Positions 1-64,000 of a stretch of 64,000 bases of DNA are shown here, piece after piece. The stretch spans positions 1 to 64,000 of the forward strand of contig JAGSHB010000011.1 of assembly GCA_023954815.1 (NCBI GenBank). Direction: 5' to 3'. Position 1 is the first letter of the stretch; each line of letters begins with the position of its first letter. A program made the position numbers and the translations under genes. The stretch comes from Myxococcales bacterium (GTDB taxonomy: Bacteria > Myxococcota_A > UBA9042). The notes below the pieces were generated by a model. It worked only from the letters and a program-made list of their open reading frames with translations. It was not told the DNA's origin and searched no databases.

Positions 1-42
1 CTAAGAGCGCCCCCAGGTGCGGCAAGCCGCGACTTCCCCATC
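1..42 (+). repeat. 42-bp REP-like palindromic repeat, copy 1
   Basis: The first 42 bases align without gaps to the reverse complement of 9777-9818, with 38 of 42 positions identical. The centre is a GC-rich near-palindrome (GCGG-CAAG-CCGC) flanked by conserved CTAAGAGCG on the left and CTTCCCCATC on the right. Copy 2 lies just beyond the T-tract of a terminator, so this copy may mark the trailing edge of a similar gene end lying left of the window. Confidence 0.7.
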
Positions 43-218
43 TCTGGGTTGTGTGCTGCGTCATTGCATGACTCTCGCAGCACGCCGGTCGCCACCCCAC
101 TCGCCTACCGCATTTACCGCCGCTGTCACGTCGTCGGTTGGCAGTCCGACGAGGTGACAAATAATTTGACGACACCCAGCAGCGGGCGGACGTTTGACGC
201 CACCGCAGGAGGCGCGCG

Positions 219-1121
219 ATGTCGAGGGTCACAGGAATCGGACAGGGGATTGGGCAGCGCTTGCGCAAGGCCGTCGGACAGGGCGCGCTGCGCCGGATGG
301 ATCGCGGCGCTGGCGGTGGGATCTGTATTGCCGTGGCCGCTCAGAAGGGCGGTGTCGGCAAGACCACGACGGCGGTTCACCTGGCTGCATCGTTGGCCGA
401 GCACCATCACCTCGAAGTGTTGCTCATCGACCTGGACAACCAGGGCCACGTCGCCTCGAGCCTGCGTGCCCACCTACGCGGCGCTGCCAACGAGACAGTC
501 TCGAGCGTCTTGCTGGGCCGAGACCTTTCGCTGCTCGATGCGGTCGTAGCGACCAATATTCCCCGCCTGAGTGTGACTGCGGCCGATCGCCAGTTGTCAT
601 CGACCGAGGCGCAACTCGCAGGCCGGATTGGCCGCGAACTGCTGCTGCGTCGCGCGCTGGTAGAGGTGCGCCGCCGATTCGACGTCATCATCTTGGATTG
701 TCCACCCAACCTCGGCTTGCTGACGCTCAATGGACTCGTCTCCGCCGATCACGTCTTGGTGCCGTGCGACCTGAGCATCTTGAGCTTGGAGGGGGTAGAC
801 GACTTGGACGACACCCTGGGCAACCTCGACGTGATGCTGGGCCGCGCGCCCGAGCTGTTGGGGCTGGTCCATACCCGCGTCGATCGCCGTAACAAGCGCC
901 AAAATGCGACGATTCGTGCAGCGGTGGCTGAACGCTACACGGGCCGGGTTCTCCAGAGCGAAATCGGTGTCAATACAGATATTTCGGGAGCTCAACTCGT
1001 CGGTAAGACCATCTTCTCAGCTCGCCCGGATGCACGTGGAGCAGAGGATTACCGCGCCCTGGCTGACGAGATCTACGCCGCGCTGTGGCCAGTTCGTCGG
1101 GTCGCAACACCCGCAGCCTAG
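219..1121 (+). CDS. ParA/MinD-family ATPase (Soj-like)
   Basis: A 300-residue P-loop ATPase of the ParA family. The deviant Walker A motif KGGVGKTT is at residues 43-50. A second motif with IDLDNQG follows about 30 residues later, and the Walker B stretch LDCPP is near residue 155. About 35 basic, glycine-rich residues precede the ATPase core. The start is supported by AGGAGG at 207-212, six bases before the ATG at 219. No parB-like partner or parS site is visible on either side, so this may be an orphan ParA for positioning a plasmid-like locus, chemosensory cluster or other cargo rather than the chromosome-segregation ParA. The next gene, carD, is convergent. Family assignment is firm; the cargo is unknown. 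Confidence 0.9.
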   Translation: MSRVTGIGQGIGQRLRKAVGQGALRRMDRGAGGGICIAVAAQKGGVGKTTTAVHLAASLAEHHHLEVLLIDLDNQGHVASSLRAHLRGAANETVSSVLLGRDLSLLDAVVATNIPRLSVTAADRQLSSTEAQLAGRIGRELLLRRALVEVRRRFDVIILDCPPNLGLLTLNGLVSADHVLVPCDLSILSLEGVDDLDDTLGNLDVMLGRAPELLGLVHTRVDRRNKRQNATIRAAVAERYTGRVLQSEIGVNTDISGAQLVGKTIFSARPDARGAEDYRALADEIYAALWPVRRVATPAA

Positions 1122-1234
1122 CTCAGCGCGCGGGTCGTCAGACGACGCCTTTGCCCGACATGCAGACGTAGCACGGTCCCCATTGGGGCTGTGGTCATCT
1201 GTGGTGGCTTGCTGTTGAACGCTGGTAGGTCGCC

Positions 1235-1756
1235 CTAGGCCGAGGCGGCAACAGGCTTGTCTGGGCCCTGGCTCTCGTCAATAATCTCATTGAGTTCAAT
1301 CAGAATCTCATCTTCAGGCCGCTGACGGGCCACCGAGATCTCTTTGACCAACAGCGTACGAGCTTGGTCGAGCATCTTGCGCTCACCGAACGACAAATTC
1401 TTGGTGTACTTGAGGCGACTCAAGTCCCGCATGACCTCTGCGATATCGTGCAGCGAGCCAGTGTTGATCTTCTCGACGTAGCGACGGTAGCGCCTGTTCC
1501 ACGTCTGCCGATCGATGGTTTTTGTGCGCTCACGCAGCAAGTCGTACACAGCGCCGACGTCATCGCCACCAACCACCTTACGGAGTCCGACAGACTGCAC
1601 TTTTGATACAGGAATCATGATCTTACGATCAGAGTCCAATACCCGCAGCATGTACAAAACCACGGTAGTTCCGGAGATCTGCTTGGACTCGATGCCGGTG
1701 ATCTCAGCCACGCCTTGCCCTGGGTAGACCGCGCGGTCGCCGATCTTGAACATCAT
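1235..1756 (-). CDS. carD: CarD/CdnL-family RNA polymerase-binding transcription regulator
   Basis: A 173-residue protein beginning MMFKIGDRAVYPGQG, the typical start of the CarD/TRCF RNA polymerase-interaction domain. The second half is helical and basic (WNRRYRRY near residue 85), as in the DNA-binding domain of CdnL/CarD. The length fits CdnL proteins, which bind the RNA polymerase beta subunit and stabilise open complexes, notably at rRNA promoters. The reading frame extends 49 codons upstream, but the ATG at 1756 has a well-placed AAGGAG at 1765-1770 and gives the conserved N-terminus, so I start there. It ends in a short acidic tail. It is transcribed alone, convergent with the ParA-like gene. 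In Myxococcus the CdnL form is essential; that this copy is CdnL rather than the larger CarD is inferred from length. Confidence 0.93.
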   Translation of the reverse strand: MMFKIGDRAVYPGQGVAEITGIESKQISGTTVVLYMLRVLDSDRKIMIPVSKVQSVGLRKVVGGDDVGAVYDLLRERTKTIDRQTWNRRYRRYVEKINTGSLHDIAEVMRDLSRLKYTKNLSFGERKMLDQARTLLVKEISVARQRPEDEILIELNEIIDESQGPDKPVAASA

Positions 1757-1974
1757 ATGCGGGACTCCTTGTGAGACAGTTGGTGCAGGAACGGACAACT
1801 CACTCAGGTGACAACACAAAGACCCTGCGGTCTGTTCCTTTCGCACGCAGATATAATCGGCGCGCCACCCACCCACTCTAGCACCGGCTGCATTCGCCTT
1901 CAAGGTGAAGCTGCACGCAGCGGGCCGGCTGATCGAAAATTATCGGTAAGTTGCGTCGAGTTATTCGACAGCAT
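1757..1974 (-). promoter_or_regulatory. carD upstream region
   Basis: This 218-bp gap between the recR stop and the carD start must hold the carD promoter, or read-through from dnaX-recR. I see the carD ribosome site AAGGAG at 1765-1770 but no convincing -35/-10 pair. Confidence 0.4.
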
Positions 1975-2580
1975 TCACAAGGTCGTGCGTGCCTTGAGAG
2001 CTCGTCCAAGCGTGCCTTGGTCGATGTACTCAAGCTCGGAACCCTGCGGGACTCCTGAGGCGATGCGGCTGAGCAGCAGGTCAGGCGTACGCGTCAGAAG
2101 CGACTTGATGTAGGCGGCGGTCGCTTCACCTTCGACCGAAATCGGCGTCGCCAGAATGAGCTCCTCGATGTGCCCCTGGCCTGCGCGCTCTACCAGCTCG
2201 GCGATCCGCAGCGACGATGGCCCGACCCCGCGAAGAGGCGACAGGATGCCGTGTAGCACATGGTAGTGACCGCCAAACTCACCCGTCGCCTCGATTGCGA
2301 GCAGGTCCGGGACACCCTCCACCACGCAGACGAGACTCGGATCGCGGCGTGGGTCGTTACAGATCTCGCATAGCTCGGCGCCGCTGAGATGACCGCATTG
2401 GCTACAAAACCCGACCGAGTCGTGCAGCACCGACAGGGCGTCGGCGAGTTGAGCTGACTCCTCACGTGGGCGCCTGAGTAGATGAAACGCCAATCGCAGC
2501 GCAGATCGCTGCCCAACACCGGGAAACCGGCCCAAAAGCTGAGCGACGTGGTCGAGCGCTGGCGGTAGTTGTTCGCTCAC
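1975..2580 (-). CDS. recR: Recombination mediator protein RecR
   Basis: A 201-residue RecR, the usual length. A helix-hairpin-helix region (GRFPGVGQRSALRL, residues 17-30) is followed by the four-cysteine zinc site C59/C62/C71/C74 and a Toprim domain beginning CVVEGVPDLLAIE near residue 85. RecR forms rings with RecF/RecO and loads RecA at gaps. The ATG at 2580 overlaps the dnaX stop by four bases (ATGA), the classic dnaX-recR arrangement, implying translational coupling. The ybaB/ebfC gene that often sits between the two is absent. Confidence 0.97.
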   Translation of the reverse strand: MSEQLPPALDHVAQLLGRFPGVGQRSALRLAFHLLRRPREESAQLADALSVLHDSVGFCSQCGHLSGAELCEICNDPRRDPSLVCVVEGVPDLLAIEATGEFGGHYHVLHGILSPLRGVGPSSLRIAELVERAGQGHIEELILATPISVEGEATAAYIKSLLTRTPDLLLSRIASGVPQGSELEYIDQGTLGRALKARTTL

Positions 2581-4478
2581 GGGCGGTGCTCTGGCTCGCC
2601 GTCGGCTTTGTCCGCGATGGTATTGAAGACGGTCCCTGAAAAGACAGAGACGACGCGTTGCACATCGGGATCTTGCTCGAGCGCGGCTTCACGCTGGGCA
2701 CGGAGCTCTGCTGCGCTCAGGTTGCCCTTGGCAGCGAGGCTTTCGGTCTGCGCGCGTTCGTCCACCTCGGCGGACTCCACGACGTAGCGTCCGCCAAAGG
2801 CTTCGCTCGCCCCTCGGGTCAGCGCGTCGCGAATCTCCGGCGTCGCGGCTTGCCGCTTCATGAAGGTATTGCCGAAGGCCAACGCGATACGGCCAGGACC
2901 GCTGCTCTGGATCACCGCGTGCTTCAACACACCGGCTGCTCGCTTGTCGGTACGCTCCAGCGTCTGATGCCATCGGGCCAAGTCCGAATCATGCAGGCTG
3001 CGCCCTCTCGGACCGTCCATCGCGGGCGTTGGTGGGGCAAACTCCGCGGCTGCCGGCGCGCCTGTCACCCGAGCTCGCTCGTGGGAACTGTTGGCTGTGG
3101 ATCTGGCCGTCGGTGCGCCCTGATTGGACCTGTGTGCGCGTGGGCTGGCAGGTCCAGCGCCGTCGTCGTCCCCGCCGCCGCGGGAGACAGGTGAACTTGG
3201 GCGGCCCGCTGGTTGCCGCGGTCGGAGTCGGCTGCCACCGGGCGAAGCGGGGCGCCCTACCGGCGCGCTACTTTGCGGCCGGTTTGTGGTCTGTGGATGG
3301 GGTTGACGGGCCTGTCGCGGCGGCAGCGCTGCGCGGCTGTGGAGCAAGGTCTCGACACGCCCGGCGAGTTCGGCGACATCGCGCAGGGCCGCAGCGCGGC
3401 ACAGGCGTACGACGCCCAACTCCATCACCAGCCGTGGATGGCGCGCTCGGGCAACCGTCTCAGCGAGTTCTAGCAGGACATGGGCGAGGCGCTCCAGCTC
3501 GTTGGTGTCGATTCCTTGGGCCATTTTGGCCAGCGCCTCGACTTCGGATTCGGCCCGATCGACGAGATCTCGGGCGGCGCTGCCCGCCAGGCGGATCATC
3601 AATAGATCGCGCGCCTCCATCGCCAACGTTTTGCCAAATGTGCGCAGATCCATGCCGTGGGTGTGGGCCGCACCGACCGATCGCAGGGCAGCCGGTGCAT
3701 CACGGCTGAGCAGTGCCTGCATCAACGTGGCCGTGCGGTTTCTGTCCGCCACGCCGAGCAGCGCGGCGACCTCGTCTGCGGCCATGTCTGCGCCGCCGAA
3801 TGCGATGACCTGATCGAGCACGCTCAGAGAGTCGCGCATCGAGCCGTCGCCCTCTCGCGCCACCAAGAACAGGGCTTCAGCGTCGATGTTCACGCCCTCG
3901 GATTCGCAGATTTTGGCCAGCGATTTGACGACCTCTCCCGACCGAATACGGCGGAAATCGTAGCGCTGGCAGCGGGAGCGAATGGTCACGGGCAGGCGTT
4001 GTGGGTCGGTCGTCGCGAGCACAAAGATCACGTGGGGAGGCGGCTCTTCTAGCGTCTTCAAGAACGCGTTCGCTGCCTCCGTGGTGAGCATGTGGGCTTC
4101 GTCGATGATGTAGACCTTGTGGCGATCGCGGGCAGGGGCGTAGCCGACGCCTTCACGTAGCTCGCGAATCTCCCCGATGCCGCGATTGCTGGCCGCGTCG
4201 AGCTCGTGCACGTCGATGCAGGTGCTGGTGGAGATCTCCTTGCAGGGTGCGCATGTGCCACACGGCGTCGCGGTCGGGCCATCAGCGCAGTTGAGCATCT
4301 TGGCCAGGATCCGCGCAGTCGAGGTCTTGCCTGTGCCCCGTGCGCCGCAAAAGAGAAAGGCGTGGGCCACGCGATCCATGGCGATGGCGTTGGTGAGGGC
4401 GCGGCCGATGTGTTCTTGTCCGATCAGCGCGCCAAGATCCGCCGGCCGGTACTTACGAGCGAGTACGACGTATGACAC
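2577..4478 (-). CDS. dnaX: DNA polymerase III subunit gamma/tau
   Basis: A 633-residue clamp-loader ATPase. Walker A GARGTGKT is at residues 45-52, zinc-binding cysteines C64/C73/C76/C79 follow, Walker B with DEAH is at 126-129, and the SRC sensor motif is at 168-170. Residues of about 370-470 form a Pro/Arg/Ser-rich, low-complexity tau linker, followed by a C-terminal domain. The start is GTG at 4478, with GGAGGG at 4483-4488 only four bases upstream. I see no obvious A-rich programmed frameshift site, so a separate short gamma form is not evident from sequence. It overlaps recR by four bases. Confidence 0.97.
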   Translation of the reverse strand: MSYVVLARKYRPADLGALIGQEHIGRALTNAIAMDRVAHAFLFCGARGTGKTSTARILAKMLNCADGPTATPCGTCAPCKEISTSTCIDVHELDAASNRGIGEIRELREGVGYAPARDRHKVYIIDEAHMLTTEAANAFLKTLEEPPPHVIFVLATTDPQRLPVTIRSRCQRYDFRRIRSGEVVKSLAKICESEGVNIDAEALFLVAREGDGSMRDSLSVLDQVIAFGGADMAADEVAALLGVADRNRTATLMQALLSRDAPAALRSVGAAHTHGMDLRTFGKTLAMEARDLLMIRLAGSAARDLVDRAESEVEALAKMAQGIDTNELERLAHVLLELAETVARARHPRLVMELGVVRLCRAAALRDVAELAGRVETLLHSRAALPPRQARQPHPQTTNRPQSSAPVGRPASPGGSRLRPRQPAGRPSSPVSRGGGDDDGAGPASPRAHRSNQGAPTARSTANSSHERARVTGAPAAAEFAPPTPAMDGPRGRSLHDSDLARWHQTLERTDKRAAGVLKHAVIQSSGPGRIALAFGNTFMKRQAATPEIRDALTRGASEAFGGRYVVESAEVDERAQTESLAAKGNLSAAELRAQREAALEQDPDVQRVVSVFSGTVFNTIADKADGEPEHRP

Positions 4479-4482
4479 GGGG

Positions 4483-4488
4483 CCCTCC
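4483..4488 (-). promoter_or_regulatory. Ribosome binding site deciding the dnaX GTG start
   Basis: GGAGGG followed by a short four-base C spacer and then GTG. It supports translation from the GTG at 4478, in frame with the conserved MSYVVLARKYRP N-terminus. Confidence 0.6.
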
Positions 4489-4602
4489 GAGAGCTGGCTA
4501 GTGATGGTCTGCCGCGGTGTCGATCATGTGTTCGAGACGCGATGGGCAGTGGCAGCCTACGCCGACGCCAAAGGCAATGCGACCCGCGTAGCGTAAAAGG
4601 CT

Positions 4603-4651
4603 GCAAAACGACGAAACGGCCGCCCTCATCAGAGGAACGACCGTTTCCGTC
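4603..4651 (-). terminator. Rho-independent terminator after tRNA-Ser(GGA)
   Basis: On the minus strand, GACG-G-AAACGG pairs with CCGTTT-CGTC, leaving one bulged G. The stem is followed by GTTTTGC. It lies about 170 bases downstream of tRNA-Ser(GGA) and before the dnaX start. The rest of the 4479-4822 gap shows no gene; it should also hold the dnaX promoter, which I could not pick out. Confidence 0.55.
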
Positions 4652-4822
4652 TTGGATTTTGCCAGCGCTTGGCTGCGCTGGTGTCGCGGACAGGGCAGGC
4701 GGCACACGACGTCACCGCTACCGTTGCTACCTCTCGGTCCTGGCGGGGTTCACGACTCCGCCGTTGCCGCCTGCCTTATCCGCGACCATCAATCCATTTG
4801 GGCGACCTGCACCCCGCCTCGG

Positions 4823-4907
4823 CGGAGAGACGGGGATTCGAACCCCGGGTACCTTGCGGTACACCCGCTTTCCAGGCGAGTACCTTCAACCACTCGGACA
4901 CCTCTCC
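4823..4907 (-). tRNA. tRNA-Ser(GGA)
   Basis: The minus strand folds as a class II tRNA. The acceptor GGAGAGG pairs with TCTCTCC, the anticodon loop is CTGGAAA (anticodon GGA), the variable arm is long, and the T arm CGGGG-TTCGAAT-CCCCG is intact. CCA is not encoded: the discriminator G is followed by CC then G. It reads UCC/UCU codons. Three more serine tRNAs lie within 1.4 kb on the same strand. Confidence 0.95.
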
Positions 4908-5042
4908 TTGGCCCAAGCACGTCATTGCTGACGGGCAGGGTGGGATGCCTCTTGGTTGCCCTGGATAGCCCTTGTGGGGCTACATGGATCAGGAAAATCC
5001 GTTGTCTTGTCGACGCAACCCGACCGAAGTCGAATTTGTTGG

Positions 5043-5127
5043 CGGAGAGCGAGGGATTCGAACCCCCGGTGGCTCGCGCCACACCTGATTTCGAGTCAGG
5101 CACCTTCAACCACTCGGACAGCTCTCC
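5043..5127 (-). tRNA. tRNA-Ser(CGA)
   Basis: Class II fold on the minus strand: acceptor GGAGAGC/GCTCTCC, anticodon loop CTCGAAA (anticodon CGA, reading UCG), long variable arm, and T loop TTCGAAT. CCA is not encoded. It is 135 bp upstream of tRNA-Ser(GGA) and probably transcribed with it from the promoter at 5184-5211. Confidence 0.95.
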
Positions 5128-5183
5128 AGTGTGCGTTTGCCAGCGTACTGGCAGCCCCACCGCGCGGGTGGAAGCGAGCGCGT

Positions 5184-5211
5184 AAGATACACACGCGCGG
5201 CCAAATGACAA
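5184..5211 (-). promoter_or_regulatory. Candidate sigma70-type promoter for the tRNA-Ser(CGA)/(GGA) pair
   Basis: On the minus strand, TTGTCA (5206-5211) and TATCTT (5184-5189) are 16 bases apart. A GC-rich ACGCGC discriminator follows, as is common at stable-RNA promoters. The predicted start is about 50 bases before the tRNA. This is a pattern match only. Confidence 0.4.
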
Positions 5212-5305
5212 GCGTGTCGGAGCCCGATGTGCGACTAGCTGAAAATAAAGATGGAAGTGCGAAAAATCGGGATGCTTGTGCCAACCGCGCTACAAAATCT
5301 GTGCG

Positions 5306-5803
5306 CTAGCTAGACAATTCGCCCACGACGATCTGCCTGCCGCCATTGCGCAGGGAGGCAAAGAAGTTGCTGAGCAGCCCACTGGCCGCCCGCTGCCGGA
5401 CACCTTCGGTGATAACGATGCGGTGGTTGAGGCGATCGTCCGTGCCCATTTCGTAGCAGGAGACCGCAGCTCCCGCCTTCTGATCGCGACAGGCGAAGAC
5501 GAGGCGACCGACACGACTGTTGATGCAGGCCCCCATGCACATGGGACAGGGCTCGAGCGTCACATAGAGGGTGCACTCCATCAGCCGCCACGTGCCGAGC
5601 ACACGCCCCGCCATCCGCAGCGCCAAGACCTCGGCGTGCGCTGTGGGATCGTGATCCCGCTCGCGACGATTTCCGGCCACAGCCACGATCTCACCCTCAT
5701 GAACGACCACAGCACCGATCGGCACTTCGCCCTTGCGGCCTGCGTCGGTGGCAGCCTGCAAAGCGCGGTCCATGAAGTATTCGTCGCGGGTCTCAATGGC
5801 CAT
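5306..5803 (-). CDS. tadA: tRNA-specific adenosine deaminase TadA
   Basis: A 165-residue cytidine/deoxycytidylate deaminase-fold protein. The zinc and catalytic motif HAE is at residues 56-58 (Glu58 as proton shuttle), and PCPMC at 85-89 supplies the two cysteine ligands. TadA converts A34 to inosine in tRNA-Arg(ACG), allowing CGU/CGC/CGA decoding. The gene for that very tRNA sits immediately upstream on the same strand, 119 bp away, with a terminator hairpin between. The ribosome site before the ATG at 5803 is weak; Met11 is an alternative start. Length and motifs match the family. Confidence 0.95.
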   Translation of the reverse strand: MAIETRDEYFMDRALQAATDAGRKGEVPIGAVVVHEGEIVAVAGNRRERDHDPTAHAEVLALRMAGRVLGTWRLMECTLYVTLEPCPMCMGACINSRVGRLVFACRDQKAGAAVSCYEMGTDDRLNHRIVITEGVRQRAASGLLSNFFASLRNGGRQIVVGELSS

Positions 5804-5873
5804 GGGAAGTTGTCTGAGGGAGGTGAGAAATGGGTGGGAGGCACCTTGTACACTGAAATGAGGTCGCGTGGGC

Positions 5874-5915
5874 GCAAAACGACAAACGCCCCGACTCTTG
5901 CGAAAGAGCCGGGGC
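5874..5915 (-). terminator. Rho-independent terminator after tRNA-Arg(ACG)
   Basis: On the minus strand, a continuous 12-bp stem (GCCCCGGCTCTT against AAGAGTCGGGGC, one G-T pair) with a four-base loop is followed by GTTTGTCGTTTT. It ends the three-tRNA unit and separates it from tadA, so tadA needs read-through or its own promoter in the 70 bp that remain. Confidence 0.8.
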
Positions 5916-5922
5916 GCGAGGG

Positions 5923-5996
5923 CGGGCCCAGCAGGACTTGAACCTGCAACCTCCGGTTTCGTAGACCGGCGCTCTATCCAGTTGAGCTATGGGCCC
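5923..5996 (-). tRNA. tRNA-Arg(ACG)
   Basis: Class I fold on the minus strand: acceptor GGGCCCA/TGGGCCC, anticodon loop CTACGAA (anticodon ACG), T loop TTCAAGT. CCA is not encoded. A34 is the substrate of TadA, encoded next downstream. It starts 25 bp after tRNA-Ser(GCT) and is likely on the same transcript. Confidence 0.95.
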
Positions 5997-6021
5997 TCGG
6001 TAGTCGACATCGCGTGTGCGG

Positions 6022-6109
6022 CGGAGTGGGGGGGATTCGAACCCCCGATACCCTTTTGGAGTATACTCCCTTAGCAGGGGAGCGCCTTCAGCCGCTCGGC
6101 CACCACTCC
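6022..6109 (-). tRNA. tRNA-Ser(GCT)
   Basis: Class II fold on the minus strand: acceptor GGAGTGG/CCACTCC, anticodon loop CTGCTAA (anticodon GCT, reading AGC/AGU), a long variable arm, T loop TTCGAAT. CCA is not encoded. It lies between tRNA-Ser(TGA) and tRNA-Arg(ACG) with gaps of 36 and 25 bp. Confidence 0.95.
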
Positions 6110-6145
6110 AGTTTAGGGAATCGGATCATGCGAAGGAGTGCTTGG

Positions 6146-6230
6146 CGGAGGAGGAGGGATTCGAACCCTCGGAGGCTCTCACCTCGACGGTTTTCAAGAC
6201 CGCTGCCTTCAACCACTCGGCCACCCCTCC
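6146..6230 (-). tRNA. tRNA-Ser(TGA)
   Basis: Class II fold on the minus strand: acceptor GGAGGGG/CTCCTCC, anticodon loop CTTGAAA (anticodon TGA), a long variable arm, T loop TTCGAAT. CCA is not encoded. It is first in the three-tRNA unit Ser(TGA)-Ser(GCT)-Arg(ACG). Confidence 0.95.
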
Positions 6231-6607
6231 ATCGTACCGGACACGACTCCGAAGAGCGTGTACGAGCTGCTGCAATCGATCTGCTTCGTGCTATCCAACG
6301 GCTGTTGGAGTCCCTCGAAGCGGGCGCGATGCGGCGGGTTCCATAGCGGACCAATTCCCGTGCGATGCTGACCAGTTGTCATTTTGAGATCGCCTGAGCT
6401 TTCTCGGGTCGATGGTGCGCGCGGCGCCATCTGTGCCCCCCTATCCGGGCGGCGGGACGTGCTTGTACCTACATTCACATGGGCGCGCAAGCCCTCTTAT
6501 GGGCAAAAATGGGGAGAACTGAAAAAAGTTCTATTCGGGGGCGCAGCATCCGACTTGGCGGCGATTGGGCTTGCCCGGATTTTCGTCGGCGCACACACTC
6601 CGCAACC
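6231..6607. other. Divergent intergenic region
   Basis: 377 bp between the tRNA unit (minus) and the LuxC-like gene (plus). Both promoters should lie here, but I found no convincing -35/-10 pair. A short hairpin (GAACT-GAAAAA-AGTTC, near 6518-6533) is present. The downstream frame stays open back to 6479, but that N-terminal extension has no ribosome site. Confidence 0.4.
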
Positions 6608-7717
6608 ATGGAAGGTCGCCCGAACATTCAGCCGCTGATTATCGCTTTGCGGTCCGGTCTACCGGTTGAGTTTGCAGCGGAAATAGCAGACAGCACCGGC
6701 CTAGATTTCCGATCCGTTCGTCGCCTCGTTGACCTCTGGACCACGGTGGCGGAAGTAGCTAAAACGCCTGATTTATCGGGTGAAACTGTCGGTATCGTCG
6801 CTCCCGGCAATCTCTTCATAGCGACTTGGCAGCTTGTCATGGAGGCGCTGGCTTGCGGGGCTCACGCTCGTGTTCGCGCAAGTCGCAGGGACGCGCGATC
6901 GGTGGCGGTGCTGCAGCGGCTGTTGCAACGTCACGTGCCGCCGCTCGCAGCGCGCATTGAGGTACGGCATTTCTCCCCTGATTCGCCCGCCGATTGGCGC
7001 GCCTTTGGGCAGGGGCTCTGCGCCCTCGTCGCCCAAGGTAGCGATGGGGCATTGGCAGGGCTGCAGCGACAAATCGGCGCGCATCATCCGGACCTGCCAC
7101 TTCGCCTCCACGGCCACAGGCTCTCGTTTGCATGGGCTGCGGGCGTTCCTTCCTCCGACGGTTGGCAGGCGCTCGCTCACGACGTGCTGTTGGCCGACGG
7201 GCGCGGTTGCATGGCCCCACGCGCGCTGCTGGTGGCAGGTCCGATCGGCCATGTCGATGAGGTGGGAGCGACGTGTGACGCTGCTCTTCGCAAGGCGGCT
7301 GAGGCGTTTCCTCGGGGCCAGCTCCCCCCTGACTTACCAGCAGTGCACCGGGCTTGGGTCGAAGAACAGCGCTTCGCTGCGGCGATGGACGGGCGCCCAT
7401 TTGCTGCTGCCGTACGCGAAGATTACGCCTGGGTGGTTGTTGGGGGCGCCTGCTCAGGGCCGATCTCGCCAGCCGATCTGGGTCCCGGTGGTCGTTTGTT
7501 GGTTGTTCGTGCTGCATCGGAGCAGCTATCGCAATGGCAGTTGACGGCGCCACATACATCCACGGTCGCGCTGTGGCCCTGGCCGTCGCCTGAGCAGGCA
7601 GAGCGGCTGCAGGCTATCGGTGTGCGTCGGTGTTGTGCTTTGGGGCAGATGCAAGCGCCGCCGTGGACGCTCACCAGTGACGGCGGGCCCCTCGGGGAGT
7701 TTTCGCTTCCGACTTGA
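6608..7717 (+). CDS. LuxC-like acyl-CoA reductase
   Basis: A 369-residue protein resembling the LuxC/acyl-CoA reductase family (an aldehyde-dehydrogenase-like fold). An N-terminal half carries GIVAPGNLFIATWQ (residues 62-75), matching the dinucleotide-binding part. A later block, DVLLADGRGCMAPRALL (192-208), resembles the region of the catalytic cysteine and makes Cys201 the likely nucleophile. LuxC reduces acyl groups to fatty aldehyde with NADPH. In luminescence operons it works with LuxD/LuxE; neither is adjacent, so the aldehyde's use is unknown. The frame is open to 6479; I choose the ATG at 6608 because sequence before it looks non-coding, although no strong ribosome site precedes it. 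Another aldehyde-dehydrogenase-like reductase cannot be excluded. Confidence 0.6.
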   Translation: MEGRPNIQPLIIALRSGLPVEFAAEIADSTGLDFRSVRRLVDLWTTVAEVAKTPDLSGETVGIVAPGNLFIATWQLVMEALACGAHARVRASRRDARSVAVLQRLLQRHVPPLAARIEVRHFSPDSPADWRAFGQGLCALVAQGSDGALAGLQRQIGAHHPDLPLRLHGHRLSFAWAAGVPSSDGWQALAHDVLLADGRGCMAPRALLVAGPIGHVDEVGATCDAALRKAAEAFPRGQLPPDLPAVHRAWVEEQRFAAAMDGRPFAAAVREDYAWVVVGGACSGPISPADLGPGGRLLVVRAASEQLSQWQLTAPHTSTVALWPWPSPEQAERLQAIGVRRCCALGQMQAPPWTLTSDGGPLGEFSLPT

Positions 7718-7732
7718 GAAGGCGCACCGCTC

Positions 7733-9166
7733 TCAGCGAGATTTCTTCGGCATCACAAAGCGGACCTGCTTACCTCGGGCGACGTACAGCGGCACCATCT
7801 CTTTGACCGGATACCAGCCGCTGATTTGCAGTAGATCGCGCACCGTGTCTACCCGGCGACGATCAGCCTGGACGATGACGTCCCGCGGCCTCACTCCGAC
7901 AGCTTCAGCCGGCCCACCACGGTCTACGCGAACCACCAAAACACCGGTGCGGGCGACGATGCCAAAACGCTTTCGGAGCGCGGGGGTCAGCTGCGTCACA
8001 TGCATACCCAGACCCGGGATACTGATGTCAGATCGGGCGTTCTTCCTTGGTGATTGCTTCTTCTTCGCACCGCCAAACCGCCCAGGCAGCGCCGCCAACG
8101 TCACGGTGACTTTCATCGGTTTCCCGCGCCGCACCATCGCGATCTCGATCCGTTTTCCAACCCCACCCGAAGCTGCCAACCAAGGCAGGTCCGTCGACTT
8201 TCGCACCACATGTTCGCCGAACTTGATGATGACGTCCCCAGGTCGCAGCCCGGCATTGGCGGCTGGGCTCTTGGTCGCCACAAATCGGACGTATGCCCCC
8301 ACAGCACGGTTGAGGCGCAGACTGCGCGCGACCTCCGCCGTCACCTCGCCGACCGACAGGCCGAGCCAGGAGCGTTCGACGCGGCCCCGGGCCAGCTGTG
8401 GCACGAGCGTCTTGGCCATGTTGCTCGGAATGGCGAAACCGATGCCCTGGGCCTTGCCATGGATGGCGGTGTTGATGCCGATGACCTCACCCTTGATGTT
8501 CACCAGGGGACCGCCAGAATTCCCCGGATTGATGGAGGCATCGGTCTGAATGAAGTTGGCGTAACGCGTCGATCCTGGCCTCAAGTTGCTGCGGCCCTTG
8601 GCGCTGACGATGCCGGCCGTCACGGTGTGGCCCAGGCCGTATGGGTTTCCCACGGCGACGACCCATTCTCCGATATCCAGCGCGTCGGAGTTCCCAAGGG
8701 GTACGACCGCAAACGGGGTCTTGGCGGTCACTTTGAGCAGCGCCAGGTCCGTGCGCGGGTCGCGGCCCACCACAACAGCGGGGAAGGTACGATCGTCGGC
8801 TGTGCGGATCTGAATTCGCACCGCGCCATCGATGACGTGGTTGTTCGTCAAGATGTAGCCGCTCTGGTGGATAAAAAAGCCAGTTCCCGACGCAGACACG
8901 ACTTTTCTGCGGGTTTCGCGCCCAAAGCGCACATCCGTATTGGTCTTGAGTTTCGACGTATGGATGTTGACCACGGCCGGCGAGATGATCTTGGCCAGAC
9001 GCGCAAAGGCCCCCATTGTCACGGGGGAGTCGGTGGCTAGGCCCGTGTCAGATGGCTGGCTTTCTGTCCACAGCTGAGCTGCAGCTGGAGGTTTAGCCCA
9101 CGCGCCGCCGGCGACGAGCAGCAGGGCCGCGACCACTGCGAGATTGCGCACCTGTGCCTTGGCCAT
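7733..9166 (-). CDS. HtrA/DegP-type periplasmic serine protease with two PDZ domains
   Basis: A 477-residue protein with a signal peptide (cleavage likely after GAWA, residue 24). The trypsin-like domain has an intact triad: His110 (TNNHVIDG), Asp140 (DLALLK) and Ser217 (GNSGGPL). Two C-terminal PDZ-like segments follow, at about 270-360 and 385-470, joined by a Lys/Arg-rich linker. HtrA proteases degrade or chaperone misfolded envelope proteins. The start at 9166 is set by AGGAGGG just upstream and the signal peptide; the frame is open 30 codons further. A small Cys-rich lipoprotein gene lies 90 bp upstream on the same strand, so the two may be cotranscribed. Confidence 0.93.
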   Translation of the reverse strand: MAKAQVRNLAVVAALLLVAGGAWAKPPAAAQLWTESQPSDTGLATDSPVTMGAFARLAKIISPAVVNIHTSKLKTNTDVRFGRETRRKVVSASGTGFFIHQSGYILTNNHVIDGAVRIQIRTADDRTFPAVVVGRDPRTDLALLKVTAKTPFAVVPLGNSDALDIGEWVVAVGNPYGLGHTVTAGIVSAKGRSNLRPGSTRYANFIQTDASINPGNSGGPLVNIKGEVIGINTAIHGKAQGIGFAIPSNMAKTLVPQLARGRVERSWLGLSVGEVTAEVARSLRLNRAVGAYVRFVATKSPAANAGLRPGDVIIKFGEHVVRKSTDLPWLAASGGVGKRIEIAMVRRGKPMKVTVTLAALPGRFGGAKKKQSPRKNARSDISIPGLGMHVTQLTPALRKRFGIVARTGVLVVRVDRGGPAEAVGVRPRDVIVQADRRRVDTVRDLLQISGWYPVKEMVPLYVARGKQVRFVMPKKSR

Positions 9167-9256
9167 AGCTCTCCCTCCTGGCAGACACAACGGAGCGGCT
9201 CGGCGATTTATTCCGCGAATATGTGGTCCGGGTGAGTCGCAGCAGCAGCTAATCAA

Positions 9257-9616
9257 CTAGCCGCCAAGCTGTTCTTTTGCGGTGTCGGGTACGCAGTAGC
9301 TCTCCGTGTCCGAAAAGGGCCAGCACGTTCCCGCGCCACACTCCGAATCATTCGCGCACGTCTTTGAGCAGACCGATTGCGTGCTGAAGTAGCTGAGGCA
9401 AATGGAGTGGGCGCAGTGAGGGTGTTTCGTTACCACACAGCTCGTCGTGCCGTTGTTGCCCTTGTCACTGCCCGTGCAGACGCCCTTCTTGGTCACCTCT
9501 TCGTCCAGATCGCAGAGCCCGTAATCCGCCTGTGTTTCACAGCCTGTCGACATCACCGAGAGCAGGGCCAGCGTGCCGATGAGTGCGAAATGAGGGAGGA
9601 CGTTTCTGCGTGCCAT
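9257..9616 (-). CDS. Small cysteine-rich lipoprotein, function unknown
   Basis: A 119-residue protein with a basic N-terminus, a hydrophobic segment and a lipobox ending STGC (Cys26). The mature part has about ten further cysteines in roughly 90 residues, which suggests several disulfides in a small compact domain; the last part (CANDSECGAGTC) resembles the Cys-rich knots found in other myxobacterial lipoproteins. I start at the ATG at 9616, with AAGGTGAG upstream, because the 20-residue extension would spoil the signal peptide. It precedes the HtrA-like gene. No catalytic motif is visible. Confidence 0.75.
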   Translation of the reverse strand: MARRNVLPHFALIGTLALLSVMSTGCETQADYGLCDLDEEVTKKGVCTGSDKGNNGTTSCVVTKHPHCAHSICLSYFSTQSVCSKTCANDSECGAGTCWPFSDTESYCVPDTAKEQLGG

Positions 9617-9776
9617 AGGGCTCACCTTAGGGAGGAGACGGGAAGTCGCTGTCGCCATTCGTCCACAGGGCGCCATCGCCTGTCAACTATGACTGATGGT
9701 GTTGGTAATTCGACCTAGGAGACTGTGCTTTTTCTCGTTTTTTTGGAGACGCACTCCATGGGGCGCTGTCTGCTGG

Positions 9777-9818
9777 GATGGGGAAGTCGCGGCTCGCCGC
9801 GACTGGGGACGCTCTTAG
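9777..9818 (-). repeat. 42-bp REP-like palindromic repeat, copy 2
   Basis: The inverted copy of window positions 1-42 (38 of 42 identical). This copy carries a perfect 8-bp stem, AGTCGCGG-CTCG-CCGCGACT. It begins about seven bases beyond the T-tract of the terminator at 9825-9886. A poly-T/purine stretch at 9728-9745 lies just beyond. No gene lies in 9617-9882. Confidence 0.75.
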
Positions 9819-9824
9819 TCCCCC

Positions 9825-9886
9825 AATAGAAAAGAAAACTAGCAGCGTGCTGCGGCAGTAATTTTGGTGACGCCGCACGCTGCTAG
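9825..9886 (-). terminator. Terminator of the giant surface-protein gene (repeat family copy A)
   Basis: On the minus strand, CTAGCAGCGTGCGGC pairs with GCCGCAGCACGCTGCTAG (two extra bases bulged), followed by TTTTCTTTTCTATT. The TAG stop codon of the giant gene lies inside the stem. The same stem-loop, ungapped over about 55 bases, ends the gene at 36671. Confidence 0.85.
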
Positions 9887-12800
9887 TACATGCCGATCAC
9901 CCTGATGAAGAAGCCGCCTTGATCGCGCACGATGTCGCCGGCTGACGTCTGGACGAAATGTGTGAAGTTGTAGCCCGCACCGACGCGTAGCATCTTCCTG
10001 AGAATGTAGGACGCCTCGATCAACGCGCCGTGTTCGCTCTGTGATGTGAGGGTGGTGCTCAGGAGGCGATACTCCGCCGCCAAGTCGACCTGAGAGCCGA
10101 CGTGATAGCCGAGACGGCTAATGAACAGCCACGTATCACTCACCGCTAGCGGGCTATCGGCCATCCGCTCCATCGCTCTGCGCCAAGCGAACTTGTGAGA
10201 GAGCTGCAGTTTCCATGGTGTTTCCACGATCGGCTCAAAGCTCACGATGTGCTTGACGCTGCGCTCGCTCGCGCCGCCATCGGCCATTGCCGCAGGCCGC
10301 TTTTCGATGAGGTGGGTGTATTTACCAAGCACAGACAGCCAGTTATGGCTCACAGGGCGCCAGGCAGCACCCGTGGTGGCCTGGAGGGTCTCCGCATCGG
10401 TTCGATCGGTCGTTTGATTCTCCGTGCGCAAGTAGTTGGTCCGCGCGAAGACCTCGACATCATGACCCACTTTGAAGGTCAGCGCGTTGAGGGACACCAG
10501 CTGCACCTTTCGCTGGCCGCCGCGGTCCTTGTCGCCTTCGTCGATCCGCACTTCTTGCCGGCTGGTCAGCTTCAGCACCTTGGAGCGCAGCCACTGCCCG
10601 CCGACGCTAAACGTATCGCGAGACAGGCTACCCGAGGGGCCCGAGAACGTCTGACTGCGCTCGTAACCTGCATCGAGGTGCAGTCCCGGTGTGATCACAA
10701 AGCGCTTGCCCAAGCCCATCGTCGCGCGGTTCATTCGCCCAGCGTTGAGCGCATCGACCTGGTATTCACCGTAGGCCCGACTCAGCTTGTCTTTGCCGTA
10801 CCGACTCTCCGCCCCGATCACGGTAGCGCTCATCGGCCTGCCAGTCTGGTAGGTGTCTTCCAGGCGTTGCTGCAGGTACAGGCTCGAGTCCTTGGACAGC
10901 TGGGTGCGCAGGCCTGCCATGGTTGAATTTTGGCCACCCCAGCCCAGGCGTTCGCTCACGGTCAGGCTGATGTCATCGGTGAGCTTCCAGTCGACGCCAA
11001 GCACCGTCATGAAGTGATCGAGGTACTTGCTGCGATACTGGTTGGCGTCGCCGCCGAGGATGAACTGCTGCTCCGCCCGCAGCGACAGTCGCTCGCTGAC
11101 CTTGTACGCCGAACCCGCACCGAGGGTCTGACTGTGGATGCCGGTACCCGCGGCGCTCTTGCCGTACATGTAGTGCGCGGCCCCCATGAGTGTGAAGCGC
11201 CCCATGCGCTGGGTGTCTTGCAGGGTCACCATCTGCCGTGCGACCGGGGTGAAGCTACCGCTGGTCGACAGCGCGCCAGCGCCCCAGGTTGAGCTGAGAC
11301 CAGGGCCCTGGAAGGGGTCGCGCCTTTGCCCCGTCAGGATGCCGTCGTAGCGCACGTTGAGCGTATTGTGCTCGCGCAACGTCATGCGTCCAGCGACGCC
11401 GATCTTCTGCTGGCCTTGTTCTGTGAGCACGCCGTTGCTGTGGAAACCGGCCTGAACCAACTTGTAGTAGGCCGTCACCTCGCCGTACTGCTTTTTGCCT
11501 TTCTTCCCGGATTTGCGGGCTTTTGGCTTGAAACCAAACGCTTTTCCAAGGTCGCGTAGGTCGGCTTTGGCGGAGACCGTGACGGCATGCCCAGAGATTG
11601 CGCTGTCGAGGTGGCCACCGGTCGTTGGCCGCTGTCCGAAGCTGAGGCCACCGTCATCAGAGACACTGACCAAGCTATCTCGGGACTGGCTGTAGGCATA
11701 TTCAGCGCGCACGTGGCTGTGCTTGCCGACCTTGACCTGGGCATGGGCACCGGCGAGGCGGTACGTCGTCGCTGAGGCGCTGCTGCGACTCTCTTGGACG
11801 TAGGAGCCGCCGACTTCGATGCGGCCGCCCATGACCTTTTCGCGCACCTGCACACCGACGTTGCTGCCGGCTGTTGCGCCTGGAGTGCGGGCTTCGTAGG
11901 TCACCTGGACAAAGACCGGGTGACCGTTCCAGGCGAGGTGTTGGCCGGGCTGTCCCGCCTGACCGACCGCAAAGAAGCTATCGACGGCGCTGTTGACCGG
12001 TGACTTGAAGACCACGCGGCCCTGACGATAGTCGATGTTGTAGTCGTTATTGCGGCCCTGTGGGATGCGTGCGAGCTCCACGTTGCTGTCCCGGTCGCGC
12101 ACGACCAGCCAGACCTTTTCGGAGCCATCGAGCACGTCGCGGTTGCTCAGGTAAAACAGCGATCCACCCGTGCCGCGCAGGTAGTCCGTGCGGCGACTGA
12201 GCTGCTGATCTTCCTGGCTGGCGAATACCTTGACGTGCGTGTCCAGCCCGCCCTTGAAGACACGGTTGAACTCCAGGTACCCGCCGTACATGGCCCTGTC
12301 GTACCGCAGCAGTTCGAAACCGTGGACGCCGCTCCGGAAGTTGCCCAGCTTCAATTTCGAGCGATCGGCCTGCACGAGCACGTAGAGCATTCCGCGCGCC
12401 TGCGCATCCTGAACATCCGTCGTTCCGTCGCCGTACACTGGGTAAAAGCGCTCAGGGTCAAAGAGGTTGGAGCGGAAATCTTCGGTGTCGGTGTTCTTGG
12501 CGGTGTCGAGATGAGCCGTGAATCGAATATTCTTAAAGCCGAGGTATTTCCCTTGGATACGCCCCTTCAGGTAGACCGCGCCGCGGCCGTGCAGGAGCAC
12601 ATTTCCTGCTCGAATCGTCGTGCGATCCGTCATGCCATGGACCTTGGTGCCGAGTTGGGCCATGGCCGTGTCGGCGATCGCCATGAGGAAGAAGCTCCGC
12701 TGGCCAACCTCGACTTTGCGCTCAATCGTCGCCTTGTGACCGGCTTTGTCGACCGCGACAATACGAACCAGACTCTTGCCAATCGGCAGCTTCACCATGT

Positions 12801-15800
12801 GGTGAAAGCGCCCGTCGTCTTGCACGGTGACTTGTTGGCCGTTGATCGTGACCGTGTTGCCCGCAACCGTTCGGCCGCGTAGCGCCAGGCGTTCGCTCGT
12901 CAGCTTCTTGTCGTTTGACGGCAGCGTCACCGAGAGCTGGGCAGCCGCGACATCACCCGCTTCAGCGCGACTGACCTCGTGCGTATCGAACTTGGCGAGG
13001 GTCTTGTCTTTGGACGTCTCAGTTGGCTTTTTCCCTGTATTTCCGGACTTCTCTCCCCTGTTAGCTCCGGCTTTCACGGTGGCCTTCTTCGTCTTTTCGA
13101 CCGCTTTGGCAGGGGAGTTGGTCGGAGCGCGTGTCGCGCTCTGTTTGAGCTCGGCTTTGAGATCCGTGATGACCTCGCTGCCAAACTGCGCCAGCGATGA
13201 GTCTTGCCGATTCGGTGTGGTGGGCGTCCTTGGCGCGCCCGGCGGCTTGGCGAACGTGCGTAGCCACAGCGCAGCGCGACCGTCGACGAACAGCTGTTCC
13301 ACCCGAGTGGCCTGTTTCTGCCGAACGCGCACTGTCGTCGGGGCATCGCCGTTGCGCTTGCCCATGACCACGCGACTGTCGACCCACAAACCTGGCGTCG
13401 CCACGAATCGCTGCCCGCTGCGGCTTGAACTCACCCGCATGGGCCGGTAACGCACTTCGACTCTGTCCGGGCCAAGGGACGAACCTTGGGGATCACTATC
13501 TGCGATGCGATTGCCGACCGGGATGACCAAGAGGCGGTTTGCAGGTACGCCGGCCGAGCGCAAGCGCCGCGAGATGATGCGAGCTGCGCCCTCCGTCCGG
13601 CCCAAGGCCCCCTTTGCGCTACTGTGAACCGTGAGGACGGCGATCCGCCGGGTGCGTTTACGGATAACGCCGGCGGTTTTGTCGATCCAGGCCTTCATGC
13701 TGAATGTTGGGCGTCCATCGGCCGAAAATAAGGTAGCGCGGGCGACGCGGTCGGGCTCGCCGGCCGGGACCAACTTCACGCTGGTACCCGACAACGCCAC
13801 GGTCGTGGGCACAGAGCGCCAACCGACGAGGCCTCCCTGGCCTTTGATCATGACCTCGAGTGCAGCGCCGTATGTGCCGGCGTTGAGGCGCTCGTGGCGT
13901 CCCGCATCCCAGACAAACGTCGCCGGTAGTGGCACGGACAGGGGCGTCCGAACCCGCGTCTTGCCACTTCTATCGACGAGAATCATCGCCGCGCTCACGG
14001 CACCGCTTGGAATTCCCTTGGCCTGCACGACAACCTGACCGGCAATCTGGCCATCGATGAGCGGTATAGGCCCAGCCGGCACTTGGGCCAGCAGCTCGCG
14101 CACCACTGGGGTCAGCTGCGCGCCGCCAATGCGTACGCCTGACGTGCCTGCCAGATCGATCGGTACCATCTGGTGCGTCTCGGCAGGCGTTGCGGCCGTC
14201 TTGCCGGCAGGCGCCTTCGCTGCGCCGACTGGATTCCGTGAAGGAATGACGGGCAGGGATGACTTGGGCGCAGCTATCGGGCTGGCTTTGGCTGCCGCGC
14301 GCACCGGTGCCCGGACGGCAACAGACCCACCCAACTTCGCTTTGGGCGTGGGTTTCGCAACAGGTTTGTCGGCTGTCGCGGGCGCAGCGGCTGGTGTGGC
14401 CTTTGGCTTGTCTGGTGCGGGGACAACGTCGGCCGGCGTCTTGGCTGCCGCCGGCGTCTTAGCTGCCGCCGGAAGGGCGGATTTTGCAGCCGGGGAGTCT
14501 GTCGCGTCCGTCGGCGGCGTGACTGTCTCTGTCTTGGCTGTAGCCGGCGGCTTGTCGAGCGGACTGATGCGCGGCGTCTTCACCCGGCGCATGTTCGCAG
14601 AGACGGTCATGTACGCGTCACGACCTTCGCCCAGACGGCGTCGCACGCTCACCAGAAGGCGGCGACTTGTCGGACGTTTGACCCAGACATCGAACTGGCC
14701 ATCTGACTTCAGCGCGACCCGGTTTCCGTTGATCTGCACGCGGCGTCCGGGCGCGCCAATTCGCCATTTCAACAGGGGAGGTGGCGCGCCAAGTCTCGGA
14801 ATCTCGAACGGGATCCAAATCGACCACGCCCCCGCACCGTAGCGCGTCAGCGCCTTGATGCGGACTGCATATCGGCGCCCACTGACCAAGGCGTCCGCTG
14901 GGACCTGAACGACCATCAGCGACCTAGGTGCGCCGCGGAATCTGCGCGCAAACACCGGCGCACCAAGCCGATTGCTGTCATCGAGCTGGCGAATGTCGAC
15001 GCGATGTGTGGCGAACTGGCCCACCACCTTGGTCGCGATGCGCAGCGGCTGGCTTCGCGGCCAGGACACCGGCGTCACGGCGACAGGCAGGGGAGAGGGG
15101 GCTTTCGCGCCTCCTTTGACCAAGGCGGCCCGTACCGACTGCATCGGCAACTGCCCGTCGTCGATTTGAACCGTCAACTTGGTGACGTCCCCGCGCACAT
15201 GAATGACGCCGGCCCCCGGTTGCTTGGGCGCCTGCTTTTCTTGGCGCAGCAGCTTGAGCTGGACTTTATCCGGCTGGATGGTCTGCAGCTGACACTTGAC
15301 CCCAAACCGCAGCTTGAGACCCACACCACGACTGACCCACAGCACACGTTTTTCGTCCGTCGTCAGGCTGGAGCCAGGCGGCAGCGTCTGCTTGTCGAGC
15401 TTGAACAGGTGGTTGCCCGGCGGAATGTCCATCAGATGGAATCGCCCGTAAGCATCCGTATCTGAGTAGTGGCCCGTGTCGATGTACACGCGCGCCGCAC
15501 CGAGACCTTGCTCGCCCCGGTCCTGCCAGCCATTGCCGTTTGCGTCGCAGAACACCTTGCCGACCAGGGTGCCCCTATCGAGCAGCGGATCGGGCTGCAC
15601 CAGCAGGTTGGCGTGGACCCGCTGACTGAGCTCCCCGCCGCTCGTATCGAAAAGTTGCGCCCGCGCGGTCAGCTGCACACCAATCTTGGCCCGCACGTCG
15701 ACGATCGCCTGGAAACGGATGGTCAGACGGGCGCCAGCTGGCAAGTCCAAGCCAACAGCCTGCCCACTCGCCGGATGCTTGCGACGCACCTCAAGAACCG

Positions 15801-18800
15801 GGCCGCTCGCGGTCGCAGGTTCGACATTGACGTCGGCCTTGGATTTTTCCTGTTTGAGCTTCATACGCAGCGAGCTGGCGACGTAACTCAAACCCTCCGG
15901 CAGCAATCCGCGCAGTACGCCGCCGCCTTGCCCCGTGAGCGGATTGGCGGCGATGGCACGGTTGGCCCCGTTTTCAATGGCGATGGTGCCGTGCACGACC
16001 TCGCCGACGAGGGCTCTGGTCTTGCTCAAGTGCATCGAGATCTTGATCGCATCCGTCAGCGCATCGATCGGCAAGTGATTGTGACGCGGGGTCGGTCTTC
16101 CGCCGGCATGGTCGGTCTTGCCCGTGCCCCCTTGCAGAGAAAAGCGGGTGAAATAGCGGGGAAGCTGGCCGATGGTCGGCAGCGCCTCATCCACCACAAG
16201 GCCGGCGCCGGTTAGCAGCGCGACGGTCGGTTCAGCGGCTCTGCGGGTCGACGGATAGGCGTACGGCATGCCACCTACACTCAAGCTCAGGCGGTAGTTA
16301 CGGCCATGACTCGGCGCGAAGAGGTAGGCGCCGGTCCCATCGACCCGCTGGCCCTGCTGACCTTCTGGCAGATCGCTCGCCGCGACCAACGTGTTCGGCG
16401 CGATTGGATCGGTGGCGTCGTAGTACAAGAAGGCCCGAATTCCAGCGACGGCCTGGCCAGTACGCGCGTCGTAGATGCGGCCAGTGGGCTTGAGTGCCAC
16501 GTCTCGCCTTCGCGTATCGCCTGCAGTGACCTCAAACAGCCCCTCGTGAAACACAGTTCCGCCCGGTGACCGGACTTCGATACGACGCTCACCTGTGGGG
16601 ACCTGGGTCAAGCGGTAGCTGCCGTCCGCTTTGGTCAACGCTGACACCGATGGGCCGGTTTCGCCCTTGGGTGGGGACACAATGACCTGCCAACCATCGA
16701 AGGTGAGGTCTTGGCCCGGCTGGAAGGTGTTGTCTGTGAGCCCTTGATCTTCGAAGACGACGCCGTGGAGGACTCCCTGGCCCTCGGTAGCGCCGACGAT
16801 GACGCAGGCCGGCTTGCTGGTGACCGATTGCATCGTTGCGACATTGCAGACGGACAGACCGTCGGCCGCGTTGCCGACGACGGGCACGCGGAACGTGAGC
16901 TGTACGCTTTCCCCATCGACGACGGTCAAATCGCTGACGTTTAGCGTACCTGGTTGCCCGTTGCTGCCCGGCTGCAGGTCCCATTTGGCACCCGTCGGCA
17001 CCAGGACATCACTCACTTTGGCCGACAGCCCTGCTGGCAAGACGTCACTCAAACTGACGCCACTGACCGTCTTGTGACCGCCATTGATCAGCACAATCGT
17101 GTAGCGCAGTACATCGCCTGCTTCGACTTGGCCGCCGTTTTCGTCTTGCACCGTCTTGGCGATTTGGAGCACAACTGGCGAACCTGCAACGGCGGTTACG
17201 GTTGGCTGGTTGCCGTTGCTGTCGTCGCCATCTACATCACTCGGCTCAGGCGACAACCCTTTCGCTGTGACGATCGCTTGATTGCTGACCGTCCCTGGCG
17301 CGTCGATGCGTACCCGGAACGTGATCTGCCGTTTGGCTTTGGCGGCAAGGGAGCCGAGCACAACGGCGAGATTTTCGGTCTTTGCATCATAGGCGCTCGC
17401 GTCCCCATCAGAGGCGTCCGTCATCTTCACACCATCGACGGTGGTGGAGCTGCCGATGTAGGTCACACCTTTGGGCATGGGGTCGTTGACCGTGATGTCG
17501 TCAGCCGGGCTATTGCCGGAATTTTCAACGGTGAGCACGTACAAGAGCTCCTCGCCGATATCCGCCTCGCCATTGCCGTCTGCGTCCAGCAGCTTCACCG
17601 TCTTGTGGAACTGCCGGAGGCTGGCGCCACTGCCGACTGTGAGTTGCGCTGGGCCGACGGGCGTCGGCGAGACATTTGTCGCAGAAGCGGTGGCGATGTT
17701 GCTGATCACCGTGCCGTCGAGCACATCGGAGAGGACCCGTGTTTGGAACGTCACGATGGCGGCATTGCCGACGCCGGGTTGCAGGACGCCGTCCGGCTGC
17801 CCCAGACCGTTGACCGTCAGCCCGGCGACGACGGGGCTCATGCCCTGAACATCGGCTACAGGCTGGCCATTGAGCTGTGTGGTGCCGGGCACATACGCCA
17901 TCCCAGCGGGAATCGGATCGGAGATAACGACATCTGCCAGCGGCTGCTGGGCGGTCGCGATGACGGTGAGGCGCCAAGTGACGGTGTCGCCTACGAGCAG
18001 CGGCGCGCCGTTGTCGTCCTTTGCGGTCTTGGTGGACTGGCCGAGGGCCGTAGCCACTCGGACCGAGACACTGGTGGGGTCATCCGGCGTCTGCGTCGTC
18101 GGGTCGTCGCTCGGCGTTGGACCAGCCATGGCGTCTGCTACGGCGAACGCTTGGTTGTCGATCAGGGTTCCGTCGCTCACCGTTGCGCCTACGCGGACAT
18201 CGAACTCGACAGTCGCCGAGTCGCCCGGCTCGATGAGCGCCAAAGAGCTGTCGCCTTGCCACGTGATCTTGCCGTCGGCGATCTTGCCGTTTTGCCCCAC
18301 GGCGACGAGCTCCACCTGGGCTGGCACGGCGTCGGTAATCGCCACTTGGTGCGCTGCGGCTTCGCCGGTGACAGCGACTGTGACCCGGTAACGCAGCAGG
18401 TCGAGCGGCTCCACTTTGCCGCCATTGAGGTCGACGACCACCTTCTGAACGTCCAGCACCGGAACGGACAAGATCGTGATTTTTGCGGGCTTTGAGCTGT
18501 AGGGCAGCTTCGTTTGGCCTTCGCGTGCCGTGATGACAGTCGATGCTTCACTGCCGTTCGGCGCCGTCGATTTGACCCGCAGCACCACGTCGAGCGTCGC
18601 CGCCTGTCCGACTGGGATGTCCTTGAGTGCTGGCACTTTCGCAGGCTCGAAAACCACCACTTTGGCCTTGGTGTCGAACGTCCCGCCGCCTGCGTCCGCA
18701 ACCTCGAAGAGCGCCGTATCCACCGGAATCTGGACGGCTGTATTCGTCGCTGCAAACGTGCCTTGGGTTGCGATGGTCGCCCGCAAGGTGACGGTGTCGC

Positions 18801-21800
18801 CGGGCTTGAGTGGGTCGGTCGCGGGCGCCTTCGGAATGTAGGCGGCGTCGACACTCAACGTGGGGTAGTCGACTGTAATTTCAACCGTGTTGGAGCTCTT
18901 CGGGGCGAGGCTCGTGGCCTGGGCGCTCGCGATATTGACCAGTTTTCCACCCGGAGCGGTGCCGGCGGCAACCTTGGCTTGCAGTGTCACCGTGACAGTT
19001 TGGCCGGCGGTCAATGACGCGATGGGCCACTGGGCCACCTTGCTGTTCGCGCCGCTGCCGAGGCTGCCGCCCGACTCAACCGCAATGTCCGTCACGGCGA
19101 CTTTGCTGAGGTCATCTTTGATAAGGAGCGCCGCTGCCGGTGCATTGCCCACATTGGCGACGGTGATGCTGTACCGCACGCCATCACCCGGAAATAGCTG
19201 CTTGCCTGTGACGTCTTCGACCGTCTTGCTGACCTTCAAGATCGCCCGCTTGACCACGGTTAGCGGCGGTCCCGTGACCTGCACGGGAGCCGTCAGCTCC
19301 TTCGGCTGCATCGACGCCGTCGGCGTGTAGACAAAACCATCCGATAGCGAGCCCTTCACCTTGCCGCGAAGTACGAATTTCGCGGTGCCCCCCGCCGCTA
19401 GGGATGGCAGCGTCCAACTCGCCACACCACCGATGATTGTGCCCGGTGTGGCCAGCTGGATATCGGACAAGAGTGCGCCAACCGGCAGACTGACGGTGAG
19501 GTCGGTCGCAGCGACTTTGCCGGAGTTGACAGCCAGAAGCTCCAAACGAACCACGTGGTCGGCACCCGTTTGGCCCACCTTGAGCAGCCAGCCGGTCTCG
19601 TCGACAGCGGTGACGAGGGAGGTCTCCAGGCGCGGTTTGGCGTCCACGGTCACGGAGATCTGCGGCGGCGTCGTGATCCCTGGAATCAGTGCTGTGACGG
19701 TGACTTTGGCGCCGTTGGGTAGGGCGGGTTTCACCGTCGCATTGAAGCGAATCTGCACGTCACCACCGGGGCTCACGCTGATCAGTGGGACGGACCAATC
19801 GATCGCATCACCTGTCACCACACCGCCGTCAAAAGGCACCAGGGCAGTCAATTGGGTCGACGAGATCAGGGCTTGGACCTTGGTCGCAGTGGCGATCGCG
19901 TCACCGGTGTTCTTGAGCGTCAACGTGTAGGTCAACACATCACCGGGCTCGACGGTGCCGCCGTTGATGTCTGAGACGCTCCACGCACTCCCAGACAGAT
20001 CAGATTTTGCAGTCACCTTGACGGTCGTGGGATCGCGTTGGGCAGTGGCGAGGTCGGCGTCTGTCAGTGTAGCCGTCGCCATGCCTTTCGCTTTGATTTG
20101 CGCCTGATTTGCGATGATCGCGCCATCGACTTGCGGTGATTTTACGCCGGTTGTGTAGACCAACGTCGCGCCGCCGCCGGGGGCGATATCACCCAGGTCC
20201 CACGTGGCCACGCCGCCGGCGAATTTACCGCCGTTGGACAGCTTTACGTCAGTCAGTCGCTTGTCGATCGGATCGACCACCACCACGTCACGCGCGATGG
20301 CGTCACCTTGGTTCTTGAACGTCACTGTCCACGTCAGCACGTCGCCGGGTTTGACGTCCCCACCATCGTCATCTTTGACGGTCTTGGTCGCGTCACTGAA
20401 ATCAACCTTACTGATGATTGTGACGCGCGTCGGGTCCTGCTGTGCTGGTGTGGTTGGATCGTCGGATTTGGCGGCGGCGGGGGCGCCCGTCCACTGAGCA
20501 GTCGCTTGATTGTCCACGGTGAGGCCATCGTCGAGCGCGGTCTTCACCTTCGCGGTGAACTCGTAGGTCAACACGGTCCCTGGAGCCATGGTCGCCGCTG
20601 CCGGCCACGCGATGATGCCGGTGTTGGCGTCGTAGGTTCCGCCGCTTTGAGCAGCGATATCAGTCAGTAGAGGGCTGACTTTGTCCGAGACCACCACTTG
20701 CTTCGCCGAGTCGTTGCCGCTGCTCGTCAGCTGGATTCGGTAGCGTAGGGCCGTCTCAGGTTTGACCATGCCGCCGTTGAGCTTGGCACCGGTCGCCCCA
20801 TCAAATACGTCCTTGATGAGTGTCAGGTTCGCCTGACTCGTGACCGCAAAGCAGGTCGGCTCTCCGTTTGCGCTTGGCTGGGTGCCTGGCGGCGAGGTCT
20901 TCACCGTCGCCGCTACGTTGCCCGCTCCGACGATCGCCTGGTTGCAGATTTCAAGGCCGTTGGCGAGCGGTGAGGTGACCTTCGCCGTCACCGTGACTGT
21001 TTGCTTGGCACCTGGCTGCACCGTGCCGAGCGCCCACGAGGCCGTGCGGGTGGTGGCGTTGAACGTGCCGCCATTGTTGACCTTCACATCGACCAGTTCC
21101 TTGGGCAGGACGTCCGAGACCGTGACGTTGGAGCCGCTGAGATTCCCGCTATTTTCGACGACGATGGTGTACGTCACCGCCTCCCCTGCTGCGATGGTCT
21201 TTGCGCTGACTTGCTTGGTGCTGGCCGCAAAGTCCGGCAAATTTTCAACCGTTAGACTGACCGTATTGGAGTTGGCCGCAGACGGGCTCTCCACAAAGGT
21301 CGCCCCAGCGGCGTTGGTAATTGTGGTCTTGGTTGGCGTCTTCGGATCGATCGTCGCTCGGAAAGTCAGCGTTACAACCGGATCGCTGGGCACCAGATCG
21401 CTGATCGCGTTCCAAGTGATGGTCTTGGTCGCCGCATCGAAGCTGCCGTTGGTGACTTGAACCGCCGTCAGGTTGGGGTGGACGGCGTCGGTCAGCACGA
21501 TCTTGGTCGCCGGCGAGTTGCCGGTGTTGCTGACTGCAATCTTGAATTCGATGACATCGCCGCCCTGTGCCACACCACCGTTGAGATCGGTCAGCGACTT
21601 GGTCAGGGTGAGAATCGGAGCGGATTTTACCGCGAGCGTCGTCGGATCTTGTGTACCGGCCTTCTTCGGGTCGTCGCTGAGCATCGCGCCCGGCAGCCCA
21701 TCGCCAGTCAGCGTGACTTGGCTGGTGAGGACCTTGCCCTGCGCAATTACGGCCTTGAGCTTGCCGGTGACCGTGCGCACGATCTCAGGTCCACCCGGCG

Positions 21801-24800
21801 CCAGACTCGGCAGCGTCCATGTGACCTTTGTGCCTGAAATCACGCCGCCATCACTCGCTGAGGACAGCGCCAGATCGGCATCGAACGGCGCCGACAAGAA
21901 CACTTTCGACACGCTGCCCTTACCCGTATTTCGAACGCGCAGGGTGTAGGTGACAGTATCGCCCGGAGCCGCGTCGAGGGCCGGCGAGACCGTCCAACTG
22001 AAGGTCGATACATTCGGCGTTGCCTGGACCTTGACCGTTACTTCTAGGGGGATGGGCGCCTTCAGCTCCGGTCCGGTTACCGTCGCGATATTTGCGATGG
22101 CCGTGCCGTTGATGGTGTTCGGCTTGACCCGCGCCTCGAACGTCAGCACCCGCTTGCCGCCATCGGCCAGGATGCTGGGCACAGTCCACACCACGGCACC
22201 CGTCCCTGCGTCAACACTACCGCCGCCGGTCACATTGCCCACATTGTCGAGGACGGGAGAGATCGGGTCGCTCACCTTGAGGACGCCCGACGCCTGTTTG
22301 CCCGTGTTGATCAGCAATATCGTGTAGCGCAAGACGTCGCCCGGCTCGATATCGCCGCCGTTGAGGTCGACAACTGTCTTGCTCGACGTGGTCAGCGTCG
22401 GTCCCCCCGTCACCGTGAAATTGCCCGTCTGCACGAGCTTCGGTGGAGAGCCATCCGTTGGGCTCAACGTCGCGGAATTTGAAAACTGCGTGCCTGGCTG
22501 CACGGTCGCCTTGATCCGAGTCTTGAACGTGAACGATCGGGTCTGATTGGCCTTCACCAGGATATTGCTCGCCTGCACAGCGCCGCCCGCAAACGACAGT
22601 TCAGCATCTGGCGAGCCGATATACTCTAGCGCTGCCGGCAGGGCATCGAGGATGTTGAGTGTCACATCGCCAGGGCCCTGATTGACCACCGCAATGTTGA
22701 ACTGCATCTCGTCACCGGCGAGCAGCGGCGTGGTTGGGGACAGATCAAGCCCTTCTTTGCTCGATTGATTTAGATTGGCTGAGGCCAGCACCGTAAAGGT
22801 GGTCGCGTCGGAGTCTCCGCTGAGATTGGGGTTGTCGGTCTTGTAGGATTTGGCGCCCAGGGTCACAGCGCCCTGCACAGAGACTACGTGGCCATTGAGC
22901 GGCTTGATCCCCAGCGCGGTGAGCCCAGCGACCGTTTTCAGCGTGCCGGTGATCGTGATCTTGACCTTCGCGCCAGCGGCCAGCGGGATCTTGTCCAACT
23001 GCATGAACCCCGTGTTATTGCTACCGCCTTGAAGCTTGCTGGTGTTGTTCGCTCCCGCCGGCACCGTCGTCTTCGCGAAACTGACTTCCTTGGGGAAATC
23101 CAGCCGCACCTGGTCGATCACGAGACTGTTGGCAGAGGCATTTTCCAGGGTCATTTGCCACGTCACCACGCCGCCCGGAGAGACCTGCTGGGTCAGGGCT
23201 ACAAGCGAAGGCGTGGCGAGTTGTGCCGCGGTCACTTTGACCGATGTGACGTTGGTGCTGACGGTGTCCGAAAACGTCGAAACCGTGCCCTTGTATTGGT
23301 ACGAGACGACACCGTTGGACACAATCTCAGCGACGCCTGGCGTGGCCTTCACCTTCACTTTAAAGCTGATTTTACGGCTCGAATTGCCTCCAGCAGCGCT
23401 CGTCAGTGAACCCAAATTCAGGCCGGTCGCGATGGGACTGGTACCCGCAGTGTCCGGGATGGTCTTGCCCTCCACCAAGGTCGAGCCTGCGACGTACTCC
23501 GTTCCCTTGGGCGGAAAATTATCCAGCTTCATGGTGGTCGGATTGGCGTCGAGTTGGCCGTTGTTGAGCAGATCCAACGTATAGGTCAGCACCTCACCTG
23601 GCGCGGCTTCTGAAGCGTTAACCGTGAACTTCGTGATCGGATTCTTGAAATTGGGCGCGAGCCGGTTCACCTCAAGCAGGGTGTAGCCGTAGAGGACGAG
23701 TTCACCGTAGCCGTGCGCTCCTGCTGCCCCGCTAGGGTTGTTGGCCAGATTGCCGTCACCGGACGAGATCAGAATCGTCGCGCTCGTGTCCTTGGGTTTG
23801 ACCAAGTTGGAGACGTTGAACTGATCGAGATCGAGGCTTGTTTCGGGCGTGCTGTTGAAGATGTTGTTCGGGTTGTTGTTACCTGCCCCGCCCGTGAGTT
23901 TGGTGCCGTTAAACGAGATGGAGTCGTAGCAAGTGCCGCAAGGTGCGCTGTCACAGCCGCCGGAGGTCTGGTACGGCTCACCCAGGTGCTTGTCGCCCTC
24001 CATGGCGTAGTACATGAGCTCGGCTTGCGGAGGGTCACCTACAAAAAAGTCTTCGATCTTCAGCGACAGCTGACCCTTGGACGTCCGCCGTTCGTCGATC
24101 AGGACGAAGCCATCCCACAGGAAGACGTCGCGTTGGGTCGTGACGCTGAACTTGGTGTCGTAGATCACCACCAACGACCAGGATGCATGCCGCGCTTGGC
24201 AGTACGGATCCGACGGCGAACAGCAGACCGTCTCCTTAGCGCCTGGACAGTTGACCTGATTGGGTTTCTGCAGGTTTCCGCAATTCGTCGAAATCGAAGC
24301 AACTTTGGCGTTGATGCCTCCGACAGTGTACTGGCCGTTCCAGCTGTTGGCACCCGGGTGGGCGGCCATCAGCGAGGTTACGTCTTTGCGACAGTAGAAG
24401 TGTTTGCCAGCCTGCAACGGTGTGCCAGGGATGCCTTGGAGGATGCAGTTGTCGGCGGTCAGCTGGGATTGGAAACCGTCTGCAAGCTGAAATGAGGCGG
24501 TATTGTCAGCTTGTTCGCCGCCGATCGGGCCGTTGGCCGATCCACCCCAAAATAGGTACGCGGCCTTGATCACAGCGTCGGTCGGCAGTTTTTCGAAGCT
24601 TTGAACCGTGTCCGACGAGGCACTGAGCAGCTTGTTGTTGTAGCGGTAGTCGGTGAAGTTGGTGACGAGACTGGCGCCGAGCTGCACAGCCTTGCCGTAG
24701 ACACGCCATGATTGTGGCTTTGCGGGGTAGTTGCCGGCGACGACCGCGCTGGCGACAGCCGCGCTGAAGGTGAGCACAAGTAGGCTCAGTGCGGCGAGTT

Positions 24801-24882
24801 GCCTCGCATGTCGGCGTAGGTTCGTTCGGCGCGCCACGGCGCGATTCGGAAGACCCTGGTGTCGCGAGCGTCGAGATAGCAC
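9883..24882 (-). CDS. Giant (4,999-residue) DUF11-repeat protein with OmpA-like domain and C-terminal outer-membrane beta-barrel
   Basis: Domains in order. Signal peptide (about 1-50). A globular N-terminal domain to about 410 with roughly ten cysteines clustered between 140 and 330 and a WSLVVIYDTK motif, as in DUF3344-like heads. Seventeen DUF11-type repeats at about 414-2620, each with a variant of PGDxLxYTIxVxNxG. A SdrD B-like domain near 2700. An 18th DUF11-like unit near 2980. A second B-like domain near 3110 (CDANGNGWQDRGEQ). Ala/Pro/Lys linker at 3440-3565. A degenerate OmpA-like domain at 3730-3815. A Ser/Lys linker. An Ig-like domain at 3990-4060. Finally about 900 residues of alternating beta strands ending in IRVIGMY, a terminal-aromatic barrel signature. 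The start is GTG at 24882 with AGGAGGAC eight bases upstream. Probably an adhesin or surface stalk. It is last in a co-directional run; the kelch gene ends 39 bp upstream. Confidence 0.9.
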   Translation of the reverse strand: MLSRRSRHQGLPNRAVARRTNLRRHARQLAALSLLVLTFSAAVASAVVAGNYPAKPQSWRVYGKAVQLGASLVTNFTDYRYNNKLLSASSDTVQSFEKLPTDAVIKAAYLFWGGSANGPIGGEQADNTASFQLADGFQSQLTADNCILQGIPGTPLQAGKHFYCRKDVTSLMAAHPGANSWNGQYTVGGINAKVASISTNCGNLQKPNQVNCPGAKETVCCSPSDPYCQARHASWSLVVIYDTKFSVTTQRDVFLWDGFVLIDERRTSKGQLSLKIEDFFVGDPPQAELMYYAMEGDKHLGEPYQTSGGCDSAPCGTCYDSISFNGTKLTGGAGNNNPNNIFNSTPETSLDLDQFNVSNLVKPKDTSATILISSGDGNLANNPSGAAGAHGYGELVLYGYTLLEVNRLAPNFKNPITKFTVNASEAAPGEVLTYTLDLLNNGQLDANPTTMKLDNFPPKGTEYVAGSTLVEGKTIPDTAGTSPIATGLNLGSLTSAAGGNSSRKISFKVKVKATPGVAEIVSNGVVSYQYKGTVSTFSDTVSTNVTSVKVTAAQLATPSLVALTQQVSPGGVVTWQMTLENASANSLVIDQVRLDFPKEVSFAKTTVPAGANNTSKLQGGSNNTGFMQLDKIPLAAGAKVKITITGTLKTVAGLTALGIKPLNGHVVSVQGAVTLGAKSYKTDNPNLSGDSDATTFTVLASANLNQSSKEGLDLSPTTPLLAGDEMQFNIAVVNQGPGDVTLNILDALPAALEYIGSPDAELSFAGGAVQASNILVKANQTRSFTFKTRIKATVQPGTQFSNSATLSPTDGSPPKLVQTGNFTVTGGPTLTTSSKTVVDLNGGDIEPGDVLRYTILLINTGKQASGVLKVSDPISPVLDNVGNVTGGGSVDAGTGAVVWTVPSILADGGKRVLTFEARVKPNTINGTAIANIATVTGPELKAPIPLEVTVKVQATPNVSTFSWTVSPALDAAPGDTVTYTLRVRNTGKGSVSKVFLSAPFDADLALSSASDGGVISGTKVTWTLPSLAPGGPEIVRTVTGKLKAVIAQGKVLTSQVTLTGDGLPGAMLSDDPKKAGTQDPTTLAVKSAPILTLTKSLTDLNGGVAQGGDVIEFKIAVSNTGNSPATKIVLTDAVHPNLTAVQVTNGSFDAATKTITWNAISDLVPSDPVVTLTFRATIDPKTPTKTTITNAAGATFVESPSAANSNTVSLTVENLPDFAASTKQVSAKTIAAGEAVTYTIVVENSGNLSGSNVTVSDVLPKELVDVKVNNGGTFNATTRTASWALGTVQPGAKQTVTVTAKVTSPLANGLEICNQAIVGAGNVAATVKTSPPGTQPSANGEPTCFAVTSQANLTLIKDVFDGATGAKLNGGMVKPETALRYRIQLTSSGNDSAKQVVVSDKVSPLLTDIAAQSGGTYDANTGIIAWPAAATMAPGTVLTYEFTAKVKTALDDGLTVDNQATAQWTGAPAAAKSDDPTTPAQQDPTRVTIISKVDFSDATKTVKDDDGGDVKPGDVLTWTVTFKNQGDAIARDVVVVDPIDKRLTDVKLSNGGKFAGGVATWDLGDIAPGGGATLVYTTGVKSPQVDGAIIANQAQIKAKGMATATLTDADLATAQRDPTTVKVTAKSDLSGSAWSVSDINGGTVEPGDVLTYTLTLKNTGDAIATATKVQALISSTQLTALVPFDGGVVTGDAIDWSVPLISVSPGGDVQIRFNATVKPALPNGAKVTVTALIPGITTPPQISVTVDAKPRLETSLVTAVDETGWLLKVGQTGADHVVRLELLAVNSGKVAATDLTVSLPVGALLSDIQLATPGTIIGGVASWTLPSLAAGGTAKFVLRGKVKGSLSDGFVYTPTASMQPKELTAPVQVTGPPLTVVKRAILKVSKTVEDVTGKQLFPGDGVRYSITVANVGNAPAAALLIKDDLSKVAVTDIAVESGGSLGSGANSKVAQWPIASLTAGQTVTVTLQAKVAAGTAPGGKLVNIASAQATSLAPKSSNTVEITVDYPTLSVDAAYIPKAPATDPLKPGDTVTLRATIATQGTFAATNTAVQIPVDTALFEVADAGGGTFDTKAKVVVFEPAKVPALKDIPVGQAATLDVVLRVKSTAPNGSEASTVITAREGQTKLPYSSKPAKITILSVPVLDVQKVVVDLNGGKVEPLDLLRYRVTVAVTGEAAAHQVAITDAVPAQVELVAVGQNGKIADGKITWQGDSSLALIEPGDSATVEFDVRVGATVSDGTLIDNQAFAVADAMAGPTPSDDPTTQTPDDPTSVSVRVATALGQSTKTAKDDNGAPLLVGDTVTWRLTVIATAQQPLADVVISDPIPAGMAYVPGTTQLNGQPVADVQGMSPVVAGLTVNGLGQPDGVLQPGVGNAAIVTFQTRVLSDVLDGTVISNIATASATNVSPTPVGPAQLTVGSGASLRQFHKTVKLLDADGNGEADIGEELLYVLTVENSGNSPADDITVNDPMPKGVTYIGSSTTVDGVKMTDASDGDASAYDAKTENLAVVLGSLAAKAKRQITFRVRIDAPGTVSNQAIVTAKGLSPEPSDVDGDDSNGNQPTVTAVAGSPVVLQIAKTVQDENGGQVEAGDVLRYTIVLINGGHKTVSGVSLSDVLPAGLSAKVSDVLVPTGAKWDLQPGSNGQPGTLNVSDLTVVDGESVQLTFRVPVVGNAADGLSVCNVATMQSVTSKPACVIVGATEGQGVLHGVVFEDQGLTDNTFQPGQDLTFDGWQVIVSPPKGETGPSVSALTKADGSYRLTQVPTGERRIEVRSPGGTVFHEGLFEVTAGDTRRRDVALKPTGRIYDARTGQAVAGIRAFLYYDATDPIAPNTLVAASDLPEGQQGQRVDGTGAYLFAPSHGRNYRLSLSVGGMPYAYPSTRRAAEPTVALLTGAGLVVDEALPTIGQLPRYFTRFSLQGGTGKTDHAGGRPTPRHNHLPIDALTDAIKISMHLSKTRALVGEVVHGTIAIENGANRAIAANPLTGQGGGVLRGLLPEGLSYVASSLRMKLKQEKSKADVNVEPATASGPVLEVRRKHPASGQAVGLDLPAGARLTIRFQAIVDVRAKIGVQLTARAQLFDTSGGELSQRVHANLLVQPDPLLDRGTLVGKVFCDANGNGWQDRGEQGLGAARVYIDTGHYSDTDAYGRFHLMDIPPGNHLFKLDKQTLPPGSSLTTDEKRVLWVSRGVGLKLRFGVKCQLQTIQPDKVQLKLLRQEKQAPKQPGAGVIHVRGDVTKLTVQIDDGQLPMQSVRAALVKGGAKAPSPLPVAVTPVSWPRSQPLRIATKVVGQFATHRVDIRQLDDSNRLGAPVFARRFRGAPRSLMVVQVPADALVSGRRYAVRIKALTRYGAGAWSIWIPFEIPRLGAPPPLLKWRIGAPGRRVQINGNRVALKSDGQFDVWVKRPTSRRLLVSVRRRLGEGRDAYMTVSANMRRVKTPRISPLDKPPATAKTETVTPPTDATDSPAAKSALPAAAKTPAAAKTPADVVPAPDKPKATPAAAPATADKPVAKPTPKAKLGGSVAVRAPVRAAAKASPIAAPKSSLPVIPSRNPVGAAKAPAGKTAATPAETHQMVPIDLAGTSGVRIGGAQLTPVVRELLAQVPAGPIPLIDGQIAGQVVVQAKGIPSGAVSAAMILVDRSGKTRVRTPLSVPLPATFVWDAGRHERLNAGTYGAALEVMIKGQGGLVGWRSVPTTVALSGTSVKLVPAGEPDRVARATLFSADGRPTFSMKAWIDKTAGVIRKRTRRIAVLTVHSSAKGALGRTEGAARIISRRLRSAGVPANRLLVIPVGNRIADSDPQGSSLGPDRVEVRYRPMRVSSSRSGQRFVATPGLWVDSRVVMGKRNGDAPTTVRVRQKQATRVEQLFVDGRAALWLRTFAKPPGAPRTPTTPNRQDSSLAQFGSEVITDLKAELKQSATRAPTNSPAKAVEKTKKATVKAGANRGEKSGNTGKKPTETSKDKTLAKFDTHEVSRAEAGDVAAAQLSVTLPSNDKKLTSERLALRGRTVAGNTVTINGQQVTVQDDGRFHHMVKLPIGKSLVRIVAVDKAGHKATIERKVEVGQRSFFLMAIADTAMAQLGTKVHGMTDRTTIRAGNVLLHGRGAVYLKGRIQGKYLGFKNIRFTAHLDTAKNTDTEDFRSNLFDPERFYPVYGDGTTDVQDAQARGMLYVLVQADRSKLKLGNFRSGVHGFELLRYDRAMYGGYLEFNRVFKGGLDTHVKVFASQEDQQLSRRTDYLRGTGGSLFYLSNRDVLDGSEKVWLVVRDRDSNVELARIPQGRNNDYNIDYRQGRVVFKSPVNSAVDSFFAVGQAGQPGQHLAWNGHPVFVQVTYEARTPGATAGSNVGVQVREKVMGGRIEVGGSYVQESRSSASATTYRLAGAHAQVKVGKHSHVRAEYAYSQSRDSLVSVSDDGGLSFGQRPTTGGHLDSAISGHAVTVSAKADLRDLGKAFGFKPKARKSGKKGKKQYGEVTAYYKLVQAGFHSNGVLTEQGQQKIGVAGRMTLREHNTLNVRYDGILTGQRRDPFQGPGLSSTWGAGALSTSGSFTPVARQMVTLQDTQRMGRFTLMGAAHYMYGKSAAGTGIHSQTLGAGSAYKVSERLSLRAEQQFILGGDANQYRSKYLDHFMTVLGVDWKLTDDISLTVSERLGWGGQNSTMAGLRTQLSKDSSLYLQQRLEDTYQTGRPMSATVIGAESRYGKDKLSRAYGEYQVDALNAGRMNRATMGLGKRFVITPGLHLDAGYERSQTFSGPSGSLSRDTFSVGGQWLRSKVLKLTSRQEVRIDEGDKDRGGQRKVQLVSLNALTFKVGHDVEVFARTNYLRTENQTTDRTDAETLQATTGAAWRPVSHNWLSVLGKYTHLIEKRPAAMADGGASERSVKHIVSFEPIVETPWKLQLSHKFAWRRAMERMADSPLAVSDTWLFISRLGYHVGSQVDLAAEYRLLSTTLTSQSEHGALIEASYILRKMLRVGAGYNFTHFVQTSAGDIVRDQGGFFIRVIGMY
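16930..23640 (-). repeat. Coding array of 17 DUF11-type repeats
   Basis: Inside the giant gene, units of about 115-160 codons recur with PGDxLxYTI followed some 40 residues on by DxxPxxLxxV. Many units begin with a KTVxDxNGGxVxPGD variant. The units are diverged, not near-identical, so the array looks old rather than recently expanded. One further unit lies apart near 15,900. Confidence 0.85.
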
Positions 24883-24890
24883 GTTGACCA

Positions 24891-24898
24891 GTCCTCCT
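24891..24898 (-). promoter_or_regulatory. Ribosome binding site deciding the GTG start of the giant gene
   Basis: AGGAGGAC with an eight-base spacer to the GTG at 24882. There is no competing ATG with a signal peptide behind it. Confidence 0.7.
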
Positions 24899-24921
24899 GC
24901 CGGGACGATTTGCCGGCGCGT

Positions 24922-26640
24922 CTACTTAGGGTTGTATAGCCGGATCGTCGCACTCGCTTTCAGTCCCGAGTCACCGCTGGACGCTCCGCCGGCGATGAAC
25001 ACGTGACCTGTGGACAGCGATGCGGCCTGACCAAACACGGCGCCACCGTTGGGTAGCTCGTTACTCGACCACTCCCGCATTACCTTGCCACTGGTCGAAT
25101 CATAGCTCAGGAGTTCGCCGCTCGCTATGGTCTTACCCTGTGCATCGACGCCGCCGGTCACGATCACCTGTCCTCGTTGGGCGCCAGCGGTCGACCATCC
25201 CATGATCGGGGCGCCTCGCGGAGCCTGAAGCTGCTGCACAGAGTCGACCCACTTGCCTGTTTCAATGTTGAAAACGTCGACGCGGGTCATCGGCTTCTTC
25301 TTCTGGGTGTCTTCAAAACCGCCAACAATGTAAACGAGGTTGTACCGGGGCGTCGTGTTGTGCACATAGGCTGCGGCGGCTTGCGTTCTGCCGCCACCAT
25401 TGAGTTCACGAAGCAGCGGTTGCCATTTGTACTCGCTGTAGCCCGGCTGCGACTTCCAGGCATTGCACTCGGCGTCGCTTGCACATGTTCCGCTTGGGAG
25501 GCAGCAGGTGATCTTGTTGTTATGTTTGTGCGCGACATTGCCGCTGCCATCATAACGAATCACCTCAAAGTTGTTGATGGTGCCGTTGTCGTTCTCTCCA
25601 CCGATGAGCATCATGTAGCCGCCGTCTTTCTCGGGCAGTCGCACAGTCGCGTGGTTCCAACGCGGAATGCTGAGCTCTCCGAATGCGAGGCGACCCTGCT
25701 CCGGATGCCAGATCTCCCATGTGCGCGACGCCTGACTCTCGGGGCCCTTGCCGCCGATCACCATGAAGTAGTTATTGTTGTCGAACATCCGAGTCACCGT
25801 ATGGTGAGCGCGTGCGAACTGCAGGTTGGGCTTGTCGCTGGCCACAGCCTGTTTGATCTTGGAGTCCTTGGGGTCGAAGTATTCGACCATTTTGCTCGCC
25901 TCTGGCCCCGATGCACCCAGGGTGTAGCCACCGGTGAGGGCGACGATGCCGTCAGAACCCCTCGCTGCCGCCATGAACGCGCGCCCCTGCGACAAGGACG
26001 TGGAAAATGGCGCTGCCGATAGATCGATCAGCTTGCGTGTGTCGATGTCGTAGCGAAGCGGGACCGTCTTGAAGTTGCCCCAGCTCTTCACGTCGTGCAC
26101 ATCCGTTGCGCCTGCGACAGGATCGGCCCCACCTGCGATGAGTACTTGCTCGTTGTTCATCGCGATCACGGATGCGCCAACGCGTCCATCGGTGATCACT
26201 TCCTGGTTGGCGTTGTTGAACGGTGCGCTGAACGCGTTGGTCTTCGTCACGAATGCGTGGACCAGAAACGTCTCGCCGTGCCGGACGTCTTTGGGCACCG
26301 TCCGACCGCGACCGCGCACCGGAAAGGTGGGCTGGCCATTGACGTCCTTGCTGTACAGCTCGATCCGCATCCCCCGACCGTAGCCGTAAGGCACTGCCGG
26401 TAGCGTCAACGGCATATTCGGCGAGTATGGTTTGACGACTTGCAGCTTATCGGCCGGAATATCAGGCCCTTCAGCGACCATTGCCACGAAAGCGGTCTCG
26501 GGATCATCAAAGGGGTTGTCGCTCAATGGCGCCTTGATTGCGACGGCGAGTCCCTGAACGGGTTCACCCGGAGGTGCAGCGCATGCCGCCGCAGCAGTAG
26601 CGATGACACAGAGGAGAGAGAGGCGAGTCAGCGTCTTCAT
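24922..26640 (-). CDS. Kelch-like beta-propeller lipoprotein
   Basis: A 572-residue lipoprotein: signal peptide with lipidated Cys20 (TAAAAC). From about residue 150 it shows repeated units of the kelch type, with GG pairs at strand ends (VIVTGGVDAQG, VFIAGGASSGDSG, MLIGGENDNG, FMVIGGKG), which suggests a six- or seven-blade propeller. Such proteins bind polymers or proteins at the cell surface. The ATG at 26640 is preceded by GGAGG. It lies 12 bp after the PEGA gene and 39 bp before the giant gene on the same strand, so cotranscription is likely. A role as a partner of the giant protein is inference. Confidence 0.8.
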   Translation of the reverse strand: MKTLTRLSLLCVIATAAAACAAPPGEPVQGLAVAIKAPLSDNPFDDPETAFVAMVAEGPDIPADKLQVVKPYSPNMPLTLPAVPYGYGRGMRIELYSKDVNGQPTFPVRGRGRTVPKDVRHGETFLVHAFVTKTNAFSAPFNNANQEVITDGRVGASVIAMNNEQVLIAGGADPVAGATDVHDVKSWGNFKTVPLRYDIDTRKLIDLSAAPFSTSLSQGRAFMAAARGSDGIVALTGGYTLGASGPEASKMVEYFDPKDSKIKQAVASDKPNLQFARAHHTVTRMFDNNNYFMVIGGKGPESQASRTWEIWHPEQGRLAFGELSIPRWNHATVRLPEKDGGYMMLIGGENDNGTINNFEVIRYDGSGNVAHKHNNKITCCLPSGTCASDAECNAWKSQPGYSEYKWQPLLRELNGGGRTQAAAAYVHNTTPRYNLVYIVGGFEDTQKKKPMTRVDVFNIETGKWVDSVQQLQAPRGAPIMGWSTAGAQRGQVIVTGGVDAQGKTIASGELLSYDSTSGKVMREWSSNELPNGGAVFGQAASLSTGHVFIAGGASSGDSGLKASATIRLYNPK

Positions 26641-26652
26641 CGGGCGCCTCCG

Positions 26653-28290
26653 CTAAGGCTGCACGCGAGCGTCGACCTTGAAATTGGGCGACGGCTCGGG
26701 TGTTTGGTTACTCAAAATGACCGCGGTTGCGACGCCGCCAGCGACGACTGCACCGAGTGCTGTCCAGAACCACCAGGTCTTGACGATGCTCTTGTCCTGA
26801 TCGGTGTTCTTCAGCAGGCCGGCGTAGGGATCAGTCTTGGGCTTGGTCGCTGGGCCGTATGTCGGCGCGGTTGGACGAACGCTCGGGCTCACCGGTTTTT
26901 TTGCTGGCGTGCCCGAGCCCGCAGTCGTGCTTGGCGGTGTGGTGCTCGGCGGCGTGGTGCTCGGCGGCGTGGTGCTTGGCCGCGTGGTTGGCGTGGTTGT
27001 CGCCAGCGGCGGTGGTGTACGAACAATGGCAGGTGCGCCCGCGGCTGCGCGTGTTTTGGTGTAGACTGCGGGCTGCGCAACCACCTCTTTCTTGGATGGG
27101 AACGCCTGGATCGCACGGCGGATATGCCCCTCGGCCTCGAGGATCTTCATCTGCATGTTGCTGAGGTTGCTGTTGAAGGGCACCATGTCCAACGCTGCGA
27201 ACTTCTTCGCCTTGCTGTCAAAAAGGAACATGTGCAGCTCTAACCCGCGCACATTCTTCGACACCACCGCATACAACAGGTAGCGCGCCTGAATCTGGCG
27301 GCTGAACATCAGCGAGTAGTTGCGGACTCGACGGGTATGAAAGCCGCCCTTTTGCGCGAATGGCGCGATCTTCGACAGCTGCACCGACACATGAATGTTG
27401 TGCTTCGGGTTGGGCATCATCTCCAGACGCGCGTTAACCGAAATACGCCGACCACGGACCGTGAAGGACTTACCCCACGGCTCCGCTTCCTTGTGGCGTA
27501 CCTGAACGTAGTGCGTGCCTGCGTCGAGGTCCTTGCTGACCGCAGGTGCGGAGCCCAGCTTGACGCCGTCTACATAGACCTCGGCGCCGGGCGTCTTGCA
27601 CTCGACCTGAATCGTACCTTTCTTCCGCTTCGCCAACCGACCACGAACGACCGTGAGCAGCTTGTGCATCTTCTTCTGGCCGCGATTGGTCACGAGCGTT
27701 GGCTGCAGCACAACGGCCTTGGTCAACAAGGTCGCCGCAGAACCACGCTTGCCCAACATGAGTTGCGCTTGGCTAGCGCGGGCATAGGCGTCCACAAGTT
27801 TGGTGAAGTCGACCAACTCCACAAAGTAGCGCTCATACCGCTTGATGGCGGCGCTGAGTAGCTTGGCCGCCGTCTTCAGGTTCTTCTTTTCGTCAATCAT
27901 CACGCGGGCAGCGAGCAGCGCTTGGTCTGCCTTGGCGAGATTCTTGGTGGCCTTGTTGGAGCGCTGCGTCGCGCGGGCTGAGCGCACGAACTTCGGCCGA
28001 CCGGACTTCACCACCGACTGCGGCGTGAGCTGGACGACGCTGCCGGCTTCGATCATGGCGCGCAAATATTCTTCAATCCGGGCCGTTGCGACGGTACCGA
28101 CACCGTCACGTCGCGCCAGGGCGATGATTGCGAGTTGGTCCTTGCCAGCCATCTGGGCAAAGGCTTGGCCAGAGACAAAGTCGATGCCAATCGGTCGCAA
28201 CGACACTGGGGCTACCAGGGTCGTGAACGCGAAACTCACCAACGCTATCCAGGCTAGGGTACGCGACCACATGCTGTGGGCAGGGTTCAC
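26653..28290 (-). CDS. PEGA-domain envelope protein with C-terminal transmembrane segment
   Basis: A 545-residue exported protein. A signal peptide (about 1-46, ending GQAFAQ) is followed by a helical, TPR-like region (100-215), then a PEGA domain at about 220-290 (GAEVYVDGVKLGSAP, GTHYVQVRHKEAEPWGK) and a beta-rich part. A Thr/Pro linker (residues of about 425-480) contains TTPPS units encoded by 15-bp repeats. A hydrophobic helix lies near the C-terminus (WWFWTALGAVVAGGVATAVI). PEGA domains are surface-layer-like beta folds. The start is GTG at 28290 with AAGGAGG six bases upstream. A shorter relative, with the same TPR-plus-PEGA core, is encoded at 56178-57380. It sits 12 bp before the kelch gene. 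Confidence 0.8.
   Translation of the reverse strand: MNPAHSMWSRTLAWIALVSFAFTTLVAPVSLRPIGIDFVSGQAFAQMAGKDQLAIIALARRDGVGTVATARIEEYLRAMIEAGSVVQLTPQSVVKSGRPKFVRSARATQRSNKATKNLAKADQALLAARVMIDEKKNLKTAAKLLSAAIKRYERYFVELVDFTKLVDAYARASQAQLMLGKRGSAATLLTKAVVLQPTLVTNRGQKKMHKLLTVVRGRLAKRKKGTIQVECKTPGAEVYVDGVKLGSAPAVSKDLDAGTHYVQVRHKEAEPWGKSFTVRGRRISVNARLEMMPNPKHNIHVSVQLSKIAPFAQKGGFHTRRVRNYSLMFSRQIQARYLLYAVVSKNVRGLELHMFLFDSKAKKFAALDMVPFNSNLSNMQMKILEAEGHIRRAIQAFPSKKEVVAQPAVYTKTRAAAGAPAIVRTPPPLATTTPTTRPSTTPPSTTPPSTTPPSTTAGSGTPAKKPVSPSVRPTAPTYGPATKPKTDPYAGLLKNTDQDKSIVKTWWFWTALGAVVAGGVATAVILSNQTPEPSPNFKVDARVQP
26924..26983 (-). repeat. 15-bp tandem repeat inside the PEGA gene
   Basis: Four direct 15-bp units, two of them identical (GTGGTGCTCGGCGGC on the plus strand), encode consecutive TTPPS-like pentapeptides. 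In-frame gain or loss of units would change linker length without breaking the frame. Confidence 0.7.
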
Positions 28291-28296
28291 TTGCCG

Positions 28297-28303
28297 CCTC
28301 CTT
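28297..28303 (-). promoter_or_regulatory. Ribosome binding site deciding the GTG start of the PEGA gene
   Basis: AAGGAGG, six bases before the GTG at 28290. The 116-bp gap upstream (28291-28406) also holds TATATA on the minus strand near 28360 without a good -35, so a secondary promoter is possible. Confidence 0.5.
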
Positions 28304-28406
28304 TCGCTCGCGCCCCTGGACCGCTGTGGTCAGGCCGTGCGCGCTGCGGGCGCGGGTATATAGCAGAATTTGCACGCAATGGAATCGAAATGTCCTGCTG
28401 TCCCGA

Positions 28407-29333
28407 TCACTTGCCGGGGCGTGGAGGCCGCACTCGCACTTTTTTGCCCGGTTTTCCGGGCTGCTTTGGCGACGCGCTCCCGCGATCTCGCTGTGCGATG
28501 GGCGACGGTGACTTGCGGGCAACTACCGCGATTCCGGCGGGTACGCGCACCGCGCTGCGAACGCTTGCCTTCGCCCCGCCCCATGCCAGATCGAGCATCG
28601 TCGACGATCCGCCGTCGAGATTGAGCGCGCCCTTGAGCCCCAACCCTCGCTGACCGTGGGGCCGAGCGAGGAAATTCGCGAAGTCTTGTAAACCGACAAC
28701 GCCGGACGTGACGACGACGTAGACGTGGCCCTTCGCGTCAAAGCCGAGAGCTGTACGGCGGGCGAGGCCCGGTTTGAACTGCAAAGGCGCGCCATCGACA
28801 ACCAGTCGAGGACCGCACTCCGCGGCAAAATCCAGTCCTTCAGGCTCTTGCCACTGACGGGCGTGCTGCAACCCTGGGCCATCAGCGGCGATCGTGAAGA
28901 CGCCATGATCCACACGCCGCAGACGAGACAGCTGTTTGCCCGCCGAGACCATGAGGCCGAGCGGCTTGAACTTGGGGTCGAAGTAGATGCCGTTGATGGC
29001 TGCGGCCGCATTGCGTGCCTGGCGGAACTCACCTGCGTCACCGAGTTGGCCGCCGAGCTCTCGCGCCGCGACGTGCCGCAGCGCCCAAGACGAAGGATCA
29101 AGCCGTAAAATGTGGGTGGTGACAGGAGGGCCTTCGCCATAACCGGCAGCAACTTTGGCGTATTTCAGACCCGTGGCCAACGAGCGCAGCGAGACGTATT
29201 CGGCCGTTTCACTCTTCACGCATCCGGCTAGCACGGACAACGAGCAGATGAGCCCGAGCGACACGATCGACCGGGGCAACCCGCGTGTGATCGTTCCATG
29301 GGGCAGCCCGCGATTCGCTCGCCGGTCGTCCAT
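28407..29333 (-). CDS. Phosphodiester glycosidase (NAGPA-domain) lipoprotein
   Basis: A 308-residue lipoprotein with lipobox LAGC (Cys38). The family's signature NLDGGSSTML is near residues 239-248, with the preceding AINGIYFD and GPRLVVDG blocks in the right order for the phosphodiester glycosidase family (the domain of uncovering enzyme and of several bacterial exopolysaccharide proteins). The predicted activity is hydrolysis of a sugar phosphodiester in cell-wall or surface glycan. The C-terminal 35 residues are basic and Pro-rich. Its ATG directly follows the TAG of the upstream fusion gene (TAGATG), with no intervening base, so translation is very likely coupled. Confidence 0.85.
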   Translation of the reverse strand: MDDRRANRGLPHGTITRGLPRSIVSLGLICSLSVLAGCVKSETAEYVSLRSLATGLKYAKVAAGYGEGPPVTTHILRLDPSSWALRHVAARELGGQLGDAGEFRQARNAAAAINGIYFDPKFKPLGLMVSAGKQLSRLRRVDHGVFTIAADGPGLQHARQWQEPEGLDFAAECGPRLVVDGAPLQFKPGLARRTALGFDAKGHVYVVVTSGVVGLQDFANFLARPHGQRGLGLKGALNLDGGSSTMLDLAWGGAKASVRSAVRVPAGIAVVARKSPSPIAQRDRGSASPKQPGKPGKKVRVRPPRPGK

Positions 29334-31865
29334 CTAGAGCAGGCTGAGGATCTTCTGCTTGAGAGGCTCAGCGTCCTCTTCCGGCTTAAATCCGGTGTGG
29401 TAGTAGACGATCTTGCCGCTCTTATCGATGAGGAAGCTCGCGGGCATTGAGTAGACCATCATCTTGCCCATCAACACGGAGTCTGGGTCCGTGATGACCG
29501 GGAAGTTGGCACCGAACTTCTTAGCGAACTCCAGGCTTGGATCCGGCGTGTTGTCGACACCGATCGAGATGACCTGGAAGCCCTTTGAGCCCAGCTCTTT
29601 TTGGTAGCGAACCAAGTAGGGGAACTCTTTCTTGCACGGGCCGCACCACGATGCGAAGTAGTTCACCAACGTGACCTTGCCCTTGAACTTGGACGTGTCG
29701 ATGGTCTTGCCGTCGCTCGACTTGGCGACGAACTTCGGCATCATTTGGCCCTTCATGGTCTCGATGACCGGACGGAGGTTCGACGCGGACACGGAGGCGC
29801 TCTTGACGTTACTATCGGCGCAGCAGCGGAAGCCCGTTGTGTGGTTGCGACGGCCAATTCCTGCCGAGAACGCGCGCTGATTGCACGCGGCGCGCTCAGT
29901 GCTGGATGCGTGCCCACCCATGAGCGTTGCCTTGTCTTTGGCGCCGCCGACCCACTCGCTGATATTGCCCGAGAGATCGAAAATGGCGCTCGCGGTGCGG
30001 CACTCCTTCTTCGAACCGGCCGCAATGGCGTTGCCGTGGTACTTGTCGCCCTGATCGTTGCAGGTGCCAGCCGAGTAGAACTTGCCGTAGGGGTACATCG
30101 ACCCCTCGACCGCGTCGTCGCCGAACATGCCGTTGTTGTTGTTGTCGACCGCTGGCGCGCCGGCGCAGGCCGTGACCCACTCCTGCTCGGTGCACATGCG
30201 CTTTCCAGCCTTTTCACAAGCGCTCTTGGCGTCGAGCCAACTCACCCGTGCGGGTACGGCGCCAGGCTTGCTGACAGCCTTGCCGCCCTTGTCGATGCTA
30301 CCTTCGTAGGCGTCCATATAGAACGTCTTGCCGCCGGCGTTGGGCACGGCGATCATGGAGGTGCCGTCCGATACCGCCGCCATCTTCTTAGGTGCGCCGC
30401 CGGCGACCTTGCCGCCCGATTCGGCTGCCTTCAGCGCCTCGTCGATGTGGTACTTGAAGATCGCTTTGGAGCCTGAACCCGTCACGAGTCGGCCGTTGAT
30501 GTACGTCCTGGGTGTGCCCCAAATGCCGGCCTTGTAGGCGACGGTGATGTCGTCTTTGATCGCCTGCTTGGTCTTGGGATCTTTCATGCAGATCCGGAAC
30601 TTGGTCATGTCCAGCTTGAGCTTCTGGGCGTACTTGTCCAGGTGGAACTCGGCCAGGGCCTGCTGGTTGGCGTACAATTCGTCGTGCATCTCCCAGAACT
30701 TACCCTGGCGACCGGCGCAACGTCCGGCCCAAGCCGCTTCGCATGCGTTCGGGTGCTTGTCGTAGCCCGACATCTGGGGGTTGCAGCGCCCGTTCATCGG
30801 GAAGTTCTTCATGATGAAGCGCACCGACTTGCCCTCGTAGGCTTTCATCACACCGTCGAGGGTGAGCGCCAAGTAGCGGCAGTACGAGCACTGGAAGTCG
30901 GCGACCTTGATGACCGTGACCTTGGCATCGCGCGGGCCGTGAACGAATTCACAATCCTCGTCGATGGGCCACTGCACCTCTGTCCAGCCGTCTTCCTTCG
31001 TCTTCTTGCCACCGATCTTGGCAGCGCGAGGGTCGATGTTCGGGCCATCGGCGCAGTCGCGGCCAGTCGGTACCTTGCGTGGCGGAGCCTTGACCGGCTC
31101 GGTGCCGCCCGCTGTATTGCCGCCGGTCGGCGGGGTGACAACGACAGGACCGGGGCCGCCGTCGGTCCCCTGAGGGCAAAACGGCAGGGCGGGGTTCTTC
31201 ACACACTCGAGAGCCTGCGCCTCCATGGATTTCAGCCATTGACCGGTGCCGATGTAGCCAGCCATGCCGACCACGACGAGCACCATCACCGCTTGACTCA
31301 CCGGTGCTTTGAAGGCCTTGATGGCGTCAATGCTAGTTGAAAATGCGTTGCCGATGCTCTTCGGGCCTTGGCTGATCGCCAGGAGGGTGCTGGCGATGGC
31401 CACGCCATACAGGCTGAGGCAGTACACGCAGAGGAAGCCGATCTTCTCGACCATGATGTAGCCCATGTACATCGCGTCGACGACGGTCAACACGGCGATC
31501 ATGGCGACGCCCGCCATCGCAATGCGGCCCTTTTCACGGGTCTCCTCGTCTGTAGAGGTGGTGCCTTGGATGCCCAGCCACGTCAGGAAAGCCATGGTGG
31601 CGTACGTTGGCAGGGCCCAAAAGGCGCTCGGCATACCAAACATCGTGCTGTAGTCAGACGTGTTGACCGCGTCGCAGTTGAGCTTGCCACCGAAGTTGCA
31701 GCTGGTGGACACGGCGAGTCCGGACTGCAGGGCTAGTTTATTGCGGACCAGATACAGCGCGATTCCGAGACCCACGGCGAGCACCGCCAAGAGGGCGTAA
31801 AGCAGGTTGGGGTTGTCGGGTAACCCTTTGTGCTCATTGGTGCTTGGTGCCTCTGCCTTGCTCAT
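29334..31865 (-). CDS. VKOR-DsbA-FGE-TlpA four-domain disulfide oxidoreductase fusion
   Basis: One 843-residue polypeptide with four recognisable modules. Residues of about 17-210: a VKOR-like membrane domain with loop cysteines Cys56/Cys64 and the redox pair CVYC at 146-149, plus hydrophobic helices. 235-270: a Pro/Gly linker. 295-485: a DsbA-like thioredoxin domain with CSYC at 326-329 and the cis-proline loop GTP at 450-452. 500-685: a formylglycine-generating-enzyme-like domain (EGSIDKGG, ACEKAGKRMCTEQEW, NISEWVGG, GFRCC). 705-843: a TlpA/ResA-type domain with WCGPC at 740-744 and SMPAS at 806-810. VKOR would reoxidise DsbA using quinone; TlpA-type domains usually reduce. VKOR-DsbA fusions are known; I do not know this four-part order. 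AGGAGA precedes the ATG at 31865. Confidence 0.9.
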   Translation of the reverse strand: MSKAEAPSTNEHKGLPDNPNLLYALLAVLAVGLGIALYLVRNKLALQSGLAVSTSCNFGGKLNCDAVNTSDYSTMFGMPSAFWALPTYATMAFLTWLGIQGTTSTDEETREKGRIAMAGVAMIAVLTVVDAMYMGYIMVEKIGFLCVYCLSLYGVAIASTLLAISQGPKSIGNAFSTSIDAIKAFKAPVSQAVMVLVVVGMAGYIGTGQWLKSMEAQALECVKNPALPFCPQGTDGGPGPVVVTPPTGGNTAGGTEPVKAPPRKVPTGRDCADGPNIDPRAAKIGGKKTKEDGWTEVQWPIDEDCEFVHGPRDAKVTVIKVADFQCSYCRYLALTLDGVMKAYEGKSVRFIMKNFPMNGRCNPQMSGYDKHPNACEAAWAGRCAGRQGKFWEMHDELYANQQALAEFHLDKYAQKLKLDMTKFRICMKDPKTKQAIKDDITVAYKAGIWGTPRTYINGRLVTGSGSKAIFKYHIDEALKAAESGGKVAGGAPKKMAAVSDGTSMIAVPNAGGKTFYMDAYEGSIDKGGKAVSKPGAVPARVSWLDAKSACEKAGKRMCTEQEWVTACAGAPAVDNNNNGMFGDDAVEGSMYPYGKFYSAGTCNDQGDKYHGNAIAAGSKKECRTASAIFDLSGNISEWVGGAKDKATLMGGHASSTERAACNQRAFSAGIGRRNHTTGFRCCADSNVKSASVSASNLRPVIETMKGQMMPKFVAKSSDGKTIDTSKFKGKVTLVNYFASWCGPCKKEFPYLVRYQKELGSKGFQVISIGVDNTPDPSLEFAKKFGANFPVITDPDSVLMGKMMVYSMPASFLIDKSGKIVYYHTGFKPEEDAEPLKQKILSLL

Positions 31866-32403
31866 GGCTCATCTCCTGTTGTGACTCAATTCCGCTGGCC
31901 GTGTGTTGAAGTGCGGGTGCCTCCACCTATGGGCTCGGGACGCCGCAATATAATTAGATGTGCCGGCAGTGCAACCGCATGGACAACTCCCCTGCACGTC
32001 TTGCTATTTCAAAGGTCAACTTTCCCGCACCACAGGGCCGTTTGGGGGCTACGAACGAACCAGGTTCCTCGCGCCCCTAGTTATTCCGCGGGACCCCAAC
32101 CTAGGTCGATGACAGGCACAAAGTTATCCACAGCCCGGAAAATCGGCCCAAAAGCGGTGGGTGCGCTGGATAAAAATGACGATAAATCAAGGTGATATGG
32201 ACGGCTGGTGGCGAGTTTTGCCGATCAGGGATATCCACAGTAGTAGCGATTCCGATCACTTACCACTCAGCGTTTGACCGCGCGCAGTCAGGGCCGCTAT
32301 CGCAAGGGAGTACAAGGCTACGGATGCCCCACGGCGACCGATCTTTTTCCCTATTTCCGCTCCCCACGTGTCATGGCACGTGCGCGAGCTCCGCTCGGAA
32401 AGC
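31866..32403. other. Divergent intergenic region, no gene seen
   Basis: 538 bp between the fusion gene (minus) and the DUF1287-like gene (plus), more AT-rich than its neighbours. I see a candidate minus-strand promoter (31947-31974) and one perfect TTATCCACA at 32124-32132 but no conserved reading frame or RNA fold. Confidence 0.5.
31947..31974 (-). promoter_or_regulatory. Candidate promoter of the 22-kb minus-strand run
   Basis: On the minus strand TTGCAC (31969-31974) and TATATT (31947-31952) are 16 bases apart, about 80 bases before the fusion gene's ATG. The -10 is good and the -35 weak. Pattern match only. Confidence 0.3.
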
Positions 32404-33249
32404 ATGTCAAACGGTCCCGTTTTAGGTCAGCGCCGCCGCCCCCGCTCAAGTCAGCGGCCAAAGCAGCTCTTTGTGCTCGCGCTCGTCATCGGCGGCGCCT
32501 ATCTGTGGGTCACCGAGATCGGTCAAGACCTAGACGGGCCACAGCGTTCGGTGACAAAACCGACGCGGTCGCTGGTGATCCGCCCTGCCGGTCCGAAGAA
32601 GGTCCGTTTGCCCTCACGCGGTCTGCGCGAGCCCGAGCCGATGGCCAGCTTTGATCCAGTCGCCCGGGCCTTGCTCGCCGCTGCCCGAGATCATGTCGCC
32701 CGCGGAGTCGTGCCGACGGTGGGGTCCGTACCGGATCTCAATGCGGTGAAGGGTTCCGGTACCGACTTGCTCGAACGTGCGCTGCACCAAGTGAATTTTC
32801 CGCTGCGCATGGCGGTCCTGCTGCATCGGTATCGGGATCCCAAGGCGTACGGCCTGCGCAATCGCCCTCACGCGAGCGAGGGTGAGCGTCGACGGGCACT
32901 GTCGGGCCGCAATACCAGCATCTTCTTGTCGCGGTTCGCCAAGTCTCTGCCGACGGAGTGGCGCATCGATGCCGCGGACAGCTACCTGCCCGGCGATTTG
33001 GTTGTTCTGACGAACAAGGGAAAGAAGCAGCGCCGTCAGATGCTGGCTATCGTCGGCGAGCGGACGGACAATCGCGGGGTGTCCTTGCTGTACACACTGG
33101 ATCCGAGGGACGCCAAGGCGCGGTCCAATCGCTCGCTCGCCGACTACGCGGTGCTGCATCACTACCGGCTACATCGCGCGGAGATCGACCGCATTCGCGC
33201 TGTCTTGCCCTTACCAGCAGCGCCGAAAGAACGCGGTACAACCCTGTAA
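32404..33249 (+). CDS. Degenerate DUF1287 (NlpC/P60-like) membrane-anchored protein
   Basis: A 281-residue protein with a basic N-terminus and a single hydrophobic segment (about 21-38: LFVLALVIGGAYLW), so probably membrane-anchored or exported. The remainder follows the DUF1287/YijF pattern: SGTDLLERAL, a middle block (NTSIFLSRFAKSLP), YLPGDLVVLTNKG, and a final HHYRLHR. In active members the first block has a cysteine before the TD pair and a histidine follows the GD block. Here those positions read GSG-TD and RRQML, so both look lost. The frame opens at a GTG at 32368; I prefer the ATG at 32404, preceded by GGAAAG. The family link is by motif order and is moderately secure. Confidence 0.6.
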   Translation: MSNGPVLGQRRRPRSSQRPKQLFVLALVIGGAYLWVTEIGQDLDGPQRSVTKPTRSLVIRPAGPKKVRLPSRGLREPEPMASFDPVARALLAAARDHVARGVVPTVGSVPDLNAVKGSGTDLLERALHQVNFPLRMAVLLHRYRDPKAYGLRNRPHASEGERRRALSGRNTSIFLSRFAKSLPTEWRIDAADSYLPGDLVVLTNKGKKQRRQMLAIVGERTDNRGVSLLYTLDPRDAKARSNRSLADYAVLHHYRLHRAEIDRIRAVLPLPAAPKERGTTL

Positions 33250-33318
33250 AATTGCGGTTGCGGGCGTGACCACCGGTTGGATCGACGTCGTGACCCGTTT
33301 TGTGTGAGTCTTCGGCAC

Positions 33319-34773
33319 ATGACCTGGGGCAGCCAACCACAATCAACGCAGCCAGACATCTGGACGCCATCGCGGTGCAACCAAGCCGTTCAGGAGCGGC
33401 TTCGTGGGCTTCGCGGGCTCCGTGTTCGCGGCGAGGTTAGTGGACCCAGGCTGTCACGCGGGCATCTCTATTTTGAGCTGAAGGACAGCGGTGCGCGGCT
33501 GCGTTGTACGGCCTGGCGTTCGACTGTCGAGCGCCAGCGTCTGAACTTGAAGGCTGGCCAGGAGATCATCTGTCACGGCTATATCGACCTGTGGGTTGCC
33601 GGCGGCGCCTATTCCTTGATCGTCACGCGTGTCGAAGTCGCAGGTGTTGGGGCGCGGTGGGCCGAGCTGCAGCGTCTCAAGGCGCAGCTGCAGTCTGAAG
33701 GCGTGTTTGCACGTAGCCGCCCCTTGCCGCCGCTTCCACGGTGCGTTGGCATTGTGACGGCCCGCACGGGCGCCGCGCTGCACGATATGCTGCGGGTGAT
33801 TCACGAACGCTATCCGGTTCGAGTCGTATTGGCGCCGGCCAAGGTTCAGGGTCAAGGCGCTGCGGAGAGCATCGCTGCGGCGGTTCATGCACTCGATAGC
33901 TCCGGGCTGTGCGACGTGTTGATCGTGGGCCGCGGCGGTGGGTCGATCGAAGACTTGTGGGCGTTCAATACCGAGCCAGTCGTCCGCGCGATCGTGGCCT
34001 GTCAGGCTGTGGTCGTCAGCGCGGTGGGCCATGAGACGGATACCCTGCTGTCGGACCATGCCGCCGATGTGCGCGCAGCGACCCCTAGTGTCGCCGCTGA
34101 GCTGGTCGTACCGCGCATGAGTGATCTGCGCTTTACGCTGCGCGACGCAGGGGCTCGGATGATGGGCGTGTTGCGGCGGCGTCTGCTGACTGAGCGCCGC
34201 CATCTCAAGCTTGTCGCCGAACGGCTTGGCGGCGGGGAGTCCTTGGTGGCTCGACGCCGGGAGCTGCTGGGCCGTTACCGGCTTCAAATGGCCGCCTCCC
34301 AGTCCGAAAGGTTGGCCAAGTTGCGTCGGCGTCTCGACGGTCTCAGCAAGCGGCTGCATCGCGCCCATCCGATTCGTCAGCTGGCCGAGCGTCGCAGGCG
34401 GCATGATGCAGCGTATGGCGCGCTGAAGACGGCGATTCATCAGCAACTCGGAGGGCAGAGCGCCGACCACGCTGCATTGCATGAGCGCCTGTTGCGTCTG
34501 GGCTCCAGCGGTCAAGTCACGACCAAGCATCGCGCCCAGTTGGAGCGCATGGTCACACTCCTCGGCGCGCTGAACCCGCGTGCCGCGTTGGGCCGCGGCT
34601 TTAGCATTGTGCGCGCAGCCGATACCGGTGCGCCGCTACGGGATGCGAGTGACGCAACCATCGGCCAACAGTTGTCGATCATTTTGGCTCGCGGCGCCCT
34701 CGGCGTGACGGTCGACCAGGTTCACAATGAGTCACAAGTTCCTGAGCAAACAGGATCGGAGTCTGCATCATGA
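33319..34773 (+). CDS. xseA: Exodeoxyribonuclease VII large subunit
   Basis: A 484-residue XseA. An N-terminal OB-fold (to about residue 100: EVSGPRLSRGHLYFELKD) is followed by the catalytic domain with GIVTARTGAALHDM and the hallmark VGRGGGSIEDLWAFN near residue 215. A long Arg-rich coiled-coil region comes next, and the C-terminal LNPRAALGRGFSIVR typical of the family. With XseB it degrades single-stranded DNA from both ends. No xseB follows. The start at 33319 removes a poorly conserved extension that would begin at a TTG. Its stop overlaps the next gene's ATG by four bases (ATGA). Confidence 0.95.
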   Translation: MTWGSQPQSTQPDIWTPSRCNQAVQERLRGLRGLRVRGEVSGPRLSRGHLYFELKDSGARLRCTAWRSTVERQRLNLKAGQEIICHGYIDLWVAGGAYSLIVTRVEVAGVGARWAELQRLKAQLQSEGVFARSRPLPPLPRCVGIVTARTGAALHDMLRVIHERYPVRVVLAPAKVQGQGAAESIAAAVHALDSSGLCDVLIVGRGGGSIEDLWAFNTEPVVRAIVACQAVVVSAVGHETDTLLSDHAADVRAATPSVAAELVVPRMSDLRFTLRDAGARMMGVLRRRLLTERRHLKLVAERLGGGESLVARRRELLGRYRLQMAASQSERLAKLRRRLDGLSKRLHRAHPIRQLAERRRRHDAAYGALKTAIHQQLGGQSADHAALHERLLRLGSSGQVTTKHRAQLERMVTLLGALNPRAALGRGFSIVRAADTGAPLRDASDATIGQQLSIILARGALGVTVDQVHNESQVPEQTGSESAS

Positions 34774-36545
34774 GTGAGCGTAGGGCGCCTCTCGTGTGGT
34801 TGGCTGTCGCGCTCGGTCTCGCCGGGGTAGCGGCCAGTGCGTGGTCGCCGTACTCCTTCTTGAAGGGCGACAGCGCATTTTACGCGACGATGGAGCGGGC
34901 GCTGCTCGACACCGGCTGGCTGGAGATGAGCGACCATCACCCCATGAGTTGGTACAAAGGCGGTTTGCCGCACTACCGCAACATGGATCAGGCCTGGAGC
35001 AACCTCTCTCTGGGCGCCGATGGGGTATCGTACTACCCAAAGCATCCGTGGCTCATCGCTGTCTTTGCGCTGCCGTTCTACGCGTTGTTTGGCGCTGGCG
35101 GTGTGCTGGCGTTCAACGTGTTGGCGGCCGCGACCATCGTCGCCATGGGCTACATCATCGCGCGAAAGTACGCCGGGCCGCAGGTGGCGCTTGCCGCGAC
35201 GATTCCAGTTGTTTTGAGCGGGTTGATGCTCGAAAACACGTACACCTTCTCCAACGACATCTTCTACACAGCGCTACTCGGCGTGGGTGTCGCGACGCTA
35301 ATCGCCCGGCATTTCGCGCTGTCCGCCTTCTTCTTGGCTTGTGCGGTTGTCGCCAAGCCCACGAACTTGCTCTGGCTACCGCTGCCTTTTGTCGCCATTG
35401 CGTGGGGCGTTCTTGAGCAGTGGCGTGGGGGCAACCACAGGTCGCTCTTTCCGCCATTGTCAGACCTCGTAGCCCCAATGGTGCGGCCCGCGCTCGCTGC
35501 CGGGGCGGTCCTGCTGGTGGCGGCAGGCATGAACACCGTCATGTTTGGCAGTCCGCTTCGAAGTGGCTACCACAGCATCGTCATCGCCAAGGGCGGGCAG
35601 ATTTCAGTGGACTCTGCTGCTGCGGCTTTCAATCAACCTTTCTGGGCTGGGCTGGCCGACCAGGTGACGAATCATTGGCAGGGGCTTTGGCCACGCGGGA
35701 TGGTGCTGGCTGCAGGCGCCATCATCGGTGTGTTCGGGTTGCGCCGTATTGGCCCGGCTGCCTTGCTGCCCTTGTTGGTGTTTGGGACGTACTTGCTGGT
35801 TCACGCAAAGTACGATTACGTCTGGGCTCGCTTCTATCTCCCGTGCCTGTTGTTGAGCCCGCTCGGTTTGGCCGCACCCTTCGCCAAGGTGCCGGCAGCT
35901 CCGACCACGACGATGGAGACGCGACGGATTGGGCGCCTCATCGCCATTGTAATTGTCGCTTGGGTGCTCTGTGTGGGAGTCGGTGTTTTACGCAAGGGGC
36001 CGGGGGCGCAGCATGATCTCGCGGCGCACATCACCTCAGCCCGTGTGACCCGAACGACCGGTGGTAGGACGGTGCCCTGCGACTACCTGAACCCCAACAC
36101 CATGCACTGGGAATGCAGTCGCCTAGAGGGTCAATACTGGGAGGGGTGGGGGGCTGACATTCGCCGGCAATGCAACTTCAGTCGTTGGGCCGGCCAAGCG
36201 CCCGCCGGGCTGAAGGCAAAGGATGTGCGGGGGATGCTCTACATGCAGCCTGCGCCTGTTGGGACGACCAAGCGTATGGTCTTGCCCGACCTTGGACCGC
36301 TATCTGAGTTGTCGCTGCTACTCGGCTACGCCAAGAGTGCGCGCGGACTCGACGCGAACATCACAGTGCGCCTGAACGGCAAGACTTTGAGCCTGCCCAA
36401 GGCGAGTCGCGCCGGCACGCTGCACTTGGTCGCGCTTGGGGACAAGGCAAAGTCCGACGGGCCCAATCGACTGGAGATCGAGGTGCATGCAGCGGCTCAT
36501 CACGACTGGCGGCAGCTGTGCATTGGTGCGCTGATGAGTCGCTAG
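34770..36545 (+). CDS. GT-C type integral membrane glycosyltransferase (GT39/ArnT-like)
   Basis: A 591-residue protein with about ten hydrophobic helices up to residue 400. The first extracytoplasmic loop has KGDSAFY (Asp34), the acidic position expected for lipid-linked sugar donors in GT-C enzymes; a GS-containing loop and an aromatic-rich segment (YDYVWARFYLPCL) lie further on. A soluble C-terminal domain (about 405-591) with four cysteines follows. The likely reaction is transfer of a sugar from a polyprenyl-phosphate donor to a lipid, glycan or protein outside the cytoplasmic membrane; the acceptor is not determinable. It overlaps xseA by four bases, so translation is probably coupled, an odd pairing. 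Confidence 0.75.
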   Translation: MSERRAPLVWLAVALGLAGVAASAWSPYSFLKGDSAFYATMERALLDTGWLEMSDHHPMSWYKGGLPHYRNMDQAWSNLSLGADGVSYYPKHPWLIAVFALPFYALFGAGGVLAFNVLAAATIVAMGYIIARKYAGPQVALAATIPVVLSGLMLENTYTFSNDIFYTALLGVGVATLIARHFALSAFFLACAVVAKPTNLLWLPLPFVAIAWGVLEQWRGGNHRSLFPPLSDLVAPMVRPALAAGAVLLVAAGMNTVMFGSPLRSGYHSIVIAKGGQISVDSAAAAFNQPFWAGLADQVTNHWQGLWPRGMVLAAGAIIGVFGLRRIGPAALLPLLVFGTYLLVHAKYDYVWARFYLPCLLLSPLGLAAPFAKVPAAPTTTMETRRIGRLIAIVIVAWVLCVGVGVLRKGPGAQHDLAAHITSARVTRTTGGRTVPCDYLNPNTMHWECSRLEGQYWEGWGADIRRQCNFSRWAGQAPAGLKAKDVRGMLYMQPAPVGTTKRMVLPDLGPLSELSLLLGYAKSARGLDANITVRLNGKTLSLPKASRAGTLHLVALGDKAKSDGPNRLEIEVHAAAHHDWRQLCIGALMSR

Positions 36546-36571
36546 CGCGACGAGGTCGCTGGGGCGCTCCC
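36546..36571. repeat. Degenerate relative of the 42-bp REP-like repeat
   Basis: Directly after the glycosyltransferase stop, GCGACGAGGTCGC forms a 5-bp hairpin followed by TGGGGCGCTC. That tail resembles TGGGG-CGCTC of the two clear copies, and it lies on the same side of a terminator as copy 2 does. Similarity is limited, so this is tentative. Confidence 0.3.
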
Positions 36572-36600
36572 ATTGCTGCAGCAGGTGGCACTTATGACCT

Positions 36601-36666
36601 TAAAAATAAAAGGAAAACTAGTCGCTCGCTGCGGCAGCAACGCTGGTTGCACCGCACGCGGCTGAC
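36601..36666 (-). terminator. Terminator after the MopE-like lipoprotein gene (repeat family copy B)
   Basis: On the minus strand a stem (AGCCGCGTGCGG region against CCGCAGCGAGCGACT) is followed by AGTTTTCCTTTTATTTTTA. It aligns without gaps to the terminator at 9825-9886, sharing the blocks GCGTGCGG, ACCA, CTGCCGCAGC and CTAGTTTTC. It starts within ten bases of the stop at 36671. Confidence 0.8.
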
Positions 36667-36670
36667 CTAC

Positions 36671-39427
36671 CTAACGAAGCTGTGTCGGTGTCTTGAACGC
36701 GCTGGTCAGCGGCACTTTGAATAGCGAGCCTGAGCCCTGGTCTGCGACCCATACATTCGTCAGCCCTGGACCACTTTGCAGCGTAACTGGGTTCGTTCCG
36801 ACAATAGAAATCAGCGGCAAAAAACCCCGTTGGAGTGCGTAGACCCACTCGGTATCGCGTACAGGAGCCAGCAGGGTGGGGGCTTGTCCCGGCACATCGG
36901 ACGCGGCGCATCCCGGCTGCATGATTCCTGACCACACGAGGTTCTTAAATGGTTTCAGGTCACCCGGTGTCGACTGGCCGTACGGGACAGACTGAAGCAA
37001 CGAGAGATCCGCGGCGGTGATCGGGCAATTCATCTCGGAGAGGGAGCCCTTCGCGGTGGTGCGGCTAATCCGTGCGGCCTGAGCTGGGTCGCTGTTGTCC
37101 CAGGGGCTGCACGTGCCACCGGTTGAGCCACGTCGTGACAACAGACCCGTACGGGAGCCTTCGACTAGCCAGCCATCGGCTCGGACTTCGTAGTGAATCG
37201 AGCGGCGAGGCAAACACCCGGCTGTCGGCAGCGGCACAGCGATGGCGGCGGGCGGATTGAGTTGATTGGCCAAGGTGAGCGGCTGGTCGACCACGCCGCC
37301 TTCCAGCTGTAGTGAGGTCGGAGCCACCTTCGTGATGCGATACCGCAGCGTGTCACCTTGGAGGCCACCGCAGTCCTTGGCGCCAGTGCCCCGCTTGATG
37401 AGCAGCATGTCACCCGCGACGACACCCAACCTGCAAAAGTCTGCCGTAGGATCGACCAGTGTATTGGCCAGGGGTAGCTGGCCAGAATGGCGCTCGGAGC
37501 CTGGAATCTGGCCTTCTGCGCGAATTTTCCATGATTCGCTCCGGTGCTCCTCAGATGCCTCGGACATGGCGATTCCATAGTAGCGGGTCTCGCCGTCATC
37601 GCTGGTCTGTTTGCTCAAACTGCCAAAGCTGGCGTGACGCTGCGGGGGTTTCGTCCCCATATCAAGCGACTTGCCAGCAATGGTCAGGGTGGGGCGCGCC
37701 GACTGGGTCGGATTCAGTTTGTCCAACGCCAGGCCAATCGTCGATTTCACCGTTGTGATCGGGTTGTCGTTGTCGTCGAGTTTGCGTGGCTCAACAGGAA
37801 CGTCCTCAGCGAATTCCAAAATCACCAGACCACTGAGCTGCATCGCGACAGCGATGGCGTCGCGCCCCTTGAAGGTCACTGGGGTCAGGGCCAGTGGTTG
37901 TGCGCCCAACGCTACGCCAAATACGCCGTCGCGGCGGTCGAGGATGGATGCGCGACGGAAGGGAGCACCATCGGATGCGCCCGGAACGAGCAAGGTGCGC
38001 GTCTTGGTGTCGATGATGAGCGCTGAGCGATCACGCTGTCGTGTCACAACGACCCATTCGCCGCCGAACGTCGACGCGATCTTGGCGATCGGGGAAGTAT
38101 CGCCTAGGACCTCACTCGCTGACGCGCGGGACACGCAGGCCGAGTCCGCGAGATCGGTCTTTCCGTCACCGTCGTTGTCGATTCCGTCGTTGCAGGCTGC
38201 TCGAAGTTCGCCGTCAGAGCTGGCGCCGTCACAGTCGGCGTCATCGAGGTCGACTTTGCCATCGCCATCGTTGTCGATTCCGTCGTTGCAAGCCGTCGTC
38301 ACACCTGCTTCGACGGGCGCTAGCTCTGTATCGTCCGTCTCGGTCGCGCACTTGGCATCCGCTACGTCCGTCTTTCCGTCGCCGTCGTTGTCCAGACCAT
38401 CGGCGCAGCTCGCAGCGTTGGCGCGTTCGGTGTTGCTGGCGAAGCCAATACAGCCCGAGTCGGCCGGAAAGTCCGTCTTTCCGTCGCCATCGTTGTCGAC
38501 TCCGTCCCGGCATGCGTCGACTGTACTGGTGGCCATACATCCCAAATCCGCGTCGTCGGTTTGGCCATCGCCATCATTGTCTTTGCCATCCGCACAAGCA
38601 CTGCCGACTTCGGGGTCACCCTCAAAGCGGTCGGTCCTTGAATCGCAGCCACTGTCAGCGGTATCCGTTTGACCATCGAGGTCGTTGTCCAGTCCATCGC
38701 CACACGCCGGTCCAAGCGAGATTCGCCCGCTGACGGCACCCGCCTTGAGCGCGATCACGGTCACGTGGGCATGATCACGGTGCGACACGTACAGCTCGTC
38801 GGTCTTGGCGACAACCGTGAGCCCGTGCGGGGACCCCCCCGTCTCGATCTTCATCGCCGCCGCGGTGCCACTATCGAATGCGCTCGCCTCTACCCGCCAG
38901 ACGGCCCCGCCAGCAGCATCGGCTAGAAATAGCTGTCCGGCTGCGGTCACCACCATGGCCGTGGGAGTGAACGACAGGGCGAGACGCTTGAGCTCAGCCT
39001 TCGAGGGTTTTGCCGCGTCCATGCGAACAAGCTCTTGCCCCAGGGCCAGCGTCATGTAGAGCCACTGCGGATTCTTGAGATCAGCCACGATCGTGGTGGG
39101 TAGGTCGCCAACGACGAGCGGGGTGAACCCGGGAACGGACGTGTCGGTATCGAGCCATTGCAGGCTCTTGCTCTCGCCACTGCCGGTTGTGTGTGCGATC
39201 GCCACTGACCCCAGGCTGCCTCCGGTCACAAATGCGCGGACGCTGTCCTCTGTGCCGCACGCGCTCAGCGGTTTGGTGGTGTCACCAGATACGCAGGCCA
39301 GCGCGATGCCGCGGGGGTTTCTTAGGCCATCGGGCGGGGTCGGCGAGGTGGTGCCGCACGCGCTCAGACAGAAGCCCAATCCAGCGATGAGCCAGGCGAG
39401 TGGTTTGTTTGAAATCGACAGAGTCAC
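36671..39427 (-). CDS. Beta-propeller lipoprotein with six MopE/thrombospondin-3-like Ca-binding repeats
   Basis: A 918-residue lipoprotein, lipobox CLSAC (Cys24). Residues of about 40-240 look like propeller strands. Six copies of C-x-DG-x-DNDGDGK-x-D-xx-D-xx-C follow at about 240-435; the spaced acidic residues and cysteine pairs suggest calcium binding with one disulfide per unit. The remainder is beta-rich and unassigned. The start is GTG at 39427: GGAG lies eight bases upstream and the signal peptide begins there, whereas longer starts would overlap the upstream gene. The upstream propeller lipoprotein ends 16 bp away, and both follow glyS without a clear break. Surface-exposed function is inferred. 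Confidence 0.8.
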   Translation of the reverse strand: MTLSISNKPLAWLIAGLGFCLSACGTTSPTPPDGLRNPRGIALACVSGDTTKPLSACGTEDSVRAFVTGGSLGSVAIAHTTGSGESKSLQWLDTDTSVPGFTPLVVGDLPTTIVADLKNPQWLYMTLALGQELVRMDAAKPSKAELKRLALSFTPTAMVVTAAGQLFLADAAGGAVWRVEASAFDSGTAAAMKIETGGSPHGLTVVAKTDELYVSHRDHAHVTVIALKAGAVSGRISLGPACGDGLDNDLDGQTDTADSGCDSRTDRFEGDPEVGSACADGKDNDGDGQTDDADLGCMATSTVDACRDGVDNDGDGKTDFPADSGCIGFASNTERANAASCADGLDNDGDGKTDVADAKCATETDDTELAPVEAGVTTACNDGIDNDGDGKVDLDDADCDGASSDGELRAACNDGIDNDGDGKTDLADSACVSRASASEVLGDTSPIAKIASTFGGEWVVVTRQRDRSALIIDTKTRTLLVPGASDGAPFRRASILDRRDGVFGVALGAQPLALTPVTFKGRDAIAVAMQLSGLVILEFAEDVPVEPRKLDDNDNPITTVKSTIGLALDKLNPTQSARPTLTIAGKSLDMGTKPPQRHASFGSLSKQTSDDGETRYYGIAMSEASEEHRSESWKIRAEGQIPGSERHSGQLPLANTLVDPTADFCRLGVVAGDMLLIKRGTGAKDCGGLQGDTLRYRITKVAPTSLQLEGGVVDQPLTLANQLNPPAAIAVPLPTAGCLPRRSIHYEVRADGWLVEGSRTGLLSRRGSTGGTCSPWDNSDPAQAARISRTTAKGSLSEMNCPITAADLSLLQSVPYGQSTPGDLKPFKNLVWSGIMQPGCAASDVPGQAPTLLAPVRDTEWVYALQRGFLPLISIVGTNPVTLQSGPGLTNVWVADQGSGSLFKVPLTSAFKTPTQLR
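38130..38706 (-). repeat. Six DNDGDGK-type acidic repeats (coding)
   Basis: Tandem units of about 25-40 codons, each with CxDGxDNDGDGxTD. The DNA of the DNDGDG core is nearly identical between units, so recombination between them is plausible. Confidence 0.8.
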
Positions 39428-39443
39428 GTTGATTGCTCCGGTC

Positions 39444-40688
39444 CTACTGAATGAAGCCGCTGACTTCGTGACGCTGCTTGTCACCTTCATCGAGATCGAT
39501 GACGGCGACGCGATGTTGGCTGAACAGGCCGGTGTACAAGGTCCAGCCACGACCGGGCACATTGGCCACAGCTAGGCCGTAGGGCGAGTGCGGCAGTCGG
39601 ATGACGCTGACGACGGAACGGGCCACCGGATCGACCACCCAGATGTCATCTGTCCCAAAGCAACTGACGTACGCCAATTCGCGCCCGCCAGGACCTGTCG
39701 GCGCGAGCACGACCTGTGCAGGGCTTCCGCCAAGGCCAATGGTATCTACATGGGCGTTGGCCGGCTCACCGGAAACGTCCGGGGCCGTGTCGACGATGAG
39801 CAGCGCGTTTGGGCTACGGTAAGCCACAAAAAGGCGTCCGGCGTCGGCCGATAGCGCCATTGAACGACCCATCTCAGACCCGGCGGCCGGCAACGCGATG
39901 CCAGCATGTTGTTCGATGGACCACGTGGTCTCTGACTCGGAGGTTTCTGCGTTGAGATCGTAGCTGAACAACGCCCCTCTGCGCACGTCACTCACATACA
40001 TTCGACCATCTATCGGAGAGCGAACTAGGGCGCTGAGACTTGAGTTGGCTGTGCCCGCGGGCACCAGCGTGGGCAGGGCCGTCGCCGTGACACCACCGTC
40101 CTTGTGCGTCTTCACTCCGAACGTCGAAATACGGCCCCCGACGGCCGCAGCCACATGCACCAGCGCGTCCTGACCACTGTGGCCGGGCGTGACGCTGACC
40201 GCCATGGGGTCCTGACCCAAGTCAAGGTCGCTCTTGTTGGGACCACCGATACGCCACGCGTCTGCGCAGGAGCCGGAACCGCTCTTGTCTTGCCCACAAT
40301 TCAGGCTCGGAGCGCCAGGACCGCTCGTGTCGACATCGATGATAGAAATCGAATCGTCCTCGCGTGCGGGCACAAAGAGGCGGTGCTTGCCTGCGCCTAG
40401 TGCATCCGACTGCAGTGTCACATTGGCTGCATAGGTTGGAATCTCCACGGGGGCGCCATCGACCCAAGTACCTGCGACGGTGTCGATGACGCGCACCAAT
40501 CCGCTTCGGTGGGCCCGGTCGAAATTGGCTCCGACGACATAGACGAACTTGCCCGACTGATCTGCCGTCAGCGCGACGGGGTAGCGCAAGCCAGCGCCCT
40601 CATATGCGGGCAGCCCAACCTGATTGCTACAGCCAACCATGGATGCGATCAGCAGCCCTGCGGCCAGCGTGCGAATAGAAACAACCAC
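39444..40688 (-). CDS. YVTN-type beta-propeller lipoprotein
   Basis: A 414-residue lipoprotein, lipobox SMVGC (Cys20). Repeating propeller strands are visible: FVYVVGANFD, RLFVPAREDDSISIIDVD, RMYVSDVRRG, RLFVAYRSPNALLIVDT, DDIWVVDPVARSVVSVIRL, HRVAVIDLDEGD. Such propellers bind partners at the surface or in the periplasm; no enzyme motif is seen. The GTG at 40688 comes two bases after the glyS stop, so it is probably cotranscribed and coupled with glyS; the next two codons are also GTT, so the exact start is uncertain by little. It ends 16 bp before the MopE-like gene. Confidence 0.8.
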   Translation of the reverse strand: MVVSIRTLAAGLLIASMVGCSNQVGLPAYEGAGLRYPVALTADQSGKFVYVVGANFDRAHRSGLVRVIDTVAGTWVDGAPVEIPTYAANVTLQSDALGAGKHRLFVPAREDDSISIIDVDTSGPGAPSLNCGQDKSGSGSCADAWRIGGPNKSDLDLGQDPMAVSVTPGHSGQDALVHVAAAVGGRISTFGVKTHKDGGVTATALPTLVPAGTANSSLSALVRSPIDGRMYVSDVRRGALFSYDLNAETSESETTWSIEQHAGIALPAAGSEMGRSMALSADAGRLFVAYRSPNALLIVDTAPDVSGEPANAHVDTIGLGGSPAQVVLAPTGPGGRELAYVSCFGTDDIWVVDPVARSVVSVIRLPHSPYGLAVANVPGRGWTLYTGLFSQHRVAVIDLDEGDKQRHEVSGFIQ

Positions 40689-40690
40689 GT

Positions 40691-42817
40691 TCAGGCCTGG
40701 ATGCGGGAAAAGTCGGCGATGCGGGCGAATAGCTTGGCGGTGTGCTGCAGCAGCGCGAGACGGTTGCGGCGCAGCGCTGGATCGTCGTGCATCACCATCA
40801 CATCGTCGAAGAAGCGATCGACATCAGGCTTGAGCGTAGCGAGTGACGACAAGGCCCCCTGCCAATCCCCGTCGCCCAGCTGCTGGTCGAGTCCGCCGGA
40901 TAGCGCCGTTGCTGCGGTGAACAGCCCGCGCTCTGCATCGAGCTCGAACAGCGACTCATCGACGCCTGCATCCGCCGCTGGATCAGCTTTCTTCACCAGG
41001 TTGGCGACGCGCTTGAAGGCTGCGGCCAGAGGCAAGAACGTCTCACCGTGACGGGCGCCATCGAGGGCCCTGGCCCGGTCGAAAACGCTAGGAATGTCGT
41101 CGAAGCCGGCCTCCAAGACCGCTTCGACGGTGTCTGGCGCATAGGGATTCGCGCCATCGGAGCCGCCTTCCACCAGCCAGTTTTTGAGTCGGCCGCGGAA
41201 GAACTGCTGCACCTGCTCCACCAGGGCGTCGCCCCGGGTCTTGAGCGTGTCGCCGTCGATGGCGTCAGCGGCTGCCGCGATGAGCCCGCTCAGCGAAATC
41301 GACCACTGCTTGTCCAAGAGGATCGCCACCACACCGAGTGCCGCACGACGTAGGGCGTAGGGATCTTGGCTGCCGCTCGGGATGAGGCCCAGACCGAAAC
41401 AGCTGACGATGGCGTCCATCTTGTCAGCCAGCGCGATGACCGCGCCCGGTGCCGTCGATGGCGCCTCATCGCCCGCAAAACGGGGCTGATAGTGCTCTGC
41501 AATCGCAACAGCGACGTCTTCAGACTCTCCCGCACACCTGGCGTAGTCCGCACCGATTTCACCCTGGAGCGCGGTGAACTCGACCACCATTTGGGTGGCC
41601 AAATCAGCCTTGCACAGCAGCGCAGCACGGGCGGCGGTATCGGTCTCATCCGGGCAGACTTCTGCTGAGAGATAGGCTGCGAGCGCTTCCAACCGGCGCA
41701 CTTTCGCCAGGGTTGAACCGAGACCCTGCAAGTAGATACGACCGTCGAGCTTGTCGACGAAGTCCGCCAGCGGCTGCTTGCGGTCGGCATCGTAGAAAAA
41801 GCGTGCGTCTGACAGGCGCGCACTCACCACTTTGGCGTTGCCCTCGGCGACGATGGCGCGGCTGTCCTCACTGAGTGTGTTGGCCACAGCGACGAAGCGG
41901 TTGAGCAGCTTGCCGTCCGCGCCACGAATGGTGAACAGCTTCTGATGCTCCTTGAGCGTGATGATCGTGACCTCATCGGGGATTTGCAGGAAATCCTCGC
42001 TGAAAGTTCCCAGCAGCGGAAAGGGCCACTCGACGAGCCATGTCACTGTGTTGAGCGTGCCCTGATCGTCGACGAGTGTGCCGCCAGCTTCTGCTGCCAA
42101 GGCCTCGGCGCCAGCCAAAATGACCTTCCGGCGCTCGTCGTGATCCACCATGACATGCTGCACGCGCAGCAGCGCTACGTAGAGATCCAAGTCGGCGCTG
42201 AGTAGCGGTATAGCCTCACCAAAGAAGCGATGACCGGCCGAGTCACGACCCGATTTCACGCCGGCGAACGACATATCGATGACGTGGTCGCCGAAAATGG
42301 CCACCAGCCAATGCACCGGGCGGATAAACGCCTCAGCCTCACGGCCCCATTGCATCCGTTTGGGGAGCGGCAACGCGCGAAAGAGCTCAGGCAGGGCAGC
42401 AGCGATGACCTGCTCGGCCTGAAGCCCAACCACCGCTTTTTTGGCCGCCGCATAGGCACCCTTCGGTGTTTCGAGCTGGTAAAGATCACTGGGATCGAGC
42501 CCTTGACCTCGGGCGAAACCGAGCGCAGCACGGGTTGGGTTACCGTCGGCATCAAAGGCCACACGGGCGGGCGGTCCGACCAGCTCGTCGATGCGGTCTG
42601 GTTGCCTGATTTGCACCGCGTCGATGTGAACGGTTAGCCGGCGGGGCGTGCCCATCCAGCGGCCCTCACCGTGGGTGAGACCGGCGTCGTCGAGCAGCGC
42701 AATCAGGCTCTTGAGCAGTGCAGCAGCGGCTTTCGGGGCCACTGCGGCGGGGATCTCTTCGCAGCCCAACTCGATGAGCAGGGCCTGGGTGTCGCCTGTG
42801 TTCATTCCATCACTCAT
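40691..42817 (-). CDS. glyS: Glycyl-tRNA synthetase beta subunit
   Basis: A 708-residue GlyS. The N-terminal LLIELGCEEIPA (residues 13-24) and later blocks (MQWGREAEAFIRPVHW, GHRFFGEAI, DLATQMVVEFTALQGEIG, GSQDPYALRR) are diagnostic. With GlyQ it forms the alpha2beta2 synthetase; the beta subunit carries tRNA recognition. The first ATG, at 42817, has AGGAGG five bases upstream. It starts nine bases after the glyQ stop and ends two bases before a lipoprotein gene. Confidence 0.97.
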   Translation of the reverse strand: MSDGMNTGDTQALLIELGCEEIPAAVAPKAAAALLKSLIALLDDAGLTHGEGRWMGTPRRLTVHIDAVQIRQPDRIDELVGPPARVAFDADGNPTRAALGFARGQGLDPSDLYQLETPKGAYAAAKKAVVGLQAEQVIAAALPELFRALPLPKRMQWGREAEAFIRPVHWLVAIFGDHVIDMSFAGVKSGRDSAGHRFFGEAIPLLSADLDLYVALLRVQHVMVDHDERRKVILAGAEALAAEAGGTLVDDQGTLNTVTWLVEWPFPLLGTFSEDFLQIPDEVTIITLKEHQKLFTIRGADGKLLNRFVAVANTLSEDSRAIVAEGNAKVVSARLSDARFFYDADRKQPLADFVDKLDGRIYLQGLGSTLAKVRRLEALAAYLSAEVCPDETDTAARAALLCKADLATQMVVEFTALQGEIGADYARCAGESEDVAVAIAEHYQPRFAGDEAPSTAPGAVIALADKMDAIVSCFGLGLIPSGSQDPYALRRAALGVVAILLDKQWSISLSGLIAAAADAIDGDTLKTRGDALVEQVQQFFRGRLKNWLVEGGSDGANPYAPDTVEAVLEAGFDDIPSVFDRARALDGARHGETFLPLAAAFKRVANLVKKADPAADAGVDESLFELDAERGLFTAATALSGGLDQQLGDGDWQGALSSLATLKPDVDRFFDDVMVMHDDPALRRNRLALLQHTAKLFARIADFSRIQA

Positions 42818-42826
42818 ACCAACCTC

Positions 42827-43861
42827 CTATGCCGACGCTTGCGTCTGACCCTTTGGGGGCTTGGTGGATTTTTTCTTCTTTTTCTTCGCTTTTTTCGCCA
42901 GACGCGCGGCTTCGGCGGCGAGCGCGGCCTCACGCGCCGTCACCGCGGCAGTCCGCTCAGCGTCGTTACACAGGGGCAGGCCGAGACGGAACCGCAGATC
43001 CACATAGCCAGCTGCCACCGCACGGGACAAGTTCCGCACACGACCGATATATTTCTGCCGTTCGCTGACACTGATGGCGCCGCGGGCGTCGAGCACGTTG
43101 AAGGCATGGCTCGCTTTCATCACGTAGTCATACGCCGGCAGGACCAGGGGCGGCTCATGGGCGCACAGCTTCAGCGCTTCGGCCTCAAAGCGGTTGAACT
43201 GGTCGAGGTGCAGGTCAACGCTCGCGAGCTCAAAGTTGTGGGTCGAAAACTCAACTTCGTCTTGGTGCTTGATCTCGCCGTAGGTGATCGCGCGCCCATC
43301 GGGCCCCTTGCTCCACACCAGATCGTAGACGCTATCGACCCCCTGCAAGTACATGCACAGGCGCTCAAGGCCGTAGGTCAACTCCACCGGAATCGGGTCG
43401 AGATCAATGCCGCCGACCTGCTGAAAATAGGTGAACTGGGTCACTTCCATGCCGTCGAGCCAGATCTCCCAACCCAGCCCCCAAGCGCCCAGCGTTGGGG
43501 ACTCCCAGTCGTCTTCCACAAACCGAATGTCGTGGGCTTTGACGTCGATACCGATCGCGGTCAGCGATCCGAGGTACAGGTTCTGGATGTCTTTCGGGCT
43601 CGGCTTGAGGAGCACCTGGTACTGGTAGTAGTGCTGCAGACGGTTGGGATTATCACCGTAACGACCGTCGGTCGGCCGACGTGATGGCTCTACGTAGGCT
43701 GCAGACCACGGCTCTGGACCAAGCGACCGCAGGAACGTCGCAGGATTGAACGTGCCGGCGCCCTTTTCGATGTCATACGGCTGCACCAGCAGGCAGCCGC
43801 GATCGGCCCAGTAGCTGTTGAGGCGTGTGATGACCTGTTGAAAGGTCAGGCTGTCACTCAT
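42827..43861 (-). CDS. glyQ: Glycyl-tRNA synthetase alpha subunit with lysine-rich tail
   Basis: A 344-residue GlyQ. The start [23 protein letters not shown] and blocks such as [19 protein letters not shown]-type spacing, [15 protein letters not shown] and [18 protein letters not shown] are characteristic of the catalytic alpha subunit, which activates glycine. The C-terminus carries an extra Ala/Lys tail ([15 protein letters not shown]) not needed by the family. The frame opens 34 codons earlier, but the ATG at 43861 with AGGA upstream gives the family N-terminus. First gene of glyQ-glyS-propeller-MopE. Confidence 0.96.
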
Positions 43862-44243
43862 GGCGATTGTCCTGTGGACCGGTTTTCCGTCCTGTTCGCG
43901 GCCTGTTGCTGAGGATCGATAGGCGTCGTCCCATCCCTCCAAGCCCAACGGGCGCGCGACCATAGCAGAACGTCACGCTCAAGCGAAAGTCGTCCATTGC
44001 GCAGCCGTCCGCCGGCAGAAAAGGCGGATTGTCGGGTCGTGCCCCCGTTTTTTAGCTTTGGCCCCTTGACGGTGATGAGCCGCATCCTACTCTTCCCACC
44101 GCAACGCCCCGGGCTGCTCGCCAACTAGCGATGACCCCTGGAAAAAGTCGATCGACGCGCCCAGCGCAATCGATCGGAAGGCGGGACCCCCATTCGATGC
44201 AGTGCGTGGCCTCTGTGCCCCCTGCAAACAAAGGAGACAGCTG
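43862..44243. other. Divergent region between glyQ and groES
   Basis: 382 bp without a gene. A candidate groES promoter (TTGACG at 44066-44071 and TACTCT at 44088-44093, 16 bases apart) is present. I looked for a CIRCE inverted repeat (TTAGCACTC-N9-GAGTGCTAA) and found none, so HrcA control is not evident. Confidence 0.4.
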
Positions 44244-44531
44244 ATGAGCATCAAGCCGCTATACGACAACGTCCTGGTTAAGCGCGCAGAGCCCGAAGAG
44301 CGCACGCAAGGTGGCCTCTTTCTGCCCAGCGCCGCACAGCAGAAGCAAGTGTGGGGCGAGGTCAAGGCCATCGGCAAAGGGAAAGTGCTCAAGTCCGGTG
44401 ATGTTCGCACGCCCGCCGTCAAGATCGGCGACCGCGTCTTGCTCGCCAAATGGGGCGGCAACGAGGTCAGCTGGGAGGGCGAGGACTACCTCATCCTGAA
44501 AGAGAGCGAGCTGCTCGCCGTGATCGGCTGA
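44244..44531 (+). CDS. groES: Co-chaperonin GroES
   Basis: A 95-residue GroES, the usual length. It begins MSIKPLYDNVLVKR, has the mobile loop GGLFLPSAAQQK (residues 23-34) that contacts GroEL, and ends LLAVIG. It caps the GroEL ring during ATP-driven folding. AAGGAG at 44231-44236 sets the start at 44244. groEL follows after 95 bp. Confidence 0.97.
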   Translation: MSIKPLYDNVLVKRAEPEERTQGGLFLPSAAQQKQVWGEVKAIGKGKVLKSGDVRTPAVKIGDRVLLAKWGGNEVSWEGEDYLILKESELLAVIG

Positions 44532-44581
44532 GACGCCCAATCGGTGCAAGAACGCTGATTTTTCGGCACAGAACTCCCTGA

Positions 44582-46213
<1,632 letters not shown>

Positions 46214-46238
46214 TCGCATGTTGGCCTTCGGGCTGACC

Positions 46239-46314
46239 TCGCCCAGCAGTGGGCGAACCCACCCTCGAACGGCCATCGCCGCCCGCCCGCACATCGGTCG
46301 GCTGCGATGGCCGT
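46239..46314 (+). other. Two hairpins between groEL and grpE
   Basis: A 7-bp stem with a four-base loop (TCGCCCA-GCAG-TGGGCGA, 46239-46256) is followed by a perfect 11-bp stem, ACGGCCATCGC at 46269-46279 with GCGATGGCCGT at 46304-46314. Neither is followed by a clear T-tract. The second ends a few bases before the grpE ribosome site, so it may process or tune the message rather than end it. Confidence 0.6.
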
Positions 46315-46330
46315 CCGTTTGGAGAGCGCC

Positions 46331-46942
46331 ATGAATCCGACCAGCAAGCAGAGCGAGCAAGCCGCGGATGCCACCGAAGAAGTCGCCGCTGAGGCTGTCG
46401 ACGAGACCGAAGCCGCTCCCGAGGCTGAAGTCGTCGCACTGAGCCCGGAGCAGGAACGCATCGCGGAGTTGGAGGGCGATCTCGAAGCCCTCGGCGCCAA
46501 GCTGCGCATGTATTCGGAGAGTACCGACCGGATGCGTCGTGAGTTCGAGGCGAGCAAAGCACGCATTCAAAGGGAGCACGAGCGCAGCGTCGAAGGCGAC
46601 AAGACCAAGGCGGTCATCGGCCTGCTCGGTGTGCTCGATAGCCTCGATCAGGCGCTTGCTAGCACCGAAGACGATGGCCCATTCGTTCAAGGCGTGCGCA
46701 TGATTCAGAAGGAATTTGGCACCGCGCTTGCCGAGCTTGGCCTCGAGCGTTTTGAGGCCATGGGAGAGGCGTTTGACCCAGAGCGCCACGAGGCGTTGAC
46801 GGTGATGCCCGTTCCCGACGCCGACCAGCACAACAAGGTCGTCCACGTGATGAAGCAGGGCGCCGTCGTGGCCGGCAAAGTGGTTCGTGCGGCGACGGTG
46901 GTCGTGGGCAAACACGCCGGCAGCGATCCGGCGGTCAACTGA
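46331..46942 (+). CDS. grpE: Nucleotide exchange factor GrpE
   Basis: A 203-residue GrpE. Residues 1-45 are acidic and low-complexity (Ala/Glu). A long coiled coil follows (about 45-95), then the conserved core GLLGVLDSLDQAL and the signature GEAFDPERHEALTV. It releases ADP from DnaK. The ATG at 46331 is preceded by GGAG; an upstream ATG at 46307 lies in a hairpin. dnaK and dnaJ are not adjacent; linkage to groESL is uncommon. Confidence 0.95.
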   Translation: MNPTSKQSEQAADATEEVAAEAVDETEAAPEAEVVALSPEQERIAELEGDLEALGAKLRMYSESTDRMRREFEASKARIQREHERSVEGDKTKAVIGLLGVLDSLDQALASTEDDGPFVQGVRMIQKEFGTALAELGLERFEAMGEAFDPERHEALTVMPVPDADQHNKVVHVMKQGAVVAGKVVRAATVVVGKHAGSDPAVN

Positions 46943-47034
46943 TACTTGTCAGCTGTTGGTGCGCAAAGCTGCCGAATAATCAAAGTTATTTTCGGGTGTC
47001 AGCTCGGTCTTTAGGCCGATCACGACCGCCAGCA

Positions 47035-48216
47035 CTAGTTGCAAATACCCAGATTGTCTGGCGCCGCCTTGTTGCTGTTGTCCGTCACGACAATGCACTT
47101 CTTGCCCGACGGGCAGGAAGGACTGCCGCCCTTGGTTGAGCATTTCAGCGCGCAGATGGCTGGGTTGCCAATGCACATCGCCCCTTTGATGCAGTCGTTT
47201 GCCGTCGTGCAGCCTTGACCGACCGTCTTGGTTCCTGCGGGTAGGCACGTCTTTCCAGCCGTCACGAGCGCGCACACCTCACTGGACGCACAGCCAACTT
47301 CTGTTGTGGCGTTGCAGTTGTTGTACACGGTGCAGGTGCCCAGTGAATACCCGACCGGTTTGCCGTCGCTGTATTGCAGGGCAGAGCACGTGCCGTTCGC
47401 GCACTTGTAGCTCGCGTTCTTGCCGGTGCTGTCGCAGAGCGGTTTGCACACCTGACCCACGCACAATAGCCCTTTGGTGCACTCGGTCGTGGATTTACAG
47501 GCTGTCCCTGATGCTGTTTGACCCGGTGTGCCACAGAGCGGACCGCCGCTGGTTGTGGGGTAGCATTGTTGGGCTGCGGTGCATCCCTTGGACGTCAGCG
47601 GTTCGCAGACGGTCCCCGGGCAGATACCGCAATCAGCCGAGCAGCTCTTGCAGTCTTCCTTTGGCCCGTCGCACTTACCATCACCGCAACCACCTGGGCA
47701 TACGCCGCAGTCGGCCGGACAACTGGTGCAGGTTTCGTCGCCGTTACACGACTTGTCACCGCATAATGCTGGGCATTTGCCACAGTCCTGCGGGCAAATC
47801 TGGCAGTTTTCGGTCGCTATGTTGCAGGTTCCGTCGCCGCAGGCTGCCGCTGCGTCTGGGCTGCTGCTATCCACAGCGCCGGCATCCAAACCACCGGCAT
47901 CCATCGCGTCAGGCTCAATCTGCGCGGTATCAGGCCCCGCATCGACCTGCCCTGCGTCCGCGCTGCCTGTGTCGAAGGGCGCGGCATCGAGCGACCCGAC
48001 ATCAGAACTTCCGGCATCCACCGGTCCGCTGTCGAGCGCTGCGCCGGCATCACCCTGCCGACCCTGAGCATCCTTGCCGCCAAACCCGCCGAACTGAGAG
48101 CTGATGTCTGGCAAGTCCGAAATCGGGCCATTGCTTGACGATGTTTGGCCGCAACCAGCGACAAACACACAGAGCCCGAGGGTGAGAAGGAGTCTACTTC
48201 GGCGAGTACGCGCCAT
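47035..48216 (-). CDS. Cysteine-knot repeat lipoprotein with xxDAG stalk
   Basis: A 393-residue lipoprotein, lipobox FVAGC (Cys22). Residues of about 45-130 are a low-complexity stalk of xxDAG-like pentapeptides. At about 130-205 three tandem units follow the pattern CGDGxC-x(6-8)-CxxCxxDCGxCP. The C-terminal half has many further cysteines in EGF-like or Dickkopf-like spacing. More than 35 cysteines in all imply extensive disulfides. No enzymatic motif is seen. The preferred ATG at 48216 lies inside the end of the upstream gene (22-base overlap), suggesting coupling; a start at 48243 is possible. Confidence 0.75.
   Translation of the reverse strand: MARTRRSRLLLTLGLCVFVAGCGQTSSSNGPISDLPDISSQFGGFGGKDAQGRQGDAGAALDSGPVDAGSSDVGSLDAAPFDTGSADAGQVDAGPDTAQIEPDAMDAGGLDAGAVDSSSPDAAAACGDGTCNIATENCQICPQDCGKCPALCGDKSCNGDETCTSCPADCGVCPGGCGDGKCDGPKEDCKSCSADCGICPGTVCEPLTSKGCTAAQQCYPTTSGGPLCGTPGQTASGTACKSTTECTKGLLCVGQVCKPLCDSTGKNASYKCANGTCSALQYSDGKPVGYSLGTCTVYNNCNATTEVGCASSEVCALVTAGKTCLPAGTKTVGQGCTTANDCIKGAMCIGNPAICALKCSTKGGSPSCPSGKKCIVVTDNSNKAAPDNLGICN
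47610..47845 (-). repeat. Three tandem Cys-rich units (coding)
   Basis: Each unit is about 24-26 codons with six cysteines in the pattern CGDGxC...CxxCxxDCGxCP. Confidence 0.75.
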
Positions 48217-50326
48217 TGGACAGCTCAACCTGATACGCAACACAAACCGGGGCCTTGCCCTTGGCTAGGTGCACATGCACCCAGAACGTCGCTGAGTTAT
48301 TGACACACTGGTTCATGCCAGGTGCGCCTGGGCCACTGGCGCCGCCCTTGCTCGAGCACTTGCACTCGCCTCCAGGCAGTGGCGTGGGCGATTTGACCAC
48401 CTTGCCCATGGGCTTGCCAGGCTTGGTGTGGACGCCGAAGGGTGGTTTGCCCCCGAACGCCACGGTCCAGGAGACATCGGTCTCGTTGCTGCAGAGTTGG
48501 TTCGCGCCCGCGCATGAGCCCCGATACAGATCCAGTTGGAAGATGTTGCCCGGATTCTTGATGAAGCGCGCGCGTACATGGAACGAATCGCAGTTGTTCA
48601 CATCCGGGTTGTCCTTCGCGTGGAACTTGAACCAGTCGCCGCCTTCTTTGGGCATGACATTACCGCTGACGATGTGCTTGGAGCCGCCGTCTGGCATGGC
48701 GCCGATGTCCTTCGCAGCCTTGCAGCTCGACGCCTCGACGCCGTACATGTTGTCCGCGAGGCACTCGCAGCCGTTGGTGTATTGACCGTCGACGTCGAAG
48801 TAGCCTTTCGGGCAGGTCGCGATCGTGCATTTACCGGCGTTGCACGCAGAGTCAACGCCGGCGACCTTGGGGCAGCTCTTGGCCGCGTCGCCATCGTCCG
48901 TCGTGCTGTTGCAGTCATCGTCGACGTTGTTGCAGATCTCGAGTTGGGTCGGTTTAATCTTCGGGTTGTTGTCGTCGCAATCGCCCGGCTTATCTGCAGT
49001 GTGCAGTGCATCGGGGCCACACAAGCACTTGCTCTTGTCGCTCGGCCCGTACGTATCCTTGTCGATGTCGATGTAGTAGAGCTTACAGCCTTCCGAGTCC
49101 TCTTCGTCGGTCTTGGCGTTGCAATTGTCGTCGATTTGATTGCATTTTTCAGTCGCGCCGGGCTTGACCTTCGGGTTGTTGTCGTCGCAGTCGCCGGCCT
49201 GGCTGATGAGATCGGCAGGCTTTTTCGATGGGCACACGCATGCGGCATCGTCCGGATCGCCAAATGTGTCGCCGTCCTTGTCCTTGTAAAAGACCGAGCA
49301 TCCTGAGGCGCCGGGCTCGTCGGTCGCCGAGTTGCAGTTGTCGTCGATGTCGTTGCAGACCTCTTTCGCGCCGGGGTTGATGGTCTTGGCGATGTCGTTG
49401 CAGTCGCCACCGGTCGCAGCAAAGCCTGGGCCGGGGTTATTGCACATGCACTGGCCCGCGCCCGTCCCTGCGCCGTCGCCGTCGTTGTCGGGGAAGTAGA
49501 CCTTGCAGCCAACCGCGTCTTCTTCGTCGGTCTTGCCGTCGCAGTCGTTGTCCTCGCCATCGCAGACTTCGACCGTCGGCACGGCTGCGTCACACAGGGT
49601 CAACCCTTCCGTGCTGCATTTGCGCTGGCCGTTGCAAGTTCCGAATTCGTTTTCGCGCTTGCAGCCCGTCGACAAGGCCAATTTGGTCTCTTGTTGGCTG
49701 CACGTGCAATCGTTCTTGTCGGGCTGACACTGCCCCACGGTGGCCTCACCAGGGAGGCTGATTTCCTTGCAGGAGTATTCGTTCGGGCAGGGGGTGTCTT
49801 TGTCGCAGGAGGCACCGCAGAACGAGCCATTGATAAAACCGCCCCCCAAGTCCATCGGGACACACTTGGCCGTGCCGACCTGCTGGCCTTGACCGCTACA
49901 ATCGGAGTGCGCCGCGCACGGGCGACAGAGGCTGACGTACTTGGGCAGGCAGATGAAGACCGCATCGCCTGCGCTCGCTTGGCGGCAATGCCAGTCTGGT
50001 GGGCACGAATCAACGCAGGTCTTGGTGCACATCAGGCCTTCATCAGCCTCGATGCAGTAGCCACTGTCGCAGTCGTCGCCAGTCTTGCAACTGCAACCCC
50101 ATCCGCCCTCGACTTCGCACTTTTTCCAGGCCGCGGCGGCGGTATCTTCGCCTGCCGCTGCATCCTCACCGGTGGTCACGTCACCGTCACTGATGTTGCC
50201 ACCAATATTGATCCCGTCGCCAAACCCCACGCCAGTAGCGGGTTTCGCCGGTTCCTTGTCTTCACCGCATGCCGCCAAAAGCAGGAGGATGCAGATGCTT
50301 GAGAGTGCCCAACGCCTGTGGATCAT
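48194..50326 (-). CDS. MopE-like metal-binding repeat lipoprotein
   Basis: A 710-residue lipoprotein, lipobox LLAAC (Cys20). After a short Gly/Asp stalk comes a Cys-rich region (about 65-245), then four MopE-type units (about 250-480) with variants of CDGEDNDCDGKTDEEDAVGC and GGDCND-x-NPGAKE, a pattern known as a putative metal-binding motif (copper or calcium). The C-terminal third is beta-rich and ends near a Gly/Ser segment with two more cysteines. GGAGGG lies five bases before the ATG at 50326. The Cys-knot lipoprotein gene begins within its 3' end. Surface location is inferred. Confidence 0.8.
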   Translation of the reverse strand: MIHRRWALSSICILLLLAACGEDKEPAKPATGVGFGDGINIGGNISDGDVTTGEDAAAGEDTAAAAWKKCEVEGGWGCSCKTGDDCDSGYCIEADEGLMCTKTCVDSCPPDWHCRQASAGDAVFICLPKYVSLCRPCAAHSDCSGQGQQVGTAKCVPMDLGGGFINGSFCGASCDKDTPCPNEYSCKEISLPGEATVGQCQPDKNDCTCSQQETKLALSTGCKRENEFGTCNGQRKCSTEGLTLCDAAVPTVEVCDGEDNDCDGKTDEEDAVGCKVYFPDNDGDGAGTGAGQCMCNNPGPGFAATGGDCNDIAKTINPGAKEVCNDIDDNCNSATDEPGASGCSVFYKDKDGDTFGDPDDAACVCPSKKPADLISQAGDCDDNNPKVKPGATEKCNQIDDNCNAKTDEEDSEGCKLYYIDIDKDTYGPSDKSKCLCGPDALHTADKPGDCDDNNPKIKPTQLEICNNVDDDCNSTTDDGDAAKSCPKVAGVDSACNAGKCTIATCPKGYFDVDGQYTNGCECLADNMYGVEASSCKAAKDIGAMPDGGSKHIVSGNVMPKEGGDWFKFHAKDNPDVNNCDSFHVRARFIKNPGNIFQLDLYRGSCAGANQLCSNETDVSWTVAFGGKPPFGVHTKPGKPMGKVVKSPTPLPGGECKCSSKGGASGPGAPGMNQCVNNSATFWVHVHLAKGKAPVCVAYQVELSNGAYSPK
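48880..49572 (-). repeat. Four MopE-type repeats (coding)
   Basis: Four units of about 55-60 codons, each with C-N-x-DDDNCN-x-TDE followed by a D-x-DGD metal-loop block and DCDDNNP. Confidence 0.75.
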
Positions 50327-50437
50327 TTGCCCTCCGGACGGTCGGTCCGACAAAGGTGGGGCTGCACGCTAACATACCCCGGCAGGGTGGGAGAAATTGG
50401 CGAGCCATTTCCTCGCGAACAGCGGACAATATTTGGC

Positions 50438-53437
50438 CTACTCCAGCGCCGCGTTTAGTGCTGTGTAGCCGCCTTTACGGGCGACTCCCTTGATCACCAT
50501 CTTGGTCTTGGTGCCCTTGGGGATGCTCGGCGCGAGGCTGCTGAGGTCGGTCTCTGTCGGCGGCATCGGCACCACGATACTCTTTCCGAGCGGTGAACCC
50601 TTCGCCAGCTGCTTGGCCACTGCATCCTTGATAATCTTGGAGAAAGCAGCCTTCTGCGCGGTAAATGTCTTCGAAATATCGGTCAACTCCACCAACATCG
50701 TCGGCGACTTGCCCGGGGTGACAGTGACGGTAGGCACGCCCTTGTCGTCAGGGCCAAAGCTGATCTCAGCGGGCGCGTCGATGCTCGATGCCATGTACAG
50801 CGCCAACTCGTCGGAGCCAAATGGCACCCGCACCGTCGTGAAAATGTCGCCGATCTGCAGGCGCACCATCTCGGGCTTGGCCATGTTGCAGGCCTCCAAG
50901 ATCGGCGGTAGCAGCAGATCGACCTCCATCGAGCCTTTTTCCAGGTCAAACCCCATGGACGACTGCCCCTTTGCGAGTTCGCTACCCGGGACCGTCATCG
51001 TCATCGCGCCGCCGTACCAGATGGCATAGAGCAGCTGGTTGATCAGATCGTCGTGGAGCGCGATTTGCATGGCTTGTTTCTTGTCGATCGTGAACTTGTC
51101 AGGCGACTTACCAATGCAGCCAGCACGAGAGATCGCGCCCAGGATGGTGTGCTTGGTGCCCTTCGGCGCGACAAAACTCGCGTCGGTCTTGAGCAGGGCG
51201 CCATCGGGGGTAAACGACAGGGTTTTCACCTCGCTGACCAGGGTGACTTTGACCGGCGGGCCGTTGCCCATCGACGGCGGCACATCGAAGGTCTGCGAGG
51301 TCGATAGTTGGCTCAGCACGCTGTTGAGCGCCTTGGGTAATTCGCCGACCAGGGCGCTCTTGAGCTGGTTTTCGATCTCCTTCTTGTAGCTGCCCAGCAG
51401 TAGGTTGAAGAGCGGATTGAACAACCCACCGATGCCGTTGACGGACAGCTTCATACCATCGATTTTGACGTCACTGTTGGCCACCGACGCGCTCGCTTTG
51501 CCGCCACTGACCGCCATCTTCAGCCGCATCGTCGTGGTGATGGCGCTCATGGTCAGCGTGCCACTGACGGAGAGGCTCGTCTTGATTGGGCCGAGCTTGA
51601 TCTTGGCTTTTACCTTGAGATCTGTGGAGAAATTCTCAATTCGTAGCTTCACATCCAGCGCCCCAGTGACCGGGGTCAGCGAGACCTTGGGCTTGCCCAT
51701 CTTGGTATTACTCAGGGTGACCGAGATGTTGCCCGAGCTTGGGCTCGAGGGGACCAACCCCGCGGCCAACTGGGCGCCTGCGAGCAATTCGATGATCGTC
51801 GCAAAGTCATTTGGGTGGGCCGGGTCATGGACGCCGTCATCGAAGAGCTGCTTGCCGATGAAGATCTGCATGGCGTCTTTGACCATGGCGCCCTTGGGCT
51901 TGCCTGCGTCGGTGTTGTAGTACTTGCCCGAATAGTAAAATCCGCGTGTGGCTTCAGACTTTTCACCGCCCATGTCCTCGGCGATAGCAATGACCGTGTT
52001 GAGACCGTGCTTGGCGCCCTGCTGCACCACATATTCGTTGGCGCCGTCGACGTAACCAGTCTTGCCATTGACCGTCAGCGTCTTCACGCCCGAGCCGGCG
52101 TCTCCTGCTTTGCCCTTGATTTGAACGGACGGCTTGCCTGTGAGCGTGCTGCCCCACGGTGGGTCTTCAATCGTCAACATGGGCGGCGCGCCGTCAACCA
52201 ACACCGACAGCTCTTTGCTCAGCGACGTCAGACTGACCTCAAACCGCAGCTTGTAGGTGCCGTCCTCGTCGAATTTGATGAGCTTGTCCTTCTCCGCACC
52301 GGCTTCGAGAATCTTGGCGCCCGTCGCAGGCGATAGCACTTGCACCGTCACCGGATCATCCACCCGGACGTTGCCCCAGGCGTCCTTGACCAGAGCCGGA
52401 AATTTCACTTTCTCTTCACGCTTGTAGACTGGTTTTTCGGGCACACGGGCGACGAGCAGCTCGTGCGCTGGGCCAGGTTGTACCTGCAAATTGGCCGGGT
52501 GCAGCTGATACAGGGACCACTTGTCGGTCTCGGGCACGCACTTGACGGTATGGATACCGGCGGTGGTGCTGGTCACGTACAATCCCTTGAGCTGCACTTC
52601 GGTTGGGAAGTCCATTGCAAACGGGAAGTTGGGCACCGTGTTGCCGTGCGTATCTGTCGCGACGCAGGCCAGTTTTGCGGCGTCTCCAGCGCTGATTTCC
52701 TTAGGATCGAGCAGCGTAAAGAGGTGACGCGGCGCCGCTGGGGTGACGACAAGCGTCGCCGGAGTCGCGTCGACCAACCCGGAGGATCGGCACGCGACCT
52801 GCCAGGTGCCTGCTTTGTTGACCTTGGTGGTGCCGGGCTGCAGCGCAAGGGCGTCGGGCGTGGTCACGACCGACCAACCTTCTGAGATCGTGTTTTGCCA
52901 CGCGTCGCTGCCGGTGCAGGTGACCGTGATGTGGGTGCCGGCCTGGACCGTCAGCGTTTTTGTACCTTTGGCGCCGGCAACCTGTAGGTGCGTGTCGACC
53001 TCGCTCGGCATTCCCGCGATGACCTCAAGCCGTGTGCCCTTGTCATCGGATAGTCCCGCGCTCGGTACCCGGCATGCGACCGTGTAGTCCCCGATCGTCG
53101 GCAGGGCGATTTTGGTGCCAGTGATGGAGATGGGCGTCGCTGGGCCGTCGAGGACCACAACCGTCGCCTGGCCTGGCAGGGACAGCTCGTTTCCCCAGGG
53201 ATTCGCCTCCGTCGCCGCAGAGAACAGCCGGCAGTCGATTGTGAAGTTGACGCCCGCGTAGGCGTCTTCGCCTCGGGTGTCGGTTCGCAATTGGGCGTCG
53301 GTTAGCTTGGCTCCGGCGGTCACAGTGCCGTCCACAGCCTCGGTGCCGCAACCAGACAAACAGGCCACGGCGCACAGCGTCAGGGTCACGCTGAGGCGCA
53401 CTACGGGATTGCTGCGAGAGGTGAGTCGCGGTCGCAC
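50438..53437 (-). CDS. Ig-like lipoprotein with TULIP/BPI-like C-terminal half
   Basis: A 999-residue lipoprotein, lipobox CLSGC (Cys30). Residues of about 35-300 form three or four Ig-like strands-and-cysteine segments; 300-560 hold further beta-sandwich blocks including an Ig-like GSTLTGKPSVQIKGKAGDAG. From about 570 the character changes: long amphipathic beta strands followed by LFNPLFNLLLGSYKKEIEN and HDDLINQLLYAIWYGGAMTM, a strand-helix pattern reminiscent of tubular lipid-binding (BPI/SMP-type) folds. If so it would bind or shuttle lipid at the outer membrane. The GTG at 53437 has GGAG five bases upstream and opens a good signal peptide. The fold assignment is by pattern, not by search. 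Confidence 0.65.
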   Translation of the reverse strand: MRPRLTSRSNPVVRLSVTLTLCAVACLSGCGTEAVDGTVTAGAKLTDAQLRTDTRGEDAYAGVNFTIDCRLFSAATEANPWGNELSLPGQATVVVLDGPATPISITGTKIALPTIGDYTVACRVPSAGLSDDKGTRLEVIAGMPSEVDTHLQVAGAKGTKTLTVQAGTHITVTCTGSDAWQNTISEGWSVVTTPDALALQPGTTKVNKAGTWQVACRSSGLVDATPATLVVTPAAPRHLFTLLDPKEISAGDAAKLACVATDTHGNTVPNFPFAMDFPTEVQLKGLYVTSTTAGIHTVKCVPETDKWSLYQLHPANLQVQPGPAHELLVARVPEKPVYKREEKVKFPALVKDAWGNVRVDDPVTVQVLSPATGAKILEAGAEKDKLIKFDEDGTYKLRFEVSLTSLSKELSVLVDGAPPMLTIEDPPWGSTLTGKPSVQIKGKAGDAGSGVKTLTVNGKTGYVDGANEYVVQQGAKHGLNTVIAIAEDMGGEKSEATRGFYYSGKYYNTDAGKPKGAMVKDAMQIFIGKQLFDDGVHDPAHPNDFATIIELLAGAQLAAGLVPSSPSSGNISVTLSNTKMGKPKVSLTPVTGALDVKLRIENFSTDLKVKAKIKLGPIKTSLSVSGTLTMSAITTTMRLKMAVSGGKASASVANSDVKIDGMKLSVNGIGGLFNPLFNLLLGSYKKEIENQLKSALVGELPKALNSVLSQLSTSQTFDVPPSMGNGPPVKVTLVSEVKTLSFTPDGALLKTDASFVAPKGTKHTILGAISRAGCIGKSPDKFTIDKKQAMQIALHDDLINQLLYAIWYGGAMTMTVPGSELAKGQSSMGFDLEKGSMEVDLLLPPILEACNMAKPEMVRLQIGDIFTTVRVPFGSDELALYMASSIDAPAEISFGPDDKGVPTVTVTPGKSPTMLVELTDISKTFTAQKAAFSKIIKDAVAKQLAKGSPLGKSIVVPMPPTETDLSSLAPSIPKGTKTKMVIKGVARKGGYTALNAALE

Positions 53438-53442
53438 GGGGA

Positions 53443-53446
53443 CTCC
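53443..53446 (-). promoter_or_regulatory. Ribosome binding site deciding the GTG start at 53437
   Basis: GGAG five bases before GTG. The frame is open 52 codons further upstream, but this GTG is the one that gives a lipoprotein signal peptide. Confidence 0.5.
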
Positions 53447-53619
53447 GGTGGCGATTGGCGCCCAAGGTAACGGCCCCCGAGGCGCCTCGCAATCGTTCAA
53501 TTGTGAGGGAGCCGCGCCCGTGTGGGGGGCGGGGAGTTCAAGCTGCTGAGAGAGGTTGTGGCTGCTGAGGCCATGGACAACCCAAGCGCACACGTCGAGG
53601 CGAAATCGCGATAATATCC

Positions 53620-54513
53620 TTATTTATTAAGCTCTAAGACCCAATAGCGCCACGAGATTGGGTGGGGAAACACGTCCCAAGTCAGCCGGGGACCTTGTCT
53701 GCAGAACGTGCCCATCACCGGCTTTTTACCAGGTGCGCCCACCGACAACTTTCCGTCGGCGATGGTCCACGAGCCGGAAAATGCATCCTTTTGCGGGCTG
53801 GACGTGCCGCCGCAGTGACACAGCGCGCCCTTCATCTCACAGCTCATCTTCGGGTTGACCAGATCGCTGCACGCAGCAGCCGGGGACTTGCCGGGTTTCA
53901 CCTCGGCGAGACAGCTCGCGTCGAAGGTCCAGGCGAAGGAGATCGAACTCTCCATGGACAGCGCCGCCGACTTGTCTTCGTTCAACTCGATGAGCCCCGT
54001 GCGATTCCATGTGCAGACGGTCTGATTTCCAGTGCCTTGGCACGCGGTCTTATTGTCGTAGGGGTGTTCACACAGGGCTGCGGCTTTGGCGGGATCTTCC
54101 GGGCACAGCGCAACGATCTTCCATTTACCGATCGGATCGCCACCACAGGCGACGTAATTGTTGATCGGGCACGGCCCCTTTGCCGTCGCCGCATCTGACG
54201 TGCTCGCATCTACTTGGGCGGCGGCGTCAGTCTCAGCATCGCCAGTCTGAGCGTCGCCAGTCTGAGCGTCGCCAGTCTGGGCGTCGTCAGTCTGGGCATC
54301 CTGTTGCGCGTCTTCCGCGATTTCACCGTCACCTGGTGCTGTGTCCGTAAGCGCGACATCCGAAGTCGCGTCCGCCGCCGATGTGGGCGTTTGGCAGCCG
54401 CCAAGGGCTGCAAGTCCGAGCACCAGCCAGCCTATCGGCAGCAGCTTCGTGCGTGCTTGCCTTTGAAGCCTCTGCTGTGCGGTACCCATTGCACTTATGG
54501 CGCGCGTCTTCAT
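53620..54513 (-). CDS. Lipoprotein with DAQTG repeat stalk, function unknown
   Basis: A 297-residue lipoprotein, lipobox LGGC (Cys40) after an unusually long n-region. A stalk at about 60-110 contains DAQTG/DAQTD pentapeptides encoded by 15-bp repeats. The mature domain (about 115-297) has about eleven cysteines and a beta-rich pattern (GKWKIVALC, SGSWTIADGKLSVG, WRYWVLELN) similar to small secreted beta-barrel domains. I recognise no family. The ATG at 54513 has AGGAG eight bases upstream; an ATG at 54489 would shorten the n-region. Confidence 0.7.
   Translation of the reverse strand: MKTRAISAMGTAQQRLQRQARTKLLPIGWLVLGLAALGGCQTPTSAADATSDVALTDTAPGDGEIAEDAQQDAQTDDAQTGDAQTGDAQTGDAETDAAAQVDASTSDAATAKGPCPINNYVACGGDPIGKWKIVALCPEDPAKAAALCEHPYDNKTACQGTGNQTVCTWNRTGLIELNEDKSAALSMESSISFAWTFDASCLAEVKPGKSPAAACSDLVNPKMSCEMKGALCHCGGTSSPQKDAFSGSWTIADGKLSVGAPGKKPVMGTFCRQGPRLTWDVFPHPISWRYWVLELNK
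54236..54300 (-). repeat. 15-bp tandem repeat in the DAQTG stalk
   Basis: Four near-identical 15-bp units (plus-strand GCGTCGCCAGTCTGA and variants) encode consecutive DAQTG-type pentapeptides. In-frame expansion or contraction is possible. Confidence 0.75.
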
Positions 54514-54624
54514 GTGACCAACTCCTACGCCGGTCATGCTAAGCGCTTTGCGGCCTCCCCGCCTGTATTTGGGCCCCAATGGCGCTGATTCAGCTCGCGG
54601 AGTCGGAACCCTGTGGCCTGTGAC

Positions 54625-56052
54625 TTATGCCTGCACAGAGGAGGATTGCGCCCGTTCCTTGGCCCGCAGACTCGAGAGGCGGCGCAATGCGCCTTGGACG
54701 CCTTCTTCGACGGTCGGGTGGTAAAAGGGCAGCTCCAAGGCTTCGTCCACGGTCAGCCCGCGCTGGATGACCCACGCCAGCATGTGGCCCAAGTGCTCGG
54801 CGGCCGGGCCGATCATCGCGGCGCCCAGCAACACCCCCGTTCGTTTATCGGCATAGATGCGCAGCAGCCCCCGGGCGGCGCCCATGACCTTTGCGCGAGA
54901 TTGCATGGCGAAGTTCTGCTCTCCGATCAACGTGGCGTCCGGGTCCAGCTCGTCAAAGCTGCGCCCACAAACAGCGATCTGCGGCTCACTGAAGACGATG
55001 GCCAGCTTGGCCTTGCGCTCCACCGGCCGGACGTTGGGGAATTGGGCCGCGTTGCCGCCTGCGATGACGCCTTCGTGGGCGGCCTCGTGCAGCAGCGCAC
55101 GATCGGCGGACACGTCCCCCGCGATGAAGATCGGCAGGTCACCGATCTGCGCGGTTTGCGGGTTCACCGGTGGCAGCGGCAGCAGTCCGAGCTCTTGTAG
55201 CCCCATCCCGCCCAGCGCAGGCGGGCGACCGGCAGCGACGAGCACATATTGATAGGTCTGCTCCCTGGGTTGGCCGTCATCGCCCACAAACGACACCGTC
55301 ACGCCCTTGTCGGACCGAACGACGTCACCGAGCTTGTGATGAAAGTGGACGTCCAGCTCGCTACCGAACATGGCCCTGGCAGTTTCGGCGACGCTGGGAT
55401 CTTGCAGGGCCGCGACCCGGTCATCGAGCTCGACAATGGTCGTCCGTACGCCGAGGCGGCTCATGGCTTGACCCAACTCTAAACCAATCGCACCCGCACC
55501 GACCACCAGCAGGCTGTCGGGCAGCGTCTCCAGCTCGAAGATCGACTCATTGGTGAGCATCCGGTCGCCCAGACCTTGGTACGGCTTGGGCACGGCGTTC
55601 TTCGAGCCGGTGGCGATGATCACCGTCTTCGCGCTCACCGTGTGACCGCTGTCCGTGACGAGCTCTGTCGGCGTGACAAAGCGCGCCCGCGCCCGCAACA
55701 GCCCGCCGGCCGCTTCGATCTTGTCCGTGCTGCCCGTCTTGGTCTTGCTGACAAAGTGGTCGCGAAGACGACGCAGCCGCGTCATCACCTGCGCGCCGTC
55801 GACCTCGATCTTGCCGAGATTGATCCCAAAATCACCGGCCTCGTGGGCGCTGTGCGCGTGTTCGGCGGCGGCGATGAGCAGCTTGCTCGGCATGCATCCC
55901 ACACGGGCGCAGGTGGTGCCGAACGGGCCCGGATCGATCAGGAGGACGTCAGCGCCTGCGGCCATAGCAGCCCGTCTGGCATTGAGCCCGGCGGAGCCAG
56001 CGCCGATGATGGCGACGTCAGTGGTGATGGAGGTGGGGAAGGAATAAGCCAT
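54625..56052 (-). CDS. lpd: Dihydrolipoamide dehydrogenase-like flavoprotein
   Basis: A 475-residue class I pyridine nucleotide-disulfide oxidoreductase. The FAD-binding GAGSAG is at 17-22, the redox pair Cys48/Cys53 lies in CARVGCMPSK, a second GxGxxG (VGAGAIGLELG) binds NAD(P)H near 180, and IFIAGDVSADR is in the FAD domain. The C-terminal HPTVEE supplies the His/Glu pair that acts as acid-base in the family. It oxidises dihydrolipoyl groups or a related dithiol. No E1/E2 genes are adjacent, so its complex is unknown. GAGGAG lies six bases before the ATG at 56052. A mercuric or glutathione reductase is unlikely given the C-terminus. Confidence 0.88.
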   Translation of the reverse strand: MAYSFPTSITTDVAIIGAGSAGLNARRAAMAAGADVLLIDPGPFGTTCARVGCMPSKLLIAAAEHAHSAHEAGDFGINLGKIEVDGAQVMTRLRRLRDHFVSKTKTGSTDKIEAAGGLLRARARFVTPTELVTDSGHTVSAKTVIIATGSKNAVPKPYQGLGDRMLTNESIFELETLPDSLLVVGAGAIGLELGQAMSRLGVRTTIVELDDRVAALQDPSVAETARAMFGSELDVHFHHKLGDVVRSDKGVTVSFVGDDGQPREQTYQYVLVAAGRPPALGGMGLQELGLLPLPPVNPQTAQIGDLPIFIAGDVSADRALLHEAAHEGVIAGGNAAQFPNVRPVERKAKLAIVFSEPQIAVCGRSFDELDPDATLIGEQNFAMQSRAKVMGAARGLLRIYADKRTGVLLGAAMIGPAAEHLGHMLAWVIQRGLTVDEALELPFYHPTVEEGVQGALRRLSSLRAKERAQSSSVQA

Positions 56053-56177
56053 GTCGTCTCCTCATGCCCGCCAAAAATGCGGCGGTGCGCTTCAGACCCG
56101 CGCGGCTGGGAGCCGGGGCCTTGCACCAGGAGGAGGCGCTGGCGAGCAAAAGTGTTTCGCTCACCTGCTGACATGGA

Positions 56178-57380
56178 TCAATCGGAAAATGCGCGCGGGA
56201 CTTTGCGGAGCGCTCTGGCCTTGGGGAAGTCAGCGGTCGCCTTTGCGACGATGGCTGCAAAATCGGTCAATCGGGCGTTGAGGTCGCTCAGGTTCTTCTT
56301 CATCGCCACCGATTTGAGAGACACGACCAGGGCCGGGCGCTTCCGCTTCTTGTGCGGTTTGATCAAGAAACCGTGCAGCGTCAAACGACCGTAGCGATCG
56401 GCCTTCGCCAAGGTAAAGAGCGCGAAGTCGCTGTCGGTCTGGCGCAGCAAGTGCTTGACCTGCTTGTTGCACTTCCGTTTCGCAAAGAGGCCCTTCTTTG
56501 GGCAGTTGCCTAGGTCCGAAAAGCTTAGGATCACGGACTGTTTCTTCGCTTTCACCTTCAATTTCTTGGGTTTCGCCTTCACCGTGAAGTTGGGTCGGCC
56601 GATGAAGACGACCTTGCCCCACGGCTTGATGCCGGGGCCGCGGACTTGGATGAAGTGGGCGCCACGAATGAGCTTGTTGTTGGTCGCTGGCAGCGGGCCG
56701 CTCTTGATGCCGTCGATGTAGCACGTCGCACCGGGCGCATCGCCTATGACCTTGACGCCGACCTTCTTCAAGCCCGTCATCCGCTTGACGGTCTGGTCGA
56801 AAAGTTTGAGCAGTTTGGCCGGCTGCGAGCGGCGATTGATGACGAGCGTTGGCTGCAACGCGAGGCCTTTCATGAACCAGCCCTGGACGTTCTTTCTGCC
56901 GCCGCGGTTGGCAAAGGTCATGAGTCCGGCTCGGGTGTAGGCGTCAGCGAGCTTGGTAAAGTCGACCAGTTCAGGCGCAGCTCCTTCATAGAGCTTGGTT
57001 GCCTTGCGAAAGAGCGCCAGCGCCTTGAAGGGATCTTTGGTCTGGTACTCCATGCCTGCGCTGCGCAGCTTGTCTGCCTTTTCGATCTGCTTTTCGAGCT
57101 TGGTCGCCTTGCGTGCTCCCACAGCGCCAGCCTTGCCTTTTTGCGCCGGCCGATCGGCATCGTTTGTGACCTTGAGATGAGCTGAGAACGCCAACGTGCG
57201 CTGGAGACCGCGGTCGATCCGCTTGAGATAGATGGCTCTCACGTCGCCGTGGGCGGCGGTGGGCACGACCAGCGTGCGAACCGATGCGGCAGCTGCATTG
57301 GCCGGCACGGTCAGCACAGGCACGAACGCCAGGGCACAAACGGCGAGGAGGGGGTGCAAAGAGATGGATCTGTCGTTCAT
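56178..57380 (-). CDS. PEGA-domain protein, paralogue of 26653-28290
   Basis: A 400-residue exported protein with a signal peptide (cleavage near ANAAA, residue 31). It shares with the longer PEGA gene the blocks LVDFTKLADAYTRAG / LALQPTLVINRRSQ and a PEGA-like GATCYIDGIKSGPLP / GAHFIQVRGPGIKPWGK, in the same order. It lacks the Thr/Pro linker and C-terminal membrane helix of its relative; instead a basic, Lys-rich C-terminal half is present. The ATG at 57380 opens the signal peptide; GGAG is about ten bases upstream. No operon partner is obvious. Confidence 0.75.
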   Translation of the reverse strand: MNDRSISLHPLLAVCALAFVPVLTVPANAAAASVRTLVVPTAAHGDVRAIYLKRIDRGLQRTLAFSAHLKVTNDADRPAQKGKAGAVGARKATKLEKQIEKADKLRSAGMEYQTKDPFKALALFRKATKLYEGAAPELVDFTKLADAYTRAGLMTFANRGGRKNVQGWFMKGLALQPTLVINRRSQPAKLLKLFDQTVKRMTGLKKVGVKVIGDAPGATCYIDGIKSGPLPATNNKLIRGAHFIQVRGPGIKPWGKVVFIGRPNFTVKAKPKKLKVKAKKQSVILSFSDLGNCPKKGLFAKRKCNKQVKHLLRQTDSDFALFTLAKADRYGRLTLHGFLIKPHKKRKRPALVVSLKSVAMKKNLSDLNARLTDFAAIVAKATADFPKARALRKVPRAFSD

Positions 57381-57535
57381 CGGTGCGTGCTCCGTAGGTC
57401 GATAGACCCGAATCGTGCGGCATGGTCGGCGGGTGCGCAAGCGCTCAAAGGGGGGGGCTCCCCGGGACAAGACATGGACCCTAACGCGCTGACCGATGAG
57501 CGATTCACTCCGCTGCGTCGCAAAACACCAGCGGG

Positions 57536-58381
57536 CTACGCGTCATCGCCCGGGGCTTCGTCCCGCAAAAACCCTGCGCAGACCCGGTTGAAGCGGCCAG
57601 GTTCTTCTTCCATGGGGCAGTGGCCACTTTCCGAAAAGCGGACGAGTCGACTGTGAGGCAGCTGCTCGGCGATGCGGGTCACAATGCGATCGGGCATGAC
57701 GCGATCAGCGCCGCCGCGAACGATGAGTGTCGGCTGTAAAATGCCGCCGATTCTACGCTCCAAGGCCGAAAGATCGGCGTTATAGCTCTGGGCCACCGAC
57801 AGCGCCGCATGGGCCGCACCATGGGTGCCAAGGGGGGCGAGAAAGTGGCTCATATAGTCGTCATCGACCGGCAGCTTCCTATACGCGCCGTACCGCAGTC
57901 CCAACTTTAAGCCGAACGGAATTCCCGGGAGCGCCAGCGCGGGCGCCCACGCGGGGAGCTGCATCCGGGCCAGCCAAGCCATCGGGTAGCTGCCCGCGCC
58001 AGCTGGGTTGACGAGCACCATCCGCCGTACCCGGTCTGGCTCCAGCGCCGCTAGCTGCAGCGCCAACGCCCCGCCCAGACTGTTGCCCACCAGATCGGCG
58101 CGGGAGATGTTCATGTGCGTCATCCACAGCAGCACCCGGCGGGCCTGCTCCGCAAGACGAAAGGACGCGGCCTTGGGTTTGTCCGACCATCCAAAGCCGG
58201 GGAGACACAGGGCATGCACGGTGAAGTGCGCTGACAACGCTTCGATATTGTGGCGCCAGGCCCAGGACGCCTGCACAAAGCCGTGGAGCAGCAGCACGTC
58301 GGGCCCCTGACCCATCGTCACCGCGTGGAGGTGCAGCGGTGTTGAGTTCTGTTTCGAAGCCGTCAAATCACGAACAGGCAC
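57536..58381 (-). CDS. Alpha/beta hydrolase
   Basis: A 281-residue alpha/beta-hydrolase. The oxyanion strand LLLHGF is near residue 33, the nucleophile elbow GNSLGG (Ser about 100) follows, and GGADRVMPD (Asp) and SGHCPMEEEP (His) complete the triad. The lid region contains several Pro and Leu, fitting an esterase or meta-cleavage-type hydrolase; the substrate is unknown. The frame is open far upstream. I place the start at the GTG at 58381, which gives a compact protein, but no strong ribosome site supports it, so the N-terminus is uncertain. Confidence 0.75.
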   Translation of the reverse strand: MPVRDLTASKQNSTPLHLHAVTMGQGPDVLLLHGFVQASWAWRHNIEALSAHFTVHALCLPGFGWSDKPKAASFRLAEQARRVLLWMTHMNISRADLVGNSLGGALALQLAALEPDRVRRMVLVNPAGAGSYPMAWLARMQLPAWAPALALPGIPFGLKLGLRYGAYRKLPVDDDYMSHFLAPLGTHGAAHAALSVAQSYNADLSALERRIGGILQPTLIVRGGADRVMPDRIVTRIAEQLPHSRLVRFSESGHCPMEEEPGRFNRVCAGFLRDEAPGDDA

Positions 58382-58520
58382 CCGGTGGCCGTGCTGATGC
58401 CAGGAGCGTTTGCCGCCGATTGCGACGCGATCGGAAGGGTGCTGCCCCCGGTGCAGTGGTCGCCGCAGCCGATCCAGAGGTCGACCGGTTGGATCAGCGC
58501 CGCGCCGCTTGGCCACTGGG

Positions 58521-59234
58521 CTACTTCCCGCCGTCTTTGGGCGGCAAGGTGAAGCCAAATACGCCATCGACGTCCGCATACCAATCGGGCTTTTTACAGG
58601 TCTTGGCGATGTGGCTGGCGTTGCAGTCGTCTGGGTAGGTTGTGTCCGGGAAATGGGCCTGAATGCGCCCACTGAACTTGCCCGCCATGGTGCCGCCGGT
58701 GGTGTTGGCGTAGTCGGTGATGTCGAAGTTGCCGGTCAGTCCCGCGCAGGTCGAGCGGAACCAGAAGCCCTTGAAGAAGATGCGAACCATGGGCGGCTTG
58801 CAACTGAAGGGGTACTTGCCGGCTTTGTCCGTGCTCACCGGATTGGCGCTCGAGCCGACGACGAGACCGAAGTTCAAGATGATCTCGACCTGGCTCTGGA
58901 TGCCCTCGACGTCGACCTGCAGCGTGTCGGTCATCGCAAAGCCGACCTCGCCTTGGGTGTAGTGCGTCGAGCCAAACGAAAACGCGGTCGTGATGCCGAA
59001 TAGATCGCGCTCCAGGCGCAGCTTCTTGCCGTCGGCCGGGCCGCCATGAAAGGTCAGATCGATGGTGTAACCCTGGGCCCAGTTGTTGGTGAGGCCGGTG
59101 TCTTTTTTCGTCGCTCCGGCATCGACGGAGGTATCGGCGGCTTTGTCTTCAGGTTCTGCGCTGCAGCTGAGGCAGGTAAGCGCGAGGCCAAGGGCCCAGG
59201 TAACGGCGAGATTGCGACGAGATCGATACGACAT
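58521..59234 (-). CDS. Small secreted lipoprotein, function unknown
   Basis: A 237-residue protein with a basic start, a hydrophobic segment and cysteines at 21 and 24; the lipidation site is unclear, since neither fits a strict lipobox. The mature part is beta-rich (TIDLTFHGGPADGKKLRL, GEVGFAMTD, GTMAGKFSGRIQAHF) with about six cysteines. It resembles no family I recognise. GGAG before the ATG at 59234 supports the start; the frame is open upstream without signals. The hflKC operon is divergent from it, with a 262-bp shared promoter region. Confidence 0.7.
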   Translation of the reverse strand: MSYRSRRNLAVTWALGLALTCLSCSAEPEDKAADTSVDAGATKKDTGLTNNWAQGYTIDLTFHGGPADGKKLRLERDLFGITTAFSFGSTHYTQGEVGFAMTDTLQVDVEGIQSQVEIILNFGLVVGSSANPVSTDKAGKYPFSCKPPMVRIFFKGFWFRSTCAGLTGNFDITDYANTTGGTMAGKFSGRIQAHFPDTTYPDDCNASHIAKTCKKPDWYADVDGVFGFTLPPKDGGK

Positions 59235-59496
59235 GGGCGTCTCCAAACGGCGCTTTTTCCCTGATAACATGGGCTTTTTGCGCAAATTCAACTTCTGGCG
59301 ACCGCTCGCGTTGGTGCGCGCTTGGCTACCGGTCTGAACCGGCGGCCGTAGCGCTCGCGGGCTCCAGGGTGGCAGACGCCGGGACGACGCGCGAGCACCC
59401 CCCTTGCGCAAATGGCTCAAGTAACCTTCCTTATGGGCCACTTGCATTCGCAGTATGGCAGCGATGCGCATGGACGCTACGCGCACTGGAGACCCA

Positions 59497-60540
59497 ATGG
59501 CCTGGAATCCTTACGAACAAAATCAGTCTGGGGGCGGCTTCGGCGGCGGCTCGGACAGCCCGGAGATCGAGCTCCCGCCCAATTTGCTGGGTTGGGTCGC
59601 CGTCGCGGTGGTTGTCTTGGGGCTGCTGCTCGGCGGTCGGACCTCGTTTTATACGGTGGGCCCGGACGAGCAGGCGGTGGTGCTGCGGCTTGGCAAGTTC
59701 AACGAGATCGCTGAGCCGGGTTTCCACGTGAAGCTGCCGTTCGGCGTCGACCGGGTGAAGGTCTTTGCGACCACCCGCGTGCTCAAAGAGGAGTTCGGCT
59801 TTCGCACTCTGCGCGCCGATACCCGCACCGAGTACAGCCGGCAGCGGTTCGACGAAGAGTCGCTGATGCTGTCGGGTGATCTGAACATCGCCGACGTCGA
59901 GTGGATCGTGCAGTTCCGCATCGCCGATCCGAAGAAGGTCTGGTTCAACATCGCTGAACCCGAGCAGACGGTGCGCGATGTGGCGGAGAGCGTGACCCGC
60001 CGCGTGGTCGGCAATCGCACGGTCGATCTGGTGCTCACGACGGGACGAAGCCGCATCGAGGACGAGGCCAAGCGGCAGATGCAGCAGGTGCTCAACAGCT
60101 ACGACTCGGGCATCAAGATGGTCGCCTTGCAGCTGCAAAACGTGACCCCGCCCAAGGCCGTGCAGGCCAGCTTCAATGACGTCAACCGCGCCGAGCAGGA
60201 TCGCGAGAAGATGGAAAATGAGGCGCTCGCCAAGCTCAATCGCGAGATTCCCAACGCCAAGGGTGAGGCCAAACGTACGGTCGACATCGCGGAGGGCTAC
60301 AAAGTCGACCGCATCAATCGCGCAAAGGGCAATGTGGCCCGGTTTCTCGGCATTTTGAAGGAATACCACCGTGCCCCTGAGGTGACGCGCAAGCGGCTGT
60401 ACCTCGAGACGCTCGGCCGCGTCCTGCCCCATACGACGGAGATCACGGTGCTCGACCAAGACACCAAGGGCGTACTGCCCATGCTACCGCTGGCAGGTGG
60501 CGCCTTGCCTGGTTCCACTGGGAAAGGAGGTGCCCGATGA
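59497..60540 (+). CDS. hflK: FtsH protease modulator HflK
   Basis: A 347-residue HflK. A Gly/Ser-rich N-terminus (to about 25) precedes one transmembrane helix (about 32-48) and an SPFH/band-7 domain beginning FYTVGPDEQAVVLRLGKF. A long helical segment rich in Glu/Arg/Ala (about 215-290) and a C-terminal tail follow. HflK and HflC form a membrane cage around FtsH. GGAG lies five bases before the ATG at 59497. Its stop overlaps the hflC start (ATGA). Confidence 0.95.
   Translation: MAWNPYEQNQSGGGFGGGSDSPEIELPPNLLGWVAVAVVVLGLLLGGRTSFYTVGPDEQAVVLRLGKFNEIAEPGFHVKLPFGVDRVKVFATTRVLKEEFGFRTLRADTRTEYSRQRFDEESLMLSGDLNIADVEWIVQFRIADPKKVWFNIAEPEQTVRDVAESVTRRVVGNRTVDLVLTTGRSRIEDEAKRQMQQVLNSYDSGIKMVALQLQNVTPPKAVQASFNDVNRAEQDREKMENEALAKLNREIPNAKGEAKRTVDIAEGYKVDRINRAKGNVARFLGILKEYHRAPEVTRKRLYLETLGRVLPHTTEITVLDQDTKGVLPMLPLAGGALPGSTGKGGAR
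60523..60530 (+). promoter_or_regulatory. Strong ribosome binding site for hflC inside the end of hflK
   Basis: AAAGGAGG, six bases before the hflC ATG at 60537. It also encodes the last residues of HflK (GKGGAR). Confidence 0.7.
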
Positions 60541-61502
60541 AAGGCATGTCTAATCGCGCCGCCATCGTGGTGCTCGCTGCTGTGGCAGCCGTCGTTTTGC
60601 TCTGGAATAACTGCGTGCTCATCGTCCATGAGTACGAACAGGTCGTGCTGACCGAGTTTGGTCAGCCCGTCGGTGACGCCCGCGTGGAGCCGGGGCTGTA
60701 TTTCGTGCTGCCTTGGTACAAACGCCATGTCTTTTCCAGGCGTCTGATGCGTTGGGATGGCGAGCGCGCCCAGATCCCGACCCGCGACAAACGCTTCATC
60801 TGGGTCGATTCGACCGCCCGTTGGCGCATTAGCGATCCGCTCAAGTTCTTGCAGGCGGTCACCAGCGTGCGCGGCGCCCAGACCCGTCTGGACGACGTGA
60901 TCGACTCGAAGGTTCGCGAGATCATCTCCAAGAACGACCTTATCGAGGCCGTGCGGAGCTCGGATAAGCTCATCGGCTTGGCGGCCAGCGCGACGCGTAC
61001 CTCCGATAGCCAGGTGCGAACCGGCCGGGTGAAGCTGCAAAAGCGCATCGTTGCCAGCGGTCAGGCCATGGTCGCTGAGTACGGCATCTCCTTGGTGGAT
61101 GTGCGGATCAAGCGCATCAACTACATCGATGTGGTGCAGAAAAATATCTACAACCGGATGATCGCCGAGCGGAAAAAGGTCGCCGAGCAGTACCGGTCCG
61201 AAGGTAAGGGCCGCGCCGCCGAGATCATCGGTCGCATGGAGAAGGAGCTGAAGGTCATCCGGTCGGGCGCGTACCGAAAGGCGCGTGAGATCGAGGGCTC
61301 AGCTGATGCCCAGGCCGCACGGATCTACGCCGATGCGTACAACCAAGATCCGGAGTTCTACGGCTTCATGCAGTCCCTTGAGACGTGGGACAAAGCGCTC
61401 GGCAAGCGCCGCAAGAAGGGCACGAAGACCACGCTGATTTTGAGCTCGGACGCTGAATTCTTCAGGTATTTGAAGCATCCCGGCAAGCCGACAGCCAAGT
61501 AG
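60537..61502 (+). CDS. hflC: FtsH protease modulator HflC
   Basis: A 321-residue HflC. A single N-terminal transmembrane helix is followed by the SPFH core (YEQVVLTEFGQP, GLYFVLPW, RWDGERAQIPTRDKR) and a coiled-coil segment with ERKKVAEQYRSEGKGRA, typical of the family. It partners HflK. Four-base overlap with hflK indicates coupled translation. A long hairpin at 61533-61565 follows, shared with the convergent dCTP deaminase gene. Confidence 0.96.
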   Translation: MKGMSNRAAIVVLAAVAAVVLLWNNCVLIVHEYEQVVLTEFGQPVGDARVEPGLYFVLPWYKRHVFSRRLMRWDGERAQIPTRDKRFIWVDSTARWRISDPLKFLQAVTSVRGAQTRLDDVIDSKVREIISKNDLIEAVRSSDKLIGLAASATRTSDSQVRTGRVKLQKRIVASGQAMVAEYGISLVDVRIKRINYIDVVQKNIYNRMIAERKKVAEQYRSEGKGRAAEIIGRMEKELKVIRSGAYRKAREIEGSADAQAARIYADAYNQDPEFYGFMQSLETWDKALGKRRKKGTKTTLILSSDAEFFRYLKHPGKPTAK

Positions 61503-61532
61503 GCGGCCGCTGCGATCGCACCCAAATCGCCA

Positions 61533-61565
61533 TGGCTCGGCTGACCCGATTCGTCAGCCGAGTCA
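61533..61565. terminator. Hairpin between convergent hflC and the dCTP deaminase gene
   Basis: CTCGGCTGAC-CCGATTC-GTCAGCCGAG gives ten perfect pairs, extended by three more including a G-T. No T-tract follows on either side, so it may block transcription or protect mRNA 3' ends rather than act as a classic terminator. Confidence 0.5.
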
Positions 61566-61581
61566 GGCGAGAGCGGAGAGC

Positions 61582-62706
61582 TTAGCGGGCGAAGTATTTG
61601 CTCAGGGCCGGGCCGCGCTGCTGGGCGTAGTGGCTACCGATACCGCCGTGATACAGGCGCTCCGGGCGTTCAGCGAGCCGCTCGTAGACCATGCGACAGA
61701 TCGGCTGGCGGTGACGGATGATGAGATCATCCTCAAAGCCGCGAACCTCAAGCACCGCTGGCGTGCCCTGTTCATCACCTGCGTCCCCAAAGCCAAAGCC
61801 CGGGTCAAAGAAGCCCGCGTAGTGCGCGCGAAACTCTCCCATGGATGTGTCGTAGGGCAGCATCTCGACGGCGAACCACGGCGGCACGCGGATGAATTCC
61901 CACGTGCTGAAGATGTAAAACCGGCCATGCTCTAGCCACAGCATCGGCTTACGTGGGCGCTCGATGGGATCGAAGAACTCTTTCGGATCGAGGCTGCCGA
62001 TCCGGGTCAGATCGACCGGTTCGTAGGTCTTCTTGGCGACCCAGCCGACCCGCTCTTGATCGAGATCGAGGCTGAGGAACACGCCGGGTTCCTGCCAAGA
62101 GGGGTCCTTGACCAGCGGCCCACCACCGCGCTCGTACAAAAGCGGAGCGAAGGGTGCCAAATCGCGGTCGTCGCACAGATCACGGCCCGAAAAGAAGATC
62201 GCCTGATTGAGCGCGATCCCGGCCTGCAAGATGACGTCGAATGAGCGGGGAATCACCTCGACCCAGAGCTCTCCGGTGTAGCCCGTCGGCAGCTTGTCGT
62301 AGCGCGGGTTGTGATCGGACAGCGTCCGTGTGGCCAGATCGATGCGGCCGATGGACGACTTGCTGTTGGTGTACGCGCCCACACCCTTGGGCAGATCGAG
62401 CCGCTGCTGCAGCCGGATCAGATAGACCTTGTCGCGATCGAGCAGGGTCGGCTCGCTCAGATCGAGCTTGCGGCGGCCCACTTGGCCGATGAGATCGCGC
62501 ACCGCTTCGCTGCGCAACGGCAGGATCGAGCCGGGCACCTGCCAGGCCTCGGCGCTCAGGGTCAGATCGAGGCTCGCGGGTTGAACCTGCCCGTCTTTCA
62601 AGGGCACCTCGCTCACGATGGCGCCCGCCTGCACAAGGCGTTCGATCGCTTGGCACGGAAAGGTGCCATTCAGTTCGGCGATGGCAGAGAGATCGTGGGG
62701 TGACAT
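61582..62706 (-). CDS. dcd: Bidomain dCTP deaminase (Dcd family, long form)
   Basis: A 374-residue protein of the long 2'-deoxycytidine 5'-triphosphate deaminase family known from Alphaproteobacteria. Two dUTPase/Dcd-like halves are visible. The first has PASLDLTL, TNSKSSIGRID and TGELWVEVIP, where the Glu corresponds to the catalytic position. The second has HYAGFFDPGFGFG, RQPICRMVYERL and a C-terminal QQRGPALSKYF lid like the QGQ-GP-SR tail of short Dcd. It makes dUTP for thymidylate synthesis. I choose the ATG at 62706 with GGAAG upstream; a GTG at 62781 would add 25 residues. Activity of both halves is not certain. Confidence 0.88.
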   Translation of the reverse strand: MSPHDLSAIAELNGTFPCQAIERLVQAGAIVSEVPLKDGQVQPASLDLTLSAEAWQVPGSILPLRSEAVRDLIGQVGRRKLDLSEPTLLDRDKVYLIRLQQRLDLPKGVGAYTNSKSSIGRIDLATRTLSDHNPRYDKLPTGYTGELWVEVIPRSFDVILQAGIALNQAIFFSGRDLCDDRDLAPFAPLLYERGGGPLVKDPSWQEPGVFLSLDLDQERVGWVAKKTYEPVDLTRIGSLDPKEFFDPIERPRKPMLWLEHGRFYIFSTWEFIRVPPWFAVEMLPYDTSMGEFRAHYAGFFDPGFGFGDAGDEQGTPAVLEVRGFEDDLIIRHRQPICRMVYERLAERPERLYHGGIGSHYAQQRGPALSKYFAR

Positions 62707-62976
62707 GGCGCTTCCGGGCAGCAGGGGATTGCGAAGGCCAGCAGATCGATAGGGCAGATTTGGGCTTTGGGCAAGGGTCACGGGTGAGGAGCGGCCAAAT
62801 CCGCTGTGCCCACCCCTGCAGAATCGACGTCTAAATTCACGCTCGAACGAAAAGTAAAATTGGGGTCTAAAGCATCGTCAATTAAGCATTATTAAAAGTT
62901 GTTCACAGATTCGTTGACAACTTTGCTGGCTTTGCCGACTGTGCGTCGGGGCACAAGGTGCCGCGGGAGCCTGACC
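62707..62976. other. Divergent region between dcd and oleA
   Basis: 270 bp, AT-rich near 62875-62925, with no gene. It holds an inverted repeat (62895-62924) that overlaps a perfect TTGACA at 62914-62919 on the plus strand. A matching -10 at 17 bases is poor, so the promoter itself is uncertain. Confidence 0.45.
62895..62924 (+). promoter_or_regulatory. Candidate operator: AAAGTTGT inverted repeat upstream of oleA
   Basis: AAAGTTGT and ACAACTTT are separated by 14 bases. The right arm overlaps TTGACA, so a bound repressor could block RNA polymerase. The dyad size suits a dimeric helix-turn-helix regulator. No regulator gene is adjacent within the window. Confidence 0.4.
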
Positions 62977-63993
62977 ATGCAGTTCAACAACGTCTCGATC
63001 CTTGGTTTGGCCCATGTCGACGCGCCCATTCGTGTGACGTCGGCTGAGATTGACCGACAGCTCGCCCCCGCTTTGGCCGGCATCGGTATGCGTCCTGGGC
63101 TCCTCAAAGGGCTCAGCGGCATCGTCGCGCGTCGTTATTTCGAGGAAGGTGTGTCCCCGTCGGATGCGGCGACCCGCGCCGCCGAGAAAGTCATCGAACA
63201 ATCCGGCATCGATCGCAGCAAAATCGGCGTCTGCGTCAACACCTCGGTCTGCAAGGACTACTTGGAGCCGTCGACCGCCTGCTTGGTGCACAGCAAATTG
63301 GGGCTATCACCTGACTGCATGAACTTCGATGTCGGCAACGCGTGTCTGGCGTTCCTCACCGGCATGGAGACCGTGGCTGCGTTGATCGAGCGTGGGGCGA
63401 TTGATTACGGCCTCGTCGTCGACGGCGAAAATAGCCGCCAAGTCACTGCAGCTACGATAGAAAGGCTCTTGCAGCCGGGAACCACCTCGCAATCTTATCG
63501 GGAGCAGTTCGCTGCACTGACCCTCGGATCGGCCTCTGCGGCGATGCTGTTGACCCGCAGCGATCTGGCGCCTCAGGGCCATCAGTTCAAGGGCTGTACG
63601 GCGGTCGCGGCCACCCAGTGGAGCCACCTGTGCCGGGGGCGAGACGACTACATGTACACCGACACGGCTAACCTGCTCAGCCAGGGCGTGTCCCTCGCCA
63701 AGCGGACGTGGGCCAAGGGTGCAAAAGAGCGCAACTGGCGGATCGGGGACTTTGACGAGTTCGTGCTGCATCAGGTCAGCAAGGTGCACACCATCAACCT
63801 GACGCGCGCGCTGGGCATCCCGATCGACAAGTGCCTACAGGTGTTTGGCGAGTACGGAAATATGGGGCCTGCCGCGGTGCCCGTGACCCTGAGCAAGGCC
63901 GTGCAAGCCGGGCGCATCAAGCGCGGCAATCGGGTGGCGCTGATGGGCATCGGCTCAGGGTTGAACTGCGCCATGGCTGAGATCGTCTGGTGA
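62977..63993 (+). CDS. oleA: OleA: 3-oxoacyl-synthase-III-like thiolase for long-chain olefin synthesis
   Basis: A 338-residue thiolase-fold protein. The start NNVSILGLAHVDAPIRVTS and blocks SVCKDYLEPSTA, NFDVGNACLAFLTGME and the C-terminal ALMGIGSGLNCAMAE match OleA closely. The active cysteine is Cys123 (NACLAF), with Glu97 in the DYLEPST block at the spacing expected for the catalytic base, and the asparagine in GEYGNMGPA supplies the FabH-like Asn. OleA condenses two acyl-CoAs head to head to give a beta-keto acid, the first step to long-chain alkenes. GGGAG lies eight bases before the ATG at 62977. oleB/C/D would be expected just right of the window. Confidence 0.92.
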   Translation: MQFNNVSILGLAHVDAPIRVTSAEIDRQLAPALAGIGMRPGLLKGLSGIVARRYFEEGVSPSDAATRAAEKVIEQSGIDRSKIGVCVNTSVCKDYLEPSTACLVHSKLGLSPDCMNFDVGNACLAFLTGMETVAALIERGAIDYGLVVDGENSRQVTAATIERLLQPGTTSQSYREQFAALTLGSASAAMLLTRSDLAPQGHQFKGCTAVAATQWSHLCRGRDDYMYTDTANLLSQGVSLAKRTWAKGAKERNWRIGDFDEFVLHQVSKVHTINLTRALGIPIDKCLQVFGEYGNMGPAAVPVTLSKAVQAGRIKRGNRVALMGIGSGLNCAMAEIVW

Positions 63994-64000
63994 CGCTGGC

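Follow-up and report, generated by a model that had tools for sequence, protein, structure and literature searches.

A VKOR-DsbA-FGE-TlpA fusion gene of the Myxococcota may encode a single-chain disulfide machine

Results

A complete four-domain gene at the head of an operon

The window analysed here, meaning the whole stretch of 64,000 nucleotides, carries on its minus strand a gene in which VKOR, DsbA-like, FGE/SUMF-like and TlpA/ResA-like domains follow each other, together with four further genes of the same operon:

29334..31865 (-): VKOR-DsbA-FGE-TlpA fusion gene, complete, 843 aa plus stop
31380..31799 (-): VKOR domain, residues 23-162 (PF07884, 2.8e-18)
31197..31301 (-): predicted fifth long helix, residues 189-223 (AlphaFold2; hydropathy peak at 181-199)
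30444..30950 (-): DsbA-like domain, residues 306-474 (Thioredoxin_4, PF13462, 8.3e-21)
29796..30356 (-): FGE/SUMF-like domain, residues ~504-690 (PF03781, 1.9e-9; SUMF2, 2.4e-11)
29337..29756 (-): TlpA/ResA-like thioredoxin domain, residues 704-843 (Redoxin PF08534, 1.7e-27; ResA, 4.5e-25)
28407..29333 (-): operon gene 2, NAGPA-domain lipoprotein-like protein (phosphodiester glycosidase; PF09992, 1.8e-21)
26653..28290 (-): operon gene 3, PEGA-domain protein, 545 aa (PF08308, 1.4e-9; synteny)
24922..26640 (-): operon gene 4, Kelch-repeat lipoprotein-like protein, 572 aa (PF13964, 8.4e-16; synteny)
9883..24882 (-): operon gene 5, exported DUF11-repeat protein, 4999 aa (DUF11, 4.7e-127)

The fusion frame is open at exactly 29334-31865, with an ATG start and an AGGAG about 10 bases before it. 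An earlier sequence-only reading had described a single 843-residue frame with four domains, and our Pfam search bore this out with four non-overlapping domains that each scored over the curated cut-off. The motifs which that reading had named are all in place: CVYC at residues 146-149, CSYC at 326-329, the GTP cis-proline loop at 450-452, GFRCC at 678-682, WCGPC at 740-744 and SMPAS at 806-810. Among 69 homologues, 20 of the 24 cysteines of the protein are essentially invariant, and the remaining four (221, 230, 271 and 305) lie between the VKOR and DsbA cores.

Considering that the source genome is a draft in 314 contigs, such a frame could in principle come from neighbouring genes that were joined by a sequencing or assembly artefact. 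The genome search for the same domain order, which had been proposed as a check, argues strongly against it: all 21 other genomes of the family carry the fusion end to end as a full-length frame (about 48-83% identity), and the uninterrupted frame is also found in paralogues and in homologues outside the family. We rejected the artefact as having practically no chance of being correct.

The source genome itself holds two paralogues of the same domain order that are 37-38% identical to the fusion, and strong matches were found in 49 of 284 genomes representing a spread of the phylum, five of which (G068, G091, G137, G159 and G245) have the protein only in a separate-gene form that is described below. 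Three loci that carry organism names come from metagenome bins labelled "uncultured Myxococcales bacterium" or "Deltaproteobacteria bacterium" (L033, L034 and L035); they are identical over the TlpA domain to G013, G041 and G016, respectively, and NCBI places L033 and L035 in the Myxococcota. A set of 23 genomes from other phyla and from cultured myxobacteria (Myxococcus, Corallococcus, Hyalangium, Nannocystis, Polyangium and others) did not contain the full architecture; at most the DsbA part was matched.

Several variants were seen alongside. One locus (L158:1992-4985 (+)) encodes a five-domain VKOR-DsbA-DsbA-FGE-TlpA protein of 998 residues whose first DsbA domain has a CGHC site, and another family, f16 (L130:2339-3181 (-), L132:992-1804 (-), L128 and L133), has an extra thioredoxin-like gene directly downstream of the four-domain gene. 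Proteins with two to five tandem DsbA-like domains are encoded on contigs of the source genome (C113, C291, C58, C231, C92 and C273; L004-L008) and at L037, L039, L041, L043, L050, L057 and L063.

The VKOR and DsbA domains form a probable oxidase core

The VKOR domain matches PF07884 at 66.8 bits against a cut-off of 27.5. Its catalytic pair C146/C149 lies in the CVYC motif (bases 31419-31430) and is accompanied by the loop cysteines C56/C64 and by S70; in an alignment of 65 homologues, C146/C149 are conserved in 100%, C56/C64 in 97% (every row with a letter there) and S70 in 95%. The loop cysteines have the eight-residue spacing seen in human VKORC1. AlphaFold2 placed long helices at residues 19-47, 80-103, 107-142, 147-165 and 189-223, while hydropathy alone gave four membrane segments; the predicted fifth helix would place all later domains in the periplasm.

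The DsbA-like domain has its CSYC active site at bases 30879-30890 and its cis-proline at P452. These two cysteines (C326/C329) and P452 are conserved in 69 of 69 homologues, as are C361, C375, C383 and C426, and across the same homologues the active site always reads Cx(Y/F)C and the residue before the cis-proline is Thr or Ala. A sequence search of solved structures led from this domain to DsbA-family chains, and its AlphaFold2 model, mostly a confident fold, matched the solved structures 3gyk (TMt 0.83) and 4pwo in Foldseek; its thioredoxin fold carries the helical insertion of the DsbA family.

A VKOR-DsbA fusion of Clostridium sp. complements E. coli dsbA dsbB (PMC12453122), and this precedent, together with the fusion to VKOR, suggests that the DsbA domain of the Myxococcota protein acts as a net oxidase. 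Since CxYC/CxFC sites and a Thr or Ala before the cis-proline are also found in isomerases, it may itself reshuffle bonds. Taken on its own, an oxidase core made of VKOR and DsbA appears very probable, with electron flow and quinone use read across from the known families.

The FGE-like domain lacks the catalytic cysteines of FGE

PF03781 (FGE-sulfatase) matches residues 539-640 at 38 bits against a cut-off of 23.3, and this match covers the core of a larger domain. In the first AlphaFold2 model, built from a shallow alignment, this domain was not resolved; it was resolved once relatives from virus contigs had been added, and when refolded alone it reached a pTM of 0.83, with human FGE as the best Foldseek match (E 6e-6, TMq 0.54). 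When the PDB was searched by sequence, SUMF2, the paralogue of FGE, scored best.

Eight cysteines (C550, C558, C567, C602, C622, C661, C681 and C682) are 100% conserved among the 69 homologues. In a profile alignment, C550, C681, C567 and C661 correspond to the cysteines of the two structural disulfides of human FGE (C218-C365 and C235-C346). The virus-contig relatives show how these positions vary: across 38 complete rows, which are related to each other, C550 and C681 are present together in 31 and lost together in 7, C567 and C661 are present together in 32 and lost together in 6, and C558, C602, C622 and C682 are never lost. This joint loss supports the same two structural disulfides as in human FGE, keeping in mind that the rows are related and the events not independent, and it would leave C558, C602, C622 and C682 for two further disulfides. 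More broadly, 50 virus-classified contigs (L198-L247) encode SUMF-like domains with a GKR(L/M)CTxxEW signature and mostly eight or nine cysteines, and one subgroup is missing precisely the two pairs that form the structural disulfides.

An FGE fold seen by both sequence and structure could point to an active formylglycine-generating enzyme fed by the thioredoxins, and oxidation of cysteine to formylglycine was one of the options raised when the sequence was first read. Alignments with human FGE and 38 relatives gave no counterpart of either catalytic cysteine (C336 and C341) and the domain spans only about 190 residues, which, together with SUMF2 being its best PDB sequence match, makes such an enzyme very improbable. 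We rejected this option, considering formylglycine formation by the domain unlikely on the basis of the two missing catalytic cysteines. The domain would then be non-catalytic and would most likely serve either as a docking site for clients or partners or as a rigid spacer; the holding of a ligand or client, also raised in that first reading, is thus possible.

The last domain resembles TlpA, ResA and CcmG

The Redoxin/AhpC-TSA Pfam match of the TlpA domain covers residues 704-831. The CGPC site (bases 29634-29645) is followed by E747, at the position of ResA E80, and by the cis-proline P808. In 56 homologues, C741/C744 are conserved in 100% and E747 in 54, and the site reads WCxxC. A sequence search of solved structures led from this domain to ResA/DsbE, and the AlphaFold2 model, again mostly a confident fold, matched 3gl3 (TMt 0.93) and ResA (TMt ~0.89) in Foldseek. 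The idea of a four-domain order with an oxidising VKOR-DsbA half and a TlpA/ResA-type last domain is supported by domain, structure and conservation matches alike.

Proteins of the TlpA/ResA/CcmG type are normally maintained in the reduced state by DsbD or CcdA. One CcmG-type member from Helicobacter shows isomerase activity and relies on CcdA to stay reduced (PMC4491210). Given the type of the domain, this precedent and a DsbD homologue in the genome (see below), an isomerising or proofreading role is plausible. It would come at a price: with an oxidase and a reductase in the same chain, a short-circuit is to be expected unless the two are kinetically insulated. If the TlpA domain is reducing, the chain must avoid a futile cycle, and the FGE-like domain could serve as a spacer or client dock.

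One may instead picture an all-oxidising relay, in which the TlpA domain is a second oxidant that is re-oxidised by VKOR or DsbA, so that the protein would donate disulfides through two arms and do no proofreading. Most members join the TlpA domain covalently to the oxidase and have the thioredoxin-like WCGPC site, and the pairing of DsbA with TlpA is general in other Myxococcota, where tlpA follows multi-DsbA genes; many of them have a four-DsbA gene with a tlpA gene directly after it. The domain is however of the ResA/TlpA/CcmG type, whose characterised members are usually kept reduced, it nearly always has the glutamate equivalent to ResA E80, and DsbD is found in all 15 good-quality genomes; we consider this relay rather unlikely.

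A separate-gene form links TlpA to the other domains

Ten loci from other families of the phylum have TlpA as a gene of its own, placed immediately upstream of a gene for VKOR-DsbA-FGE and in the same orientation; the products of these separate tlpA genes mostly start with a signal-peptide-like stretch. In a tree of the DsbA-FGE part, the separate-gene forms make up one clade (support 98) that is nested among the fused forms; it counts 11 rows, including one that is cut by a contig end. Several genomes (G060, G083, G198, G238 and G269) have both forms. The gene pair starts with TlpA and the fusion ends with it, so simple read-through does not turn one form into the other. In a TlpA tree, the separate TlpA proteins stand beside the fused ones and not with other TlpA proteins, with weak support.

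L159 looked "split" in the tree and is in fact cut by its own contig end. Homologues with "one TGA" and a match of an NCBIfam (seleno)lipoprotein model to the DsbA domain raised the suspicion of a selenoprotein form; selenocysteine was rejected, as the TGA or TAG is an ordinary stop after the FGE-like domain and tlpA is a separate upstream gene. One full-length alignment was excluded, single TlpA sequences having aligned onto the DsbA domain.

The adjoining genes in these ten loci suggest that TlpA is functionally linked to VKOR-DsbA-FGE. In the fused form, the FGE-like domain always separates DsbA from TlpA, and where the genes are separate it remains part of the VKOR-DsbA protein and not of TlpA; strong matches of its type in the source genome are confined to the three fusions. 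Because of this confinement and this partnership, the domain probably works with the oxidase half.

The same observations bear on the view that two independent machines are merely tethered, VKOR-DsbA making disulfides and TlpA serving cytochrome c or copper-site maturation or a similar task. The nearest solved relatives of the TlpA domain, ResA and DsbE/CcmG, would fit this view, as would a clade in which TlpA is a gene of its own. Against it, VKOR, DsbA, FGE-like and TlpA stay together, whether fused or as adjacent genes, and no cytochrome or copper maturation gene was seen in the conserved operon; such a division of tasks seems unlikely to us.

Gene content and operon suggest a main disulfide source with a client nearby

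The source genome has exactly three VKOR domains, all within the three fusion copies, and no DsbB was found in it. Across the 22 family genomes, which are drafts, VKOR is found in 22 and DsbB in none, and in ten of them the fusion is the only place where VKOR occurs. Since DsbB is missing and VKOR is confined to the fusion in these ten genomes, the fusion is the best candidate for the main de novo source of disulfides, and, judging from the gene content of drafts, it probably has that role there.

DsbD_TM was detected in 20 of the 22 family genomes, the good-quality ones included. The only DsbD-type protein of the source genome (G000:C290:3720-4349; L116:1477-2805) has a DsbD membrane domain and a C-terminal thioredoxin with a CANC site, and is without an N-terminal alpha domain. 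Its gene does not adjoin the fusion; the protein might pass electrons to the TlpA domain.

The fusion is the first gene of a conserved operon: most family genomes have the NAGPA, PEGA, Kelch and giant-protein genes after it, all on one strand. The NAGPA gene begins directly after the fusion stop, at a TAG-ATG junction. The giant 4999-residue protein, encoded by the last gene of the operon, has at least 11 scored DUF11 stretches. It also contains modules of the SdrD_B and glucodextranase-B-like kinds, and its C-terminus is perhaps barrel-like. Ten of its 16 cysteines fall within residues 146-318 and six outside, and eight cysteines of that region show at least 90% conservation across 21 genomes. 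We infer that this protein is a likely client of the fusion. It cannot be the only one, since neither the paralogues nor most of the copies in other families are located in the giant-protein operon.

Discussion

A model for disulfide formation and correction on one chain

The reading that we prefer is a membrane-anchored single-chain disulfide machine, consisting of a VKOR-DsbA oxidase, an FGE-like module that is stapled by disulfides and non-catalytic, and a corrective TlpA domain. In this model, client thiols would reduce the DsbA CxxC (C326/C329); the DsbA domain would be re-oxidised within the same chain via the VKOR loop cysteines C56/C64 and then C146/C149, the VKOR bundle would hand the electrons to quinone, and the re-oxidised DsbA domain would go on to oxidise exported proteins. 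The FGE-like domain may dock clients or partners or act as a rigid spacer without catalysis of its own, while the TlpA domain, probably fed with electrons by the DsbD homologue, would reduce or reshuffle wrong disulfides.

We put this complete machine forward as a hypothesis whose chances are about balanced. For TlpA we favour a corrective role, with moderate confidence, over the all-oxidising relay and over an unrelated reductive task. The domain identities, the invariant cysteines, the lack of DsbB, the operon and the separate-gene form are observations; the reducing direction of TlpA, DsbD as its partner, the identity of the client and the role of the FGE-like domain are conjectural. A more specific version, in which a quinone-driven VKOR-DsbA arm and a DsbD-driven TlpA arm form and correct bonds in one protein while the FGE-like domain holds the client and blocks the short-circuit, is a tentative and somewhat doubtful proposal. 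If true, this one protein would stand in for the oxidative and isomerising pathways that other bacteria keep separate.

The fusion suggests that one molecule may both make bonds and check them, and by joining an oxidase to a normally reducing TlpA-type domain it offers a natural test of how the two pathways can be kept apart. Several genomes seem to have no other oxidase of the DsbB/VKOR type, a likely client is encoded in the same operon, and the fusion provides a defined setting for the many non-catalytic FGE-like domains.

Comparison with known systems

In the textbook scheme, bacteria make and correct disulfides in separate proteins, so that neither process cancels the other. The DsbB-DsbA and DsbD-DsbC pathways of E. 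coli are the obvious reference: like them, the fusion has an oxidase arm and, presumably, a DsbD-fed corrective arm. In E. coli these arms are separate proteins that are kept kinetically apart, whereas in the fusion VKOR takes the role of DsbB and both arms are part of one polypeptide.

The TlpA domain shares the WCxxC site, the cis-proline and the Glu at the ResA E80 position with TlpA, ResA and CcmG (DsbE) proteins, including HP0377 of Helicobacter, and differs from them in being tethered behind an oxidase in the same chain. The FGE-like domain has the fold of FGE (SUMF1) and SUMF2 and the corresponding structural-disulfide cysteines (C550/C681 and C567/C661). Unlike them, it is shorter, is without the catalytic cysteine pair, is fused to redox domains and has four extra invariant cysteines (558, 602, 622 and 682).

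The literature searched, with subscription papers mostly outside it, contained VKOR-Trx and VKOR-DsbA fusions only and not the four-domain order, consistent with the initial impression that this order is undescribed. The closest relatives in architecture are the Synechococcus VKOR and the Clostridium sp. fusion (PMC12453122), in which a VKOR bundle and, after it, a periplasmic partner with a thioredoxin fold likewise share one chain. The four VKOR cysteines are the same, as is a predicted fifth helix that precedes the periplasmic part. Whereas those fusions have one thioredoxin-fold domain, the Myxococcota protein adds an eight-cysteine FGE-like domain and a TlpA/ResA-type domain, and its DsbA domain has four extra invariant cysteines; it is a member of the VKOR-DsbA fusion kind to which two domains have been added.
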